Below the pieces are notes generated by a model. That model was not told where the DNA came from and ran no database searches. It saw nothing but the letters and a program-made list of their open reading frames with translations. DNA of 64,000 bases from Trichopria drosophilae. Its lineage: Eukaryota; Arthropoda; Insecta; Hymenoptera; Diapriidae. How positions within the stretch are numbered: position 1 is the stretch's first letter; each line of letters begins with the position of its first letter. The stretch covers positions 66,339,501-66,403,500 of the forward strand of contig CM059582.1 in assembly GCA_030407085.1 (NCBI GenBank), in the 5' to 3' direction. The position numbers were made by a program, and so were the translations under genes. Below, piece after piece: positions 1-64,000 of this stretch.

Positions 1-589
1 TGCACTCCTTCCGGTGGTGCAGGATGACCCATGATTTAACGTCTTAGTTATAAGTATTAAAACTATCGGTGGTTTATTGCGTTTAGACGTAAGTTGATAC
101 CGCACCGGTTCGGCTTTAATTTTTCTCATGTCTGTATACGCGCGGTATTTGCCTAAATATAGACTCTGATCGCGTCTAGGGGGCCGGTAATGTTCAAAAA
201 CTGATCAAATTCGCGCGCTAGCGATTGCTGCGTCATCTATTTGATGCAGATGAGTTGTAATTTTTGTTTATTGTAATTTTCGACTCGGAACCCGACATAA
301 TGTAACACGAACTGCTTGCGCGCCTCTCCAGTCAGTCTCGATTTGAAAAGCACCGAAGGCGGACCTTGCTCCAAATTGACGAATATTGACGCGAACCTCT
401 TACATGCAATTAGCGCGCATTTCACATTTTTCGCGGCTTCAGTTTGGAGCGGATATTAAACAGAAATTGTACCGAAATTATTTCAATGTCATTCTTAAGA
501 AGTGTACAATAATGGACATTTTAGAAAAATGACTCGCGTATGGAATGTGTGGACCTTCTTCCAAAACTGTCTCAGCGTGTTTACGAACA
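1..589. other. No recognisable gene
   Basis: AT-rich sequence with scattered CpG-containing patches (about 130-430). Only short chance open frames occur and no domain is recognisable. It lies outside the inverted-repeat arm that begins near 590. Confidence 0.5.
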
Positions 590-1291
590 GTAGCTAAAAT
601 ATTGTCATTGTACTGAGAAAAATTTTAATGAAATTACTTACTACCAAAACTCACCAAGCTTCTAAATGAATATGAACGCTGGAATTATTTACATCTTAAT
701 GAAGTATTAGTCTACAAAATATCAACTTTTAACTACGTAACAACTGTCAGCAATACGAATAACTGCGGTGCTTGATGAGATTTCGTAATAATACACTTTA
801 CCAAATATCTTCCGAAGTCACGTGAACACTTTTCAGTGAAAAGCAGATCTTAGTAGTAAAATTCGGGAATAAACGTTTTTACTGATTAATATGGAGGTGT
901 TTAAATATGATTAAGTGATCGATTAAAAATCTAAAATGATGAAATCCTATTAATTTTGGGTGAAAATTAATTAGAACTCGAAATGCACATTTTATAGTTA
1001 TGAATCAATTTTTCATTTTTTGTTTACAATATTTCCTTATATTAATTTTAATATTTTTGAAATGCTTTATTGATAATTTTAGTGATATTTAGTTTCGTTA
1101 ATTTTCGTTATTTCTGTTTTACTACTTAACAATATTTCTTTCCGTTGATTCTCATCTTTCAATTTTGTGAAAAAAATTTACTATCTCATATAATTTGTCC
1201 TGCATTCTCTTGAGAGAGTTTACCATTTTATATTTACTATTTTTTCTGCGTGTTCAAACTGTATGTCTTGGCCCAATATCAGCAATCCTCA
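590..1291 (+). repeat. Foldback element, distal part of left arm
   Basis: This segment is the reverse complement, with moderate divergence, of 16201-16806 and, after an interruption, 22561-22690. For example, the stretch around 1250-1290 (GTATGTCTTGGCCCAATATC) recurs inverted at 16205-16240, and the stretch around 610-690 recurs inverted at 22565-22670. It runs directly into the next arm segment at 1292, whose partner ends at 9715. The two right-arm partners are therefore one arm split by an insertion. A third, direct-orientation relative of 780-1000 is present at 24040-24300. Confidence 0.8.
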
Positions 1292-2429
1292 CGGAGTACC
1301 GCCCGGACAGATCCCGTGTGGGTTTCCATAAATTATCCGATTTTTCCTGTCTTGTAAAGAAGGACAGAAAAGTGCAATTTTGTGATTCATTATTGACCAG
1401 TATTTCATCGCACGTTAAACAAATTAACTTATTGGACTTACGCTTTCATTACGGGTCAAAAATACTATTAAATTACAAGCTCACCTTGATTACTAAATTA
1501 TTAATGATTTTGCAGATTCTCTAAATATTCCAGATATTTTTCTGCATATGATAAACTCACAACTTCAATTGACAAGGTTAATAAACGATCGTACTTAATA
1601 AATGTTTCGAAAATTTGTCAAACTCGTCCGAATTTGACTGTGTAATTGAAATTGTGCCATCTGCCATCAATTACAAATTTCGACAGTAAAATTAATCCAA
1701 AAACTTAAAGAGCTCAGGCAATGTTTAAATGTACCGAGTGCATTTATTAACATGACCGAGTCATTCTTCACATTGGAAACTTGTAACCAATAGCAGGACC
1801 ACTATTCCTTAACCAGTCGTTCACTTTCACACCTTCGGCGCGCAAGTTCTATGGAAAACCCTCTTGATTCTTCATATCAGATATAACAATTTATTTATTA
1901 CCAACTTTCTGAGAAAAATATCTTTAGTATCGTATTCAAATGATTACAGATGAAAACGATGATTTTGAAAAATTAACAAATAACATATTTCTTTCAGTGC
2001 AAATGTGGCCGTTTCTTATCTACACTAGTCAGGGTTTTTGTCCCTCTCCCGTCCCTTCGATACGAGAAAAGCCCCTCCCCCCGCCCGCCGCCCCTTAGAA
2101 ATTTCGAAATACCTTACGATCTGTCGAGGCGGTATTATGGTGGATCAAGATATACAATTTGAATACGCAGAAAAATAAATGTCAATTTTTCAACAATACT
2201 GGTTCTGTTGGAGGTAGATAGTCCTACGTGACAACAAAAAGTTTCAATATCACAACCGAACAGTTACGTTATTTTAAACAAACAGGAACGCATTAAATGA
2301 CGCTGAAACTAGCAGTGGATTCGCAGCAGCAGATTCGGATAGATCTCAAATTCAAAGGAAATAATTAGTTCCACCTTTCATAAAAAATTTCAAAAATGCT
2401 GGTATTTTCTACAATTTATTTAATGAGCA

Positions 2430-2926
2430 AATCTAATTGCCGGGAGAGGGCATTAATAAAGGTGGAAAGTTAGCGACTGGCTTGGGTGTGATTGTTTCTA
2501 TTGTTTGCTTAAGGGCCTATATGCCTTTCGAGATCAGTTGCAAGCGAGATTCCGATCAGTTCGAAAGCGCCTTTCAACGTGAACGAGTTGTGTTGTGCTG
2601 GTGGAGTGTCGGTGGAACTGCACAGCAGCCGAGATATTTGGTGATGGTGGTGGTGGCCCCGTACGTTGTCTCTAGTTACGTGAGTATGTGCGTGCTAGTA
2701 ACCGAGCGTCTGAATATATGAGTATTTGTATGTCGATAAAGTTCGAGTGAGTCGTGTTTAGGGCAGGGCCCGCTCAGCCCTACTGATGAGTCCATGAGCG
2801 GGCCTGGGACGAAACACCCACCAATGTATAATTTTTATAATGTTTTATTTGCATGCGAGGATTTGCTTGATATCCTCAAGGCCGATTAGCGCGGCAAATG
2901 TATTTGTCTTCGCCATAGTAGTAACA
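2430..2926 (+). mobile_element. 497-bp insertion carrying a hammerhead ribozyme
   Basis: The foldback arm is interrupted here. The inserted block is flanked by the direct 5-bp repeat GAGCA (2425-2429 and 2927-2931). The empty site is visible in this same window: the related module at about 3074 reads GAGCAGTTAGCAGTCTC without the insert, and the opposite arm near 8680 is likewise uninterrupted. The insert is richer in G+C than its surroundings, has no credible ORF and no obvious terminal inverted repeats, and does not show TG...CA ends. A 5-bp duplication suits integrase-mediated insertion, so a solo LTR or a retrozyme-like non-autonomous retroelement is likely. A SINE-like or unclassified DNA element cannot be excluded. 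Confidence 0.75.
2754..2817 (+). ncRNA. Hammerhead self-cleaving ribozyme, type III
   Basis: Every invariant core position is present in order. Stem III 5' strand is GTG (2754-2756), followed by U16.1 (2757) and H17 = U (2758), so predicted cleavage is after 2758. Stem I is TAGGGC (2759-2764) with GCCCTA (2777-2782), six perfect pairs. The core CTGATGA is 2783-2789. Stem II is GTCC (2790-2793) with GGAC (2807-2810). GAAA is 2811-2814, and CAC (2815-2817) closes stem III. The open helix is stem III, which makes this type III, and it is only three pairs long plus the A-U. Loop I (2767-2776) and loop II (2795-2804) are perfectly complementary over ten bases (GGCCCGCTCA), which could be a strong tertiary kissing contact or, alternatively, a competing inactive hairpin. 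Activity is inferred from the motif only. Confidence 0.88.
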
Positions 2927-3295
2927 GAGCATTTAGCAATCTCTCAATCGCATCTTGAGAACTAGGGCGTGCCCATGTCTGAAATTTTCACAAGGACATT
3001 ACGAGAATATTAGAAATCAGTTCCACCTTCCAGAAAATTAAAAAAAAAATGCTGGTCTTTTCTAGAATTTACTTACTGAGCAGTTAGCAGTCTCTCAATC
3101 GTATCTCGAGAACTAGGGCATGTCCGTGTCAGAAATTTTCCCAAGAAATTTTACATTTTACAATTCACGAGATCGATAATGTGAAAATTTCAGACACGGA
3201 CTGGCCCTAGTTATCGAGATACGAGTGAATGACTGCTAACTGATCCGTAAGTAAAAATTTTTCTGGAAGGTGGAACAGATTTCTAATATCTTACA

Positions 3296-4455
3296 TGTTG
3301 GTAGTTTCTGAAGTGTTCGGTTACTTCTCGGTTTTCGAAGGGGCGAGCGGAAGACAATAAGACTCACTAGTATGAATAAGGATGTGAAGTAAAGTCTAGT
3401 AATCGTAGTATGATTTTTTTCATAATATGAACAACGAAAGCTACATGAATATAATCCAGTTTTGTCCAACTCCCAAAAATGACGGGAATGTATTAACCAT
3501 TTCGCCGGCTGGGCTCTTTTATTGGCATCAAGCGCGACTTGGCCCAGACCGACAAGAATTACTGAAATGGCGTCGAGAGTTTCAATTGTTAAAGTATGTG
3601 AGTAGTTTTTACCTATCGAAACATAATATATTTATAGTTTTGAGTTCAAGGAACACGAATATCATAATATAAATTCAATATTTTGAGGTTTTCGAGATTT
3701 TTTAAGATGTTGAATACCAAAAACTTTCAATAAGTTACACGTAGGTCATTAAATTTTTAAGGCGCTTATAATTATGAAATCAGTAATGTTTTGTAAGTAT
3801 CAAGTATGAAACATTTCTTAAAAGCTGTGTCTAAATCCACGAACAAATGGAAAATCGTTATACAGGGTTCATATGAAATGGGTAAATTTGGTTTGCCTTA
3901 AAGCATAGGTGCTTTCTGGGGGCTGCCGCCCCAGACCTCCCGCTTACATCCTAACCTAACTAAACACGTTAAAAACTTATTGCATCTGCCTCACTCTCTC
4001 TCTTACGCACGATATGGGAAGTTTACGTGTAAATAGACACTCCGTTTCTTAAAATTATTAAATTGTTATGGAAAACCGTTCCTGAAAATTCGGAAACCGG
4101 CTTTGCAAATTATTGGATGTTATTAGAATTGCAACTTTTGAATTCAGTAATTGCAACTGCTCAAAAATGCTGTCACAGGTTACGTTTATCGGGTTCCCAA
4201 AATTGCTGTGGAATTAATCAGTTGTCTTAGACGTGTATCACTTCTTGGAATATGGCTACAATGAGTAAATGTCGAAGCACATTAAATTTCGAGGTTGATT
4301 TTAATATCAAATTAATAACGCTTTCATTAGAAATAAATGTAAATAATATCGTTTATTAATAGTATTAATAATAATTGTAAACTATTAATTGTTTTTGAGA
4401 CCATTTAACAGTTTATATGCATATTTGTAGAAACTGTTCAAAGTGACTTCTTCCC
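3296..4455. other. Sequence interrupting the foldback arm; possible mariner end at 3861
   Basis: From about 3296 to 6484 the left half has no counterpart in the right half, so this is probably inserted DNA. At 3861 a TATACAGGGT motif appears, which is the kind of end seen on the other IS630/mariner-type elements here, and it could be one end of the element carrying the dead transposase at 4456-5845. No matching right end was found. No gene is seen. Confidence 0.35.
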
Positions 4456-5845
4456 TCATGTTGAACACACAGTTCCGCTTGCCGTAATAAATTTTGAGGA
4501 ATTTCGCGCAGCATTTCTGGAGTGATTTGACCAAGGGCTTTCAATATCTTGTCGCTCAATTCCTCGCGACTTTGCATTGGCTTGGCGTAAACCCTCTCTT
4601 TTAAAAAACCCCAGAGACAAAATCTGGAGGTGTTTGATCAGGTGATCGAGCCGGATATCTGGCCATTGATCCACGTGTTCCAATCCATCTCGCTGGAAAC
4701 ATTTCATTAAGGACTGATGCGGCCAGCCTTGAATTATGCGGCGGTGCACCATCCTGCTGAAAAATAATTTTTCTCCTTACTTCAAGCGGCTATTCTTCCA
4801 GCAAAGGTTGCAGGTCATTGCGCAGGAAAGAAGCGTACTTCTCGGCAGTCAGAGTGCCTTCAAACTCGTGCGGTCCAATCTTCATTGAAAAAATGTGAAA
4901 AGTTTGTAATTTTTTTTCGAAATAACCTATATATAATAATAATTAATGCAGTTCTCCACAACATTAACGATCAATTTACAACAATGCAACTTTCTGTTTT
5001 TAAAATATCGTCATTATTATGTTTTTGTATAACAGTAGTTTTTTGAAAATTTGAAAACATTTTTAATTTGTGGTATCTCGATGCAGTATATTAAATTAAA
5101 AAATGTGTATAAATTATTGTTTGAAACATATTATTTAGAAATATTCAATTATAATGATTTATTTACAAATATTGAATTATGAGATTAATTTCGTTGTAGG
5201 TGAAAGAAAATCTTGCCAAGTTTTCCGAAACTATTCCGCACCACAGATGGATGCTCCACCTAGACTGACTCCGTCTTATCGGCATTATCGCGAATGGATT
5301 ATCCTCGGCATACTCGTGGTAATTGTAAGGATTAAAAATTCCATCACGAGTGAAATTACACTCATCGGTACTCAATAACGACATTAAAAAAAGAGGATCT
5401 TTTTCATGTTCCTTCAAAAGCCACTGACTGTATTGGAGACGACGTTCATAGTCTCCGGGCTCAAATCCTTGGACACGCAAAAATTGGTACACATGTAAAT
5501 TGTTGCGTTTTAGTAAACGCTGGATCGAAGAATAGCTTCGTCCGTGCGATGAAGCTAGGGCACGAATGCTCGTCCGAGGATCGTTATGCACACTTTGCAA
5601 AATTTCTTCCTCCTCTTGAGGTTGAACTAAATTACGTTCGCCGCCGCGACCATCATGTCTCCTGGCAGGAACAGCATTGCCAGTTTCCCGAAGTCTGCAA
5701 ACTGCAATGAAAATTGTCCGACGATCAGGAGCCCGGCTGTTTGGAAATCGCCTTGCGTATTCCACCTCCGCATCAGACGCATCAGACTTCTACACTCTCC
5801 GTAAATAATTATCATTTCGGAATACTCTGCACATGAAAAAGACAT
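4456..5845 (-). pseudogene. Broken IS630/Tc1-mariner-type transposase with DUF4817-like N terminus
   Basis: Read on the minus strand, the pieces line up as one transposase. Near 5845 is a DUF4817-like start (EMIIIYGECR), then after a frameshift a helix-turn-helix segment (YARRFPNSRAPDRRT, about 5760). Next comes a DDE_3-type catalytic region with STDECNFTRDGIFN as the first acidic motif (about 5330) and HLWCGIV (about 5220). The frame is then broken by about 300 bp of AT-rich DNA (about 4890-5210). Downstream fragments include IFQQDGAPPH (about 4755), with the second catalytic Asp, and RSPDLTP-like sequence (about 4660). There are at least two frameshifts, several stops and the insertion, so it cannot make an active enzyme. 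Confidence 0.8.
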
Positions 5846-6484
5846 TGTCCCGACAAAAATCTACACGGTACGATGCAAAAGATCTTCCCGAAATGTAGGT
5901 TAGGCGAAAAACAGAAAAAAATGGTATTGATTATAAATTATAAAAAATTAATAAAACAATAAACGATAATCAAGGGTAGTAATTATGTGAATAACATAAT
6001 TTAAATTTACGGGGAATTCGCAAGTATTTATTGAGGTTACAATTTACTTAATAGCTATGCTTAATTGTAGTGAATAAAGAAAATATTTTCTATGCTGATA
6101 CTTAAATAAAGCGTTATTGATTTCATCATTACGAGCATCATAAAACGAGCTACTTAGTCGGTAATTGAAGTCCGCATGCTGTTAAAAACGTTCTCACATA
6201 AATACATGACATTTTCTGACAAATTTATAATTAGTAAAGTGGCAATTTGTCGCAGCTAATGAACCAGCAAACTTAATAAACTTTGTTTGTAATTAAAACA
6301 TGAATTTCATATTATATCGTAAATAATTTTGCTGAATAAAAAAGTTATTTGGTACGCTAGTATTTAATTCAAACGTACATTGTAGTAATAATAAATAATA
6401 TCAAATTTTCATATGTACGCATTGCAAGAAAAATTCAAAATGTTGGAAATATTTCATCTCTAAAATGTTGGAAACATTAAGCAG
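5846..6484. other. No gene seen
   Basis: AT-rich DNA between the dead transposase and the resumption of the foldback modules at about 6485. No terminal inverted repeat pairing with 3861 was found. Confidence 0.4.
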
Positions 6485-7300
6485 ATTGAAGGTGGATTTC
6501 TAATATCCTCGAGATGTCCTTGTGAAAATTTCACACACGGACATGCCCTAGTTCTCGAGATGCAAGTGAAAGACCAAGGCCAGAATTCTTTTTAATTTTT
6601 TTGGAAGGTGGAACTGATTTCTAATATCCTCGAGATGCTCTTGTGGAAATTTCAGACACGGGCATGCCACGAGCCTGAAGCTGGCAGTTCGCAGCCGAAC
6701 GCCCCAAATCAGGGACGTAGCGCGCCAGGGGCCCCTCAAAAGAATTTTTGCAATATTTGCGAAAATAAGCACCAGGGAGTCATTAATCGGTTCACATTAT
6801 ATTCTGGAGGTTCTTTAGGATCACCGGGAAAGATTAAAAGAGAATCCAGAGTGCGACGCGGCCATTTCGAAATGGAAAAAGCACTTAGTCATCATTTTTT
6901 CCAATAAATCTCTATTATTAACAACAGAAAATTTCTAATCGATTTCAATTTTTTTATGGAGGTTCCTTGGGATCCCCGGGAAAGATTAAAAGAGACACCC
7001 GAGTGCGACGCAGCCATTTTAAATTTCTATAACACAATCAGCCAGAAATGTTTAAGTAAATCCCTACTGTAGGTCAGAGGAAATTCCGAATTGATTCCAA
7101 TTTTTTTATGGGGGCTCCTTGGGATACCTAGGAAACATTTTAAAAGTTTCTAGAGTGGACGTGGCCATTTTGAATTTCTAAAATTCAATCAGCCGGAAAT
7201 TTTCAAGTAAATCCGTACTACAGGTCAGAGGAAATTCCGAATCGATTCCAATTTTTTTTATGGAGGTTCCTTGGGATACCTAGGAAAGATTTAAAAAGAA
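6485..7300 (+). repeat. Foldback inner arm: left-side tandem modules
   Basis: Starts with modules sharing GGTGG...TTTCTAATATCCTCGAGATG (6485 and about 6605). It continues as a tandem series of roughly 150-bp units, each containing TGGAGGTTCCTTGGGATACC-like sequence followed by a GCGACG(C/T)(G/A)GCCATTT phrase (about 6800, 6960, 7110, 7260). The same units recur inverted at 7855-8640. Open frames in this stretch, including one at 6608-6907, are products of the repeat and show no domain. Confidence 0.75.
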
Positions 7301-7854
7301 TAAGAGATGATATAAGAGAAAATTCTAGTCTTTTATATTATATAAAGGCGTATTATTATGTTACTCAAATATAAAGAGCGATTCCCAAAAAAATCCTTCT
7401 CCTACCCACACCGCTGTAAAGTTCAGTTTTCACGTTATCTCGTTTTTTGAAAGCCTTACTATTGATGACGCTGAAAGCAGCAGCGGATTCGCAGATTGTT
7501 TATGAATTGTTTAAATTATTGAAGTGTCACAAAGCTCTCCATAGGATCCAGAATGCGCGTTTCAATCACATTTCTTTTCTGTAGCTTCCTTTTCATGAAG
7601 AAACAATTTCCAAACGACAGAAAAAATTAATAATTCCTACAACTGTTTACAAATTATTTAATGATGTTGAAACTAGCAGAGGATTGACAGCAACGGATTC
7701 GAAACCCGCTTTCAATGTGAAGTGTTTACCAGGTTTTAAAAACCTGACCAACCAATATAGTTGCCCCAAATAGTATGAAAAATATTTTTGAGTATCTTTA
7801 AAAAAAAAGGAATCAACTTTAGACGTGAATTTCTAATCAGCTGCTAGTTCAAAA
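7301..7854. other. Centre of the foldback element
   Basis: Spacer between the two inverted tandem arrays. It has a few internally repeated phrases (for example ACGCTGAAA...GCAGCGGATTCGCAG near 7470, echoed near 2305 and 7675). No coding sequence is seen. Confidence 0.5.
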
Positions 7855-8660
7855 TTGCCGCGTCGCACTCTGGAATCTCTTTTAATCTTTTCTAGGTATC
7901 CCAAGGAGCCTCCATAAAAAAATTGTAATCGATTCGAAATTTCCTCTGACCAGCAGTACGGATTTATTTAAAGATTTCCGGCTGATTGAGTTTTAGAAAT
8001 TCAAAATGGCCGTGTCGCATGCTGGAAACTTTTTGAATGTTTCCTAGGTATCCCAAGGAACCTCCATAAAAAAAATTGGAATCGATTCGGAATTTCCTCT
8101 GACCTGCAGTACGGATTTACTTGAAAATTTCCGGCTGATTGTGTTTTATAGAATCAAAATGGCCGCGTCGCACTCTGGAAACTTTTTAAATGTTTCCTAG
8201 GTATCCCAAGGACTCCCCATAAAAAAATTGGAATCGATTCGGAATTTCCTCTGACCTACAGTAGGGATTTACTTCAAAATTTCCGGCTGATTGTGTTATA
8301 GAAATTCAAAATGGCCGCGTCGCACCCGGGTATCTCTTTTAATCTTTCCCGGGGATCCCAAGGAACCTCCATAAAAAAATTGAAATCGATTAGAAATTTT
8401 CTGTTGTTAATAATAGAGATTTATTGGAAAAATGATGACTAAGTGCTTTTTCCATTTCGAAATGGCCGCGTCGCACTCTGGAATCTCTTTTAATCTTTCC
8501 CGGTGATCCCAAAGAACCTTCAAAATATAATGTGAACCGATCAATGACTCCCTGGTGTTTATTTTCGCAAATATTGCAAAAATTCTTTTGAGGGCTACGT
8601 CCCTGGTTTGGACCGTCCGGCTGCCAGCTTCAGGCTTGTACATGCTCTCGTTCTCGAGAT
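7855..8660 (-). repeat. Foldback inner arm: right-side tandem modules
   Basis: Inverted counterpart of 6485-7300. About five tandem copies of a roughly 150-bp unit are present, recognisable by GGCCGCGTCGCACTCTGGAA-like phrases at about 7855, 8010, 8160, 8310 and 8465. Each is followed by TATCCCAAGGA(G/A)CCTCCAT. The units diverge by scattered substitutions, so the array is not recent. Confidence 0.75.
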
Positions 8661-9715
8661 ACGATTGAGAGACTGCTAACTACTCATTAAGTACATTCTA
8701 GAAAATACCAGCATTTTTTAAAATTTTTATGGAAGGTGGAACTAATTATTTCCTTTGAATTTGAGATCTATCCGAATCCGCTGCTAGTTTCAGCGTCATT
8801 TAATGCGTTCCTGTTTGTTTAAAATAACGTAACTGTTCGGTTGTGATATTGAAACTTTTTGTTTTGTCACGTAGGACTATCTACCTCCAACTGAACCAGT
8901 ATCGTTGAAAAATTGACATTTATTTTTCGGAGTGTTCAAATTGTACATCTTGGTCCACCGTCGGCAATCCTTACATAGTACCGCCTCGACAGATCGTAAG
9001 GTATTTCGTCTAGGGGGTGGGGGGGGGGGGGGGGGGTGGCTTTTCTGGTATCGAAGGGACGGGAGAGGGACAAAATCCCTGACTAATGTAGATATTAAAC
9101 GGCCACATTTGCACTAAAAGAAATATGTTTTTTGTTAATTTTTTAAAATCATCGTTTTCATCTGATATTTTTTCAGAAAGTTGGTAATAAATAAATTGTT
9201 ATATCTAATATGAAGAATCATAGAACTTGCGCGCCGAAGGTGAACGACTGGTTAAGGAATAGTGGTCCTGCTATTGGGTACAAGTTTCCAATGTGAAGAA
9301 TGACTCGGTCATGCTAATAAATGCACTCAATGGATGTGCAATCGGATGGCACAATTCCAATTACACAATCGAATTCGGACGAGTTTGACAAAGTTTCGAA
9401 ACATTTAATAAGTACGATCGTTTATTAACCTTGTCAATTGAAGTTGTGAGTTTAACATATGCAGAAAAATATCCGGAATATTTTAAAGAATCTGCAAAAT
9501 AATTAATAATTTAGTAATCAAGGTGAGCTTCTAATTTAATAGTTTTTTTGAGCCGTAATGAAAGCGTAAGTCCAATAAGTTAATTTGTTTAAAGTACGAT
9601 GAAATACTGGTCAATAATGAATCACAAATTTGCACTTTCTTGTCCTTCTTTGCAAGACAGGAAAAATCGGACAATTTATGGAAACCCACACGGGATCTAT
9701 CCCGGTGGTACTCCG
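8661..9715 (-). repeat. Foldback element, right arm (first part)
   Basis: Reverse complement of 1292-2424. A long G run at about 9016-9034 sits where the left arm has a C-rich stretch (2060-2095). The match ends exactly at ACTCCG (9710-9715), where the CACTA element begins. The arm resumes after that element at 16199. Confidence 0.8.
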
Positions 9716-9954
9716 CACGGAGAAGTCGTTGAGAGAACAGCTGTGCTTCGCGCATGTGCGCAGCGCACTCTCTCCGCTTGCACAGCAGCTCGCTCACGAT
9801 TGAGTGAGTGACTCACTCAAAATGCTGAGCCAGCAGCCGTCTCAAATCGCGGGAAAGCTACCGTGTTGTGAAAAAGATGGCAGTCTTCTCAAGTACTTGA
9901 GCGGCATGCGGAACGCATTACCGCTCACAACTATGTAGAAGAATGATTTTGTAA

Positions 9955-11655
9955 CAAAAGGATAACTTGAATCAATCGGATTGAAACAAATTTCACCAAA
10001 TTTGTGAGCGCAAGACATATACAGAAATATAATTGTAAATTAATTTAAGGCAAAAATTACATTTGTTATCTTAGAGTAGAGCAGAACAATTTTCACCGAT
10101 AATAGTGAAATGGACTTTGTTTTGATGAAAAATTGATCTATTCTATTCGAAGATCACAAATATAATACTGGCCTTAAATTGATTTATATGTAATTATATT
10201 TCTAAATATGTCTTGCTGTTATAAACTTAGTGAAATTTGTTTCAGACCGATTAGAAGTAGTTAATCATGTTCAAAATGTTGAAACAAAATTAGAAAAAAA
10301 TTTACGCCTGACACTTTTCCAATATTTGGGAGAAAGTGGCAATCTGGTTCAATTATGATCATTTGCCATCACTTTGTGTTTAAACACCAATTTTAAAACT
10401 TTATACTTTTAGTAAAATAGCTCAAATAAATAATATTGACACTTTTCCCTTAATTGTGCAAAAAGCAGTATCGTGCTTAAATTTCTTATTATTTTGTCTA
10501 AACTTTTTGAATGTGATAACTGGAATCGAGCGGATTGAAACACTTACTCTCTTACTTCAAAGTAATCCTATGCTCCATTTTCTACATACAATTTATGTAA
10601 ATAATGAAAACAATGTTAGCCAAAAGACATGAAAATTTCAACCGATGGGTTTAAGACTAATTATTTCAAGTTTCTGGATACCTTTTACCTCCAGAAACTT
10701 GAAGCAATTTGTCTTAAACCTATCGGTTGAAATTATCATGCTCAAAAAGTTAAAAGAAAATAATAAAAAATGTAACGTCGACGAGACTTTTTATCCTTTT
10801 ATTTTAACTTTTTGAGCATGATAATTTCAATCGATGGGTTTTAGACAAATTGCTTCAAGTTTCTGGAGGTAAAAGGTATCCAGAAACTTAAAGGAATTGG
10901 CCTTAAACCCATCGTGTGAAATTATCATGCTCAAAAAGGTAAAACAAACTAATAACAAATTTAACGTCGACTCGACTTTTTCTTACTTTTTTATTTTACC
11001 TTTTTGAGCATGATAATTTCAACCGATGGGCTTAAGACCAATTCCTTCAAGTTTCTGGATACCTTTTACCTCCAGAATCTTGACGCAATTTGTCTTAAAC
11101 CCATCAGTTGAAATAATCATGCTCAAAAAGTTAAAAGAAAAAGATAAAAATCTCGTCGACGTTGAATTTTTTATTATTTTCTTTTAACTTCTTGAACATG
11201 ATAATTTCAACCGATGGGTTTAAGACAAATTGCTTCAAGTTTCTGGAGGTTAAAGGTATCCAGAAACTTGAAGTAATTTGTCTTAAACCTATCGGTTGAA
11301 ATTCTCATGTTCAAAAAGTTGAAGTGAATGTAAGCACGATGTGGCTTTTTACACATTTGGGAAATGGCAATCTGATTCATTTGTGATATTTTATAACAAA
11401 TTTATAATTATCACAGGTTATAACCAATACTGAAATCCAAATTACTACAAGTATATAGTTATAAAATTAGTGTTGAAACAGAAATTGATGTCAAGTGATC
11501 ATAACTGAACTAGATTGACACTTTTGTCCAAATATTGAAAAAGACGAGTCGGGCTTAAATTTCTTATAATTTTGTTACAACTTTTTGAATGTGATAACTT
11601 TAATCGATTGGTTTGAAACAAATTTCACCAAGTTTATGAACGCAAGATATATACA
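9955..11655. repeat. Array of alternating palindromes in the CACTA subterminal region
   Basis: Four near-identical hairpins lie at about 10622-10745, 10812-10935, 11008-11131 and 11197-11315. Each has arms of about 50 bp (ATAATTTCAACCGATGGG ... CCCATCGGTTGAAATTAT). The loop alternates between two orientations: GGATACCTTTTACCTCC in the first and third, and its complement GGAGGTAAAAGGTATCC in the second and fourth. The three linkers between them are themselves near-palindromic, centred on CGTCGAC. Flanking this core, a related module (ATCGGATTGAAACAAATTTCACC) occurs in both orientations at about 9975, 10240, 10520 and 11600. In plant En/Spm the subterminal regions carry direct and inverted transposase-binding repeats, and a similar role here is inference. 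Confidence 0.8.
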
Positions 11656-12213
11656 GAAATATATTTTCTGAATAATTTTAGTGTTTCGGCAACTAATTTG
11701 TAAACATTCATGCGGTGAAGTTGTATAGAACCTTTTTGTAAAAAAAATAAGCTGTCACTCGTAATAATCCATTCATTTTTTTTTAATTTGTAAGGCTCTT
11801 TAAAAAGGCAATAAGAAGGCAACAAATTGCTTAACACATTAGAAATTACCCACTTTACATACAAATGTTACGTGTAATTAGAAATGTCGAATGTGAAATT
11901 AAAATAACAAAAGAAATGTGTAAAAATTGATTTTTGTTAATTTTATATTTACGTATTTGTAATTTTAAAAATAATTATACAGAATAATTTTAGTCACTTT
12001 TAAGAATATGCCCTCCAGTAGAACTATTTCCCGTTTAAATGAATAATTGGCAAGGATTATTGTGAAGGTGATTAAAACTCGACTATTGATATAAAGCTCA
12101 TTTTATACTCATTTTATACTCATTTTTTACAGTTATAAACGACGTTTTTTTTACTGTTATTTTAATACAGATTTTATTGTCATGGATCGTGCTACATTAA
12201 AATATTATAAAAA
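11656..12213. other. No gene seen
   Basis: AT-rich DNA between the palindrome array and the stop codon of the transposase. A short open frame at 11634-11864 has no recognisable features. Confidence 0.45.
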
Positions 12214-14375
12214 TTATCTTAAAGCTATATATTGACATGCGTCTTTATGAACAAATAGACATGGTGTTGTATTTGGCAAATCTTTGTATTTTACGGCAAA
12301 TGTTTTAATACTTCTTCGAACGACATATGCATGGACATGATCATCGAAACTAATTTCGCTATAGACGTCGACAAAGAACATAACGTCATCGTCAACTTCA
12401 AAAATTTTGCCAAATTCTTTTTCCATGCTTTCAGCATTTACAGTGATGAAGGTTCCAATTTTATACGAAGTACCATTGATATCAACTGACGTATAAAATT
12501 CTTGATTTGGATACACTGCTTGTAATTCTGACGTACTACTATTATCGCGAGAACCAAAAGTTCTGAAAGGTTCATATTGCTTATTTATCATTTCACACAT
12601 CTGAAGCATTTGTTTTATAGTAATAGTTTTTAATAAGTTTCTAGTATTGCACGTTGATTGGGCGTTCAATTTTATCTGGCGATGACGAGCTTCACATCTC
12701 ATTGAGGAAAAATGAATGACCGGTCCATTTTTTAATAATACTGAAGGTTAGTGCGTCAAAATATGAAATTTGGGTTTCAAATCCCCTATGAGTTTAACAT
12801 ACAAAGCATTGTGTTTCTCAATTAAGCGTTTTAAAAATTTCGCGTCAGAATGCATTACATTAGTTAAAGTTAGAATATCAATCATGTGCCTTAAGTACTT
12901 ATACAGTTTCCAAAATTCATCATCTAATGGAATTTTGTCTCCAATAATTAAGCCAAAATATCGGACAAAGCAAAGCATTTCTGATGCGGACATTTTTAAC
13001 GATTCCTTCCTCTTCAATCTGATTACAGAAATTACTGGAGGTCTATTGGAACTTTCGGTAGAGCCAAAATCAAAATTTTTTATTCTAGTATTTAAAAATT
13101 CGACTGAAAAATATTGTTTTTCAAAAATGAAATTGTAAATTAAAGCTTGCATATCGTCGGACGCAACGCCTTCGAAAACATCGTGCATTAAATCCACTGT
13201 AATGTTTTCTGTGACGTGGAAACCCGTTACTTTGTGAAATGCACATGATTCTTTAATGCCCGTTATGGAATGGTTCTTTAACTTTTCATCCTTTTCATAA
13301 TTTTCCCGAGTTCTTAATAAACATGCTTTTTCTTCGACTAATGTACGCATTTCATCGTTTGAGAGTGAACATATTCTACAAAAATTGGAATTATTAAAAG
13401 ACTCTATAAATCCTAATATTCCGTTCAAACCTAAATTATCTCCTAGTAGCAAACATAATTGAAATTTTACATTAAAAGTTTCGTTAACTACATTAACTTC
13501 TATGCCCGTTTTTTCAAGAAAATTCAATTCATCAATTATTTTTCTAAATACTTCGTCATTAGAGAATTTTTTTTATCTTCTACTTTAACCAGCATTGCAA
13601 ATAAAACACTACTTAGCCGAGAAGCAATATGAACAGGAAGGCAGGCAAGGTATGCGTAGACAGCTCCGAATTTGTTGACGCCGGCATGACTACCTAATGG
13701 ATTGCCTACTTCTAAATCATCGTAAAATAAGAAAATAGGAAATAAGAATCCATTTATGCATTTAGTTGCATACTTTGTCTGCCACAGCTCTGCTTGCATG
13801 ATATTTGATATCATTGACTGTAGCCTTTTCAATCCATTAATAAAAGACACTATTTGTTTAAACATGCCGGGTATCTCTAAAAATATTTTTAATGTTTGGC
13901 GTAATGGGATATGAATTGCATATAATGGCTCGGGTACAAGCCGCATTTCATTTTCCACGAGTTTTTCTGTAAAAGTGTGCCCAATGCAAAATTCTTCGTA
14001 ATTGGCGAAACCTCTATTTTTTAACAGATTAAATCGTAGTGTCTCCGTTTGTACGCCATTAAAAATATTTTTATAATTGTCGAAAACTTTTTTTATATCA
14101 ACTTCTTGAGTGCTATTACCTTTTTTTAATATTTCCATGACTTCTTTCTCTAACTCTGGTATATAGATATTTTTAACAAAATGCGCAAGTTTATCTATAA
14201 TAACTTGCACAACCTTCCTCGATAAACTAGGATCGCCGTATAATATTAATATAAATGATATTATATACTCGAGAATTGACTTATCCATTATCATATACTT
14301 ATAAAAATTATGTACTAAATACAAACATCCAGGACTTATGTTATACATAAAGAAGGTAACAATATAATATTGCAC
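12214..14375 (-). pseudogene. EnSpm/CACTA-type (tnp2-like) transposase, inactivated
   Basis: Three segments of one protein read consecutively on the minus strand. The first (14375-13536) has YGDPSLSRKVV and the family-typical FLFYDDLEVGNPLGSHAG with a conserved acidic pair. The second (13527-12748) has LLGDNLGLNGILGF, a NFCRICSL cysteine motif and DLMHDVFEGV, whose D..H is typical of tnp2-type catalytic domains. The third (12702-12214) has SSMRCEARHRQIK and a beta-rich C terminus. The first two are separated by one frameshift in an A-rich run near 13565. The second and third are in the same frame, split by a single TAA at 12748-12750 that sits where the family normally has Tyr (LTH-Y-P). So there are only two lesions over about 700 codons. 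Family assignment is from remembered motifs and is supported by the element ends. Confidence 0.72.
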
Positions 14376-14392
14376 TAACGATAAAAAATGTG

Positions 14393-14725
14393 CTAGAGTT
14401 TTTTAATGTCCACAACAAATCTTAGCACATTTGTTGAGCATTTCACCGGCTCAAATTCGTATGGTCCATATACTAATTTGTGTATAATGTTCCACGCGTA
14501 ATCGCAGATATATGGCCACGAGTTTAGTGCCACCAAGCACTTAAAGCATGATTGAACGGCTGTAAACTGAGTCGCAGATGAATGAAGTTCTTCTTTGATG
14601 ACGACGTAGGATTGTATTATATTCGTCAGAGGTCCACAAACTATCACATATGAGTGAATGGGCAACCCCAATTCTTTCAAATAATTCTCATGTTCGGTTT
14701 TCTGAACCAGCAGCTTATTACAGTC
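14393..14725 (-). CDS. Candidate upstream exon of the CACTA element gene
   Basis: An open frame begins immediately after a strong minus-strand 3' splice site (TTTTGTTTTGTTTCAG ending at 14726) and runs to a TAG near 14393. It encodes about 110 residues including LNSWPYICDYAWNIIHKLVYG, with no domain I can name. It lies just upstream of the transposase body and in the same direction, so it is probably part of the same multi-exon transposon gene or of a second gene of the element. The real 3' boundary is not clear. Confidence 0.35.
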   Translation of the reverse strand, partial: DCNKLLVQKTEHENYLKELGLPIHSYVIVCGPLTNIIQSYVVIKEELHSSATQFTAVQSCFKCLVALNSWPYICDYAWNIIHKLVYGPYEFEPVKCSTNVLRFVVDIKKL

Positions 14726-14734
14726 CTGAAACAA

Positions 14735-16193
14735 AACAAAACCCTGAAATTATGCCATTGATATAATAAACTTGTCAAATTATAAGTACAATTTTACATA
14801 ATGATTTACAGTGTGAAGTTGTCGCAAGATCGTAAATATCGCACACCGATTGCGCCAAAATCGCGGTAAGAAAAATAATCCTCCGAATACCCCTCGACCT
14901 TCGAAATTAATCGAATATTTCCATCATGATTCCCTGCATATCAATAAACGCGATAAGATTTTGAAAATTTTTATTTGAAAAACGCATTTCCACTAAATAC
15001 GGCATTAATATAATATGCAACATTATAATGTCACACATAATTATGTAACATATACAATGTACGAAAAAATGCGATGTAAATAAAATTTGAAGCTAGTACA
15101 CACACACACACACACATTCAAAACTACTTGTTTTTACATGCAATAACGTACATATATAAACGAAGAAAAATTTATATAAAATTATCGAATTATTACGGCA
15201 CTTAAAATTTACAAAAGAAGCACTTTTTTTATAATATTGCATTATACTACACTTACCACATGCAGTCCGTTTACTCAATAGCACAGTAAAATTTCTTGTT
15301 AATGGCTCTCCGTGTATATACGTTGTTAAATAATAAATAATTTGTTAACCTGCACATGCAAGGCAAACGACTTTCTTATTATCTCTTTCGAAATTTTTGT
15401 GTTCGACTCTTTTGTTTTTACGGATTTCGGAAGAGTACTGATCAATGGTAGTAAGAGGAGTGACAATATGGAATGATGATTTCCTGAAAAAAGGGAAATT
15501 AAAAAACATAATATTTATATCATGACTACAGTAAATATGACAATAGAAGAATATTTTCCTTTCAAAATACAATATAATACATAAATTGTATCTGTTGCGG
15601 TATGGCAAAAAGGCTTAATACTTTAGTTAATACATAAAAATTTAAATAATTAAAACAATGCGTTTAGAGCTCTTTAAACTGTTTTTGTAAAATGTAAGTG
15701 TATTTATTAAACTTTTTCTACTTCAATTTTGAGGTTAATGGGCAGGATTTTACTACGAGATAATATGTTTAAATTTGCATAAATCGAAAATGTTCCATGC
15801 AAAGCAGGAATGAATTAGAAATAGTCATATGTCAACGAAGATTCACATAACCTATATATTCATTGGTAATATGTATATTCCTTCGTGTAAAAGAACACCG
15901 TATAGAAATCATTATCCATATACTTACTTCATTCACTTCTTTAGAAGAATTTCTTCTGATAAGTCCTGAGATCACTTGTACGAATTTGGCAGTTTGTCAC
16001 TTTCAATACTGTCTTTTGCTATAAGCCGGTTCAGCGGTTGTATATGATATGACGAAAAAGTCTCACAAGGCGGGAAAGCTGCAAACTTCTACAAGAGTGC
16101 GCATCTTTCCGTTCCCTTACGAGGTCTCTCAGCTTAACTTCGATTAGCAGTGCGTCTATCTCCAATAAGACAGCAGCGCACTCAATGTGTTCT
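14735..16193. other. CACTA 5' region, otherwise featureless
   Basis: AT-rich sequence upstream of the transposase, with the candidate exon above and an (AC)n run at about 15098-15115. The last 150 bp before the terminal repeat are less AT-rich. A GCGGGAAAGCT phrase near 16071 also occurs near the other end (about 9850), in the same direction. Confidence 0.4.
15350..15483 (-). CDS. Candidate short exon, CACTA element 5' gene region
   Basis: It is bounded by a good acceptor (CCCTTTTTTCAG, AG at 15485-15484) and a GCAG/GTTAAC donor at 15349. It encodes about 44 residues ending in KKVVCLACA, a CxxC that could be half of a zinc-binding site. Its exit phase does not join directly to the 14725 exon, so another exon must lie between them if both are real. 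This is prediction only. Confidence 0.3.
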
Positions 16194-16200
16194 CAGTGCG

Positions 16201-16806
16201 TGAGGATTGCTGATATTGGGCCAAGACATACAGTTTGAACACGCAGAAAAAATAGTAAATGTCAAATGGTAAACCCTCTTAAGAGAATGAAGGACAAATT
16301 ATATGAGATAGTAAATTTGTTCAAGAAATTGAAAAATGAGAAACAACGGAAAGAAAGATAGTAGTAAGTTAAGTAATAAAACAGAAATAACGAAAATTAA
16401 CGAAACTAAATATCACTAAAATTATCAATAAAGCATTTTAAAAATATCAAAATTAATATAAGGATATATTGTAAACAAAAAATGAAAAATTGATTCATAA
16501 CTATACAATGTGCATTTCGAGTTCTAATTAATTTTCACCCAAAATTAATAGGATTTCATCATTTTAGATTTTTAATCGATCACTTAATCATATTTAAACA
16601 CCTCCATATTAATCAGTAAAAACCTTTATTCACGAATTTTACTACAAAGATCTGCTTTTCACTGAAAAGTGTTCACGTGACTTCGGAAGATATTTAGTGA
16701 AGTGTATTATTACGAAATGTAATCAAGCACCGAAGTTATTCGTATTGCTGACAGTTCTTACGTAGTTTAAAGTTGATATTTTGTAGGCTAATACTTCATT
16801 ATTATG
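16201..16806 (-). repeat. Foldback element, right arm resumed
   Basis: Reverse complement of about 700-1291. It begins right after the CG duplication that ends the CACTA element and stops at 16806, where the Ty3/gypsy LTR begins. The arm then continues at 22561. Confidence 0.8.
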
Positions 16807-18025
16807 TTGTGACGCTAGCGCCGCTTCCGACGCTGATTTCCGCCACGAGCTTTACGGCGTTCCGCCGTGCGCCAGCCGCCTCTGACTTTGTGGCGAAAGT
16901 CAAAATTGTCGAACGGCCAAAAAGGTCCCACGAATCGAGAGCAACACCCATGCAGAAATGATCGCACAGCCCGGCCAGCTGTGGTCCCCAAAAATCATAG
17001 AACACAACACGAGAACCCGAAGCCGAAACTCCGAGCTCCTGGACTGGGGCAGACCCACGACGATTCCCGTGGGCGGTAGAGCACTGCAACGCTCACCTAC
17101 CGGGTGAGGGCGGGAGTACTGGCTTTGCGTTCCTTGTTTCTAAAGACTGGTCGGGGAATTACGAAATAACGGCACGCACCCAAGTTTTCTCTATTCGAGG
17201 TTAGCGTACACTAAAACGCACACGGCGTTCGCGAAACGAACTTAATTGCCACACCGGTGGCATGAATCCGCGGTATTGGCGGGGAGGAGAGGGGCGTGGC
17301 GCGAGCGGACACAAAACGGCACTGCACCTCACCGAGGTCTGTAGCTGCCCGTTTTTCCTCCTTCACCTTGACCCACCAGGTAGTCGGTCAGTTGCACAAG
17401 ATTCGAGGCGTCCACAGGGTGCAAAATGGAAAATTCGCCGATTATGTTCGCCCGGATGATACACCGATCGTATCCCAAACCGAACTGGTTCCGAAGTCCG
17501 TCCCACCGATTCAGCGGAACGGTGAGTGACGTACCGCCTTGCGGCTCTTGCTTGAAACAGAGTTTCGTAGACGACGTCCGGGAGCCCCACCAGCTCTCTC
17601 CCAAGCCGTCATAAAAAACATTGAAAAAACATGCACATATATGGACTCGGCAATGATATGTGATGCGCGAAAAACTATACTGATAATTACAAAGTGGCCA
17701 CCAGGTGGTGTGCCAACCGCATTTCGCAGGCGATATCTTAAGATTAATACGCCGTAATTAATGATAACAATAATAAAATACAGTAGTATAGAACTTTACG
17801 GTAAGAAACATCGAGATAGACATTAGGGTGGGAGGGATTTTCCCCCGTCCAATGGGAGAGTCCGGTTTGGCCCCACTAGGCTTTCCACTGATACGCGTTT
17901 AGAAGTTACTAGGGATGATGCAACATTGTTGGACTTTCCCCTATCCGTCTCTATTGGGGTCGCGATGGGGGTCCAGCCGGTAAGAATGCGTTTACTTGTG
18001 ACGAGGTGGGTACACCACGTCACAA
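16807..18025 (-). repeat. 3' LTR of the decayed Ty3/gypsy element
   Basis: Direct repeat of 21326-22560 from about 16868 onward. The first 60 bp (16807-16867) have no counterpart in the other LTR because that copy is truncated there. It runs from TTGTGACG to CGTCACAA. Sequence identity is high but interrupted by substitutions and small indels, for example around 17830-17860. Confidence 0.85.
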
Positions 18026-18039
18026 ACTCCCCCACCCTT
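18026..18039 (-). other. Polypurine tract
   Basis: On the minus strand AAGGGTGGGGGAGT abuts the 3' LTR. This is the expected plus-strand primer site and confirms the element's orientation. Confidence 0.75.
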
Positions 18040-18067
18040 AAACGGTGGTTATTCTCTCTCACTAGGT

Positions 18068-18544
18068 CTATATGGTGACATTGCTGCCTGATTCCGGCCA
18101 CTCGCCAACCACCCTATCTCGAGCCATGTGGTGCTCCCGGTGGGTTAATTCCCGCCCCCCCCCCCCAAAAAACGACGAATCAATAGACATTGCAAAAATC
18201 AATCCTAAACTAAATGAAATTCGGTGCGATAGAAATGTAACAAAATTGCTGCCACGGCAGGTACTCACCGTTCTGCTTCCACTCGCCTCGCGCTGGCGTA
18301 GGGAAGAGAATCGTGTCGCGAGAAGGTGACGGACATACACCTCCCTGGACCAGACGGAGATACCCACAAAAAACACGAAAACAGTAAACCAAGGTATTAA
18401 GGCACAGGAGTAATCGAGACACAAAAAAAAAAGGAAAAAAGAAAAAAAAAGAAGAAAAAAAACGGCCATGATACGTTCACCTAGGTTACCACGGCGTAGT
18501 TCACCTACCGACCTTGTGGGACTATGCCCCGTATTTAGTTCCAT
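18068..18544 (-). CDS. Open frame directly after pol, possible ORF3, unproven
   Basis: A 158-codon minus-strand frame starts at an ATG immediately after the tandem TAA-TAG that ends pol and runs nearly to the polypurine tract. The N-terminal third contains a very hydrophobic Phe/Leu-rich stretch encoded by a poly-T tract (plus-strand A run at about 18421-18465), followed by a Cys/Trp-containing second hydrophobic stretch. It occupies the env/ORF3 position of the element but has no recognisable env features. The homopolymer origin makes a chance frame quite possible. Confidence 0.22.
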   Translation of the reverse strand: MELNTGHSPTRSVGELRRGNLGERIMAVFFLLFFSFFLFFLCLDYSCALIPWFTVFVFFVGISVWSREVYVRHLLATRFSSLRQREASGSRTVSTCRGSNFVTFLSHRISFSLGLIFAMSIDSSFFGGGGRELTHREHHMARDRVVGEWPESGSNVTI

Positions 18545-18547
18545 CTA

Positions 18548-20910
18548 TTAAATGATTAATCTAACTGCGGGTAGAATTCCGCGGGGAATATACCGCTTCA
18601 AATCGGTTACCGGCACCAAAAGGGTTTCCGAAGCGCCTTCATCGATCACTGCATATATGGTGAGGGATTTTCTGCATACTACGCGGCATAGCTGTCCGTA
18701 CGTAGGGGCTAATTTTGCCGCAAAGTGCTTCGCGGAGAATGACAGGGTGTGGGTACGCCTCCACACTAGATCGCCTTGATTGAAGGTAACTTCCCGTCGA
18801 CCCCTATTAAAATAGCGTGCCTGTCTATCAGACGTTTTTTCCATACGTTGCGCCACCAAATCGTGTAGTGCCCGTAAACGCGTTATACGGTATTTCCACA
18901 CGTGTGGATCGAATAAGGCTAATTTTCGATTACCTTCGACTTCGGATCGGAGGTCACGCACGGACCGCGGCTGTCGCCCAAAATTCAAGAATGCGGGGGA
19001 TACGCCCACAGACGAGTGGACCGCTGTGTTCACCGCAAATGTGAACTCGTACAAGTGCTTATCCCAATCCCGTTGATTGGCACTTACGAACATCCGAATC
19101 ATTGTCTTGACCACTCGATTAACCCTCTTCACCGGGTATTCTTGAGGGTGGTAAGAAGGGATGGGATCCATCCTGACTCCATATTTCTTCAGACGGTCAA
19201 CCACAACGTGGTTTCGAAATTCCTTCCCGTTGTCCGTCAGGTGGTTCCGTGGGCAGTTCTACCTGAAGATTACCAATTCTTCCAGGGCTTTGATGATATT
19301 CTCACCGGATTTAGTTCTGAGTGGTCGGCACTCAATATATCGGGTAAACGGATCTTCAATAATCATCACATACTGGAATTGCGTTGAACTGGCGGGTAGT
19401 GGTCCCATGAGATCTGCCGCGATTCGAACCCATGGCCCTTTTACTACGTTTTGACCCATAAGAGCGACTGGTCCTCCGTGCGAAACTTTATTCTGCTGGC
19501 ACTTTTGACAAGCCCTTACGTAGGCCACCACATCGTGGTACATGCCAGGCCAGCATACGTGTTCTTCCAACCGCTGGTAGGTCTTGTCGACGCCAAAGTG
19601 ACCCGCCGAAGGTAAATCGTGACAGTAGTGTAACGACTGCTGCCTATGCTCCTTCGGTACGACAAGCTTCCACGGCTAGGAATCCAAAACAAAAGGGTCC
19701 AAAAGGAGGTTAGGTTTGTGCTTGTACAGCAGACCATTCTCTTCCCGCCATGACGGATACTTATGTAGGAATTCTTTCACTTTCCGCATCTGTAAAAGGT
19801 ACCAGGCGTCTGTGGTGTAGTCAAATATTGCCGAAATTTCGTTTTCGAAGGCGCGCGAAAGAGCATCGGAACCACGTTGTCCGCGCCTTTCCGGTGGACG
19901 ATCTCGAAGTCGCTGGCTTGCATGGCCAAAGCCCACCTGGCTAACCTGCCTCGGGGATCCTTCAGATTTCTTAGCCACCTAAGACCAGAGTGGTCAGTCA
20001 CCACTGTGAAATGGTATCCTTCGAGGTAGGGTTGCAACTTTCTGATGGCCCAGAGCACTGCCAGGCACTCTTTTTCCGTTACCGAGTATTTCTTCTCGGC
20101 AGCACTTAAAACACGATTAGCGAACACTACCGGGTGTTCGACCCCACCGATTTGCTGGGTCAACACTGCACCGATCGCGTAATCGCTTGCGTCCGTATGG
20201 ACCGTGAACGGTTGCAAGAAGTCCGGTCGGATCAACAGTGGAGGGGTGGTTAGAGCAGAATTGATCTTCTCGAAAGCCCTCTGCTGCTCGTGTCCCCAAT
20301 ACCACTTCACGTCCTTTCTTAAGGGGTCAACCAGGGGAATCTTATCTTCTCACAGCGTTTTCAGGAACCTGGCATACCACCCCACCATCCCCAGAAATCT
20401 CCTGAGCTGGCGTAAGTTATTGGGTGGTGGATACTTCACAATCGGTTCAATATTCTCCGGGTTAGCCTGTAGTCCTTCAGCGTTAACCACCTAACCCAGA
20501 TATTCCACCGAGGAAAAGCAAAATTCGGATTTATCACGATTTATGGTGAGGTTTGCCTCTTTCAGTCGGGAGATAACCAGTTTTAACCACCGGAGATGGT
20601 TTTCAAAAGTCTTAGTGACAATTATCACATCATAGAGGTACGCGAAAACAAAATTTTCCCATGCTGGGTTAATCACCTGGTCGAGCCGTATTGTAAGTTC
20701 TCGTCGAATTGAGGCGGAGGCTCTATTGGCCACCTGTATTACCCCATACGATGGAGACAAACGTTCTTTCAAAAGGGTTCCCACTTTGGCGCCGAAATAA
20801 GACCTTGTAGCGCCGGGATCTATTAACGCACAGAATTGCTGGTACCCCACGCACAATGGGAGGAATAACCGTCGGTCGTAAATCGCTATCACGTCCACAC
20901 TTTCCGTACC
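18548..20910 (-). pseudogene. Ty3/gypsy pol remnant (PR, RT, RNase H, INT)
   Basis: Order on the minus strand is as follows. Protease comes first, with LIDPGATRS (about 20810). RT survives only as its C-terminal part, in which the YLDD box reads YLYD (about 20630), so a catalytic Asp is lost and most of the palm before it is missing. RNase H (20310-19777) has HTDASD, KECLAVLWAIRKL and TDHSGLRW. The integrase zinc region and core are split over several frames (19740-19204): RACQKCQQNK, ADLMGPLP, then a D-containing TDNGKEF in another frame. The final catalytic Glu motif reads PVKRVNR, that is Glu to Lys. The C-terminal integrase domain runs to 18548 with ITRLRALHDLVAQRM. Multiple frameshifts separate these parts and the product cannot be functional. 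Confidence 0.88.
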
Positions 20911-21215
20911 ATGCGCGGTTTCGTCTTGATTGCTTTCAGGCGAGGTGGTTTCGTGGGGAGGATCGTGGATCGATACGGTTCGACGTGGACGAATTGGATC
21001 CATGACGTCAAAGATTGTTTGTGGGATCGATACCACAGTTTTGCATCCCCTCGCAGAATTGATGGCAGTGCTCGTACTACCCCATCTAGCGAGAGATTCA
21101 TGCTCTCTGTACATTCTATTGTATTCTCTAAAAATTCGTCTGGATCTTCCTTGTGGTCACCTGAGAATGAGATGCCCCCCAGTTTCGCACACTTTATCCT
21201 CACGCCCGCGTCCAT
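20889..21215 (-). pseudogene. Ty3/gypsy gag (capsid) fragment
   Basis: The roughly 108-codon frame begins with MDAGVRIKC and contains FSGDHKEDPDEFLENTIEC and LRGDAKLWYR, the capsid pattern of Ty3/gypsy Gag (F.G...DP.EFL and L.G.A..W). It ends soon after W..F and no nucleocapsid zinc knuckle follows, so most of capsid and all of nucleocapsid are deleted before the protease. Confidence 0.7.
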
Positions 21216-21325
21216 AATTCCCGAAGTAATTATCCTGATTATCCTGTATTCTGCAGCCTAGTGGATAATACGAAGGGTCCAGACCCTCCGCCTCCCTCAA
21301 ATTGAACGTAAGCGGGTACGTAGTG

Positions 21326-22560
21326 TGCCAGCCGCCTCCGACTTCGTGGCGAAAGTGAAAATTGCCGAACGGCCAAAAAGGTCCCACGAATCGAGAGCGG
21401 CACCCACGCAGAAATGATCGCACAGCCCGGCTAGCTGTGGTCCCCAAAAAACACAGAGCACGACACGAGAACCCGAAGCCGAAAATCCGAGCCCGTGGAC
21501 TGGGGCAGACCCACGGCGATTCCCGTGGGCGGTAGAGCACTGCAACGCTCACCTACCGGGTGAGGGCGGGAGAGCTGGCTTTGCGTTCCTTGTTTCTAAA
21601 GGCTGGTCGGGGAATTACGAAATAACGGCACGCACCCGAGTTTTAGTGCCATTAAGCTTTATTCTAGGTTAATGTACACTAAAACGCATACAGCGTTCGC
21701 GAAACGAACTTAATTACCACGCCGGTGGCATGAATCCGCGGTATTGGCGGGGAGGAGAGGCGCGTGGCGCGAGCGGACACAAAACGGCACTACCTCACCG
21801 AGGTCCGTAGCTGCCCGTTTTTCCTCCTTCACCGTGACCCACCAGGTTGTTGGTCAGTTGCACAAGATTCGAGGCGTCCACAGGGTGCAAAATGGAAAAT
21901 TCGCCGAATATATTCGCCCGGTTGATACACCGATCGGGGCCCAAACCGAACTGGTTCCGAAGTCCGTCCCACCGATTCAGCGGAACGGTGAGTGACGTAC
22001 CGCCTTGCGGCTCTTGCTTGAAACAGAGTTTCGTAGACGACGTCCGGGAGCCCCACCAGCTCTCTCCCAAGCCGTCATAAAAAACATTGAAAAAACATGC
22101 ACATATATGGACTCGGCCATGATATGTGATGCGCGCGAAACTCTACTGATAATTACAAAGTGGCCTTCAGGTGGTGTGCCAACCGCATTTCGCAGGCGAT
22201 ATCGTAAGGTTAATACGCCGTAATTAATGATAACAATCATAAAATATAGTAGTATAGATCGCCACAATAGGATCCTGTCGATCCACAGTGGCCAGGCCAT
22301 GAGGCCTAACCATATTAGAATATATTAGTAGTATAGAACTTTACGGTAACAAACATCGAGATGGACATTGGTGGGAGGGATTTTCCACCGGAGAGTCCGG
22401 TTTGGCCCCGCTAGGCTTTCCAGTGATACGCGTTCAGAAGTTACTAGGCACGATGGCACATTGTTGGACTTATCCCTGTCCGTCTCTTTTGGGGTCGCGA
22501 TGGGGGTCTAGCCGGTAAGAAAGCGTTTGCTTGTGACGAGGCGGATACACCACGTCACAA
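21326..22560 (-). repeat. 5' LTR of the decayed Ty3/gypsy element, inner end lost
   Basis: Direct repeat of 16868-18025. Its inner edge stops at 21326 without the terminal 60 bp and the primer site. It carries an extra block at 22259-22325 bounded by a 12-bp direct repeat TAGTAGTATAGA (22247-22258 and 22326-22337). The other LTR has a single copy of that 12-mer at the equivalent place (about 17782). Confidence 0.85.
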
Positions 22561-22690
22561 ACTAAATAATTCCAGCATTCATATTCATTCAGAAGCTTGG
22601 TGAGTTTTGGTAGTAAGTAATTTTATTAAAATCTTTCTCAGTACAATGACGATATTTTAGATGCTTATAATACATTAGGTCGTACAGAAT
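22561..22690 (-). repeat. Foldback element, right arm, distal end
   Basis: Reverse complement of about 590-690, including AATAATTCCAGCATTCATAT and AAGCTTGGTGAGTTTTGGTA. It completes the right arm that the CACTA and Ty3/gypsy insertions had split. Confidence 0.75.
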
Positions 22691-23440
22691 TTCAGTACTA
22701 ACGTTAGCTTGGAAGCTTAATGACGTTTCTTTAAAAAAAAACAATTTATTAAAAATCCCCGAAGCATCGTGAATAATTCTGATTGAAGAGGATGTTTTGT
22801 AGGATGTTTTGTAAGAGATATTTTGTAGGATAATACATGATGAAGACAAAAAAAATTTCAACGCTGATATTCGTTTTAAAGCTTAGTGAGTTTTAGTTGT
22901 CAGTAATTTTATTAAAATCTCCGAAAGCATCGTGAATTAAAAATTAATTAATTAATTTAATTTCAGTTAAATTTTGATATTTTGGAGTCTGATAATTAAC
23001 TATGACCTAAACAATTTTAGCGTTGATATTCTCTGAGAAGTTTAGTGAGTTTTAATAGTAAGCCATTATAGTAAAATCCCCTCCAAAGCGTTGTGAATAA
23101 TTTTCGGCGAAATGAGGATATTTTAGATGCTGATAATCCATTAAGTCGTAAAAGTTTCAGTAATAAGATTAACTTAGTAGCCTAATGACATTTCATAGTA
23201 AAACACTTTACTATGTATCTTCCAAAGCATTGATATTCAATTACAAGCTTAGTGAGTTTGGCTACCTAATTTTCTGAATATTCCCCAAACTGTAGTGATT
23301 AATTTTCAGTGAAAGTCTGCTATTTTGGAATCTAATACCTAATTAAGACTTCTGATGTTAAGAAGCCGCAAAAATATCATCATGGAGATCTACTTCATTA
23401 CCGTTTGTAGTAATTTATTTTATTAAAATGTCTAAAAGCG
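22691..23440 (+). repeat. Divergent tandem repeat, roughly 200-bp unit
   Basis: The phrase TTGATATTC...AAGCTTAGTGAGTTTT recurs at about 22865, 23015 and 23230, and is related to 22590. GTGAATAATTTTC..TGAAAT and TTAATGACATTTC-like blocks lie between the copies. The units are old and irregular. No gene is seen. Confidence 0.55.
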
Positions 23441-24039
23441 TCCGAAATAGTTTGTAGTGAAATGAAAATATTACTTCGACCCAGAACATAGATCTGAACG
23501 AAGTATTGATTTTGATCACTTACCGCCAAAAAATATGCTATAGTTTTTTATCAATTGCTCATGTTTAAGAGCCTACAGACCCCCCCCCCCCCCAAAACAG
23601 TGTCCGTTATTTTGTACGTACATCCGTACGTCCGTACGTCTGTATGTGTCATTTCTTTATGGATGCTGTAACTCGCGAACGAAAATTTAAAATTTGAACC
23701 TCTTTTGAGCTTGGCGTGACCTAACTTAGGTCTGATTAGTTTTTGGAGTCGATTCATACTACGCAAAGTGGTGGTAGCGTTAAAAAAAGTGTAAAATCAA
23801 GTTTTTTTCGTAGTTTTCTTCACATTTCTTTCATACAAATACGAATCATAAAAAAATGTTTCAAACAAAAAAGATAGAAAATTAAAATATGTTATGCAAT
23901 AATGCTTCGGCTGACATGTGGTGGGGGTCGAAGTTTTGAAAAAAATCATTTTCAATTTTTATTTTGTGAATTAAATCACTAAACTCTGCCCAGTCGCCGA
24001 GTACAAAGCCGTAGGGTCGAAGCCACTAGTTTTGTAGAT
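23441..24039. other. No gene seen; poly-C tract
   Basis: Contains a C run at about 23580-23593 followed by a GTACGT-rich stretch with repeated CCGTACGT. A phrase GTAGGGTCGAAGCCAC (about 24011) is echoed at about 46808. Confidence 0.45.
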
Positions 24040-24300
24040 TGGAATTCATTTTGTCGTAGAAGTCAGGATTGAGATTTACGGGGAAGTTGAATGACATTTC
24101 GTTATAAAACCCTGTACTACATATCACCTGAAGTCACGAGGATACTTTTAAGTTAAATTATGGTTTCTGATGGAATAAATTATTTTACTCATTAATACGG
24201 AGGTGTTTAAAAATGATTAAGTAATCGATTAGAAACCTGAAATTATGAAATCCTCATAATTTCCGGTGGAAATTAATTGGAACTCGAAATGTACGTTGTC
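24040..24300 (+). repeat. Dispersed copy related to the foldback distal arm
   Basis: Direct-orientation relative of about 780-1000. Shared blocks include ATTAATA(C/T)GGAGGTGTTTAAA and GGAACTCGAAATG-like sequence. Confidence 0.65.
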
Positions 24301-25111
24301 GTTTTGAATATGTTTTTTAATTTACATTATTTCCTTACATTTACGTACGCACCGATTTGCGGGAATAAAATCGCATTTTCTTTACAATGTGTGTAAAATG
24401 TGGATTTTCACATTTTTTAATTTTTTCAGATGCATTTGACACCCACTTTTAACGACAAATATTGTTCGAATTATGTGCAGAAAATATTTTGGCCCGAATT
24501 TTTGGTGCGTAAAATCGTGCGTAAACAATATTTCGACACTCGTAAAATACTTAACGCATCAATACTAGTATCGAAATTACTATTTTTTCACTTGTATCGA
24601 AAAGTATTATTACGCTCTCGAAAATTACACTTGTAAGATAGGAGTGTCCCACTTTTAGGAGTTACCCACCCGTGCGAGAGTGGACATTAATTGGAACTCG
24701 AATGTAGATGAATTGAATATTTAGTAATATTGTATGGTAAAAAGTTAAAGTTCTATCTTTTAATCACAGATAGAAAAAAAATCCCAAAAAACAGTTTAAA
24801 AAACGGCATCAACACAGGTAAACCCCCTTAAAAGATTGCCCATTATTTTATTTCTTTTCGCATACTTGGCTCATTTCATTTTGGTTTATTTATTTACAAT
24901 TCTTAAATGTTTATTATTCACAGATTTTATGTCATGTGCTATCCTTAATTTGTAGTCAACTTTTGTATTCTAACCAAACCAGTTTAGGCCCTCCTGCCAG
25001 CCATTTTGGTTGAGCCATTAGTCACCCAGTCAATCACGATCGATTGATTGCTCGATCCATCGTGTAAGTCGATGTAAACTCTTACAGCAATCGTTAGAAC
25101 GATTCTGTTGA
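24301..25111. other. No gene seen
   Basis: AT-rich. A 68-codon open frame at 24430-24636 shows no domain or splice context and is treated as chance. Confidence 0.4.
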
Positions 25112-25375
25112 AGTTTGATACGTAACTACGTCACTTCACGCCAGCACCATTCTAAGTGGTACCGTTACATGCCACAAACTGAGGTCGGACAAATTGTGTT
25201 GAGTCGAAATGATCAAGTGCCACCCGCACGATGGAAATTTGACCGCGTCCTGGAGTGCCCTCCTAGCTATGATGGTCACGTTCGAGTCGTTACTGTGCGT
25301 ATTGCTGAACGGACATTTTAATGCCCCATTGTAAAATTCACGCTGCTTCCTGTAGACATTGAGATGAGTAGAATT
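25112..25375 (+). pseudogene. BEL/Pao retrotransposon pol tail (DUF5641-like)
   Basis: The translation fits the C-terminal domain that follows integrase in BEL/Pao elements. It has SRQHHSKWYR (family pattern L..R.KW), EVGQIVLSRNDQVPPARW, then DRVLECPPSYDGHVRVVTVR. After a TAA at about 25319 the same frame continues with CPIVKFTLLPVDIE, the usual end of the domain. Only about 90 codons survive and no LTRs are seen nearby, so this is an isolated fragment. Confidence 0.75.
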
Positions 25376-26559
25376 TTTATTAAAAATTGCATAAAGGTTT
25401 TTAGTTCGTAAAATTATGTGCGTATTTATGTGGCACGGTTATCTTATTATTTTAGCAAATATCTGTGTTAATTTTTTAAATTCCCATAATAATTTCATGG
25501 TATCCATGTATGTCGATTACGGAAATTGTTAAGGGACATGTTTCGGATGCGATCTTCTTAAAAAACGATTTTGCTTTTTGATTTCAATGTAACGATGATT
25601 TTGAAATATTAAACAGTCATATTCTCAGAATTTAAGGCTAGGATTCAAATACGTATTTTGAATTTCGAGTTTGTAGTCGCATTAAGTTTCATGTTATTTT
25701 ATTTAGTATTAAACTCCTAATACCATTCGACTAATGATGCGGGCGTGAATAAGTGTGAGTTACGTGGGTACATTTTTCTGCCACTTTCTAAGTCTCTCTC
25801 TTTGTCTCTTACCGATTTCTTACGCGGGCTGAATGCATCCGCCATAGATGTTCAAGAATGTTTACATTAAAATAAGATGATAAAAAATGTCTACGTAGAA
25901 TATTTCGATTAACAGAAGATATTTGTTATCATTTCTAAAAGTGATGCAAAAATTTGTAGGCATATATAATACTTTCTGGTCTCTTTAAAACCACTGCAAT
26001 AATTATTTTATCCGATACAAAGTCGGTTTGGTAGAACATTGTAGACGATGCACTGTCACTGATAATAGTAAGCGAACATATATTTCGTAGATAATACTGA
26101 TAATTATGCTGGAAATGGATGTAATGGAGTGGCTAATAATAATTACTAACTTTTAAAATGCTACAGTCAAGAAATTTTTATTTTAGATTTCGTTTTTTAA
26201 ACGTTATATGGCATCTAACAGAATACAATATAAAATGTCTGATGCATGCTACTTGCAAGACGTGTTGAAATTAATTTCTAAAATTTTGTAGAAAAATCTA
26301 CTTCAACGTTTACTACACGTTTAATGACACTAATACAAAATCGACTGAAGCGCTGCATTATTTGACTTTTGAATTAAGGCGCCACCTGGTACTTCTCGTG
26401 GAAACTTTTATTTATAGGCACTCAAAGCGCATTTTTCCCTGTAAAAATGTATGTATATACTGACGCTTCGATTTTTTTAGTAGAAATAATATTATATTCT
26501 GTGATGTTGTCACATCTAACGTATCATGTACCCACAGAACATCACCTGTTACCACAACA
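25376..26559. other. No gene seen
   Basis: AT-rich stretch without recognisable coding exons, repeats or RNA genes. Confidence 0.4.
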
Positions 26560-26890
26560 TCATACCCGTATGGTGTCGTCCCCAGCATCCTCCACCAAGA
26601 AAAAAGGATGAACCCGAGGCACCGCTGCGAGTATTTCGGCATCCATACTCCCTTCCCCAGCATCTGTCCATTGCCTATAGCACACACGATTCCCGCCCGC
26701 AGCTGACTCCCGAAACGTTGCTTCTTCCCCACACGGCACGAAACTTTCGCTCGCGCCCCGGCGCGCACGCGACAATGGAAAATCGACGAATCGACGTTCC
26801 TCGCCGAAAACGTGCATGGAAGCGTCCCCACAGGCTCATCCCGGATGAAGATGGCGCTGTGGTGCCACTCACATAAAAGGACAACTTCAA
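26560..26890. other. GC- and CpG-rich island, function unknown
   Basis: An abrupt compositional island in AT-rich DNA, open on both strands because stop codons are scarce. It ends with GATGAAGATGGCGCTG (about 26846), where an ATG in good context opens 33 codons on the plus strand. It could be a host promoter and first exon or a fragment of a GC-rich repeat. I recognise no domain in any frame. Confidence 0.25.
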
Positions 26891-27407
26891 TTCGTTTTGT
26901 GGATTTTCTGAGCGAACATATTATACCACGCGAACGAGAGTTTTATTGGTTTTTTTAATTTGATGAACAACGGCAGCATATGGTGAGGCTGGGTATCGTC
27001 ATGGTTAAAACGACTTATCTTGCATATGATAGATCCCACTTCTGACACGAAATTGTATTGTCGTCGGGTCTCCAACATGGAATTTGTAGGTTTGTAAAAT
27101 CAAATACTCGCGTTTGATGAAAAAAAAGCTCTATTGCATAAAAAAACCGTTTTGCTGTTGTACTTTTATAAGTTTGCGATATCGGGGCCCCGCGAACGGA
27201 GACGTTTCGCCTGAGCCGTTGCTCTAAATTGCACGTTTGCGATATGTATTATATTACAAAAAATTCTAATGAATAATTAATAAAATAATCAAAATAATAA
27301 ATTCTACTGATCTTCCGCAGAAGTACCTCGTTGAAGGACAATCGAGAATTAACTCGAGCGTTATTTTTTACGAATTCCGTGTGAACCGAACACTAGTATA
27401 TACAAAA
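26891..27407. other. No gene seen
   Basis: AT-rich, leading into the GC-rich repeat that starts at about 27408. Confidence 0.4.
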
Positions 27408-27846
27408 GAACATTCGTCACCTCGTATTTGTTGACCGAGCCTTACCCGCCAGCAGGCTTTCAGGCTCGGGCCCCATGGCGCGGAGTCGGGATACGCCCGA
27501 ACCAGCGAGAGACCCCTTCTTCCGGTAGTTTCTACCAATCTATCTCAAAGTGGCAAGACTTCTCGAGCCCCTCGAACTCCTCGGTGAGGAAAGAACCTTT
27601 CTAATCCCTAGGACACTCTGCAGGGTCGCACCCGAGTTGCATTGCAACTCACACATCGGAGCAAGCGAGACCTTTCAGACCTGGGAAGAGTCCTTCCAAT
27701 CCTACAGAATGTTTCTAACCCACCAGCATGCGGGCTATTGAAACTACTACCCGCGCGAGCCCAACACCAATGGCTGAGACGGTCCTCCAAAGGGTTCCCC
27801 GGCTTGGAACAGCCCTCGCGAGTACCATTTAATATGACCTGGTGAT

Positions 27847-27905
27847 ACATTGCGAGGACTGGCCATGATTCAAACACCAGCCCTCTACCAGTTGAGTACT
27901 TGCGT
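27847..27905 (-). other. tRNA-like segment inside the GC-rich repeat
   Basis: On the minus strand, TACTCAACTGGTAGAG resembles a tRNA D-arm/A-box, and GTTTGAATCAT about 10 nt on recalls a B-box. A 7-bp stem GGGCTGG/CCAGTCC encloses the second part. It cannot be folded into a complete cloverleaf with an acceptor stem, so it is at most a tRNA-derived SINE-type promoter or a coincidence. Confidence 0.25.
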
Positions 27906-28157
27906 ACTCGGGATTGATCGCCCAGCTCGGTGGGATGCGGGGTCGCCAGCTCCCGAAGGGCCGAAACCCTCCTCTGCATGCTAGAACCGTGCGCCCGCTA
28001 GGGGGGATGCCACTCACGTCTTCCTTGCCCTACGCGCTCTACGTATCGGAGGCCATGCTTAGATTTGCGGCGTCAGGCTCCTACCCAGGGTCCTCTGTCC
28101 ACCGGCTCTACGAACCCCGCTTGCGCGGGGTACCCCATAGTGCGAAGCCGAAGCCAC

Positions 28158-28640
28158 CTGTCTCGTATCTCTCGGGACTGACTAAGTGCACGTAGCCTGC
28201 CGTACAGTATGGTGGGTAGCCCAACACCTTCCGACCGACTCCCTGAGGTTGTCAAGGGTAACTCGGCAGGCGACACTCTCTCCCTTAGTGTTGGGGGAGC
28301 CCACGGAGGCAACAGGTTCAACTTCCATCTCCTTCTCTGACGTAATGATGCATCCTCGGATTCCCGACCTAGGATCCTCGGCCGCCCACAAATGACCCCG
28401 CTTTACAGGGGTTATTCCACGTTGCGCAGCCGCAGCCAGTTGTCTCGGGTCCCTCGGGGCTGACCACGTGCCCGTAGCCTGCCGTCCAGTACGGTGGATC
28501 GCCCAGCACTTTCCAACATACTCTCTGAGGTTGTCTAGGGAGACTCGGGAGGCGAAACTTTCTCCCTTAGAGGTGGGGGAGCCCACGGAGCCATCAGGCT
28601 CAACTCCCTCCTCCTTCCCTGAGGTTGTCTCGAACTGTCC
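28158..28640. repeat. Two tandem copies of a roughly 281-bp unit
   Basis: CGTAGCCTGCCGT(A/C)CAGTA occurs at about 28192 and 28473. Both copies continue through CTGAGGTTGTC, ACTCTCTCCCTTAG-like sequence and GTGGGGGAGCCCACGGAG. The copies differ at many positions. Tandem GC-rich units like this are common in retroelement untranslated regions. Confidence 0.75.
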
Positions 28641-28760
28641 CAGGAACGACAAACTTCCCAACGGAGGAGTGGGCGCACCACTTCCGCGGGGCGGCAGGGA
28701 CCTACATACCGTCCCCCTCTGGGGAAAAATAAAAAATAACAGTAAAGACACTATGACAAA

Positions 28761-29556
28761 ATAGTTTTAATACATATAACTCAGATGTTAATTGCAACCC
28801 CGATGTTAACTAGTCACCGAGAACCAAGATGGAGACAGAGATTCCTTCAACATCTTAAGAATTGGTATGATGAGTTAACAAAATTTCCTTTTTACACCAG
28901 AAAAATAGTACTTGATAAACAGGATCTGAGTCGTTCCGGAGATCCGCACCAAAAGTTTAAACTCCTACAAGACGGAATTGAGTAAATATTGATAGAAAAA
29001 TATAAAGCTGAGAAAAACAGGACCGCAATGTTCATCGAACGAATATACCCATGTTGCATCAGTCCCATCGCTAATTAGTTTAAACTTTGAGAACACGAAG
29101 GGTTATAGACAAAATATTTAATTTAGTAATGAAATCTGCGGAACTTCACTAATATAAGATTCAAATGAACCCACTGGTCAATAAAGTCCTCCAATGTAAT
29201 ATTAACCCCCACTATTACCTATTCTAGTTCTTTTTCAATCAATTACAATTTTACAGAATAATTTTTGTTTTATATGCGTATATTGATTGAACATTATTTT
29301 TAGGGCGCGAAGTGCCCTAATTTACGAACTATACTTCGCACAATCAAACCAGTACGCTATACATTTCTCGCATGTCTGTTATACATTTAAGTATATACAA
29401 ATATATTCTCACTAATCGTATTATGTAGTTAAACATGTAAAAAAATGAAAATGCTGACCATAACGTAAACAAAAATATTTTAAAGTACATAAAAAGATGG
29501 CATCAAATAGACATTCGTAATAATCAAGTAATAATGGAACTGTATTATGTAACTAG
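28761..29556. other. No gene recognised upstream of the LDLR-like exon
   Basis: Presumably intronic for the exon at 29557. A 66-codon frame at 28785-28985 shows no domain. AT-rich. Confidence 0.4.
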
Positions 29557-29868
29557 GTCATTTTCACTGCGATGGAAACAGAGATTGCATTGACGGACAT
29601 GACGAGAAAAATTGTTTATCAAATCCAACAGGTTGCAATTTAATCACACATTTTGAATGTGCGTATAGCTCGTGTATTCCACTATCTCATGTTTGCGATA
29701 GAAAACCTGATTGCATTGGATGGGAAGACGAAAGTGTGCAATTTTGCGGAGTAAATGAATGTCTCAAAAATAATGGTGAATGTTCTCAGATATGTACTGA
29801 CTTGCCTTTAGGACATCGATGTCATTGTAATTACGGTTTCCAGTTAATAGACAATCGAACATGCAAAG
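29557..29868 (+). CDS. Internal exon of an LDL-receptor family protein (LDLa-LDLa-EGF)
   Basis: The exon is bounded by AACTAG at 29551-29556 and AAAG/GTAAGC at 29868/29869. It is 312 nt, phase 1 at both ends, the usual arrangement for shufflable LDLa/EGF modules. It encodes the second half of one LDLa repeat ([18 protein letters not shown], with the calcium-binding D..DC.DG.DE pattern). A second LDLa follows (ending [12 protein letters not shown]), then an EGF-like module ([31 protein letters not shown]). This order before a beta-propeller is typical of LDLR, LRP and insect vitellogenin or lipophorin receptors, which are cell-surface endocytic receptors. Which member it is cannot be decided from one exon. 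No stop or frameshift is present, so it is probably from a living host gene on the plus strand, but no neighbouring exon was recognised in this window. Confidence 0.82.
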
Positions 29869-30672
29869 GTAAGCTGAGATTATTGAAGTAACTGATGACT
29901 GTACGTAGATATTTCGATGTCTGTAATTGTGTTCTTACTACTAATACACATGATTGCATTTCTTAAATCAGTTGTTTTTAGATTTACAAATGATACATTT
30001 GAATCTAACCATCTTCCTGTAAGAGCATTGATCTTCATCTGATTCGATAGTTATCTACGCCTTGCACGGAGATATAACGTTCGGGAGGAATATTATTTTT
30101 TTAGCTAGAATTGTATGGGTCACACAGCCATATTTTCTGATGACTATTTAAGGAAACAGCTATTATAGATCATAGATAAATATTGCTATTTTAGTGCGGC
30201 TATATTAAATGGCAGAATCATGAACACATCGCATTAAAATATAACTTCTTAATACTTCGTATTCATGTAGGTATTATATTCAATTTCTTTGAGGGTTTTT
30301 CGTTATTCCTCCTTAAATACATCTGCAATGTGTACATTGTTTGAAATATGCACGACACCTATTGCATGCCTTCGATACTTAGTTTAATATTACGATATGT
30401 AAATTACGTTCTCGTAATAGTAATGGATGACATTACTGTATCGACATAACGTAAATAAATCTTCTTATTGAGTGATAAAGCAAGTAAAAGTGTCTTGTAC
30501 CTTTATTTGTGTTGTATCAATACGTATAAAAGCCACAGGAAGGTGCGTACATGCGTACAGTTTTAAATTAATATTCAACAGCAATATTTCAAATGCGCGA
30601 CATATCCGTAAAGCAGCTCTTGCTGAGGCTCGCCTCTTGGCACGTACTCCATTCATATTTGAATTATCATTA
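29869..30672. other. Probable intron sequence
   Basis: Follows the donor site of the LDLR-like exon. No further receptor exon (for example YWTD repeats) is recognisable before the mariner-type element at 30673. Confidence 0.4.
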
Positions 30673-33061
30673 TACAGGGTATCTCATTTGAAACAGGACA
30701 GCTGAATAACTCTGGAATGGAGGGCAAAAACATTGTTCAGATAAAAGTTGTAGGGTTCGAAGGGGGCCATAAGATGCTGACCTTGAATTTGACCTTGAGG
30801 TCAATTTTGAGCATAATTGATGGTTAAAGCATGTTTTTTCAAATGAAAAACTCTACGTTTGACCGCAGAAATAAAAACAGCGGACAATTTTACTTCCGAA
30901 TATGTTAACATATCAGGTCATTTAGAGGTCATTTGAAGGTCAAAAACCATTTCCTATGGATTTTCACGGAAAATCCTCAAACAAGTTGTTTCTCTGACCA
31001 ACATTATTATAGTTAAAATGAAACCCCACGTTGCGACTTTGGATTCCACCTCGAGAACGATAATGATTGCCAAATTTGAAATAATAATTAAAAAATTATT
31101 TATTTTTCCAGTTCGTCGTTTTATAATTAATATTCTCAAAGCTACTTCGTTATACCAACAGTTTTCATGACTATGTTAACGAACTCTGCAGATAATGCCG
31201 TGTTCTAATTCAATGATGAGTAGCCTTATAGTGAACAAATAGATGGATTTTTTTGTAATTACATAATTACTTCAACCTTCGGCTGTTCTTCCTTCTGACA
31301 TCGGAAACTTGTCCGCCCAATCAGAAGCGTTGCGAAAAATTGCCGAAAGTTTGCATGTCATATACATATACAGATGACATGTCATATACATGTACAGATA
31401 GAGATACTTTATATTTTGTTAGAAAATTTTAATTCTATCACCAGACGAGAGAGATCGATTCTTCCCATTAAAAATGGACAGAATACATGAAATAATGTGT
31501 AAATTACGTCCCCATTAATTCTACTATTGTATTTTCACATACTCAGAAAGTTCAAACTAAAATAAATTTACTTTTGACTTACTATTTTATTTTATCCTTT
31601 TAAATGTAGAAAATACAACTTCTTAATATTCTAAATAACTTCTGAAATCTGAAATTTAATCTTTCTTACAGGTAGCCGAAATACGTTGACGGATGTGTAA
31701 AACACATTCATTGCAGGAGATGTTCGAATTGACTGCCATTTACTTGAATACATAACTCCAGCCGGCGTCAACAGTTTCCAAGAATTGAATGAAAAACTTT
31801 TGCACGAATATTCACAATTGCGTATCTGATGCGTTGCTGTAGATCCACATGTGTAGTTGGTCGGTTGGTATAAACGACAGTTTTTACGTAACCCCACAAA
31901 TAAAAATCTAGAGGGGTGAGATCAGGAGATCTTACAGGCTACAGTACATATCCACGTCGGCCAATCCAACGATTGGGGAAAAGGATATTTAGATAATCCC
32001 TAACACATCGAGCAAAGTATGGTGGTGCACTGTCTTGCTGATATCACATCCTCTGCCTAGTTGCTAATGTCACATCTTCTATGAAAACTGGTAATTCATT
32101 CTGTAAAAACTGTAGATATTTAGGATCGTTAACAGTTCCATAAAAAAAAATACGGCCCAATAATTTGATTGTCTAGAATTCCACACCAAACATTTATACT
32201 CCACCGATGCTGATGATCAACTTGTTGAGTCCAGTGCGGGTTTTGCGCTGACCAATAGTGGCTATTGTGACGATTTAACAAGCCAGTACTTTGAAACGTT
32301 GATCCGTCACTGAAAAGAACATATCCAAAGAAATCTGGCGCTTCGTTCAACCTTTGTGTTTGCGTATAACAGGGTAAAACGAGGTTCCTGCATTATCGCC
32401 TCTCTGTCATCGATTTAACCGATAGTTTGCACTACCTTGCAGTACCATTGATTCGCGTATTGATTTATGAGAACATCACGTGACTACGAATTTCGTGTTC
32501 GCTTCCGGGCAACGTGGTCGCCAGTACCTCGATTGCTCTGCTCACATGGCGACTGGTAATGGAAACTGTTGGTATAGCGAAGTAGCTTTAAGAATATTAA
32601 TTATAAAACGACGAACTGGTAAAATAAATAATTTTTTAATTATTATTTCAAATTTGGCAATCATTATCGTTCTCAAGGTCGAGTTTAAAGTCGCAACGTG
32701 GGGGTTCACTTTAACTTTAATAACTTTGGTCAGAGAAACAACTCGTTTGTAACTTTTCCGTGAATATCCATAGAAAATGGTTTTTTGACCTTCAAATATG
32801 ACCTCTAAATGACCTGATATGTTAACATATTCGGAAGTAAAATTGTCCGCTGTTTTCATTTCTGAGGTCGAACGTAGGGTTTTCCATTTGAAAAAACATA
32901 CTTTGACCGTTAATTATGCTCAAAATTGACCTCAAGGTCAAATTCAAGTTCACCATCTTATGGCCCCCTTCGAACCCTACAACTTTTATCTGAACAATTT
33001 TTTTTCCTCCATTCCCTGAAGAGTTATTCAGCTGTCCTCTTTCAAATGGGACACCCCGTAT
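30673..33061 (-). mobile_element. IS630/Tc1-mariner-type transposon with roughly 500-bp terminal inverted repeats
   Basis: The ends are TACAGGGTATCTCATTTGAA (30673) and its complement ...TTCAAATGGGACACCCCGTA (ending 33061). They are flanked by TA dinucleotides (30671-30672 and 33062-33063), the target of this superfamily. Inverted repeats cover 30673-31168 and about 32558-33061 with scattered mismatches. A decayed transposase lies between them on the minus strand. The repeats contain several TGACCTT motifs in both directions. Confidence 0.85.
31640..32420 (-). pseudogene. Broken DDE_3-type transposase
   Basis: Minus-strand fragments align end to end with the other copies in this window. LFSDGSTFQSTGLLNRHN (about 32300) has Asp retained but the usual DEATF reads DGSTF. 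NVWCGILDNQIIGPYFF follows. After stops comes a degraded QQDGAPPH equivalent near 32030, then PNRWIGRRG and RSPDLTPLDFYLWGYVK (about 31900). The N-terminal helix-turn-helix is missing and several stops and frameshifts are present. Confidence 0.78.
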
Positions 33062-33063
33062 AA

Positions 33064-33701
33064 GCTGGAATAATTATTGCTAAAGGAATAATGGTTGTTA
33101 TTATTATTCTGATTATTATTATCATTATTGTAATTCAAGTTCATTTTTTTTATAAAGAAATTGCAAATCCAGGGCATTCATAATATCTTAACCTTTCCGT
33201 TAACGTTAAATTTGTATTGTTATATATACTAAATCATTATTGCATTTGGTTATTATGCACGGCAATATCAATAAGAGTAAGAACATCTTTTTACATTATC
33301 TATTTATTGCATATCAAATACTGCATATACTAGAAATATTCATGACGAATATTTTGATATTTAGTTTGACCTTGTTTTTATTTGTTATTGAATTATGGTT
33401 CATGAATCATTTTAATATTACTTTGAAAATTCCTTTGTAAATTTTTACGATAAGGTTATGATTCGACCCATATTTCGCATTATTGATTTTTTTCAGCTAC
33501 TTCTTGACTTCGATTTATGTCATTACGTTGAACAATAAAAATAATAACCGTTGTAAGGAACTATTCTGTTCTTTTATGCTTTTGCACGGAATTAAGTTCA
33601 GTCTATTTGGAAAAACTAAGGTGAAACACTATTTACTTATTCGCATATTTTATTAAGACTAGTTTATTAAATCAATCTTAATCTTCTCTTATTATCTATA
33701 C

Positions 33702-33742
<41 letters not shown>
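33064..33742. other. No gene seen; TA microsatellite
   Basis: AT-rich, ending in a long (TA)n run at about 33705-33741 that abuts the next element. Confidence 0.5.
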
Positions 33743-33744
<2 letters not shown>

Positions 33745-36155
33745 TTAAGTCTTACCCCGAAATATCACCCAGAATTTTTACAGATTTTTAAGAAAAAATT
33801 TAGAGGTCACGTTTTCAACATTTTTTTACGTTATCAACTGTAAACTTCATCAGCGTTATGAACAACAAAATTCACATTTTTATGGCATAAACAATAAAGA
33901 ATAAAGGAAAGGAATTATCCGCCGCTTTGAGGACATTTATTTTGCCTATTCGCGGGTCGGCTCTCGGGTGGATAGGTCGGATAGACAATCGAAGAGATTT
34001 ACAAGACAATACATGGCAGTACAAAGCAACACCCACCCAGAGCCAGTCCCACCATTACTGCGCCCCGTAGGGCGTCTTGACCCCTCTGTATCTCATTTGC
34101 ACGGAGTCTGGGAAAACAACGGAACACCCAGACAGATACAGTCGACGAACTACTTTATTATCAAATGTTACCCTCTGATGGTAAAGCAGCTGGGTCTCCC
34201 ACTCAGCAATCGGCCTGCTATCTTTGCCGTAGCGGGCGCAACGCTCGTTTTTTTTTATTTTAATAATCACCTTTCCAAGTATGGATCCCTAATCAGGATG
34301 CTTTTACTTGAAAGAGCGACTGTGCGTCGTGCCGACCGCACGGCAATTGCTGTTGGTACATAAAAAATAGTGTTCTAAACATGATACGACAATAAGTTAT
34401 TAGTAAAAAAACACGTTCAAAAATATTTGTAACCCTTCAGATGATACACCTGTTTGATATCGAAAAAAGTATAACGTGTTTTCGATGTATTTTCGCCTCC
34501 TGATTTCGAATATGATGTCAGACATTGGCGTTCGGCCATATAATGGTCGCCAGTTTGAAAAGACAGCCAAAAATTAACATTATTCTAATTATTGTGCTTT
34601 TCCTGGAAAAATACAAGAAAGCACAACGTGGTTTCGATATATTTTTGCAACCTGATTACGAATATGAAGTCAGAAATTAGCGGTCGACCATTTCATATTC
34701 GCCATTATGAAAAAACAGCCAAAAATTACGATTATTCTGATTTTTGTGCATTATTTTTTAAATACAAGAAAGCACAACGTGGTTTCGATGTACTTTTGCC
34801 TCCTGATTACGAATATGACGTCAGACATTGGCGTTCGGCCATATCATTGCCGCCATTTTGCAAAAAATATTAGATTATAATTTTCAATAGTATTGCATAT
34901 TAACAGCATAATTTACAAGGAGATTCATAATATATATGTTTACCTTTTTCACTTTGATCTGCAAACTTTAATTTTAGATTTTAGTTTCTTTAGGAATACA
35001 TATCTTCATCAGAACACCTATGAAATGTTAGAAATAATTTGGCAGCCCTTAACAACGTCCCGTTTTTATTTTACTTAAATATTACTACATCTTTACCGCC
35101 ATCTTAGAACTGTCATTTTGAAATTTCAAGTTCATAGCTCATATTTGTGCCCTGCAACCGATAAATGACTTGTGCGTAATAAGAAAAAAAATTACAAATA
35201 ACCCTTCAGATGATACAACTGTTCGATCTCGAAAAAAGTGCAACGTGATATCATTTGGTCTTTTATGGAAATGCGGGGATAAAATACCAAATATTGCTCA
35301 GGTTCAGTTGTCATCCACACTACATTGGCTGAATATTAAGTAAGTATAAAACAGGTGACCCCCCCCCCCCCCAGCATGCACGCATTTTCATTTTGAATTC
35401 TCAAGGTAATACCTCCACTTGAGAGATGCTTACGTGCTTGGGGAAGAGAAGGGGGAGGGCAGCACTCAGAACCTCCTTGTTTGGCTGTTTATTCATAGAA
35501 ATACGTCGAAACCACTCTATACTTCTTTGTATTTTTCAAAAAATGGACAAAATCAGCATAATTGTAATTTTTGGTTGTTTTTTCATAATGGCAGATATGA
35601 TATGGTCGACCGTTTTCTGACGTCATGTTCGTAATTAGAAGGCAAAAATGTGTCGAAACCACGTTGTGCTTTCTTCTATTTCAAAAATAATTCCTACAAA
35701 TCAGAATAATCGTAATTTGGGGCTGTTTTTTTCATAATAGCGGCCATGGTATGGCCGAACGCCAATGTCTGACATCATATTCGTAATCAGGAGCAAAAAT
35801 ACATCGAAAACACGATATATTTTTTTTATCTCGAACAGGTGTATCATCTGAACGGTTACAAATGTTTGTGAACGTGTTTTTTTCAATAATTTATTGCCGT
35901 ATCTTGTTTAGAACATTATTTTTTATGCCATAAAAAATGTGACTTTTGCTGTTCATAACGGTGATGAAGTTTACAGTTGATAACGTACAAAAATATTGAT
36001 ATTTTAACGTGTTAAAAAAATTAAATTTATAATTTTATTGATTTTTGCACAAAAGGGGAGAGAGCGACCTCTAAATTTTTTCTTAAAAATCTGTAAATAT
36101 TCTGGGTGCATTTTTTTGCTATTTGGATATTTCAGGGGTAAGACTTAAAAAAAAA
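33743..36155. mobile_element. Non-autonomous palindromic element with tandem inner repeats
   Basis: The outer arms 33743-33891 and about 35930-36155 are inverted copies (AAGTCTTACCCC ... GGGGTAAGACTT; GTTATCAACTGTAAACTTCATC). Inside, 34360-34870 and about 35420-35925 are again inverted to each other. Each consists of about three tandem units of roughly 150-175 bp, marked by AAAGCACAACGTGGTTTCGAT and TATGACGTCAGACATTGGCG. No transposase is present. A C run lies at about 35359-35372. The left arm is interrupted by the insertion at 33892-34358. Confidence 0.75.
33892..34358. mobile_element. 467-bp insertion with 6-bp target duplication
   Basis: CATAAA occurs at 33886-33891 and 34359-34364. The uninterrupted arm sequence (TTTATGGCATAAAAAATAATG, inverted near 35925) has it once. 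The insert is richer in G+C than its host element, has no terminal inverted repeats and no convincing ORF, and has AATAAAG at its plus-strand start. It is unclassified: a solo LTR or SINE-like element are both possible. Confidence 0.6.
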
Positions 36156-36185
36156 AATTTGTTTTTTTTTAACCACCCTAATATA

Positions 36186-39100
36186 TACAGTGTGTCCGAA
36201 AAGTATGGAAACGGTCCTGTAATTTTTGAAAAAAAAGATATTTCGAAATTCGCGGAAATACGTGAAACGATTTTTCAAAAAATCTATTTTTTCTGCGGGG
36301 TTCCCCCCCCCCCCCCCCGCCCAAGTGGGAGGGGCGTGGAGTAAGAGAGGGGATCAATATCTTAAATGGCAACATGGGTCGAGTGGGGGCACATTTGATA
36401 GGTCTTTTCGAGACGAATTCAAAACACTAGGCATAGATGGCGCTACGAATACTTTTTAGCGGTCATAATCGACTTATAAAACTTTAGATCAATTGAAGGT
36501 TTTGACAATTGCCAAATTAACCGAAACCATTTTTCAAAAATATCTATTTTTATCTGTTTTTGAGGTTAGAAAAAATGTAAGGTGATGAGTGGATTCGTGT
36601 TTGGGACGTCAAAATACATCGGATAGCATAAAAAGCACTATAAACATACACCGAATTTTATTTTAGGCAAGTTTTAAAATTTTTTCCAACAAATTAAGAG
36701 CTTCTGGACGCCATATTGAAGCAGCCATTTTAGATTTTGCTAATGCGCACTCCGCATTCGAAAGTATAGACCTTAAGCTGTAAAATGAGCCCTCATTCGT
36801 ATTTTTTTGGTTGTTTTTAATTGTGGGCAGAGCAGTGTTCGGTTGACGTGGAATGACTCATGTATACATACATTTCATTAATTTAAAATGGCTGAAATAA
36901 AATGTCGGATAATTTTTCTGAAATGTACTCGGAATTGAATGCAATTCCTTAGTTGCAGACTTGCAATAGACAATACCGTTTTTGAAATTTGTAGTGGCGT
37001 CCTTTGCCTTTGACTATTTCCAAGTTTCGCGATTCTCACCGTGGGGACGTGAACGATTTTGATAATCTTTTTTTTTTTTTATTTTATTTAAACAAATTTT
37101 TTTTTTAACTGGTCTTTACATTTAAATGCACATAATTCGGCGTTTTAATTTTGCTTCGTTGAAAAAGCCATGGAATTACGGAATCTAAAAGTAATGATTT
37201 TTATTCTTTTAGGTTTAATATTTTCTTTTTATACATATGTATTTTATTTGTAGTATTTTATTAAGCTTGTGCCAATTACTGAATGAGATGTTTAAATTGA
37301 TGTCCTTCAGCAACTTGACAATATCCCAATAGTGCATAGAAGTTATTTTGTTATCATTTACTTTTTGCCGCTTTTCTTGAGATATCGAATTAGAACATTG
37401 AATTATTCTTTCCTTTAACTCATCAATGTCTATAGGCTTTGTTTCGTACACCTTGTTCTTCAGAAAATCCCCAGTGAAAATAATCTAGAGGAGTTAGATC
37501 CGGTAACCTTGGTGGCCATTCAATGAAAATGTTGTTCAATCGATTGCGTACAATCAAACCAAAATGACACGGAGCACCATCCTGTTGAAACCAGACATTG
37601 CCAAATGCTGTACCAGTGATATTTTGGATTGCTGGTATAACATAGGTATTCAATAAATTTAAGTACGCCACAGCTGTGTAATTCTCTTCAACGAAGAAAA
37701 GTCCAACAATTTGATTCCACAAAATTCTAGCCCAAACATTGATTTTCTGTATATATTGTGTGTGGGTATCTCTCATCCAATGATGATTTTCGTCTGAACA
37801 ATATCGCATATTGAGTCTATTAACTTCTGCACTTAATTGAAACGTAGCTTCATCGGAGAAGCATATCCGGAACTTGAAAAACTCATTGTGGTCACACCGC
37901 CTCATTATTTGCTCACAAAATTCTAATCTGCGATCGAAATCGTCTTCCGAAAGCTCTTGCACAAATTTTATTTTATATGGATGAAACTTATTTTGTCTTA
38001 GTATTTCATGGACAGATGATTTGCCGATACCAGTTTGTTGCGCAATTATTCTAACTGAAGTATGGACCTCCTCAACAACACAAGCACAGACTACTAAACT
38101 GTTATCTTCGTTTGTAGCCGTTTTTGGTCTACCCGATTTTGGACGATCTCTGACAGAGCCAGTATCGTGAACTCGAGAAACAGTTCTACAAACAGTTGAT
38201 TTGGATATGGGTAGACGATCGATAGGTATCATTAAACTGTTGGACGACTTGTTCGTAAGAACTTTTTTTATCACCACATGCTCGTAGAATAAGGATTATG
38301 ATTTTTTCTCTTTCTGTCAGAGACATTTTATATCAAAAGCAAGGAAACAGAATAGAGAATTAAAAAAATGGAAGAAATTTTGAGTAAATAGTGATAAAAC
38401 GAAAAAAATGAAAATATAAGAAGAAAGTCAAAAGTAAAATTATCGTACCAATAAGCGCAGTATTATCGTATCACTTAAGCCGCAATCAATATAAATTTTG
38501 CTCGATCTTCCAGTTAGAACATTCTGAACAAAACGCACTTCCTTTACGAGTAAGCCGTAATCAAGAAATACAGTAATGTTGCCATCTGTCAACGAGATAT
38601 CGTACGAAATAGTCGTGAAAAACGTGAAAGTTCTATCACAGGCAAAGAGAAATTTCGAATGTTTATTCTATGGGTCGCCTTCAACGAAAAAGACGTTCTT
38701 GCGTACATGAATCTTTTTCAGCAGGATCGCATACTATTTATTGAGACTCACAAGATTTCGTGATTTGACTGCACCTATTGTAAGTAACTCGTACTAAATT
38801 TTTAATATTTGAACCAGTTTAACGCTTTAGCATAATTTTAATTTGGATGATTACAGCGCCATGTATCCACTAAAACGATCGTAATAATAAGGTAAAATTT
38901 AACTTTTTCTGAACAAACGAAATCTGCAATAAAAATTGTAATTTTTTTATTCGACCTGTATTTCTCGCGATATCCGACAGTTTATACATTTTTCACAAAA
39001 CGGTCCTGTAGACAATAAAAATTTTCGAAAATCGCTGAAACAGGTGAAACAATGGAAAGGACAAACTGTAAAAAAAAAAGTATCAAAAATCTGCCATTGA

Positions 39101-39300
39101 TAGTCCCAAACCCGTGTTAAAGAGGAGGGTGCTAAGAATTTTGTGTGCTATGTTAGATCCGAATATTGGTTTCTCAGATTAAAAATTTCAAACGACAAAT
39201 ACTTCCGCGACAAGTGGACCGTACGGTATCTATGCCTAGTGTTTTGAATTCGTCTAGAAAAGGCCTATCAAATGAACCCCCACTCGACCCTTTTTTGGTT
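36186..39300 (-). mobile_element. IS630/mariner-type transposon, rearranged ends
   Basis: The left end is TACAGTGTGTCCGAAAAGTA, preceded by TA. The block 36380-36455 (GGGTCGAGTGGGGGCAC ... ACTAGGCATAGATGGCG) recurs inverted at 39225-39300. In contrast ACGGTCCTGTA near 36220 recurs in direct orientation near 38999. The terminal regions have therefore been rearranged, or the right end is a compound. The dead transposase lies between. The right boundary after 39300 is uncertain. A C run interrupts the left repeat at about 36303-36318. Confidence 0.6.
37215..38326 (-). pseudogene. Nearly intact IS630/mariner-type transposase, two frameshifts
   Basis: Start ATG is at 38326 (MSLTEREKIIILILRACG). 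After about 34 codons a frameshift near 38225 leads into the main frame (38277-37423). This has a helix-turn-helix region (ISKSTVCRTVSRVHDTGS, then RPKSGRPKTA), a second one (IIAQQTGIGKSSVHEILRQN), then the catalytic triad motifs CFSDEATFQ, VWFQQDGAPCH and LPDLTPLDYFHWG. A second frameshift at GF(S/L) near 37465 leads to the C-terminal frame ending at 37215. About 340-370 residues is the usual length for DDE_3-type transposases of insects. All three acidic positions appear retained, so only the two frameshifts disable it. Confidence 0.82.
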
Positions 39301-40084
39301 TTTCTACTACGCCATCTGCCTAAAGGACCTTTTCCTATTCATCAGACGTCTTGGGAGTTTTCGAAAATCTACGTTCGTCACCCAAACAATAACCGCCTAA
39401 TCTATATTACTTCTATCGGGGTCTTCGAGTATCTAACGTCGTCACCTAATCAGAATCCCGGAATCCTTTAGTCACTTGCGGTTGAAAAATCGTTGTACTA
39501 TCGCGTTTACCTTCGTCGGACCTAAAGGTAGCTTTTAAGAAACGGACTGCTTTCTGATGGAATTCTGAACATCCAATCATAGTGGTCTTTCTCGTATTAT
39601 GTCGTTGCTATTAATTAAACTCAATCAGATTTAAATGTTATTATAATATGTTCATGTGTGAGTTATGATCCCAATTGTCTATTAGTCCTTTTAATAACTT
39701 CTGACGAGGACAATTGTTTTCCTCGGATCTCACAACATTTGTATAATTAAACAAAGGATCCTTTCCTAATTATTCATCCCTTCAATCGCTATGGAATCTT
39801 TTCTTACCTGGGTTCTCCATAAATATCAATCATGTAGGTTTCAGAATTCAGTATCAGTTTGTAGTTAGGGCGTCTGAGGCTGATTCCTTCCGCCAAAGCC
39901 TCACTGAAGAGTTCAGATGCGGAGGGGATTGAATGAAACGCCACGCATGTATCTTTTTAATTTTTTAATTTTTATTTGTTTGTATATTTTTTGCATGTAT
40001 ATATATATATTTTTTTTTGCAATTAATATATATATAATATATATATTTGAAATATATATATATATATATATTTGCATGTCTATA
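39301..40084. other. No gene seen
   Basis: Mixed composition followed by TA-rich microsatellites (about 39990-40080) adjoining the next element. The 101-codon frame starting at 39166 is overlapped by the inverted repeat of the preceding element and is not credible. Confidence 0.4.
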
Positions 40085-40850
40085 TACAGGGTCATCGAAA
40101 ATTATCGGACCCCCCTAATATCTTCAGTTAGAATGCACTTAGGAGAAAATGTCCAATAGCAAAGTTGTATGGTTTCAAGCGGGGAGTAAGATGATGACCT
40201 TGACTTTGACCTTGACCATGTCCTTCAAGGTCATTTCAAGGTCAATCTTATTTTTTTAAATAGAACTCCCTACATTTTATTGCATATTCTTATAGCTTAT
40301 CTCGAGAGCATTCCAAAACACTATAATAAAATATTTTTTTATTAAGTACTTTTTGAGTTATAAAGGTTTGAAGTTAACAACTTGTTAAGTGGTGTGCGAG
40401 TCCGACCAGTTAAGGCAAGAGTGGTGTGCGAGTCCGACCAGTTAAGGCCAAAAAAAATCGTTTTCTTATTATTCCGCGCACAAAAGTATTAAGGTTATGA
40501 TTACTGAAAACTAAATAATATTTTACAAGATATTCTACATTTTGTGTCAAAAAATTGTTAACTTCAAACCTTTATAACTCAAAAAGTACGTAATAAAAAA
40601 ATATTTTATTATAGTGTTTTGGAAAGCTCTCGAGATAAGCTATAAGAATGTGCATTAAAATGTAGGGGGTTCTATTTAAAAAAATAAGATTGACCTTGAA
40701 ATGACCTTGAAGGACATGGTCAAGGTCAATTTCAAGGTATTCATCTTACTCCCCGCTTGAAACCATACAACTTTGCTATTGGACATTTTCTCCTAAGTGC
40801 ACTCTAACTGAAGATATTAGGGGGGTCCGATACTTTTCGATGACCCTGTA
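40085..40850. mobile_element. Palindromic miniature element, about 300-bp arms
   Basis: Ends TACAGGGTCATCGAAAA and TTTTCGATGACCCTGTA, with TA on both sides. Arms 40085-40383 and about 40555-40850 are near-perfect inverted copies, each with clustered TGACCTTGA motifs. The centre holds a short direct duplication (GTGGTGTGCGAGTCCGACCAGTTAAGGC-type, two copies at about 40390-40450). There is no coding capacity. The right arm is nearly identical to 50741-51034. Confidence 0.88.
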
Positions 40851-41269
40851 TATATTTCTTTGCATGTCTATATATATATTTTACATTACTTGTCTTTCTT
40901 TCTTTTGATTTGTTATAATGCATGCTAAAAAATCATATTCACATACCACTCTATTCCCAGTAACTGTCAAATCGAAATTTTATCAACTTTATAGGTATTG
41001 AATATAATTTTATCTTTCTATTACCTTTTTTTCCTTTTTTTCTTTCGTTATTAATTTCATTACTAGTTATATTACAAATATTTCCACAAGGCCTAAACAT
41101 TTGTGAATCCGAGCGATTACGACGGAAGGTGTTTGAAATGTTTGTAAAATTTCAAAACTATGGCATTTTAACATCTAATGCAATTGGTAGGTCTAAGCCG
41201 TTAATTATTTTATTTTAATATTTAAATACACCTACGTTAAATCTATATTATTATTTCTAGCGTTTTTCG
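40851..41269. other. No gene seen
   Basis: AT-rich DNA with TA and pyrimidine runs (about 41015-41045). Confidence 0.4.
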
Positions 41270-42310
41270 GTTACACAGAATTGAGATTCCGTGTTCCGTA
41301 TCCTATTCTAATTAAATCTTCGTATACGCCTTTCACTATCGTAAAATTGAAATTTCACGTGACCTACTAGTAACTTTGAACTCGTACCACTAAAACTATC
41401 TACGATCACTGTCTATCGAATCTTTTCTACACTACGTCTATATCTGCAGTAATTGTCATCATTTATATTAACTGGTATTTTGTCTATACCTGGTGTACAC
41501 TGTACAAACTATTTGTCTATTTGTCATCGTTAGGGGTTTTTCTAGAAAATTACGTATTTTCCCCGCGCACACTAATTCTCATCTATCATGCTAAAGTATT
41601 AGTCACGCTATGCCGAACCTATATTCTGCATACCATTTATCAAGTATATTTCGACACAAAATTCACATATGTATTTGTTATGATACATATGTTTTTATCT
41701 CCAATTCTCGGGGACGGATACCCCTCATACTAACACGTATCGATTAAAAACTTCGATCATACAGCGCTAGTGACAAATCTAGGAAAGACGGACGCAAAAT
41801 TGAAATTTCGCATACGGACTAGACTTTCATTTACGACGTTCTTATAACTCTTAACGTTATTAGCGACAACTAGAAACAAATGAACACAAAATTGAGATTT
41901 CGTGCTTCACTTCAACTAGTTCTCCCTAGTGTACACTCACGTATCATATGCTCCCGCGTTATCTATATATATACCGGTTCTGCCGTGCTTCAACATATGT
42001 ATCATAATAGCGTTGTCAGTTTTAAAACTTTCGTCTATACGGTTTTCTCGTTGGACTCCTGAATACTATTGCCAAAAGATTGAGATTTCTTGGCGATAAT
42101 ATTGAGTAGAGTTTTCAGGCAGATATTATGGTTCGACCAAGAGAATTAAGATTCCTTTGGGAAAACCGTAATCATCTGTCCTTTTTCGCCGCGAGTGTAA
42201 ATTATTATAAGTGTTTTTATTTTCATACATATGGAATTGAGATTCCTTATATATGAAACCTGTATAGGTGTGTAAGTGTAGAGGGACGAAATTGCGATTT
42301 CGACCTCCTG
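41270..42310. repeat. Recurrent AATTGAGATTTC motif, irregularly spaced
   Basis: A motif close to (A)AAATTGAGATTTCG recurs at about 41279, 41344, 41796, 41886, 42079, 42142, 42235 and 42290, always in the same orientation. Spacing is irregular (about 55-450 bp) and the intervening sequence shows little obvious repetition. No gene with support is seen. Open frames at 41521-41733 and 41880-42062 have no domains. Confidence 0.45.
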
Positions 42311-43339
42311 GGCTTACCTTATTCGATGACAGCTGGAACTGAAGTGCCTTCTCAGTGCTTTTAGGACCAAATTTATAGGTAACCAAAAGGATAACGGATT
42401 TTCCATACCAGGAACACGCATTTTTCAAAACATAACGACTTTGTTCTAGAATATTCTTACCATGTTTTTTTCTACTTTTTACTTTTGTTTTTTTATTTTT
42501 TAAGGTTTCCAACAAAAAAATAGGATAACAAAAATTAATAAATTATTATAAAAATAAAAATCAACGAAAAATGATGTGAGGGCAAATTTTAAACAACGGG
42601 AAAATTTGTTTCCTCACACAGTAAAGTTCATTTTTTAAGTTACAATACATCATAAATCTAAATATAAAAAAAAACGTACTGACGTGGGTCCTCGAAACGT
42701 CGTGATAATTAACACTAACATAAGTTGTTAGTTTTGTAAACACCACTACTTTTTTCACTAGCTCGAAGATCGATATATGCAACCACTCTCCTTCTGAAAA
42801 TTTCTAATCAGTGATAAATACTAATTCTAATTTATAAAAAAAAAAGCTACGTGTCGTCAACCACAGTTCGACATTAAACGTTTGTTGAAGGAGGACATTT
42901 AGACCACTTGGATGCAGATAACTGTAGTTATATTTAAATTAAGAAGTTGAACTTTGAGCTGTAAATCGAAGACATTTCGAAGAAGGTTCCATGACGATAC
43001 CGGCGTAGTAATTCACCCACTATTCTACGGCTCATTTGGTATATTACCATCGAATGTCTGATCGAGAAACGACTCATGATACTCGCCGTACTGGTCAAGG
43101 TGCGTGGGCAAGCCCGTTCTGGTGGGTTCCACATTGGAGAGTGCTACGTTTAGCTATATCCATTAGGCAGGTGGACATCTAACATTTAATTTATTAAAGT
43201 TCATTTTGCCCCCGATCTACACATCTTTAACGAACCCCCCTCTCTCATCGATATCGAGGTATGCGTATCGCAACCACCTGCGCTAACTGCGTTAGGTGTC
43301 TTGCAACCCCGCGATCATCACATGAATAGAATATTCATG
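42311..43339. other. No gene seen
   Basis: AT-rich. Open frames at 42126-42515 and 42561-42782 on the minus strand carry no recognisable domain. Confidence 0.4.
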
Positions 43340-44069
43340 AAAAAGCAACAGTGGTTGATTATTCCGGAAGATCGACGAACATCAAGGTGAAAATAAACAT
43401 AACGACATTAAAAGATTCATTAGCCGTACCACGAGATACCGAACGATATTTACTTATAAGAGAATATCACTGCCCAATACCCGGGCACAAGGGTATAAAC
43501 AAAACATACCATCGATTATCTCAAAAGTACTAATGGAGAAATATGCGTACGGATGTCAAAGAAGTAATACATCGATGTTACGGGTGTCAGCCTAAAAAGG
43601 TAAACCGAAATAAGACAAGATTACCTATGATGATTACTTACACGGCAGCGAAAGCATTTGACAAGGTTGCAATGGACCTATGGGGTCCAACCACCACATC
43701 TCGAGATGAATATGAATTCGTCCTCACAATCGAGGACTTACAAAATTCTCATTAGCGATACCACTTCGCGATAGAACAACACGATCGGTGGCCAAAGCAT
43801 TCGCTACCGAATTTATATGCGAATTCGGAGCACCTAGAGAGATATTAACATACCAAGGTCCAAATTTTATGTCTCATATCCTCAAAGAACTGGCCAAGCT
43901 ATTGAAAATAACAACAAATAAAACATCGGCTTATCATCCGCAATCAAATGGGCGCATTGAACGAAGTCATTGTGTCCTCATAGAATATTTACGGTGTTTC
44001 GTGAAGGACCATAAAGTCTGGGACTGTTGGGGTATATATTGCAGTGGCAATCTTATTTTCAAATGATGA

Positions 44070-44560
44070 TAGGTACCGGTCATGCCATCTCGGTGTTTAC
44101 GCGAGTACTAAGGTAGCATCACGTCAACCGCATTACTGACCCCGCATGTTCTCCAATACGTAATTATTTCTTTAAAAAATAGATTCTGTTAAAAACCTCC
44201 GCGAATTTCCACGATCTTCGGGAAGTTCCTGTGATAATTTATACGCTGCAAATTATCAACGCATTAAAATTTAATATTTTCCTAAATTACGCGAAATTTA
44301 TTAATTTTAATAATAAAGAAATAAATTCACGCATCAACGGGTTTGCACCTGCTCAACGTTCCATCACGCGTTCTATGCAGTCAAGTGTCGACTGCTCAGT
44401 GACTCTTGTGCATTTAATTGTATGCTTTAATGTAATAAAGTAGTTAAATTCCACGCAGTGCTTTATTTACGAAGTTTTCTTTTCCTGGACTACACACCAG
44501 CAATTTGTGGCCTGCGAGGTTAAAATAACTGACTTTTCGGCCACAAAGGAACAGGGACAA
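44070..44560. other. Insertion within the integrase relic, possibly LTR-derived
   Basis: Interrupts the integrase reading. The last part contains AATAAAG (about 44433), a TTCCACGCAGTGCTTTATTT stretch and CTACACACCAGCAATTTGTGG (about 44490-44510), which is reminiscent of an LTR end plus primer site. No second LTR or clear duplication was identified. Confidence 0.3.
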
Positions 44561-44704
44561 ATGGATACCGTATGTCATTCTCGCCTGTAATGCTCGCACG
44601 CACGAGGGTACAAAATATTCCCTTCACGAACTAGTATTCGGACAAAGAGCCCGAACACCTTCTAGCGCAAAACCAACGGATAAAAATAATGACATATCCG
44701 GACT

Positions 44705-44800
44705 ATTTGATTTGATTTGAAACCATTTATTTCGTCCTGGACAAAAGGGTCCGTGGACAAGTAGCCTTTACAATATAAAAATACAAAGAGCAGCGTGTGA
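44705..44800 (-). mobile_element. Probable LINE/SINE 3' end
   Basis: On the minus strand the segment ends GGACGAAATAAATGGTTTCAAATCAAATCAAAT, that is a polyadenylation-like AATAAA followed by a short CAAAT tandem tail. This is the usual 3' terminus of insect non-LTR elements of the R1/I/RTE kind. Only about 90 bp survive. Confidence 0.45.
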
Positions 44801-45075
44801 AAAATATCATCGAGTTATAAACTTCAGCCGGATTGAAACTCAATGAAGCCAAACACCGATCAAAAGCAGACTATGATCGTAAACAAACCATTAAATATTT
44901 TAGAATCGGGTAGTTTGTCATGTTGGAAAAAGAACCCCGATACGGGAAATTTGATGCCACATTTGACGGCCCGTACGAAATCATCGAAATCGTTAAGTCC
45001 AGAAACGTGAAAATCCGATTGGACGAATTCGGGACGAAAATAGTACACAAGGACAAATTATATGATTTGAGATGA

Positions 45076-45689
45076 GGAAATCGGATCGCATTCAGGAAGT
45101 GACGCATTGATACAGCGAATGGAAATATTATTGTTAAAAAATGTCGGCTACAACTTTTATAACCAATGTTTGCAGAAAGAAATTTTTTCCACATAAACAT
45201 CTCCCAACTGGGTAAGTCGGAAACAGACAATTATTAGGATTTGCTATCATTTCCAATTTTTTGTCGATCATGTTGGATTAGCCGTTTTGAATTTTGAAAA
45301 TCCAATACCATAATCGTACTCGGCAATCAGAAAAACCATATATGCCTTGCACTTTGCCATTACTCGTTTATTACTTTAATTATATGACTAAAAATACTAA
45401 TGCGGCAATTGATTAAAACGATATCATTGAAGAGCATTTCCTAAGCCATCAAATCGCTTTAAGGGCGATAAAAAAAAAACCCGTGTCAAATGTTTTTTGA
45501 TACTCTACACTTATACTAAGTTTCATTCGAATCGGTGAGACACGCTTGGGTAATAGGTTTACTTGTTAGATCTGATTAGATTTTAGAGCTGATCACCTCT
45601 CTCAAAGAGTGCAAAATGTTTAAAACCCTTTTATTTTTCTCGTACATAGAACTATTTTATCGATGATCCAAACTGTGCATTTTGTGTGC
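45076..45689. other. No gene seen
   Basis: AT-rich DNA with an A run at about 45471. Nothing recognisable. Confidence 0.4.
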
Positions 45690-46125
45690 GCGCGGCATAT
45701 AACGTCCATTTGACGTTCGATAGATTTGGACGGCTGGCGGATGCGTAGCCGTGGTCGGGAGAATAAATGAACATCGAAATCGGACTCTAGCGTGTCGAGG
45801 CGAGGCCGTAACATGGAAAGATCCAGCGGGGAGAGGGGGGAATGGTTCGTGCGTCGAGATGTGATGGACGTGTGCAAGCACGATCGAACGATACCATCGA
45901 AGCGAACGGCTGTCGAATGTGTAGCCGCGAGGGGGGGGGGGGGTGGAACGGGCACGCGTCGTGAAAACGTCGAACTATGGAGCGCCGAAGGGGCGACAGA
46001 GGGGGAAGGGGACTCGCACATCGAGTGTGTGACGAAAGTATTCCAACACAAACAGATGCTTTTACGAGCAATCGGTAATTCCGTTCAATTGCTGGAATTG
46101 CAATTGACGAATAGGTAAGGGGAAG
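45690..46125. other. CpG-rich island, possible host promoter or first exon
   Basis: Abruptly GC- and CpG-rich, open on both strands. The plus-strand frame from about 45792 has an ATG in ACATGGAAAG and ends at a good splice donor, GAATAG/GTAAGG (about 46113). That would fit a first exon, but the encoded Arg/Gly-rich sequence has no domain and includes a poly-G-derived glycine run (about 45931-45942). The minus-strand frame is proline- and histidine-rich by mirror image. Neither is supported. Confidence 0.25.
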
Positions 46126-48261
46126 TGGGAGGAAATAATGCAGGTAAATAAAACGGGAGGGATGAGAATTGGAATGGTAAAATTGAAGATGATGCTCTAG
46201 CCTCAGGGTTTTTATCCGCGTGACCTTGAATTGACAAGAGGTCACCGATATTTGCCATTGCGCAGCTTAATTGGGATTTTCCCGTTGTCCGTGTACTGGT
46301 AAGCAGGTGTCTCTTCTCGAACTCTTGTCTGGTCACACTTAATCACCAACTCGGAAGTTTTATGGCGGGTTAGATCAGTAACGAAATTTCGTTACAGCTG
46401 TAATGATTTCAATGTTACAAGCAAAAAACCAAGAACAAGATTTGGATATTAAATTGTTTTATAAGAATTTCAAAAATAAGGAAAATCGTGTTAAATGGAA
46501 GTAGCTTCTAATCTATGCATTTTACTGCATATAATTGCACAGTTCGGCTTCTGATCATATTTTCGTCAGAAGCAAATGCTCTACCGGCTGAATAATTATT
46601 TTAAATCATATTTCGGATAACCGGCGGTCGAAGTATTAAAAATGCTCATTTGAAATTTCTCTTATTTTCAGCGAAAATTATATTAATTAAAAATATTCAT
46701 TGAGTAACAAAAAATATATTTACAAGAAAAAATAGTCGATCCCAAAGTCGTCATGTTTAATCGGACACAGCTCAGACACGGAAAAACGATATTGGTCAAA
46801 AACGCAGGGTCGAAGCCACCGGTTACTTCTTAAAGAACGTTGAGGACATTCGTATTCTTAATATTAAATAAAAACATTGCATTCAAAACGATTGTGTGAA
46901 AAATTGTTTGACAATATAAGTCACGATCTAGAATTTGACGCTGCATCTGTGGTTAAACGGGGTTCAATAGGTGGTCATACACGGTAAAAATCTATAGAAA
47001 ACTATTGAAACCTATTCACTGCTTACAGTAATTAATAAGTCTTAATACTATCAATGTGGTATCGCCAGCTCTACGTATACATATTCTATAATGTAGAGTA
47101 TGGATTAATATGTTTTATTTTTTATGGGATTGTAACTATATACAATCTATATGATCCAATAGTGAATTTCTATGTTAATAAGTACGTAGAAGTAATTGAC
47201 AAACCAAATGTATATGTTTTAATAATATATCATCATTAGTGAGTTTCCGCCATGATTTTAACATGTACAATTTTTGAATATGTATTTTACGTAGTACTGA
47301 AATCATTTGTACGGATTAACCCATTCAAATCAAATAATTAGCAATATGGGCAATTCAGATAACTTTACGTTTTAAATTTAACTGAATGAACCATATTGCC
47401 AATTATTGAGTTTAGATGTGGCAGTACTTATAAAGACTTATTGACGTTAGCGAAACGCAATTTTCAGGATTGAACCATACGAATTAAATAAAATACGAAT
47501 AATTCAAATATTTACATCTTTATAATATTCATGGAATCATCATAAATAGTGTATTGTTTTGTAAATTATTTCTTCATATACAATTATCAAGGCGATGATG
47601 GTTCCTCGGGCCAGGTTCTTATCAAACGCCCTAATCCCATATGCTGTATATCTATATTGTATATAGCGCGAGGAGACCGCTAAAATTTTTACAGCTCACA
47701 TAGCTTTAGTTCACGTGCACTCAACGTACTTTTCGTTTCAGTACTTTTTTAGTGATATTTCCGAGTTTTGTCTAATGATGATATCTAATGTTAATATCGC
47801 TAGATAGATGCAAAAGACGAATTGTAACCGTATTTAAAAAAATGTTAATCCCGCGAAATGTTCCCGTATTAACCCCATAAGGTCAAAATTCACGTAAATC
47901 AGCTCTTAAGCGACGTAACTCCTATGCGGCTCCCTCTTCTATGGGTTTTAACATTTTTAAAATACGATCATAATTCGGCCTTTTCCTCTATCTCGCAATA
48001 TCATCAATAAAATAACCAGCCTCAAAATGCACGCGATTTGATATTGACTAACGTCTTCAAAATATCATAATAGTCTACATCAGGCCCTGGAGGAAAGTCT
48101 ATTTACATGCGAACAGCGAGAATGGTCTTACATTTTTCAAATTGTCTATTTGAAATAATATCAAAATTGCACCGGATTTTATATTGCCTAACGTCTTCAA
48201 AATCGCTTCAACAATTTTCTGAAGGCCGTAGAAGGTAGCGTCAGCAGTTGCGCATAAACAA
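46126..48261. other. No gene seen
   Basis: More than 2 kb of AT-rich DNA with no recognisable exon, RNA gene or repeat array. A short AT-rich frame at 47054-47239 is not convincing. Confidence 0.45.
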
Positions 48262-48705
48262 TGATTATTTAAACAATGATTCCTTCGCGAATTGTTTCAA
48301 AACGATATTTTCATAATTTCAAACAGTATTTTTCAAGTGGTTCAAAAATTTGCACTTTATGAAGAATTATCTGCACAAGTTATATGATTTTACAGAAATC
48401 GTTATAATCAATGATTATTTAAATAAAGATTCCGTTGCGAATTGTTTCAAAATGATATTTTCCTTATTTCAAACAGTTTGTTTTTAAGTGTTTGCATAAT
48501 TTTAACTTTACAAGGAATTTTCTGCACATGTTATACGCATTTTACGGAAATCGTAATAACCACTGATAATTTAAACAATGATTCCGTCGCGGATTGTTTC
48601 TAAACGATATTTTCCGTATTTCAAACAGTATTTATTAAGTGTTTACAAACGTTTAACTTTACAAAGAATTCTTTGCACAAGTTAAACATATTGTAGTAAT
48701 CGTCT
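48262..48705 (+). repeat. Three tandem copies of a roughly 150-bp unit
   Basis: Copies begin at about 48262, 48410 and 48564 with TGAT(T/A)ATTTAAA(C/T)AA(T/A)GATTCC. They continue through GCG(A/G)ATTGTTTC, ATATTTTC and TTTCAAACAGT, ending in TTTGCACAAGTTA-like sequence. The copies are moderately diverged. Confidence 0.8.
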
Positions 48706-48859
48706 GACCGGTGAGTAGAACGCAGCTTATTCTTACGCTCTGCAATTCTTCCACATTTTCACCAATTTTCATCTCCCGAATGGGATTTTTTACGAGGCGA
48801 CTGCGCCGTGGACCGGCGTACTACGTTTGTGTTCTATTCTTGTCTTTTGGTCCACTAAC

Positions 48860-49245
48860 ATTCGTCACCTCGTAATTTGATGACCGAGCCTTACCCGCTG
48901 CAAGGCTTTAAGGCTCGGGCCCCATGGGATACGCCTGGCCAATGCTACCAATTTCCTCGTCGGTGGCAAGACCGACGGAGTCCCTCGGTCAGGGTCAGGG
49001 CACTTTCCAACTCCTACTGCCCAGCGAGGCCGCTTCGGAGCTGAACAATGTGCAGCTCACCCGCCGGGGCCCCGGACCCGACCCCTGGCCCAGCTTGGCA
49101 TTTAACCACTACCCCCACGACTCCTACACCAATTGGCCGGCAGGATGGGACAGGACCACCCCCGAGCAAACCGGCCCCCACAGTGGGGCCAAGTGGGATT
49201 CGCGCATTAAAGTTAAGCCACAGGCTTCAATTTTCCATGAAAATT
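48860..49245 (+). repeat. GC-rich dispersed repeat, copy 2
   Basis: Shares ACATTCGTCACCTCGTA, GACCGAGCCTTACCCGC and GGCTCGGGCCCCATGG with 27408-27480, then diverges. The plus-strand open frame (48924-49247) has no recognised domain and the composition contrasts with AT-rich flanks. It is a truncated relative of the 27408-28760 element. Confidence 0.6.
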
Positions 49246-49332
49246 AATGATTTTTTTTTAAATCTTCGTAAGAGAATTTAGAACAAACGTAAGGAAGTCG
49301 TTTTCAAAAAAAATGTTCGTATCGTATATATA

Positions 49333-49825
49333 TACAGGGTGGCCGATTTATCTGAAGACATCGAAATATCTCGAGAACTATGCACAGAATCAAAAAAGTT
49401 GTCGGATGAAAGTTGTTCGACACGAAGGGGGGCATCCAGTGATAATTAAATTTACCCCCTCCCCCATCCCCTGGAGGTGGAGTGGGGGCAAAAACAATAA
49501 AACTTAAATAGGGACCCCCATTTTTTATTGCAGATTTGGATTCTCCGGAAAAAAGTACACGAATTTGACCTAGGAGCTATTGCATTTTGGTTCACAGGTG
49601 GCGCTGTAATCTATAAAAATCCAAATTTATCCGAAGACATTGAAATACTTCGAGAACTATGCACAGAATCAAAAAAGGTGTCGTATGAAAGTTGTTCGAC
49701 ACGAAGGGGGGCATCCAGTAATAATGAAATTTACCCCCTCCCCCATCCCCTGGGGGTGGAGTGGGGGCAAAAACAATAAAACTTAAGTAGGAACCCCCAG
49801 TTTTTATTGCAGATTTGGATTCTCC
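49333..49825 (+). repeat. Two direct copies of a roughly 280-bp terminal-repeat-like unit
   Basis: Begins with TACAGGGTGGCCGATTTATC, the form of an IS630/mariner-type end. The unit with CTCGAGAACTATGCACAGAA is present at 49371 and 49650, and each copy runs through ACGAAGGGGGGCATCCAGT, CTCCCCCATCCCCTG and TTTTTATTGCAGATTTGGATTCTCC. No partner end with this sequence is in the window. Confidence 0.75.
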
Positions 49826-50001
49826 AATATTGACAATTTTCGCCCGCGTAGCGGATATGGAATACGGTCATTCTAACAAAGCCGGGAAAAAATACATTTA
49901 GCGTTACCAAGGAACAACGACGTGGACGTAGTATTTTTCTGTTCCCTTTGGGGTGCTTGTTTTACGTGAGTCCCCTTGCCTCTCACTGTCTCACTGTTCA
50001 C

Positions 50002-50740
50002 TTACTTGAGTAAGTGTTCGAAATGTTGACCTTCCACTTCAATGCAATTATTTATTCTTTCTTTAAATGACTTTATACATGATAGAATCATATCTGCAGA
50101 AATTTCTGCGCAAGCAGTTCTTATGCGTTCCACCATGTTTTCACGAGTCGTTGGTACTTGTTCATAAACCTTACCTTTTAGGTAACCCCATAGGAAGAAA
50201 TCCGGAGATGTTAGATCAGGTGACCTCGCAGGCCAATTAATGGGCCACCTCTACCAATCCACCTACCATTGTAATCACGGTCTGGTATTTCCCGTGCTAC
50301 TCTTGAAAAATGTGCTGGGCAACCATCATGCTGAAACCACATTGTCCGTCGGACGTCCATAGCAACATCCTCAAGTAGTAATGGTACTTCTTGTTCTAGG
50401 AAATCTTGATATTTTGTTCCATTCAAATTACCTTCAATGAAATAAGGACCAATGAGTTTATTTCCTATGATTCCACACCAAACGTTCACCGACCAAGGAC
50501 GTTGATGATTAACTTGTCGTAACCAGTGGGGATTTTCTACGCTCCAATAATGCATATTATGCCTATTGACGCCACCATGGTTCGTAAATGTAGATTCATC
50601 TGAAAATAATACATTAGCAAAGAAATTGTGGTTCGTTTGCATTTTTTGAAATGCCCATTCACAAAACACCACGCGGTTATGAAAATCATCGCCATCTAAT
50701 TCCTGGTGCAGTGAAATGTGATATGGGTGAAACTTATGAC
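50002..50740 (-). pseudogene. N-terminally truncated IS630/mariner-type transposase
   Basis: The minus strand from 50740 reads KFHPYHISLHQELDGDDF, then WAFQKMQTNHNFFANVLFSDESTFT, PWSVNVWCGIIGNKLIGPYF and WFQHDGCPAHFS. One frameshift near 50240 leads to RSPDLTSPDFFLWGYLKGKVY and a C terminus GQHFEHLLK with a stop at 50002-50004. All three catalytic acidic motifs are present. The helix-turn-helix N terminus is absent because the frame runs straight into the inner edge of an inverted repeat at 50741. Confidence 0.85.
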
Positions 50741-51034
50741 GTTAACTTCAAACCTTTATAACTCAAAAAGTACTTAATAAAAAAATATTTTATTATAGTG
50801 TTTTGGAAAGCTCTCGAGATAAGCTATAAGAATATGCAATAAAATGTAGGGGGTTCTATTTAAAAAAATAAGATTGACCTTGAAATGACCTTGAAGGACA
50901 TGGTCAAGGTCAAAGTCAAGGTCATTATCTTACTCCCCGCTTGAAACCATACAACTTTGCTATTGGACATTTTCTCCTAAGTGCACTCTAACTGAAGATA
51001 TTAGGGGGGTCCGATACTTTTCGATGACCCTGTA
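50741..51034 (-). repeat. Terminal inverted repeat, same family as the 40085-40850 element
   Basis: Nearly identical to about 40558-40850, from GTTAACTTCAAACC to TTTTCGATGACCCTGTA, with TA following. It is the right end of the element that carried the 50002-50740 transposase. A matching left end was not found, and the TACAGGGTGGCC end at 49333 belongs to another family. Confidence 0.85.
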
Positions 51035-51179
51035 TATATATAGCAATAAAAGTAGACATACGCGTATAAGCGGCGTATTGTTAAACGCAAATAAATTTTT
51101 GCAACGATCGATTTCTGATGCAATTTAGTATGAACAAGTTCTCGAGGTCGCTAATTAAGAATTCAGTATCCAATTCCCA

Positions 51180-51546
51180 AAATTCAAAATGGCGGATCCA
51201 ATATGGCCGATGAAAATTTAAAAAAAAGTTGATTGTATCTTATATTTAGTATAGAGGGATTTCTTAAGCCACTGATTACGAGTGTGCTGCCAAATTTTCA
51301 AAACTAGAAATGTCGGATCCAATATGGCTGACCAACATTTTAAAAAGTTGTTAATTTTATCTGATCTTTGTTATGCACGGGTTTATTAAACTGCTGATTA
51401 CGAATTTGATATCTAATTTTCAAAATTGAAAATGGCGAATGCAATATGGCCGATCAAAAATTAGAAAAATAGCAATTTTATCTGCATTTGGCATCTAAGA
51501 GTTTTTGAAGTAGCCGATTGTGAATCCGCTATCAACATGGCAAAAC
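51180..51546 (+). repeat. Roughly 120-bp tandem units with TGGCGGATCCAATATGG
   Basis: Copies at about 51190, 51309 and 51432 share ATG(G/T)CG(G/A)AT(C/G)CAATATGGC and ATTACGA-type phrases. Outlying relatives occur at about 52626 (AAAATGGCGGCTCCAATCTG) and, inverted, near 36705. Old and degenerate. Confidence 0.65.
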
Positions 51547-51690
51547 TAAAAGTTTACAGAGTCAATTTTGTAGTAAAAAATGTCAAAAAAATTATTATTT
51601 TTAGTAACTTCTTTTTTGGGTTACCTGATCTGAAATATTTGAAATAATCCATTTTTTTATGGAAATAGATTAATGTCGATATCAGTATTT
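51547..51690 (+). repeat. Inverted partner of the window's right edge
   Basis: AAAAGTTTACAGAGTCAATTTTGTAG at 51547 onward is the reverse complement of 63866-64000 over about 130 bp. The two copies flank the Ty3/gypsy element at 53107-62633, about 12 kb apart. The right copy is cut by the end of the window. Confidence 0.8.
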
Positions 51691-53102
51691 TATGATTATG
51701 AAATAATTAAATGCTTTATGATTGAAAACATTTCTTGACAACTGCTCAAAGTCAACTCTGGGGATACGAATGAAGACGTAGCATATGAAGTAGGTATCTG
51801 TTTTTATTAGGAATTCTAATATTGGCCATGGTATTCCTAGTAATGTTAGAAATGCAGAGAATAAAAATCCGCAACGAAATCGATAACGAACTATTCTTAA
51901 CAGACATTAACATTCGATAAAACCTGCCTGAGTCACTAGTATCTGGCTGTAACTGAAAGGGATAAACTATAAACTATAATGCAATTGCCTATTTTTATTT
52001 AAATCTTAACCCTTTGAAGGGTGAGCAGACATATAGGTCCACCTTGTTCCTATGTGATTTTTTATGTTTTTCTCGCGAAAAATTAGCAATAATATCAGGA
52101 TTTCATGTAATTTATCATCCTAGTGTATTAATAAATATCAAATCATTTCCATTTTTTGCAATTTGAATAATAATTTATTTTTAATAACAAACAAAGTTCA
52201 AAAATTTGGAAAAATTTTGAAATAATTTGGCTATGAATAATCGTATAATAATAAAAATCAAAATCCCTGTATCTACAGATTTTTGGGGATCGTTAAATTT
52301 GAATCTGATGTTACTTTTTAATTATTCGAAATGACGGATCCAATAATGCGGAAATAGTACCTTACGCAATAAGTGCGCAAAATGGGTAATTCCAGCACTA
52401 TATGCGCCTATTTTGCGCAGTAATTGAGTATACTATTTTTCCTAACGAGTGCGAAAAAAAATTTGAATAGGCAGTTTTGCGCACTCATTTGCGTGCACAA
52501 AAACGCATTTTCCGCACGGAGTTAGGAAAATATGTTTAAATTCTCGCAAAGTTCACGAAAATCATTATTCGAGGGTTTTTGGGTGTTGCTGAATACGAAT
52601 CTGATATCGGTTTTTAAAAATTAAAAATGGCGGCTCCAATCTGACCGCCAAAATCATTTTGCAAGAATTTTAAAAATTTGTCCGCCATATTGCATCCGTG
52701 CAAGCCTACCAATAACGAAATATGACCATACAAAATCATTGACAGGTGTGCGTGCGTGTGTGTTTATAATTGCAAGCAGTCCATACCAAACTCGCTTAAA
52801 CGTAGATCACCATTTCTTTCCTTATGGATTAAGCCTCTACACCGCGGTGTTTTTTTTTTATTTTTTTGATATTTTAAATTTCTTTTTATATTTTTAATTC
52901 TTTTTATATTTTTTTGACATTTTTAATTTTTTTTTTAATTTCATGGTTTATAGCTTAACTAACTCCATACCCGTTAATTCAGGACTTTTATACATCGTAT
53001 TCAAATGAAATAAATAGCAGACAATTAGTTGCATTAATACTTCATCTACTGGCACAAGAATGTGCATCAAGAAATTATTTCTTATTCAATCAAAATGTAA
53101 TG
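51691..53102. other. No gene seen
   Basis: AT-rich with several poly-T stretches (52850-52945). A degenerate unit of the 51180 repeat lies at about 52560-52690. A TTGCGCA(A/C)-type motif recurs around 52355-52510 in both orientations. Confidence 0.45.
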
Positions 53103-53106
53103 ACAT

Positions 53107-53538
53107 TGTAACGGAAAGGCTGTTTACAATCTCAAGTACTAGTTACATGGCCTTCCGTTATTTCCCCAGGCTCCGGCGATTGGTTAATTATGTTTCAATT
53201 CTAGGGAGTTACAGGACGCGGCTACTTTTACCGGCTCCAAAAATTGTTTCAGGCTTCCATTTTCTTTCAATAAATGAATCTCTAACTTAATGTCTCTTTT
53301 GGATTCACCTGCTTTTCTTTTCTAATTAAAAATTACCCCCTTCACCGATCCTTGTAATAAGTCAGTGGTCCTCCATTAGTTGACTGCTGACACAGACTTA
53401 TTTATGGTTGACTTTGTTTGTCTGTGGGAGATATCTTGCAAAAGAATCTCAATTTTGTAACTGTTTTAGAGTCAACCATGAATAAAGGAGTTCAGCCAAA
53501 TCTCCAATAATATGTTGAAAAATAATAAAACGGTTACA
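53107..53538 (+). repeat. 5' LTR (internally deleted)
   Basis: 432 bp, matching the 3' LTR closely except that about 372 bp present in the 3' copy (about 61949-62320) are missing at about 53225-53233. The junction (CGGCTACTTTTACCGGCTCC) lies between CGGCT repeats found at both sides of the extra block in the 3' LTR, which suggests a microhomology deletion. AATAAA-type signals lie at about 53478 and 53523. Confidence 0.93.
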
Positions 53539-53542
53539 AAAT

Positions 53543-53554
53543 TGGCGCCCGAAC
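53543..53554 (+). other. Primer binding site, tRNA-Lys type
   Basis: TGGCGCCCGAAC begins four bases after the LTR. It is the well-known complement of the 3' end of tRNA-Lys used by many retroviruses and Ty3/gypsy-group elements. Confidence 0.88.
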
Positions 53555-53559
53555 AAAAT

Positions 53560-55243
53560 TGACCTGATTGGTCAATTAGTAGAATTATAAAGAAATATAT
53601 GCTTTGTGTATGTGTTTGTATATGTAAACTTTGTGACAGTTATACGAGTCAAAATATTAAATATAAAAGAAAGACAGGAAATAGGTAACCAGTCGACATA
53701 GTATATATTTTGGTAAAGTCGACTAAGTTACTATTAAATTAATTAAATTTGACAAATAGTTTAACATTGATATTGGATTCAAAATTTGAATAACCTTGTG
53801 TTTATGAGATTGAAAATGTGGTTAGAAACACAAAGGTAAACAAAGTTTTGTTTCTTAATAGAATTTTGAATTTAAATTTCAATGTGTATTTGTATGTATT
53901 ATATGTGTAGTGTATAAATGTTAAATTAAGGAAAAACGACTGGAAATGGTTAACGAGTCGACAAATAAAGTATATTCTGGTGTGATCGACTGCGTTACTA
54001 CTGGACTTTGATAGAGTCGACTATATTTGTTTAAATATTAATTAAAGTCGACAAATATTATAACAAGTCGACTGCATTATGGAAAACATTAAATAGAGTT
54101 GACAGTTATGTGTAGATAATTGATTAAGAAGTAAAAAGTGACATTCTTTTTGTATTTTGGCTTGACGTTAAAGAAAAAGTTTAAATAATTGGAAAGTTAA
54201 CAATCTTGAAGTAATAAACTATGTATATTCATAATAAAGAAAAGAATTTTGGTCGTTTAAGTAACAGGTAAATTTTGAAAGTCCATCTTACTAATCGAAG
54301 AAAACAATAACAAGCTTTACTTTTAGAATTTAATAATAAAATTGAAACTATTACAGGAAATAATTTGATATTAAGATAGGGTATTTGGCTATTATGTGAA
54401 TAACGTCAAGTTAAAAATAAAATAGTGACAGTTTTTTTTAGGTTTCTGGTCGACAATTTATTTATGAATGTCGATTATATGGAATATTTTGGTATATCGT
54501 ACTTAAGTTTAATGGATATATGAAGTGACCTGATCAACTTAATGTAGTATTGGTATTAGCGTAGTCGACTATGAGAAACTTTGTGATAGCGTGGTCGACT
54601 TTATTTGGATGTATGTAGTTTTTCGACTCGTTGGTTAATTGCAATGGTCTAATTTGAAATAATTATTTGTCAGTCAACTTATTTATATTGAATGTGTTAT
54701 GTATATATTTAAATGTAATGTATATGTATATGTCATACTTTCATATTAGAAAACGGTAATAAAAGTAAGGAAATTTTGGTCGAGCAACAATTTTAATGGT
54801 ATTAGTAAATTGTTGAAATTTTATTTTATATGGAAAAATTTATTAAAGTAGATAAGAGTAAACGGATAAAGTTAAAATATAAATTTGATTGGGCTGAATA
54901 GCATAACGTAGAATTACTAATAGGACGACTATAATTATAGGAGACACAAAAGCGAAAAGTTAGGTCGATCAAATAAAGTAGTGTAAAATTATATTATTTT
55001 TGATATGGTAAATGGATGTCAGGGTTATCTCCATAGTACAGGTAGATCCCTACTATACCTACTAAATAAAATTAACTTCTTAAAGAACATTTGTTTCAAT
55101 AATTTAAAATAATTGGAATTAAAGAGTGCCATCCATTTATTAAATAATTAATGAAATACATTTGAAGACGATTGGGCGTATATGTTTGATTTTGAAATTG
55201 GGACGTCTAAATTTGATTTTTAATTTTTAATTTTTTTTTATGA
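53560..55243 (+). promoter_or_regulatory. Retroelement 5' leader with nine GTCGAC palindromes
   Basis: A very AT-rich leader of about 1.7 kb with no ORF of note. Perfect GTCGAC occurs at 53692, 53718, 53957, 54016, 54047, 54067, 54449, 54564 and 54594, with near matches at 53985, 54098 and 54470. The first group is partly explained by a degenerate tandem unit of about 265 bp (GGAAAT(A/G)GGT(T)AAC(C/G)AGTCGACA at 53692 and 53957). Possible splice donors for a subgenomic ORF3 transcript include CAG/GTAAAT at 54268. Confidence 0.7.
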
Positions 55244-57234
55244 ATGGACGCATTCGTTGGAGTCACGATAGTAGTAGGTCTCGGGATATTGGCAATTTAT
55301 GTGATTTCGGAATATATTAGTATTCAAAACAAAATTAAAAAAATGAGCCAAAACGACTAGCGGGACTTGGATGAATGGATATTTCGGTTGTCGACCACGG
55401 AATTGGACGAGGCATTAGAACGCCTCGAATTAAATAAATCCGGTCGACCACGAATACGCGTCAATCGTCTGTTAGATCGACTAGAAGGAAACTATTCGGC
55501 GGCGGATTTTGAACAAACTAGAGTTGATGAAAATGAATCGGAGTCAAAAACGCGTCGCGATGCCCTGTTAGAAGCCTTTGTACAGTCCATGGAAGAGACT
55601 CAAGCTAGGAATAGAGTTAGGGTTCAGGCTCAAGTGCATCGAGAACAAAGTTCGTCGTCTACTAATAGTAATATGGAAGGAAGTAGGATTGATAGCCCAT
55701 TGGCAGAACAAGAAACCCGTAATCTGGATCAAGAACCGATCCGGGAAGGCGATTTAAATAAAGAAAATGCCGATTTAGAGGAATGGGCACATCATGTCAG
55801 TCAATTAGTCGTCCGACAACTACAAGATGGATGAACGGCTAGAGCAAACAGTACCACGTTGGGTCAACCAACCAGAACGGAAAAGCTGACATTTAGTGAC
55901 ACGTTCAATATTAATTATCCGACAGAAGTGAACCGGATTCCGGAAGCGGAAGATGGAGAAGGAGTACGGCAGCCAACTCAACCTTACCCAGGGGGTCGGG
56001 CAACAAGTTCACCCACTCACGTTGACCCTAGGGAGGGGGGAGGTCGTTCGACTCAGGTGAACCAAACGGGCAACCGACAATTAGACTCAAGTCAGAGTTA
56101 TACACGGCTGAATCCGCCCCTCCGAGTAAGAGACCTGGGGGAAGTGGTACGACGGTGGAACGTCACATATGCATGCGATGAACAACATAGCTTCGAGGAT
56201 TTTTTGACGCGTGTCCAAGAATGTAGCCTAATAGCAGGAATATCGGATCAAGAACTGTTATACGCATTGCCCTATTTATTGACAGGGGTAGCCCTCCAGT
56301 GGTACCGATTTTCGGTCAGAAAATGGCATACATGGGCTGACTTCTGTAGGGAGGCGAGATCGTGCTATGGAAGTGATCGCAATGTACAGCGCCGGCTAGA
56401 AAGAGAGGTCCACATGCGGACTCAGGGTCCTGATGAGTCAGTCCGGGACTATATGATTTGCCTGAAGTCGATTTTAAATCGATGGGTTCCGGAGCCGTCT
56501 ATGGAGACGCAACTCGATTGGCTACACCAGAATTTCAGGCCAGAGTTGCAGATGGCAGTGCAGCGGGACAGAGTCTATTCGTTCGAGGCTTTATTATATC
56601 ACGCAAGGGAAGCTGAACGGATTTTGAAATGTAGTCAGGCCTACCGTCCCCACCAGCACCAGAGCAGTCGTTCTGCCCGGAAGTGGCGTATCGCGGGAAG
56701 TCCGCACGGAAGAAGAAAGTGGAGTTCGCCGCAATACAGATGGTACCACAGATCGAGCAGGGGGTGACACCCACATCAGCAGTGGCCGCAGTTTCCGAAG
56801 CTGAGGTTAAGAAAATAGTGGAGGGGACTTGCGCAAAACTGATGCAGTCCATGGAAAAGAAACTGACCTCCACGATTGAATCGACGATCAAGGGTGCAGT
56901 CGCTCTACTACAGAAAGAGATGTCCGCAAACGTGTTGGCTGAGGATAGACGTCCTGAGGGTAACCCGCCAGATCGACAAAGGTCTCCATACACGCCGAAA
57001 TTCAGGCAGGGCAAGAAGAAACCCTGGTCTAGGCCAAAGAGTCAACCCAATGGGGGCTCTGGGGACAACCAAGGCAATTCATCGGTGGATGCGGAGCAGA
57101 CTGCGTCCCCGTCGGGAGTCGCAGATCAGTCGAAAGGTCAACGTGGCGACCTGAGATGTTATAGATGTGGACTCCCGGGATATAAAAGATATAATTGTCC
57201 TCGCTGCCGGGGAAACGAGAGCAGGGATGCGTAA
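55244..57234 (+). pseudogene. Ty3/gypsy Gag with hydrophobic N terminus, three lesions
   Basis: The first in-frame ATG is at 55244. It is followed by a hydrophobic run (AFVGVTIVVGLGILAIYVI, residues 3-21) that looks like a signal anchor. A second in-frame ATG lies at 55343. A TAG at codon 39 (55358-55360) and a TGA at codon 197 (55832-55834) interrupt an otherwise continuous frame. A one-base frameshift lies near 56635-56650. The middle part is acidic and Gln/Glu-rich. The capsid region (about 56140-56620) has the Ty3/gypsy pattern FEDFLTRVQEC, LLTGVALQWYR and E.V..YM. The C-terminal part (56683-57234) has a KSARKKK basic patch and one zinc knuckle, CYRCGLPGYKRYNC (57157-57198), in which the usual His is Tyr. 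The alternative reading is that 55244-55360 is a separate 38-residue membrane peptide and Gag starts later. Confidence 0.82.
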
Positions 57235-60200
57235 ATGAGGTCACACCTGTCCCTGATTCTCAGACCCAGACCTCAACACAACAAGTACTATCAACCATCC
57301 AAATCCCGTCAGAAGTTCACATGACGACGGAAGAGGGTTGTACTCGATGGTGGGTGACAGTATCGGTGGAAGGTCGCCCTTTACGAGCTCTTTTCGACCC
57401 TGGTGCGGCTCGTACGGTGGTCGGTGGAGTCGCTTCTCGACTAATTGAGGATCTTGGTCTCCATGTGGAATCCTATGAAGGAAGTGGCGCTAGAGTCGCC
57501 GATGGAAGAACGGTACCCATCGTTGGAAGAATTAGGCTACCATTTAAACTTGGGAGGATGGTCAAATGGGTGACTGCTTTAATTATGCCCAGTTTGGAGC
57601 CCGACTGTCTGCTAGGCTCCGACTTTATACGTGCGTTTAACGCGATATTACATCCTCGTGATAACTTCATAATGATTAATGGAAATGTTCGCGGCATACC
57701 AATGGAAGTCGCAATGGTTTCTCTTCCACCTGAAGTGAACCAAACGACGTCAGGTCTACAGGCGATGACAACTGAACAACAGAGACGTCTGCAATCAGCT
57801 GTTCAAGCCATTTTCCCCGCCGACAACACACACCTTGGTTGCACTTCTTTAGTTGAACACAGTATTGATGTTGGGAACGTTCGTCCTATTAAGCAACGGT
57901 ATTATCCGGTCTCGAAGAAACTCGAAGAGGAGATGCATCAGCAGGTCCAGCATATGTTGGATGAAGGCATAATCGAGCCGTCTTCAAGTCCATGGTCGAG
58001 TCCTGTCGTCATGGTGAAGAAGTCGGACGGTAGTTGGCGATTCTGCGTTGACTATCGTAAGGTAAATGCCGTCTCGAGGCCAGACGCCTATCCGTTACCC
58101 TATATGGACTCCATTTTGAGGAAATTGCAGCGCGCCCAATATATCACGACTTTGGACTTAGGGAGCGCCTATCATCAAATTAAAATGGAGGAGCAGTCAA
58201 AACCGATTACGGCGTTCACAGTTCCGGGAAATGGACTATTTCAATTCTGTAGGATGCCATTTGGTCTAAGTGGAGCCCCTGCTACTTTCCAACGGCTAAT
58301 AGATTCTTTAATTGGCCCAGACTTGGAGCCCCACGCTTTTTGCTATTTGGACGACATAATAATAGCTACGGAATCGTTTAAGGAGCATCTGAAATGGGTG
58401 GAACATGTGCTCCATGAAATCCGAGACGCGGGCTTGACGCTGAATTTAAAGAAGAGTGTCTTTGGCAAGGAAGAGGTACGATACTTAGGTGTCTTAGTTA
58501 ACAAGGACGGATTTAGGCCTGATCCTGAGAAGATACGACCAATGGTGGAGTACCCGGCGGCGAAGAATTTAAAACAGCTGAGGAGATTTCTCGGCATGGC
58601 GTCGTGGTATAGGAAGTTTATAGACGACTTTGCTACCATTGCGGAGCCTCTGACCCAATTAATCCGGAAAGATCAGCCTTATATTTGGGGAGAAGTACAG
58701 CAGGCGTCCTTTGAACGACTCAAAGATTTGTTGAGTACTGCGCCTATTTTACACAGGCCAGACTTTTCCAAGGAGTATACATTAGAGACGGATGCTAGTG
58801 ACACAGGTCTTGGGTTCGTACTGAGTCAGAAGGTCGACGGAGACAAGCGTGTCTTAGCGTTTGCAAGTCGGACCTTAACCCCTGACGAACGAAACTATTC
58901 AGTTTCGGAACGGGAATGTTTGGCCGTTCTTTGGGCCATACGCAAGTTCCGTGAATATGTCGAGGGGTACCATTTTACAGTGATCACCGACCATAAAAGT
59001 CTTGAATGGCTCTGTGATCTAAGAAGTCCCAATGGTAGGCTAGCTCGATGGTCGCTACAGGGTTACCAATACTCGGTGAAACATCGTAAAGGTTCTCTGC
59101 ACCATGTACCCGACGCGCTGTCGCGCATGTATGAAACGGATGGGGGTATTCCGATTAGTACGATGCAGGAGATGCCACAGATCCTGGACAAGTGGTATCT
59201 AGAAAAGCGGCAACAAGTGGAAGAGTATCCGTATAAGTACCCCTACTGGAAGGTGGTCGGAGGACGACTCTATATTTATAGACCAGATCCAGTCTTAGAC
59301 TCTATGATGGACGACGAGAATGCATGGAAGCTAGTCGCTCCTGAAGAGAATCGACAGGCGATTCTTAATGAATGCCACGACGTTCCTACGGCTGGACATC
59401 TCGGCAACCGCAAGACATATGATAGGGTTGCTCGTTACTATTTCTGGCCTACCATGAGGAAGGACGTGGTCAAATACGTACGAAAATGCTCTGTGTGTCA
59501 ACGAATGAAAATCCCACCTGTCGCTCCAGCTGGATTAATGGGTCGACGAGAAATTCCAGGACCATGGAAGATTGTCACGGCTGACGCCATGGGTCCTTTT
59601 CCGAGAAGTTCTCAAGGTCGAGAATCCCTTCTGGTGTTTCAAGATGTTTTCACCCGTTGGGTAGAATGTATTCCAGTTCGACAGGCCACCGGTCCAGCGG
59701 TGATAAAAGCATTCAACGAGAGAATCATACTTAGATTTGGAACGCCGGAAGTCGTCCATTCCGATAATGGAAAAGCCTTTCGGAATAAAGGTATCGACAA
59801 ATTTCTAAGGGAACGAGGAATTGAACCGCCGACGATCCCACCATACCATCCCCAGGCTAATCCTGTGGAACGGACAAATAAAACCGTAAAGGGGATGATT
59901 ATTTCTTTTGTGGAGGAGAATCATCGTACGTGGGATAAATACATCGCAGAGTTCGCTTTTGCGTATAATACGGCGATTCATGATTCCCTGGGTGTGAGTT
60001 CGGCCATGATGAATTATGGACGGCAACCCGTTCTGCCCGACCATTGTCGTCGACAGGAAGATGTTGCAGCTGAGCAAGCACAAGAGGAACGTGTGGTTCA
60101 TGGTTGGATAGAGCGTCTGAAAGCTATACGTTTATTACATCAAGAAGCGACGCAGAATATAGAAGCTGCTCAGGAACGTCAGGCTAACTATTACAATAAG

Positions 60201-60761
60201 AAATGACGCGACGTTCAATTTGAAAAAGGGGATGCCGTTCTTAAAAGAAATTATGTGTTGTCATCGACAACCCAAGGTTTTGCCGCAAAACTGGCTCCAA
60301 AATTTATAGGACCCTATACTATTTCTGCTAGACTGGGATCCAATGTATATGAATTAGAGGATGGATCCGGAAAAAGAATAGGGAAATGCCATATCAATCA
60401 GTTGAAGCCATATCATGAAGAGGTTGATCTATATCGAGAGGATCCAGACAGGTTTACACGCGTTATACACGCGGACGTACATAGGGAAAATGAGGTCGAA
60501 CGTCGACTACGAGGTCGGCCTAGAAAGATAAAGGTAGGCGACACGTTTGGCGACGGTGTCGATAGGTTAGTTAGTCTACCGGCGCATTCAGATACGGTTA
60601 GCAGAGCGAACGTAGAGGTCTCTGTTAGTCCGCCCAGTCGGGTCGATATGGCCAAACCCGCGGAAAAGCGCCCTCCTGGGCACCCGAGAAAGAATGCACG
60701 ACCAAAAGTTCCTCCTCGCGTTCCCCATAGATATTGTACTCGTAATCGGACACAATCTTAA
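57195..60761 (+). CDS. Ty3/gypsy Pol polyprotein, one internal stop
   Basis: Residues are counted from 57195. Protease has LFDPGAAR (about 66-73, with DPGA instead of the common D(T/S)GA). RT has FCVDYRKVNA, TTLDLGSAYHQI and the catalytic YLDD at 384-387. RNase H has ETDASDTGLGF (Asp about 533), RECLAVLWAIRKF and TDHKSLEWL. Integrase has a zinc domain (H at about 728, GHLGNRKTY, CSVCQRMK) and a core with Asp 797, Asp 857 (HSDNGKAF) and Glu 892 (PVERTNK), giving the expected 34-residue D-E spacing. A single TGA at 60204-60206 follows the core. The frame then continues through a GPY/F-type C-terminal domain (FAAKLAPKFIGPYTI) and a basic tail to 60761. All catalytic motifs are intact. The start is by frameshift from Gag, so the first codons are not an initiation site. 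Confidence 0.93.
57210..57216 (+). other. -1 ribosomal frameshift site G GGA AAC
   Basis: In the Gag frame the codons cGG GGA AAC form the canonical X XXY YYZ heptamer. It lies within the overlap of the Gag frame (which stops at 57232-57234) and the Pol frame (open from 57195). Slipping back one base gives Pol codons beginning CGA GAG CAG. The site is 11 nt after the zinc-knuckle Cys codon, where gag-pol shifts normally lie. A downstream stimulatory structure was not established. Confidence 0.75.
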
Positions 60762-60878
60762 AGCATGTGTGTCTTGGGGTTGAAATAGGGTATCAGAATA
60801 ATCATAGGTTTAATATTCATACTACGTATGCGGACGGGATCATCACTCATCTTCATACTTATTCTATTCGTATAGGTC
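60762..60878 (+). promoter_or_regulatory. Pol-ORF3 spacer with probable splice acceptor
   Basis: Contains CATCTTCATACTTATTCT and TATTCGTATAG just before the ORF3 start, a polypyrimidine tract plus AG arrangement. Nothing else is seen. Confidence 0.4.
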
Positions 60879-61559
60879 ATGGCTGATAACTTGGAAGTTT
60901 TGGAGGCGGAGCTGCGAGGAATGAGGCGGGCCCTCGTGGAACAGAGCAGGCAACTTCATCTCCTGGAAGAATTCCCGGTCTGGGGAGCCTCAGAAGAGGA
61001 GATTGGTAAGGCAGCCCAGGAAGCCGCCCAGGTGATGGAACAACCGCCTCTGACCGCCCAGGAAAACTGGGAGGTCCTGCAGGGCGAGATGCGGGCCGTG
61101 CGGCTGAAGAGGATTGCCCTAGAGAAAGAAGAAGAAATCCTCTTCCAGAGGATGGACGGACTACTCCAAAGGTCCGTGCCGCCGTCGTCCATGGAGCAGC
61201 TCCAGAAGGCCATCGCCGACTACCGGCAGGAGTTGACGGTACGAGGCCAGTTTCGGGCCCAACGAGCATTCAAGCGGGCCGACGCGCTTCGGCCAGTGGA
61301 GGCCCTTCGAGCCCGGGAGCAGCCGAAGTTGGTGGAGCTGGAGATGGCGGTCACCGACGCCGAGCAAGAGCTGGCGGCTCTCCAACGTCGAGAACATGTG
61401 CCCGAGCGGACCCTTAAACATGCCAAGGGCAAGGTGGAATGGGCCAAGTCCAAGTTTGGGTACGCCGAGATGGAACTGCGGGTCCAGATCGCCCGTGCTC
61501 AGGGATCGCTCCAGCGGATTAAGGCGGAGTGCGCCCCATGCGGGTTTCAACGGAAATAA
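60879..61559 (+). CDS. ORF3: intact coiled-coil protein of unknown function
   Basis: 226 codons from an ATG at 60879 to TAA, lying between pol and the polypurine tract. The product is predicted to be largely alpha-helical and highly charged. It starts MADNLEVLEAELRGMRRAL, has heptad-like Leu/Ala/Glu/Arg spacing through most of its length, and has a Pro-containing break near residues 100-105. It ends CAPCGFQRK with its only two Cys. It has no signal peptide, transmembrane segment, furin site or fusion peptide, so it is not a conventional env. The DNA is visibly more GC-rich than pol or the LTRs, suggesting separate origin. A pyrimidine-rich stretch ending CGTATAG directly before GTCATGG (AG at 60874-60875) looks like a 3' splice site, so it may be made from a spliced RNA, as env is in errantiviruses. 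No homologue is recognised. Confidence 0.8.
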   Translation: MADNLEVLEAELRGMRRALVEQSRQLHLLEEFPVWGASEEEIGKAAQEAAQVMEQPPLTAQENWEVLQGEMRAVRLKRIALEKEEEILFQRMDGLLQRSVPPSSMEQLQKAIADYRQELTVRGQFRAQRAFKRADALRPVEALRAREQPKLVELEMAVTDAEQELAALQRREHVPERTLKHAKGKVEWAKSKFGYAEMELRVQIARAQGSLQRIKAECAPCGFQRK

Positions 61560-61829
61560 AGAAAACGGGTCAGGCGACCTGTAAAGCAAGGCTGACCATT
61601 CTGATTTATTTCTGGTTTGGCCGTAATTGATAATAAATATCATGATTTGACTCATTGGTTCGGTTCATTTCATCCCACATTGTTGCATGCTTTCTGTATA
61701 ACCTATCCTATTGGTCCCTTTTCCTTTTCCGACCATTTAATAAGAATAATTTCTGAGATTGTGCCTGAGACTGGAGAGCTGGTGATCGAGCTGGTATCCG
61801 GATCGGATAGTCAGCGTCTGGGCGGGGGG
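61560..61829 (+). other. 3' untranslated region and polypurine tract
   Basis: After the ORF3 stop there is a short non-coding stretch. The G-rich GGCGGGGGG (61821-61829) abuts the 3' LTR and is the likely plus-strand primer, although it holds one pyrimidine. Confidence 0.6.
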
Positions 61830-62633
61830 TGTAACGGAAAGGCTGTTTACAATCTCAAGTACTAGTTACATGGCCTTCCGTTATTTCCCCAGGCTCCGGC
61901 GATTGGTTAATTATGTTTCAATTCTAAAGAGTTACAGGACGCGGCTACTGCGGGCGTGAACGAAGTTCGGCAACACCGCGCGCCCCGGCACATGTAAGTG
62001 CCATGCGGTAGTCGGGAAATCAGACCTCTGCGCGCCGCTTGACAATTCGGTCGTATTTTTGCGCTGCGAAACAATACGCGTGTTGTCTGTTCTTTTTTTT
62101 TAGTTTCGAATTCGGTTTTGTGAGGACAGTCGTCCATTTTTTTGTATCTGGCGGCTGAAGGACTGACGTCCATTTTTGTGAAAGGATCTCCGTCCCGGAG
62201 TTATTATTGAACCGTCGCCCATTTTCCGGAGTAGGCGTCCTGGTACCAGGTTGCGACGAACAGAGAGAGAAAGAGCGAGTGACCAATCGGCGGTCTCAAT
62301 TTTTGTAAGTACCGGCTTTCTTCTACCGGCTCCAAAAATTGTCTCAGGCTTCCATTTTCTTTCAATAAATGAATCTCTAACTTAATGTCTCTTTTGGATT
62401 CACCTGCTTTTCTTTTCAAATTAAAAATTACCCCCTTCACTGATCCTTGTAATAAGTCAGTGGTCCTCCATTAGTTGACTGCTGACACAGACTTATTTAT
62501 GGTTGACTTTGTTTCTCTGTGGGAGATATCTTGCAAAAGAATCTCAATCTTGTAACTGTTTTAGAGTCAACCATGAATAAAGGGGTTCAGCCAAATCTCC
62601 AATAATATGTTGAAAAATAATAAAACGGTTACA
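61830..62633 (+). repeat. 3' LTR (full-length form)
   Basis: 804 bp, TGTAACGG to CGGTTACA. Outside a roughly 372-bp block (about 61949-62320) it matches the 5' LTR with only scattered substitutions (for example AATTCTAAAGAG against AATTCTAGGGAG). The extra block is CpG-rich and includes an AGAGAGAGAAAGAGCGAGTG stretch and TTTTTGTAAGTACC. It probably holds part of the promoter or transcription-start region. Confidence 0.93.
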
Positions 62634-63099
62634 ACATGTCCGAATTTCGCGTGTCTTCTTTCGTACGTATAATGATGATTTGCGTATTAATAATAAATAT
62701 ACATATATGTATATATATATGCACATATAATCCATAAAAAAACATTAATGAAGTTAAATAAATATTAATAACTTTGTTCTTAATAGTAAATTAAATTTCA
62801 TTAGAATAAAGCAGTTTTCATCATGCCTTTGACGATACGAATACAATACATCTGAAAACTATTGAAATAATCTATATTAAACGCGGGTTGAATAATGCAA
62901 ATATGTGTATTACAGTAAAATAAAAATTGTTATTATAAAATATAATAAAATTTGTCCACAAGATGTTATTTCGCTATAATAACAACAATAATAATAATAA
63001 TAACAATAAAAAGGTAAAATAAAAATTATTTGATGAGTCTGAAAAGAAAAAAAAACGTGTAACTTTTAAATTTGAAGAAAATTGAAAACAAATTAGTGG
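62634..63099. other. No gene seen
   Basis: AT-rich with TA and TAA/ATAACAATAATAA microsatellite-like runs (about 62700-62720 and 62975-63010). Confidence 0.45.
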
Positions 63100-63492
63100 T
63101 TGAAAAAAAGCAAATTTTTCACTGGAGTTCCTTTTGCCCCCCAAAGAGTTCTACAACTTTGCCTTATGAAAGTTTATGATCTGATGAAAAATGGGAGAAT
63201 TACAGGCAGTCTGTTTTTTCCAAAAATCCAACAATTTCAAAAAATCGATTTTTTCTCTGGAGTTCCTTTTGCCCCCGAAAGAGTTCTACAACTTTGCCTT
63301 ATGAAAGTTTTTGATCCGATGAAAAATGGGAGAATTAAAGGTAGTCTGTTTTTTCCAAAAATAAAAAAATTTCAAAAATTTCAAAAAATAAAATTTTTCT
63401 CTGGAGTTCCTTTTGCCGCCCAAAGAGTTCTACAACTTTTCATTATGAATGTTTTTGATCTGATGACAAATGGGAGATTTACGGGTCTTTAA
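63100..63492 (+). repeat. Three tandem copies of a roughly 140-bp unit, open in one frame
   Basis: CTGGAGTTCCTTTTGCC begins copies at 63122, 63257 and 63401, spaced 135 and 144 bp. Both spacings are multiples of three, so one plus-strand frame (130 codons) stays open and repeats GVPFA(P/A)(Q/E)RVLQL. The sequence is AT-rich and resembles the sub-repeats in terminal regions of the mariner-type elements (TTCTACAACTTT). It is more likely repeat DNA than a protein. Confidence 0.65.
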
Positions 63493-63865
63493 ATTTTGTA
63501 ATTTGTGAAGTTGTCCCCCGATATTACCAAATGCAATTTTTTTTGTAAAATCAACAGAACTATTTTCAAAATATGTAAAGAACTTCAGAACTATGTTGGG
63601 ACATATAAAACTGTTATTATTTATTTTTTAGTCATGTGGGGGGCCAACTTCACACCGATCCGAAATTAACTATATTATTGTTTATATTAATTCATAATTA
63701 AGGGGGGCACCATCATACATGTTGTCCGCTAGTAAATTATCATCTCTGAGGGTTGTCATCATCTCTGAAACTCTAAACAAATTTATAAGTTTGTGCCCAA
63801 TAATTTATAGTTTTGAAAAATATATATCAGAAAGTTAAAGGTTCCTGAGATTTGCTCATATATAT
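63493..63865. other. No gene seen
   Basis: AT-rich, with a poorly conserved GGGGGGCACCATCATACATG stretch near 63701. Leads into the inverted repeat at 63866. Confidence 0.4.
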
Positions 63866-64000
63866 ATCTACATTAATCTATTTCCATAAAAAAATTGATT
63901 ATTTCAAATATTTCAAATCAGGTAACCCAAAAAAAAAAGTTTCTAAAAATAATAATATTTTTTACATTTTTTTACTACAAAATTGACTCTGTAAACTTTT
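63866..64000 (-). repeat. Inverted copy of 51547-51690
   Basis: Reverse complement of 51547-51690 over its visible length, including GATTATTTCAAATATTTCAA and ACAAAATTGACTCTGTAAAC. Truncated by the window end. Confidence 0.8.

Follow-up and report, generated by a model that had tools for sequence, protein, structure and literature searches.

The window analysed here is a 64,000-nt stretch of contig CM059582.1 of Trichopria drosophilae (positions 66,339,501–66,403,500, forward strand). It contains two type III hammerhead motifs that share a design and differ in sequence (Table 1). Hammerhead 1 is located in a short insert within one arm of a large foldback element, and hammerhead 2 lies in an interspersed repeat. 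The window also holds a Gypsy-type element (53107–62637) with LTR pieces that are 97.5–98.3% alike and a 1003-aa pol frame (57195–60206), in which the hammerhead descriptor used below has no match, and direct repeats, 93% and 87% alike, around Gypsy-like frames at 16867–22563. Among the best 120 of 6333 relatives of the Gypsy pol, the nearest named ones are from Trichogramma. Other named relatives come mainly from Hymenoptera (ants, Nasonia, Prorops), and those of a butterfly, beetles, a fly, a bug and a pseudoscorpion rank lower. As weak, transposon-derived evidence, they make a hymenopteran host likely, in agreement with an earlier note on this DNA, which had read the host as insect-like from the letters alone.

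Table 1. Coordinates of the features of the window considered in the text
Feature	Positions	Strand	Basis
Solo-LTR-like insert, 497 bp, 3′ end GTAACA, 5′ TG absent	2430–2926	+	GAGCA flanks; other foldback arm lacks the insert
Target duplication GAGCA, left copy	2425–2429	+	sequence
Target duplication GAGCA, right copy	2927–2931	+	sequence
Foldback left arm, bearing the insert	594–2427	+	inverted match to right arm
Foldback right arm, broken by 9716–16198; empty insert site near 8683	8683–16807	-	inverted match
Putative LTR core promoter, TATA-like and TCAGTT initiator-like	2517–2540	+	motifs
GTGAGTA, 5′ splice-site consensus upstream of the hammerhead	2680–2686	+	motif
Hammerhead 1, type III	2754–2817	+	sequence; descriptor scan; RF00008 match below gathering score
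Loop I strand of 11-bp loop–loop (kissing) helix	2766–2776	+	complementarity; shuffles; covariation of 10 of these pairs
CUGAUGA core of hammerhead 1	2783–2789	+	sequence
Loop II strand of kissing helix	2795–2805	+	complementarity; shuffles; covariation
GAAA core of hammerhead 1	2811–2814	+	sequence
Hammerhead 2, type III, same design, different sequence	39869–39942	+	descriptor scan; family model R1

Hammerhead 1 consists, in order, of GUGU, a U at H17, UAGGGC, a 12-nt loop I, GCCCUA, CUGAUGA, GUCC, a 13-nt loop II, GGAC, GAAA and CAC. It has the CUGANGA and GAAA core, the U16.1–A15.1 pair, H17 and three helices with helix III open, i.e., the make-up of a type III hammerhead. The earlier note had described a complete type III hammerhead with its full core, a 6-bp stem I and a 4-bp stem II, and these can be read directly (UAGGGC/GCCCUA and GUCC/GGAC). 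Stem III, to which it had given three pairs, actually has four (GUGU/ACAC, including U16.1–A15.1). The cleavage triplet is GUU with U2758 at H17, and the predicted cleavage between 2758 and 2759 is the one already proposed. A strict descriptor, made up of the core and the three stems and applied to both strands of the whole window, returned only hammerheads 1 and 2, versus no site in 300 dinucleotide shuffles. The letters thus confirm a complete type III fold, for which self-cleavage is predicted. In the covariance-model check that the earlier note had called for, the Rfam type III model RF00008 matches 2751–2820 with 32.4 bits (E 2.7e-5 in a search of 351 bases) and thus stays under the gathering score of 48.5. 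The best of ten relatives scanned, locus L024, reaches 41.9 bits. These scores are probably low because the model expects shorter loops. At gathering scores, no Rfam family matched the 64-kb window. A microRNA reading of the region (mir-593) was rejected at 18 bits versus a threshold of 100, and the exact letter pattern of hammerhead 1 had no match in prokaryote and IMG/VR contigs.

The two loops of hammerhead 1 are complementary to each other over 11 bp, a feature that the earlier note did not contain and that only 9 of 200,000 loop shuffles reached. Among the relatives described below, the complementarity extends to 12 bp in L018 and L023, and it is partly lost in L010, L024 and L011, with seven, six and five pairs in a row, respectively. 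Covariation was assessed in 14 sequences over 24 pairs from four helices, i.e., the three stems and 10 of the loop–loop pairs. Standard pairs fill 97.3% of the 336 cells, versus 27.5–47.0% when the partners are slid by one to three columns. Changes on both sides were found in six pairs (four in the loop–loop helix and one each in stems I and III), a count reached by one of 500 shuffles, and further pair types across the 14 sequences are no more frequent than in shuffled data (157 of 500 shuffles reach the count). The aligned letters therefore demonstrate that the hammerhead fold covaries. It had been suggested earlier that the ribozyme acts as a dimer or in a concatemer. A dimer of hammerheads appears superfluous, because stems I and II are closed in the type III topology and the 11-bp helix could hold the monomer together; the relevant tandem would instead be that of two LTRs with one hammerhead each, as found in five elements elsewhere in the genome (see below).

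Hammerhead 2 comprises stem III GGCGU/ACGCC, GUC, a 7-bp stem I, CUGAAGA and a 6-bp stem II, with predicted cleavage between 39874 and 39875. Its loop–loop helix has 10 bp (39884–39893 with 39919–39928), a length attained by 349 of 200,000 loop shuffles. No Rfam hammerhead model matched 39869–39942. A family model, R1, matches hammerhead 2, which was outside its training set, with an E value of 1.1e-5; on the reverse strand, R1 weakly matches even the ribozymes themselves (best E 0.0007), presumably because the stems are symmetric. A TATA-like and a TCAGTT motif are found upstream. The host repeat (39759–40016 and about 40849–41240) is split by another insertion. With 40 of 441 candidates scored, it occurs at no fewer than 41 places with identities of 90% or higher. 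Eight copies were read: the window copy itself (L041), L042–L046, and two in L047. Only the window copy and L042 pass the strict descriptor; L043, L044 and L045 have lost core bases, and L046 and both L047 copies fail elsewhere. In L047, a 1.9-kb stretch occurs twice in the same orientation (1–1891 and 3139–4999, 97% alike) with a 64-bp-period array in between. The repeat was rejected as a second LTR retrozyme, since six of the eight copies are broken, no LTRs were found and the L047 pair represents a 1.9-kb segmental duplication. Hammerhead 2 shows the same design written in quite different letters, in a family that looks decayed.

The insert that carries hammerhead 1 has GAGCA on both sides and is missing from the right arm of the foldback element, which bears out the short mobile insertion proposed earlier. 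Because its 5′ end lacks TG, the insert can be called a solo LTR only as a likely assignment that is not provable from the window family alone. The large foldback element was recognised from the window-region copies L009–L016: segment 1292–2427 is the inverted match of 8683–9715, the left arm from 594 is common to copies that also match 16199–16807 inverted, and the right arm consists of 8683–9715 plus 16199–16807. Between the arms are two inverted arrays of a 152-bp minisatellite (6805–7301 and 7848–8519), and a further insertion occupies 9716–16198. With its single hammerhead and no partner LTR, the window copy appears to be a worn, solo-LTR-like relic, which would have jumped into the foldback DNA transposon and then multiplied as its passenger.

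The window family comprises ten insert copies (the window, L009–L014, two in L015, and L016), with U at H17. The strict descriptor finds the ribozyme intact in four (the window, L009, L010 and L011). Four of the six failing copies have defects in or adjoining the core, i.e., a lost core base (L013), an altered GAAA (L014) and loss of the base before GAAA (both L015 copies); the others carry a mismatch in stem I (L012) or, with stem III present, in stem II (L016). The two inserts of L015, which share the base loss, lie 5.6 kb apart in inverted orientation. Variable columns make up 29% of the ribozyme, 31% of the immediately preceding sequence, 39% of that farther upstream and 55% of that downstream, where the L012 row differs grossly at the end. 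There is little sign of selection on the ribozyme in this family.

Relatives were retrieved by blastn of 2700–2840 against the same genome (936 Mb, 509 contigs). Forty of 321 candidates were scored and 39 of these places were read, C5 near 35.2 Mb being left out. Besides the window family, they comprise family B (18 loci with 22 hammerheads, i.e., four two-LTR elements, L017–L020, and 14 other loci), family C (the two-LTR element L021, with two hammerheads, and L032), and the single loci L022, L023, L024 and L031. The strict descriptor is passed by all three family C copies and by L023 and L024, and is failed by L031 in the core and by L022 in stem II. Of the 17 family B copies scanned, all but L026, which has a stem I mismatch, pass (16 of 17), and the ribozyme letters of the five copies outside the scan (L036–L040) are the same as those of passing copies. 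CUGANGA and GAAA are kept in all 22 family B copies, a figure biased by retrieval through similarity to the hammerhead region and collection with a motif from its 5′ part. H17 is C in 18 of these copies and A in four. The earlier note had held that homologous copies without a conserved core would speak against its reading; such loss is found in part in the window family, with its six failing copies, and not in family B.

The five two-LTR elements, L017–L021, contain one hammerhead in each LTR, and their LTR pairs are 94.9–99.3% alike. The LTRs of L017–L020 are about 455–525 bp long, start with TGTAAC or TGTACC and end with TTACA, and the PPT AAAAGGGGGG precedes the 3′ LTR. The PBS is TGGCGCCCGAACAGGGAC in L017, TGGCGCCCGACCGTAGGAC in L018 and L019, and TGGGGCCCGAACAGGGAC in L020; we take it to be of tRNA-Lys type, which within family B is exact only in L017 and altered in the other three. 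L021, which represents the second family, has a different primer site, TGGTGCCGAAACCCGGGAA, presumably of tRNA-Phe type; it is 6153 bp long, with LTRs that are 98.1% alike and the duplication GTAAC. All four complete family B elements are flanked by 4-bp target duplications (ATCA, CAGT, CTGT and GTAT). Among the 14 other family B loci, seven have a single LTR bracketed by a 4-bp duplication (in L025 this LTR contains an insert), some possibly by chance as several end pairings were tried per locus, and the other seven show none, among them L034, which has an interior. At L025, L027, L028, L029 and L030, the 3′ ends of the LTRs hold tandem units of about 40 bp and additional TTACA ends, of which L028 has up to four, and in several of these loci PBS copies are interposed; such units could have arisen by primer slippage.

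The longest ORF lying wholly inside L017–L021 has about 104 aa from a start codon, or up to 115 aa from stop to stop (L021). A tblastn search with 120 Gypsy proteins and one BEL pol, the single BEL query being a weak probe, found no pol match inside these elements, and a pol gene within L021 was rejected on the same search. A BEL-like pol frame adjoins L019 and belongs to its flank. No tRNA gene was found by ARAGORN in the seven loci searched; the interior of L017 has a tRNA-like stretch (3400–3461) that scores 25.6 bits versus a gathering score of 29. The units from one predicted cleavage site to the next measure 1305, 1375, 1797 and 1820 nt in the family with the tRNA-Lys-type PBS and 5529 nt in L021. 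Folded as a circle, the 1305-nt unit of L017 (GC 36%) lies 3.4 SD below 20 shuffles.

With a hammerhead in each LTR, a PBS, a PPT, short duplications and no protein-coding capacity, L017–L021 belong by their anatomy with LTR retrozymes, for which a circular RNA would be expected. Hammerhead 1 is probably a type III hammerhead with a long Watson–Crick loop–loop helix that belongs to the LTRs of such short non-coding insect LTR retroelements, which would replicate via self-cleaved circles. The covarying fold, the hammerhead per LTR in five elements, the anatomy of LTRs, PBS, PPT and duplications, the lack of a long ORF and the splice-site consensus in most copies are read directly from the letters, and the replication route is a proposal built on them. 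RNA polymerase II would transcribe the element from the LTR promoter into an RNA whose two LTRs each hold a hammerhead. The two ribozymes would cut and release the unit from cleavage site to cleavage site, which may then be ligated into a circle. The circle would be primed by a tRNA at the PBS and copied by the reverse transcriptase of a putative helper LTR element, and integration of the copy would create a duplication of 4 or 5 bp.

The hammerheads follow a recurrent set of motifs. Of 14 hammerheads tested, 11 are preceded by TCAGT motifs at a distance of no more than 260 nt. A GTRAGT motif starts 48–92 nt before the ribozyme in 13 of 14 hammerheads of the first set, and lies 29–150 nt upstream of the core in 37 of 40 copies, which form about six related groups and are not 37 independent cases; chance would give roughly 0.02 to 0.06 per copy in random sequence. 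It is missing in the window copy of hammerhead 2, L025 and L027. A splice donor at this place suggests that splicing may remove or spare the ribozyme. Taken together with the families above, these motifs lead us to a broader proposal, which remains tentative: an insect lineage of LTR retrozymes, made up of several LTR families with different tRNA primers, would carry the hammerhead with its 10–12-bp loop–loop helix as a fixed module downstream of the promoter and a 5′ splice site, and spread via self-cleaved circles, with splicing and self-cleavage in competition.

The splice-site consensus close upstream also suggests a spliced ancestor, and the ribozyme might then be a processing site of autonomous LTR retrotransposons that makes no circles: in the 5′ LTR it would shorten the leader downstream of the splice donor, or in the 3′ LTR it would shorten the tail, and its presence in the short elements would simply be inherited. 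The sharing of the module by two families with different primer sites and the length of L021 are consistent with this idea. However, L017–L021 lack both a long ORF and a pol match, and a coding RNA cut in both LTRs would lose R and its poly(A), which makes this explanation unlikely. It is more doubtful still that the window copies and their relatives are merely decayed descendants of a ribozyme, none of them working now. Most copies of the window family and of hammerhead 2 indeed fail the descriptor, but only 8 of 68 ribozyme columns vary in family B versus 62–90% in five flanking bins, the first figure being biased by retrieval through the ribozyme, and the identity between paired LTRs reaches 99.3%. 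Finally, the conserved feature could be a long nested hairpin formed by loop I with loop II, for instance for packaging or regulation, with an incidental hammerhead; this hairpin is indeed the minimum-energy unknotted fold (-30.9 kcal/mol versus -12.4 for the hammerhead without the loop–loop helix), but the idea is highly improbable, given that stem I pair 12–37, which the hairpin does not form, varies as AU (5), UA (5), GC (2) and GU (2) across the 14 sequences, that every family B copy keeps CUGANGA and GAAA, and that hammerhead 2 retains the core and three stems with other letters. As the loop–loop helix contributes a modelled -22.7 kcal/mol beside the -12.4 of the hammerhead, the two together could compete with the nested hairpin, geometry permitting.

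Compared with plant LTR retrozymes, the retrozyme-like elements described here reside in an animal host, and their primer site looks like tRNA-Lys or tRNA-Phe, versus what we take to be tRNA-Met in the plant elements. Plant LTR retrozymes are non-coding LTR elements with a type III hammerhead per LTR, a PBS, a PPT, 4-bp duplications and solo LTRs (Cervera, Urbina and de la Peña 2016, PMC4918200), as are those of this genome in the features that the covered parts of that paper describe. The replication scheme proposed there, i.e., LTR transcription, two self-cleavages, circularisation, tRNA priming, helper reverse transcription and integration, is the one followed above. A 6-bp stem I and a 4-bp stem II, as in hammerhead 1, are the lengths given for type III hammerheads in the part of PMC7936874 covered. 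Differences from the plant elements, as far as the covered text gives them, are found in the loops (12–16 and 13 nt with a 10–12-bp Watson–Crick helix in intact copies, versus 6–8 and 4 nt in plants), in the unit length (1.3–1.8 kb, and 5.5 kb in L021, versus about 0.7 kb) and in the GC content (36% in the L017 unit versus over 55%; PMC7229834).

Animal non-LTR retrozymes and Penelope-like elements resemble the present elements as hammerhead-bearing retroelements of animal hosts, insects among them (excerpts of PMC7229834 and PMC7761336). In these sources, however, the hammerheads are of type I and the retrozymes are described without LTRs, PBS and PPT, whereas the elements here combine type III with all three; on these grounds, a Penelope-like element or type I retrozyme was ruled out. 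Likewise, a 2024 review (PMC11722881, in the portion covered) assigns animal retrozymes to the non-LTR elements and gives them type I hammerheads. According to the passages covered of Perreault et al. 2011 (PMC3088659), nearly all hammerheads borne by eukaryotic repeats, the vast majority, are of type I. That paper includes pseudoknotted hammerheads and repeat-borne ones of mosquito and cave cricket, which share a base-paired loop contact with ours, in those passages of 4–6 bp versus 10–12 bp here. Type III hammerheads with loop pseudoknots have been described from the genomes of termites and dipterans as well as from HDV-like agents associated with toad and termite (PMC7936874, covered part). 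They likewise occur in insects and have a Watson–Crick contact between loops I and II; unlike here, the contact involves about 4 nt of an internal loop within an extended helix I, and the termite motifs are isolated, with no recognisable ORFs nearby and no LTR mentioned in that part. According to the same part, this pseudoknotted architecture was searched for in hymenopterans and none was found. Among the titles and abstracts listed for the open-licence literature, in several searches a subset of the papers found, none concerns an animal LTR retrozyme or a type III hammerhead located in animal LTRs. Related elements may be known to others, since the covered portion of PMC7761336 mentions, as work in preparation, insects with elements carrying type III hammerheads.

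If the preferred reading of hammerhead 1 and its relatives as parts of insect LTR retrozymes is true, the LTR retrozyme, described so far from plants in the literature covered, would also exist in animals, where its type III hammerhead is built differently. This would bear on the origin of the type III hammerheads in animal HDV-like agents and plant viroid-like RNAs, and it would provide an animal system for direct tests of retrotransposition via circular RNA.
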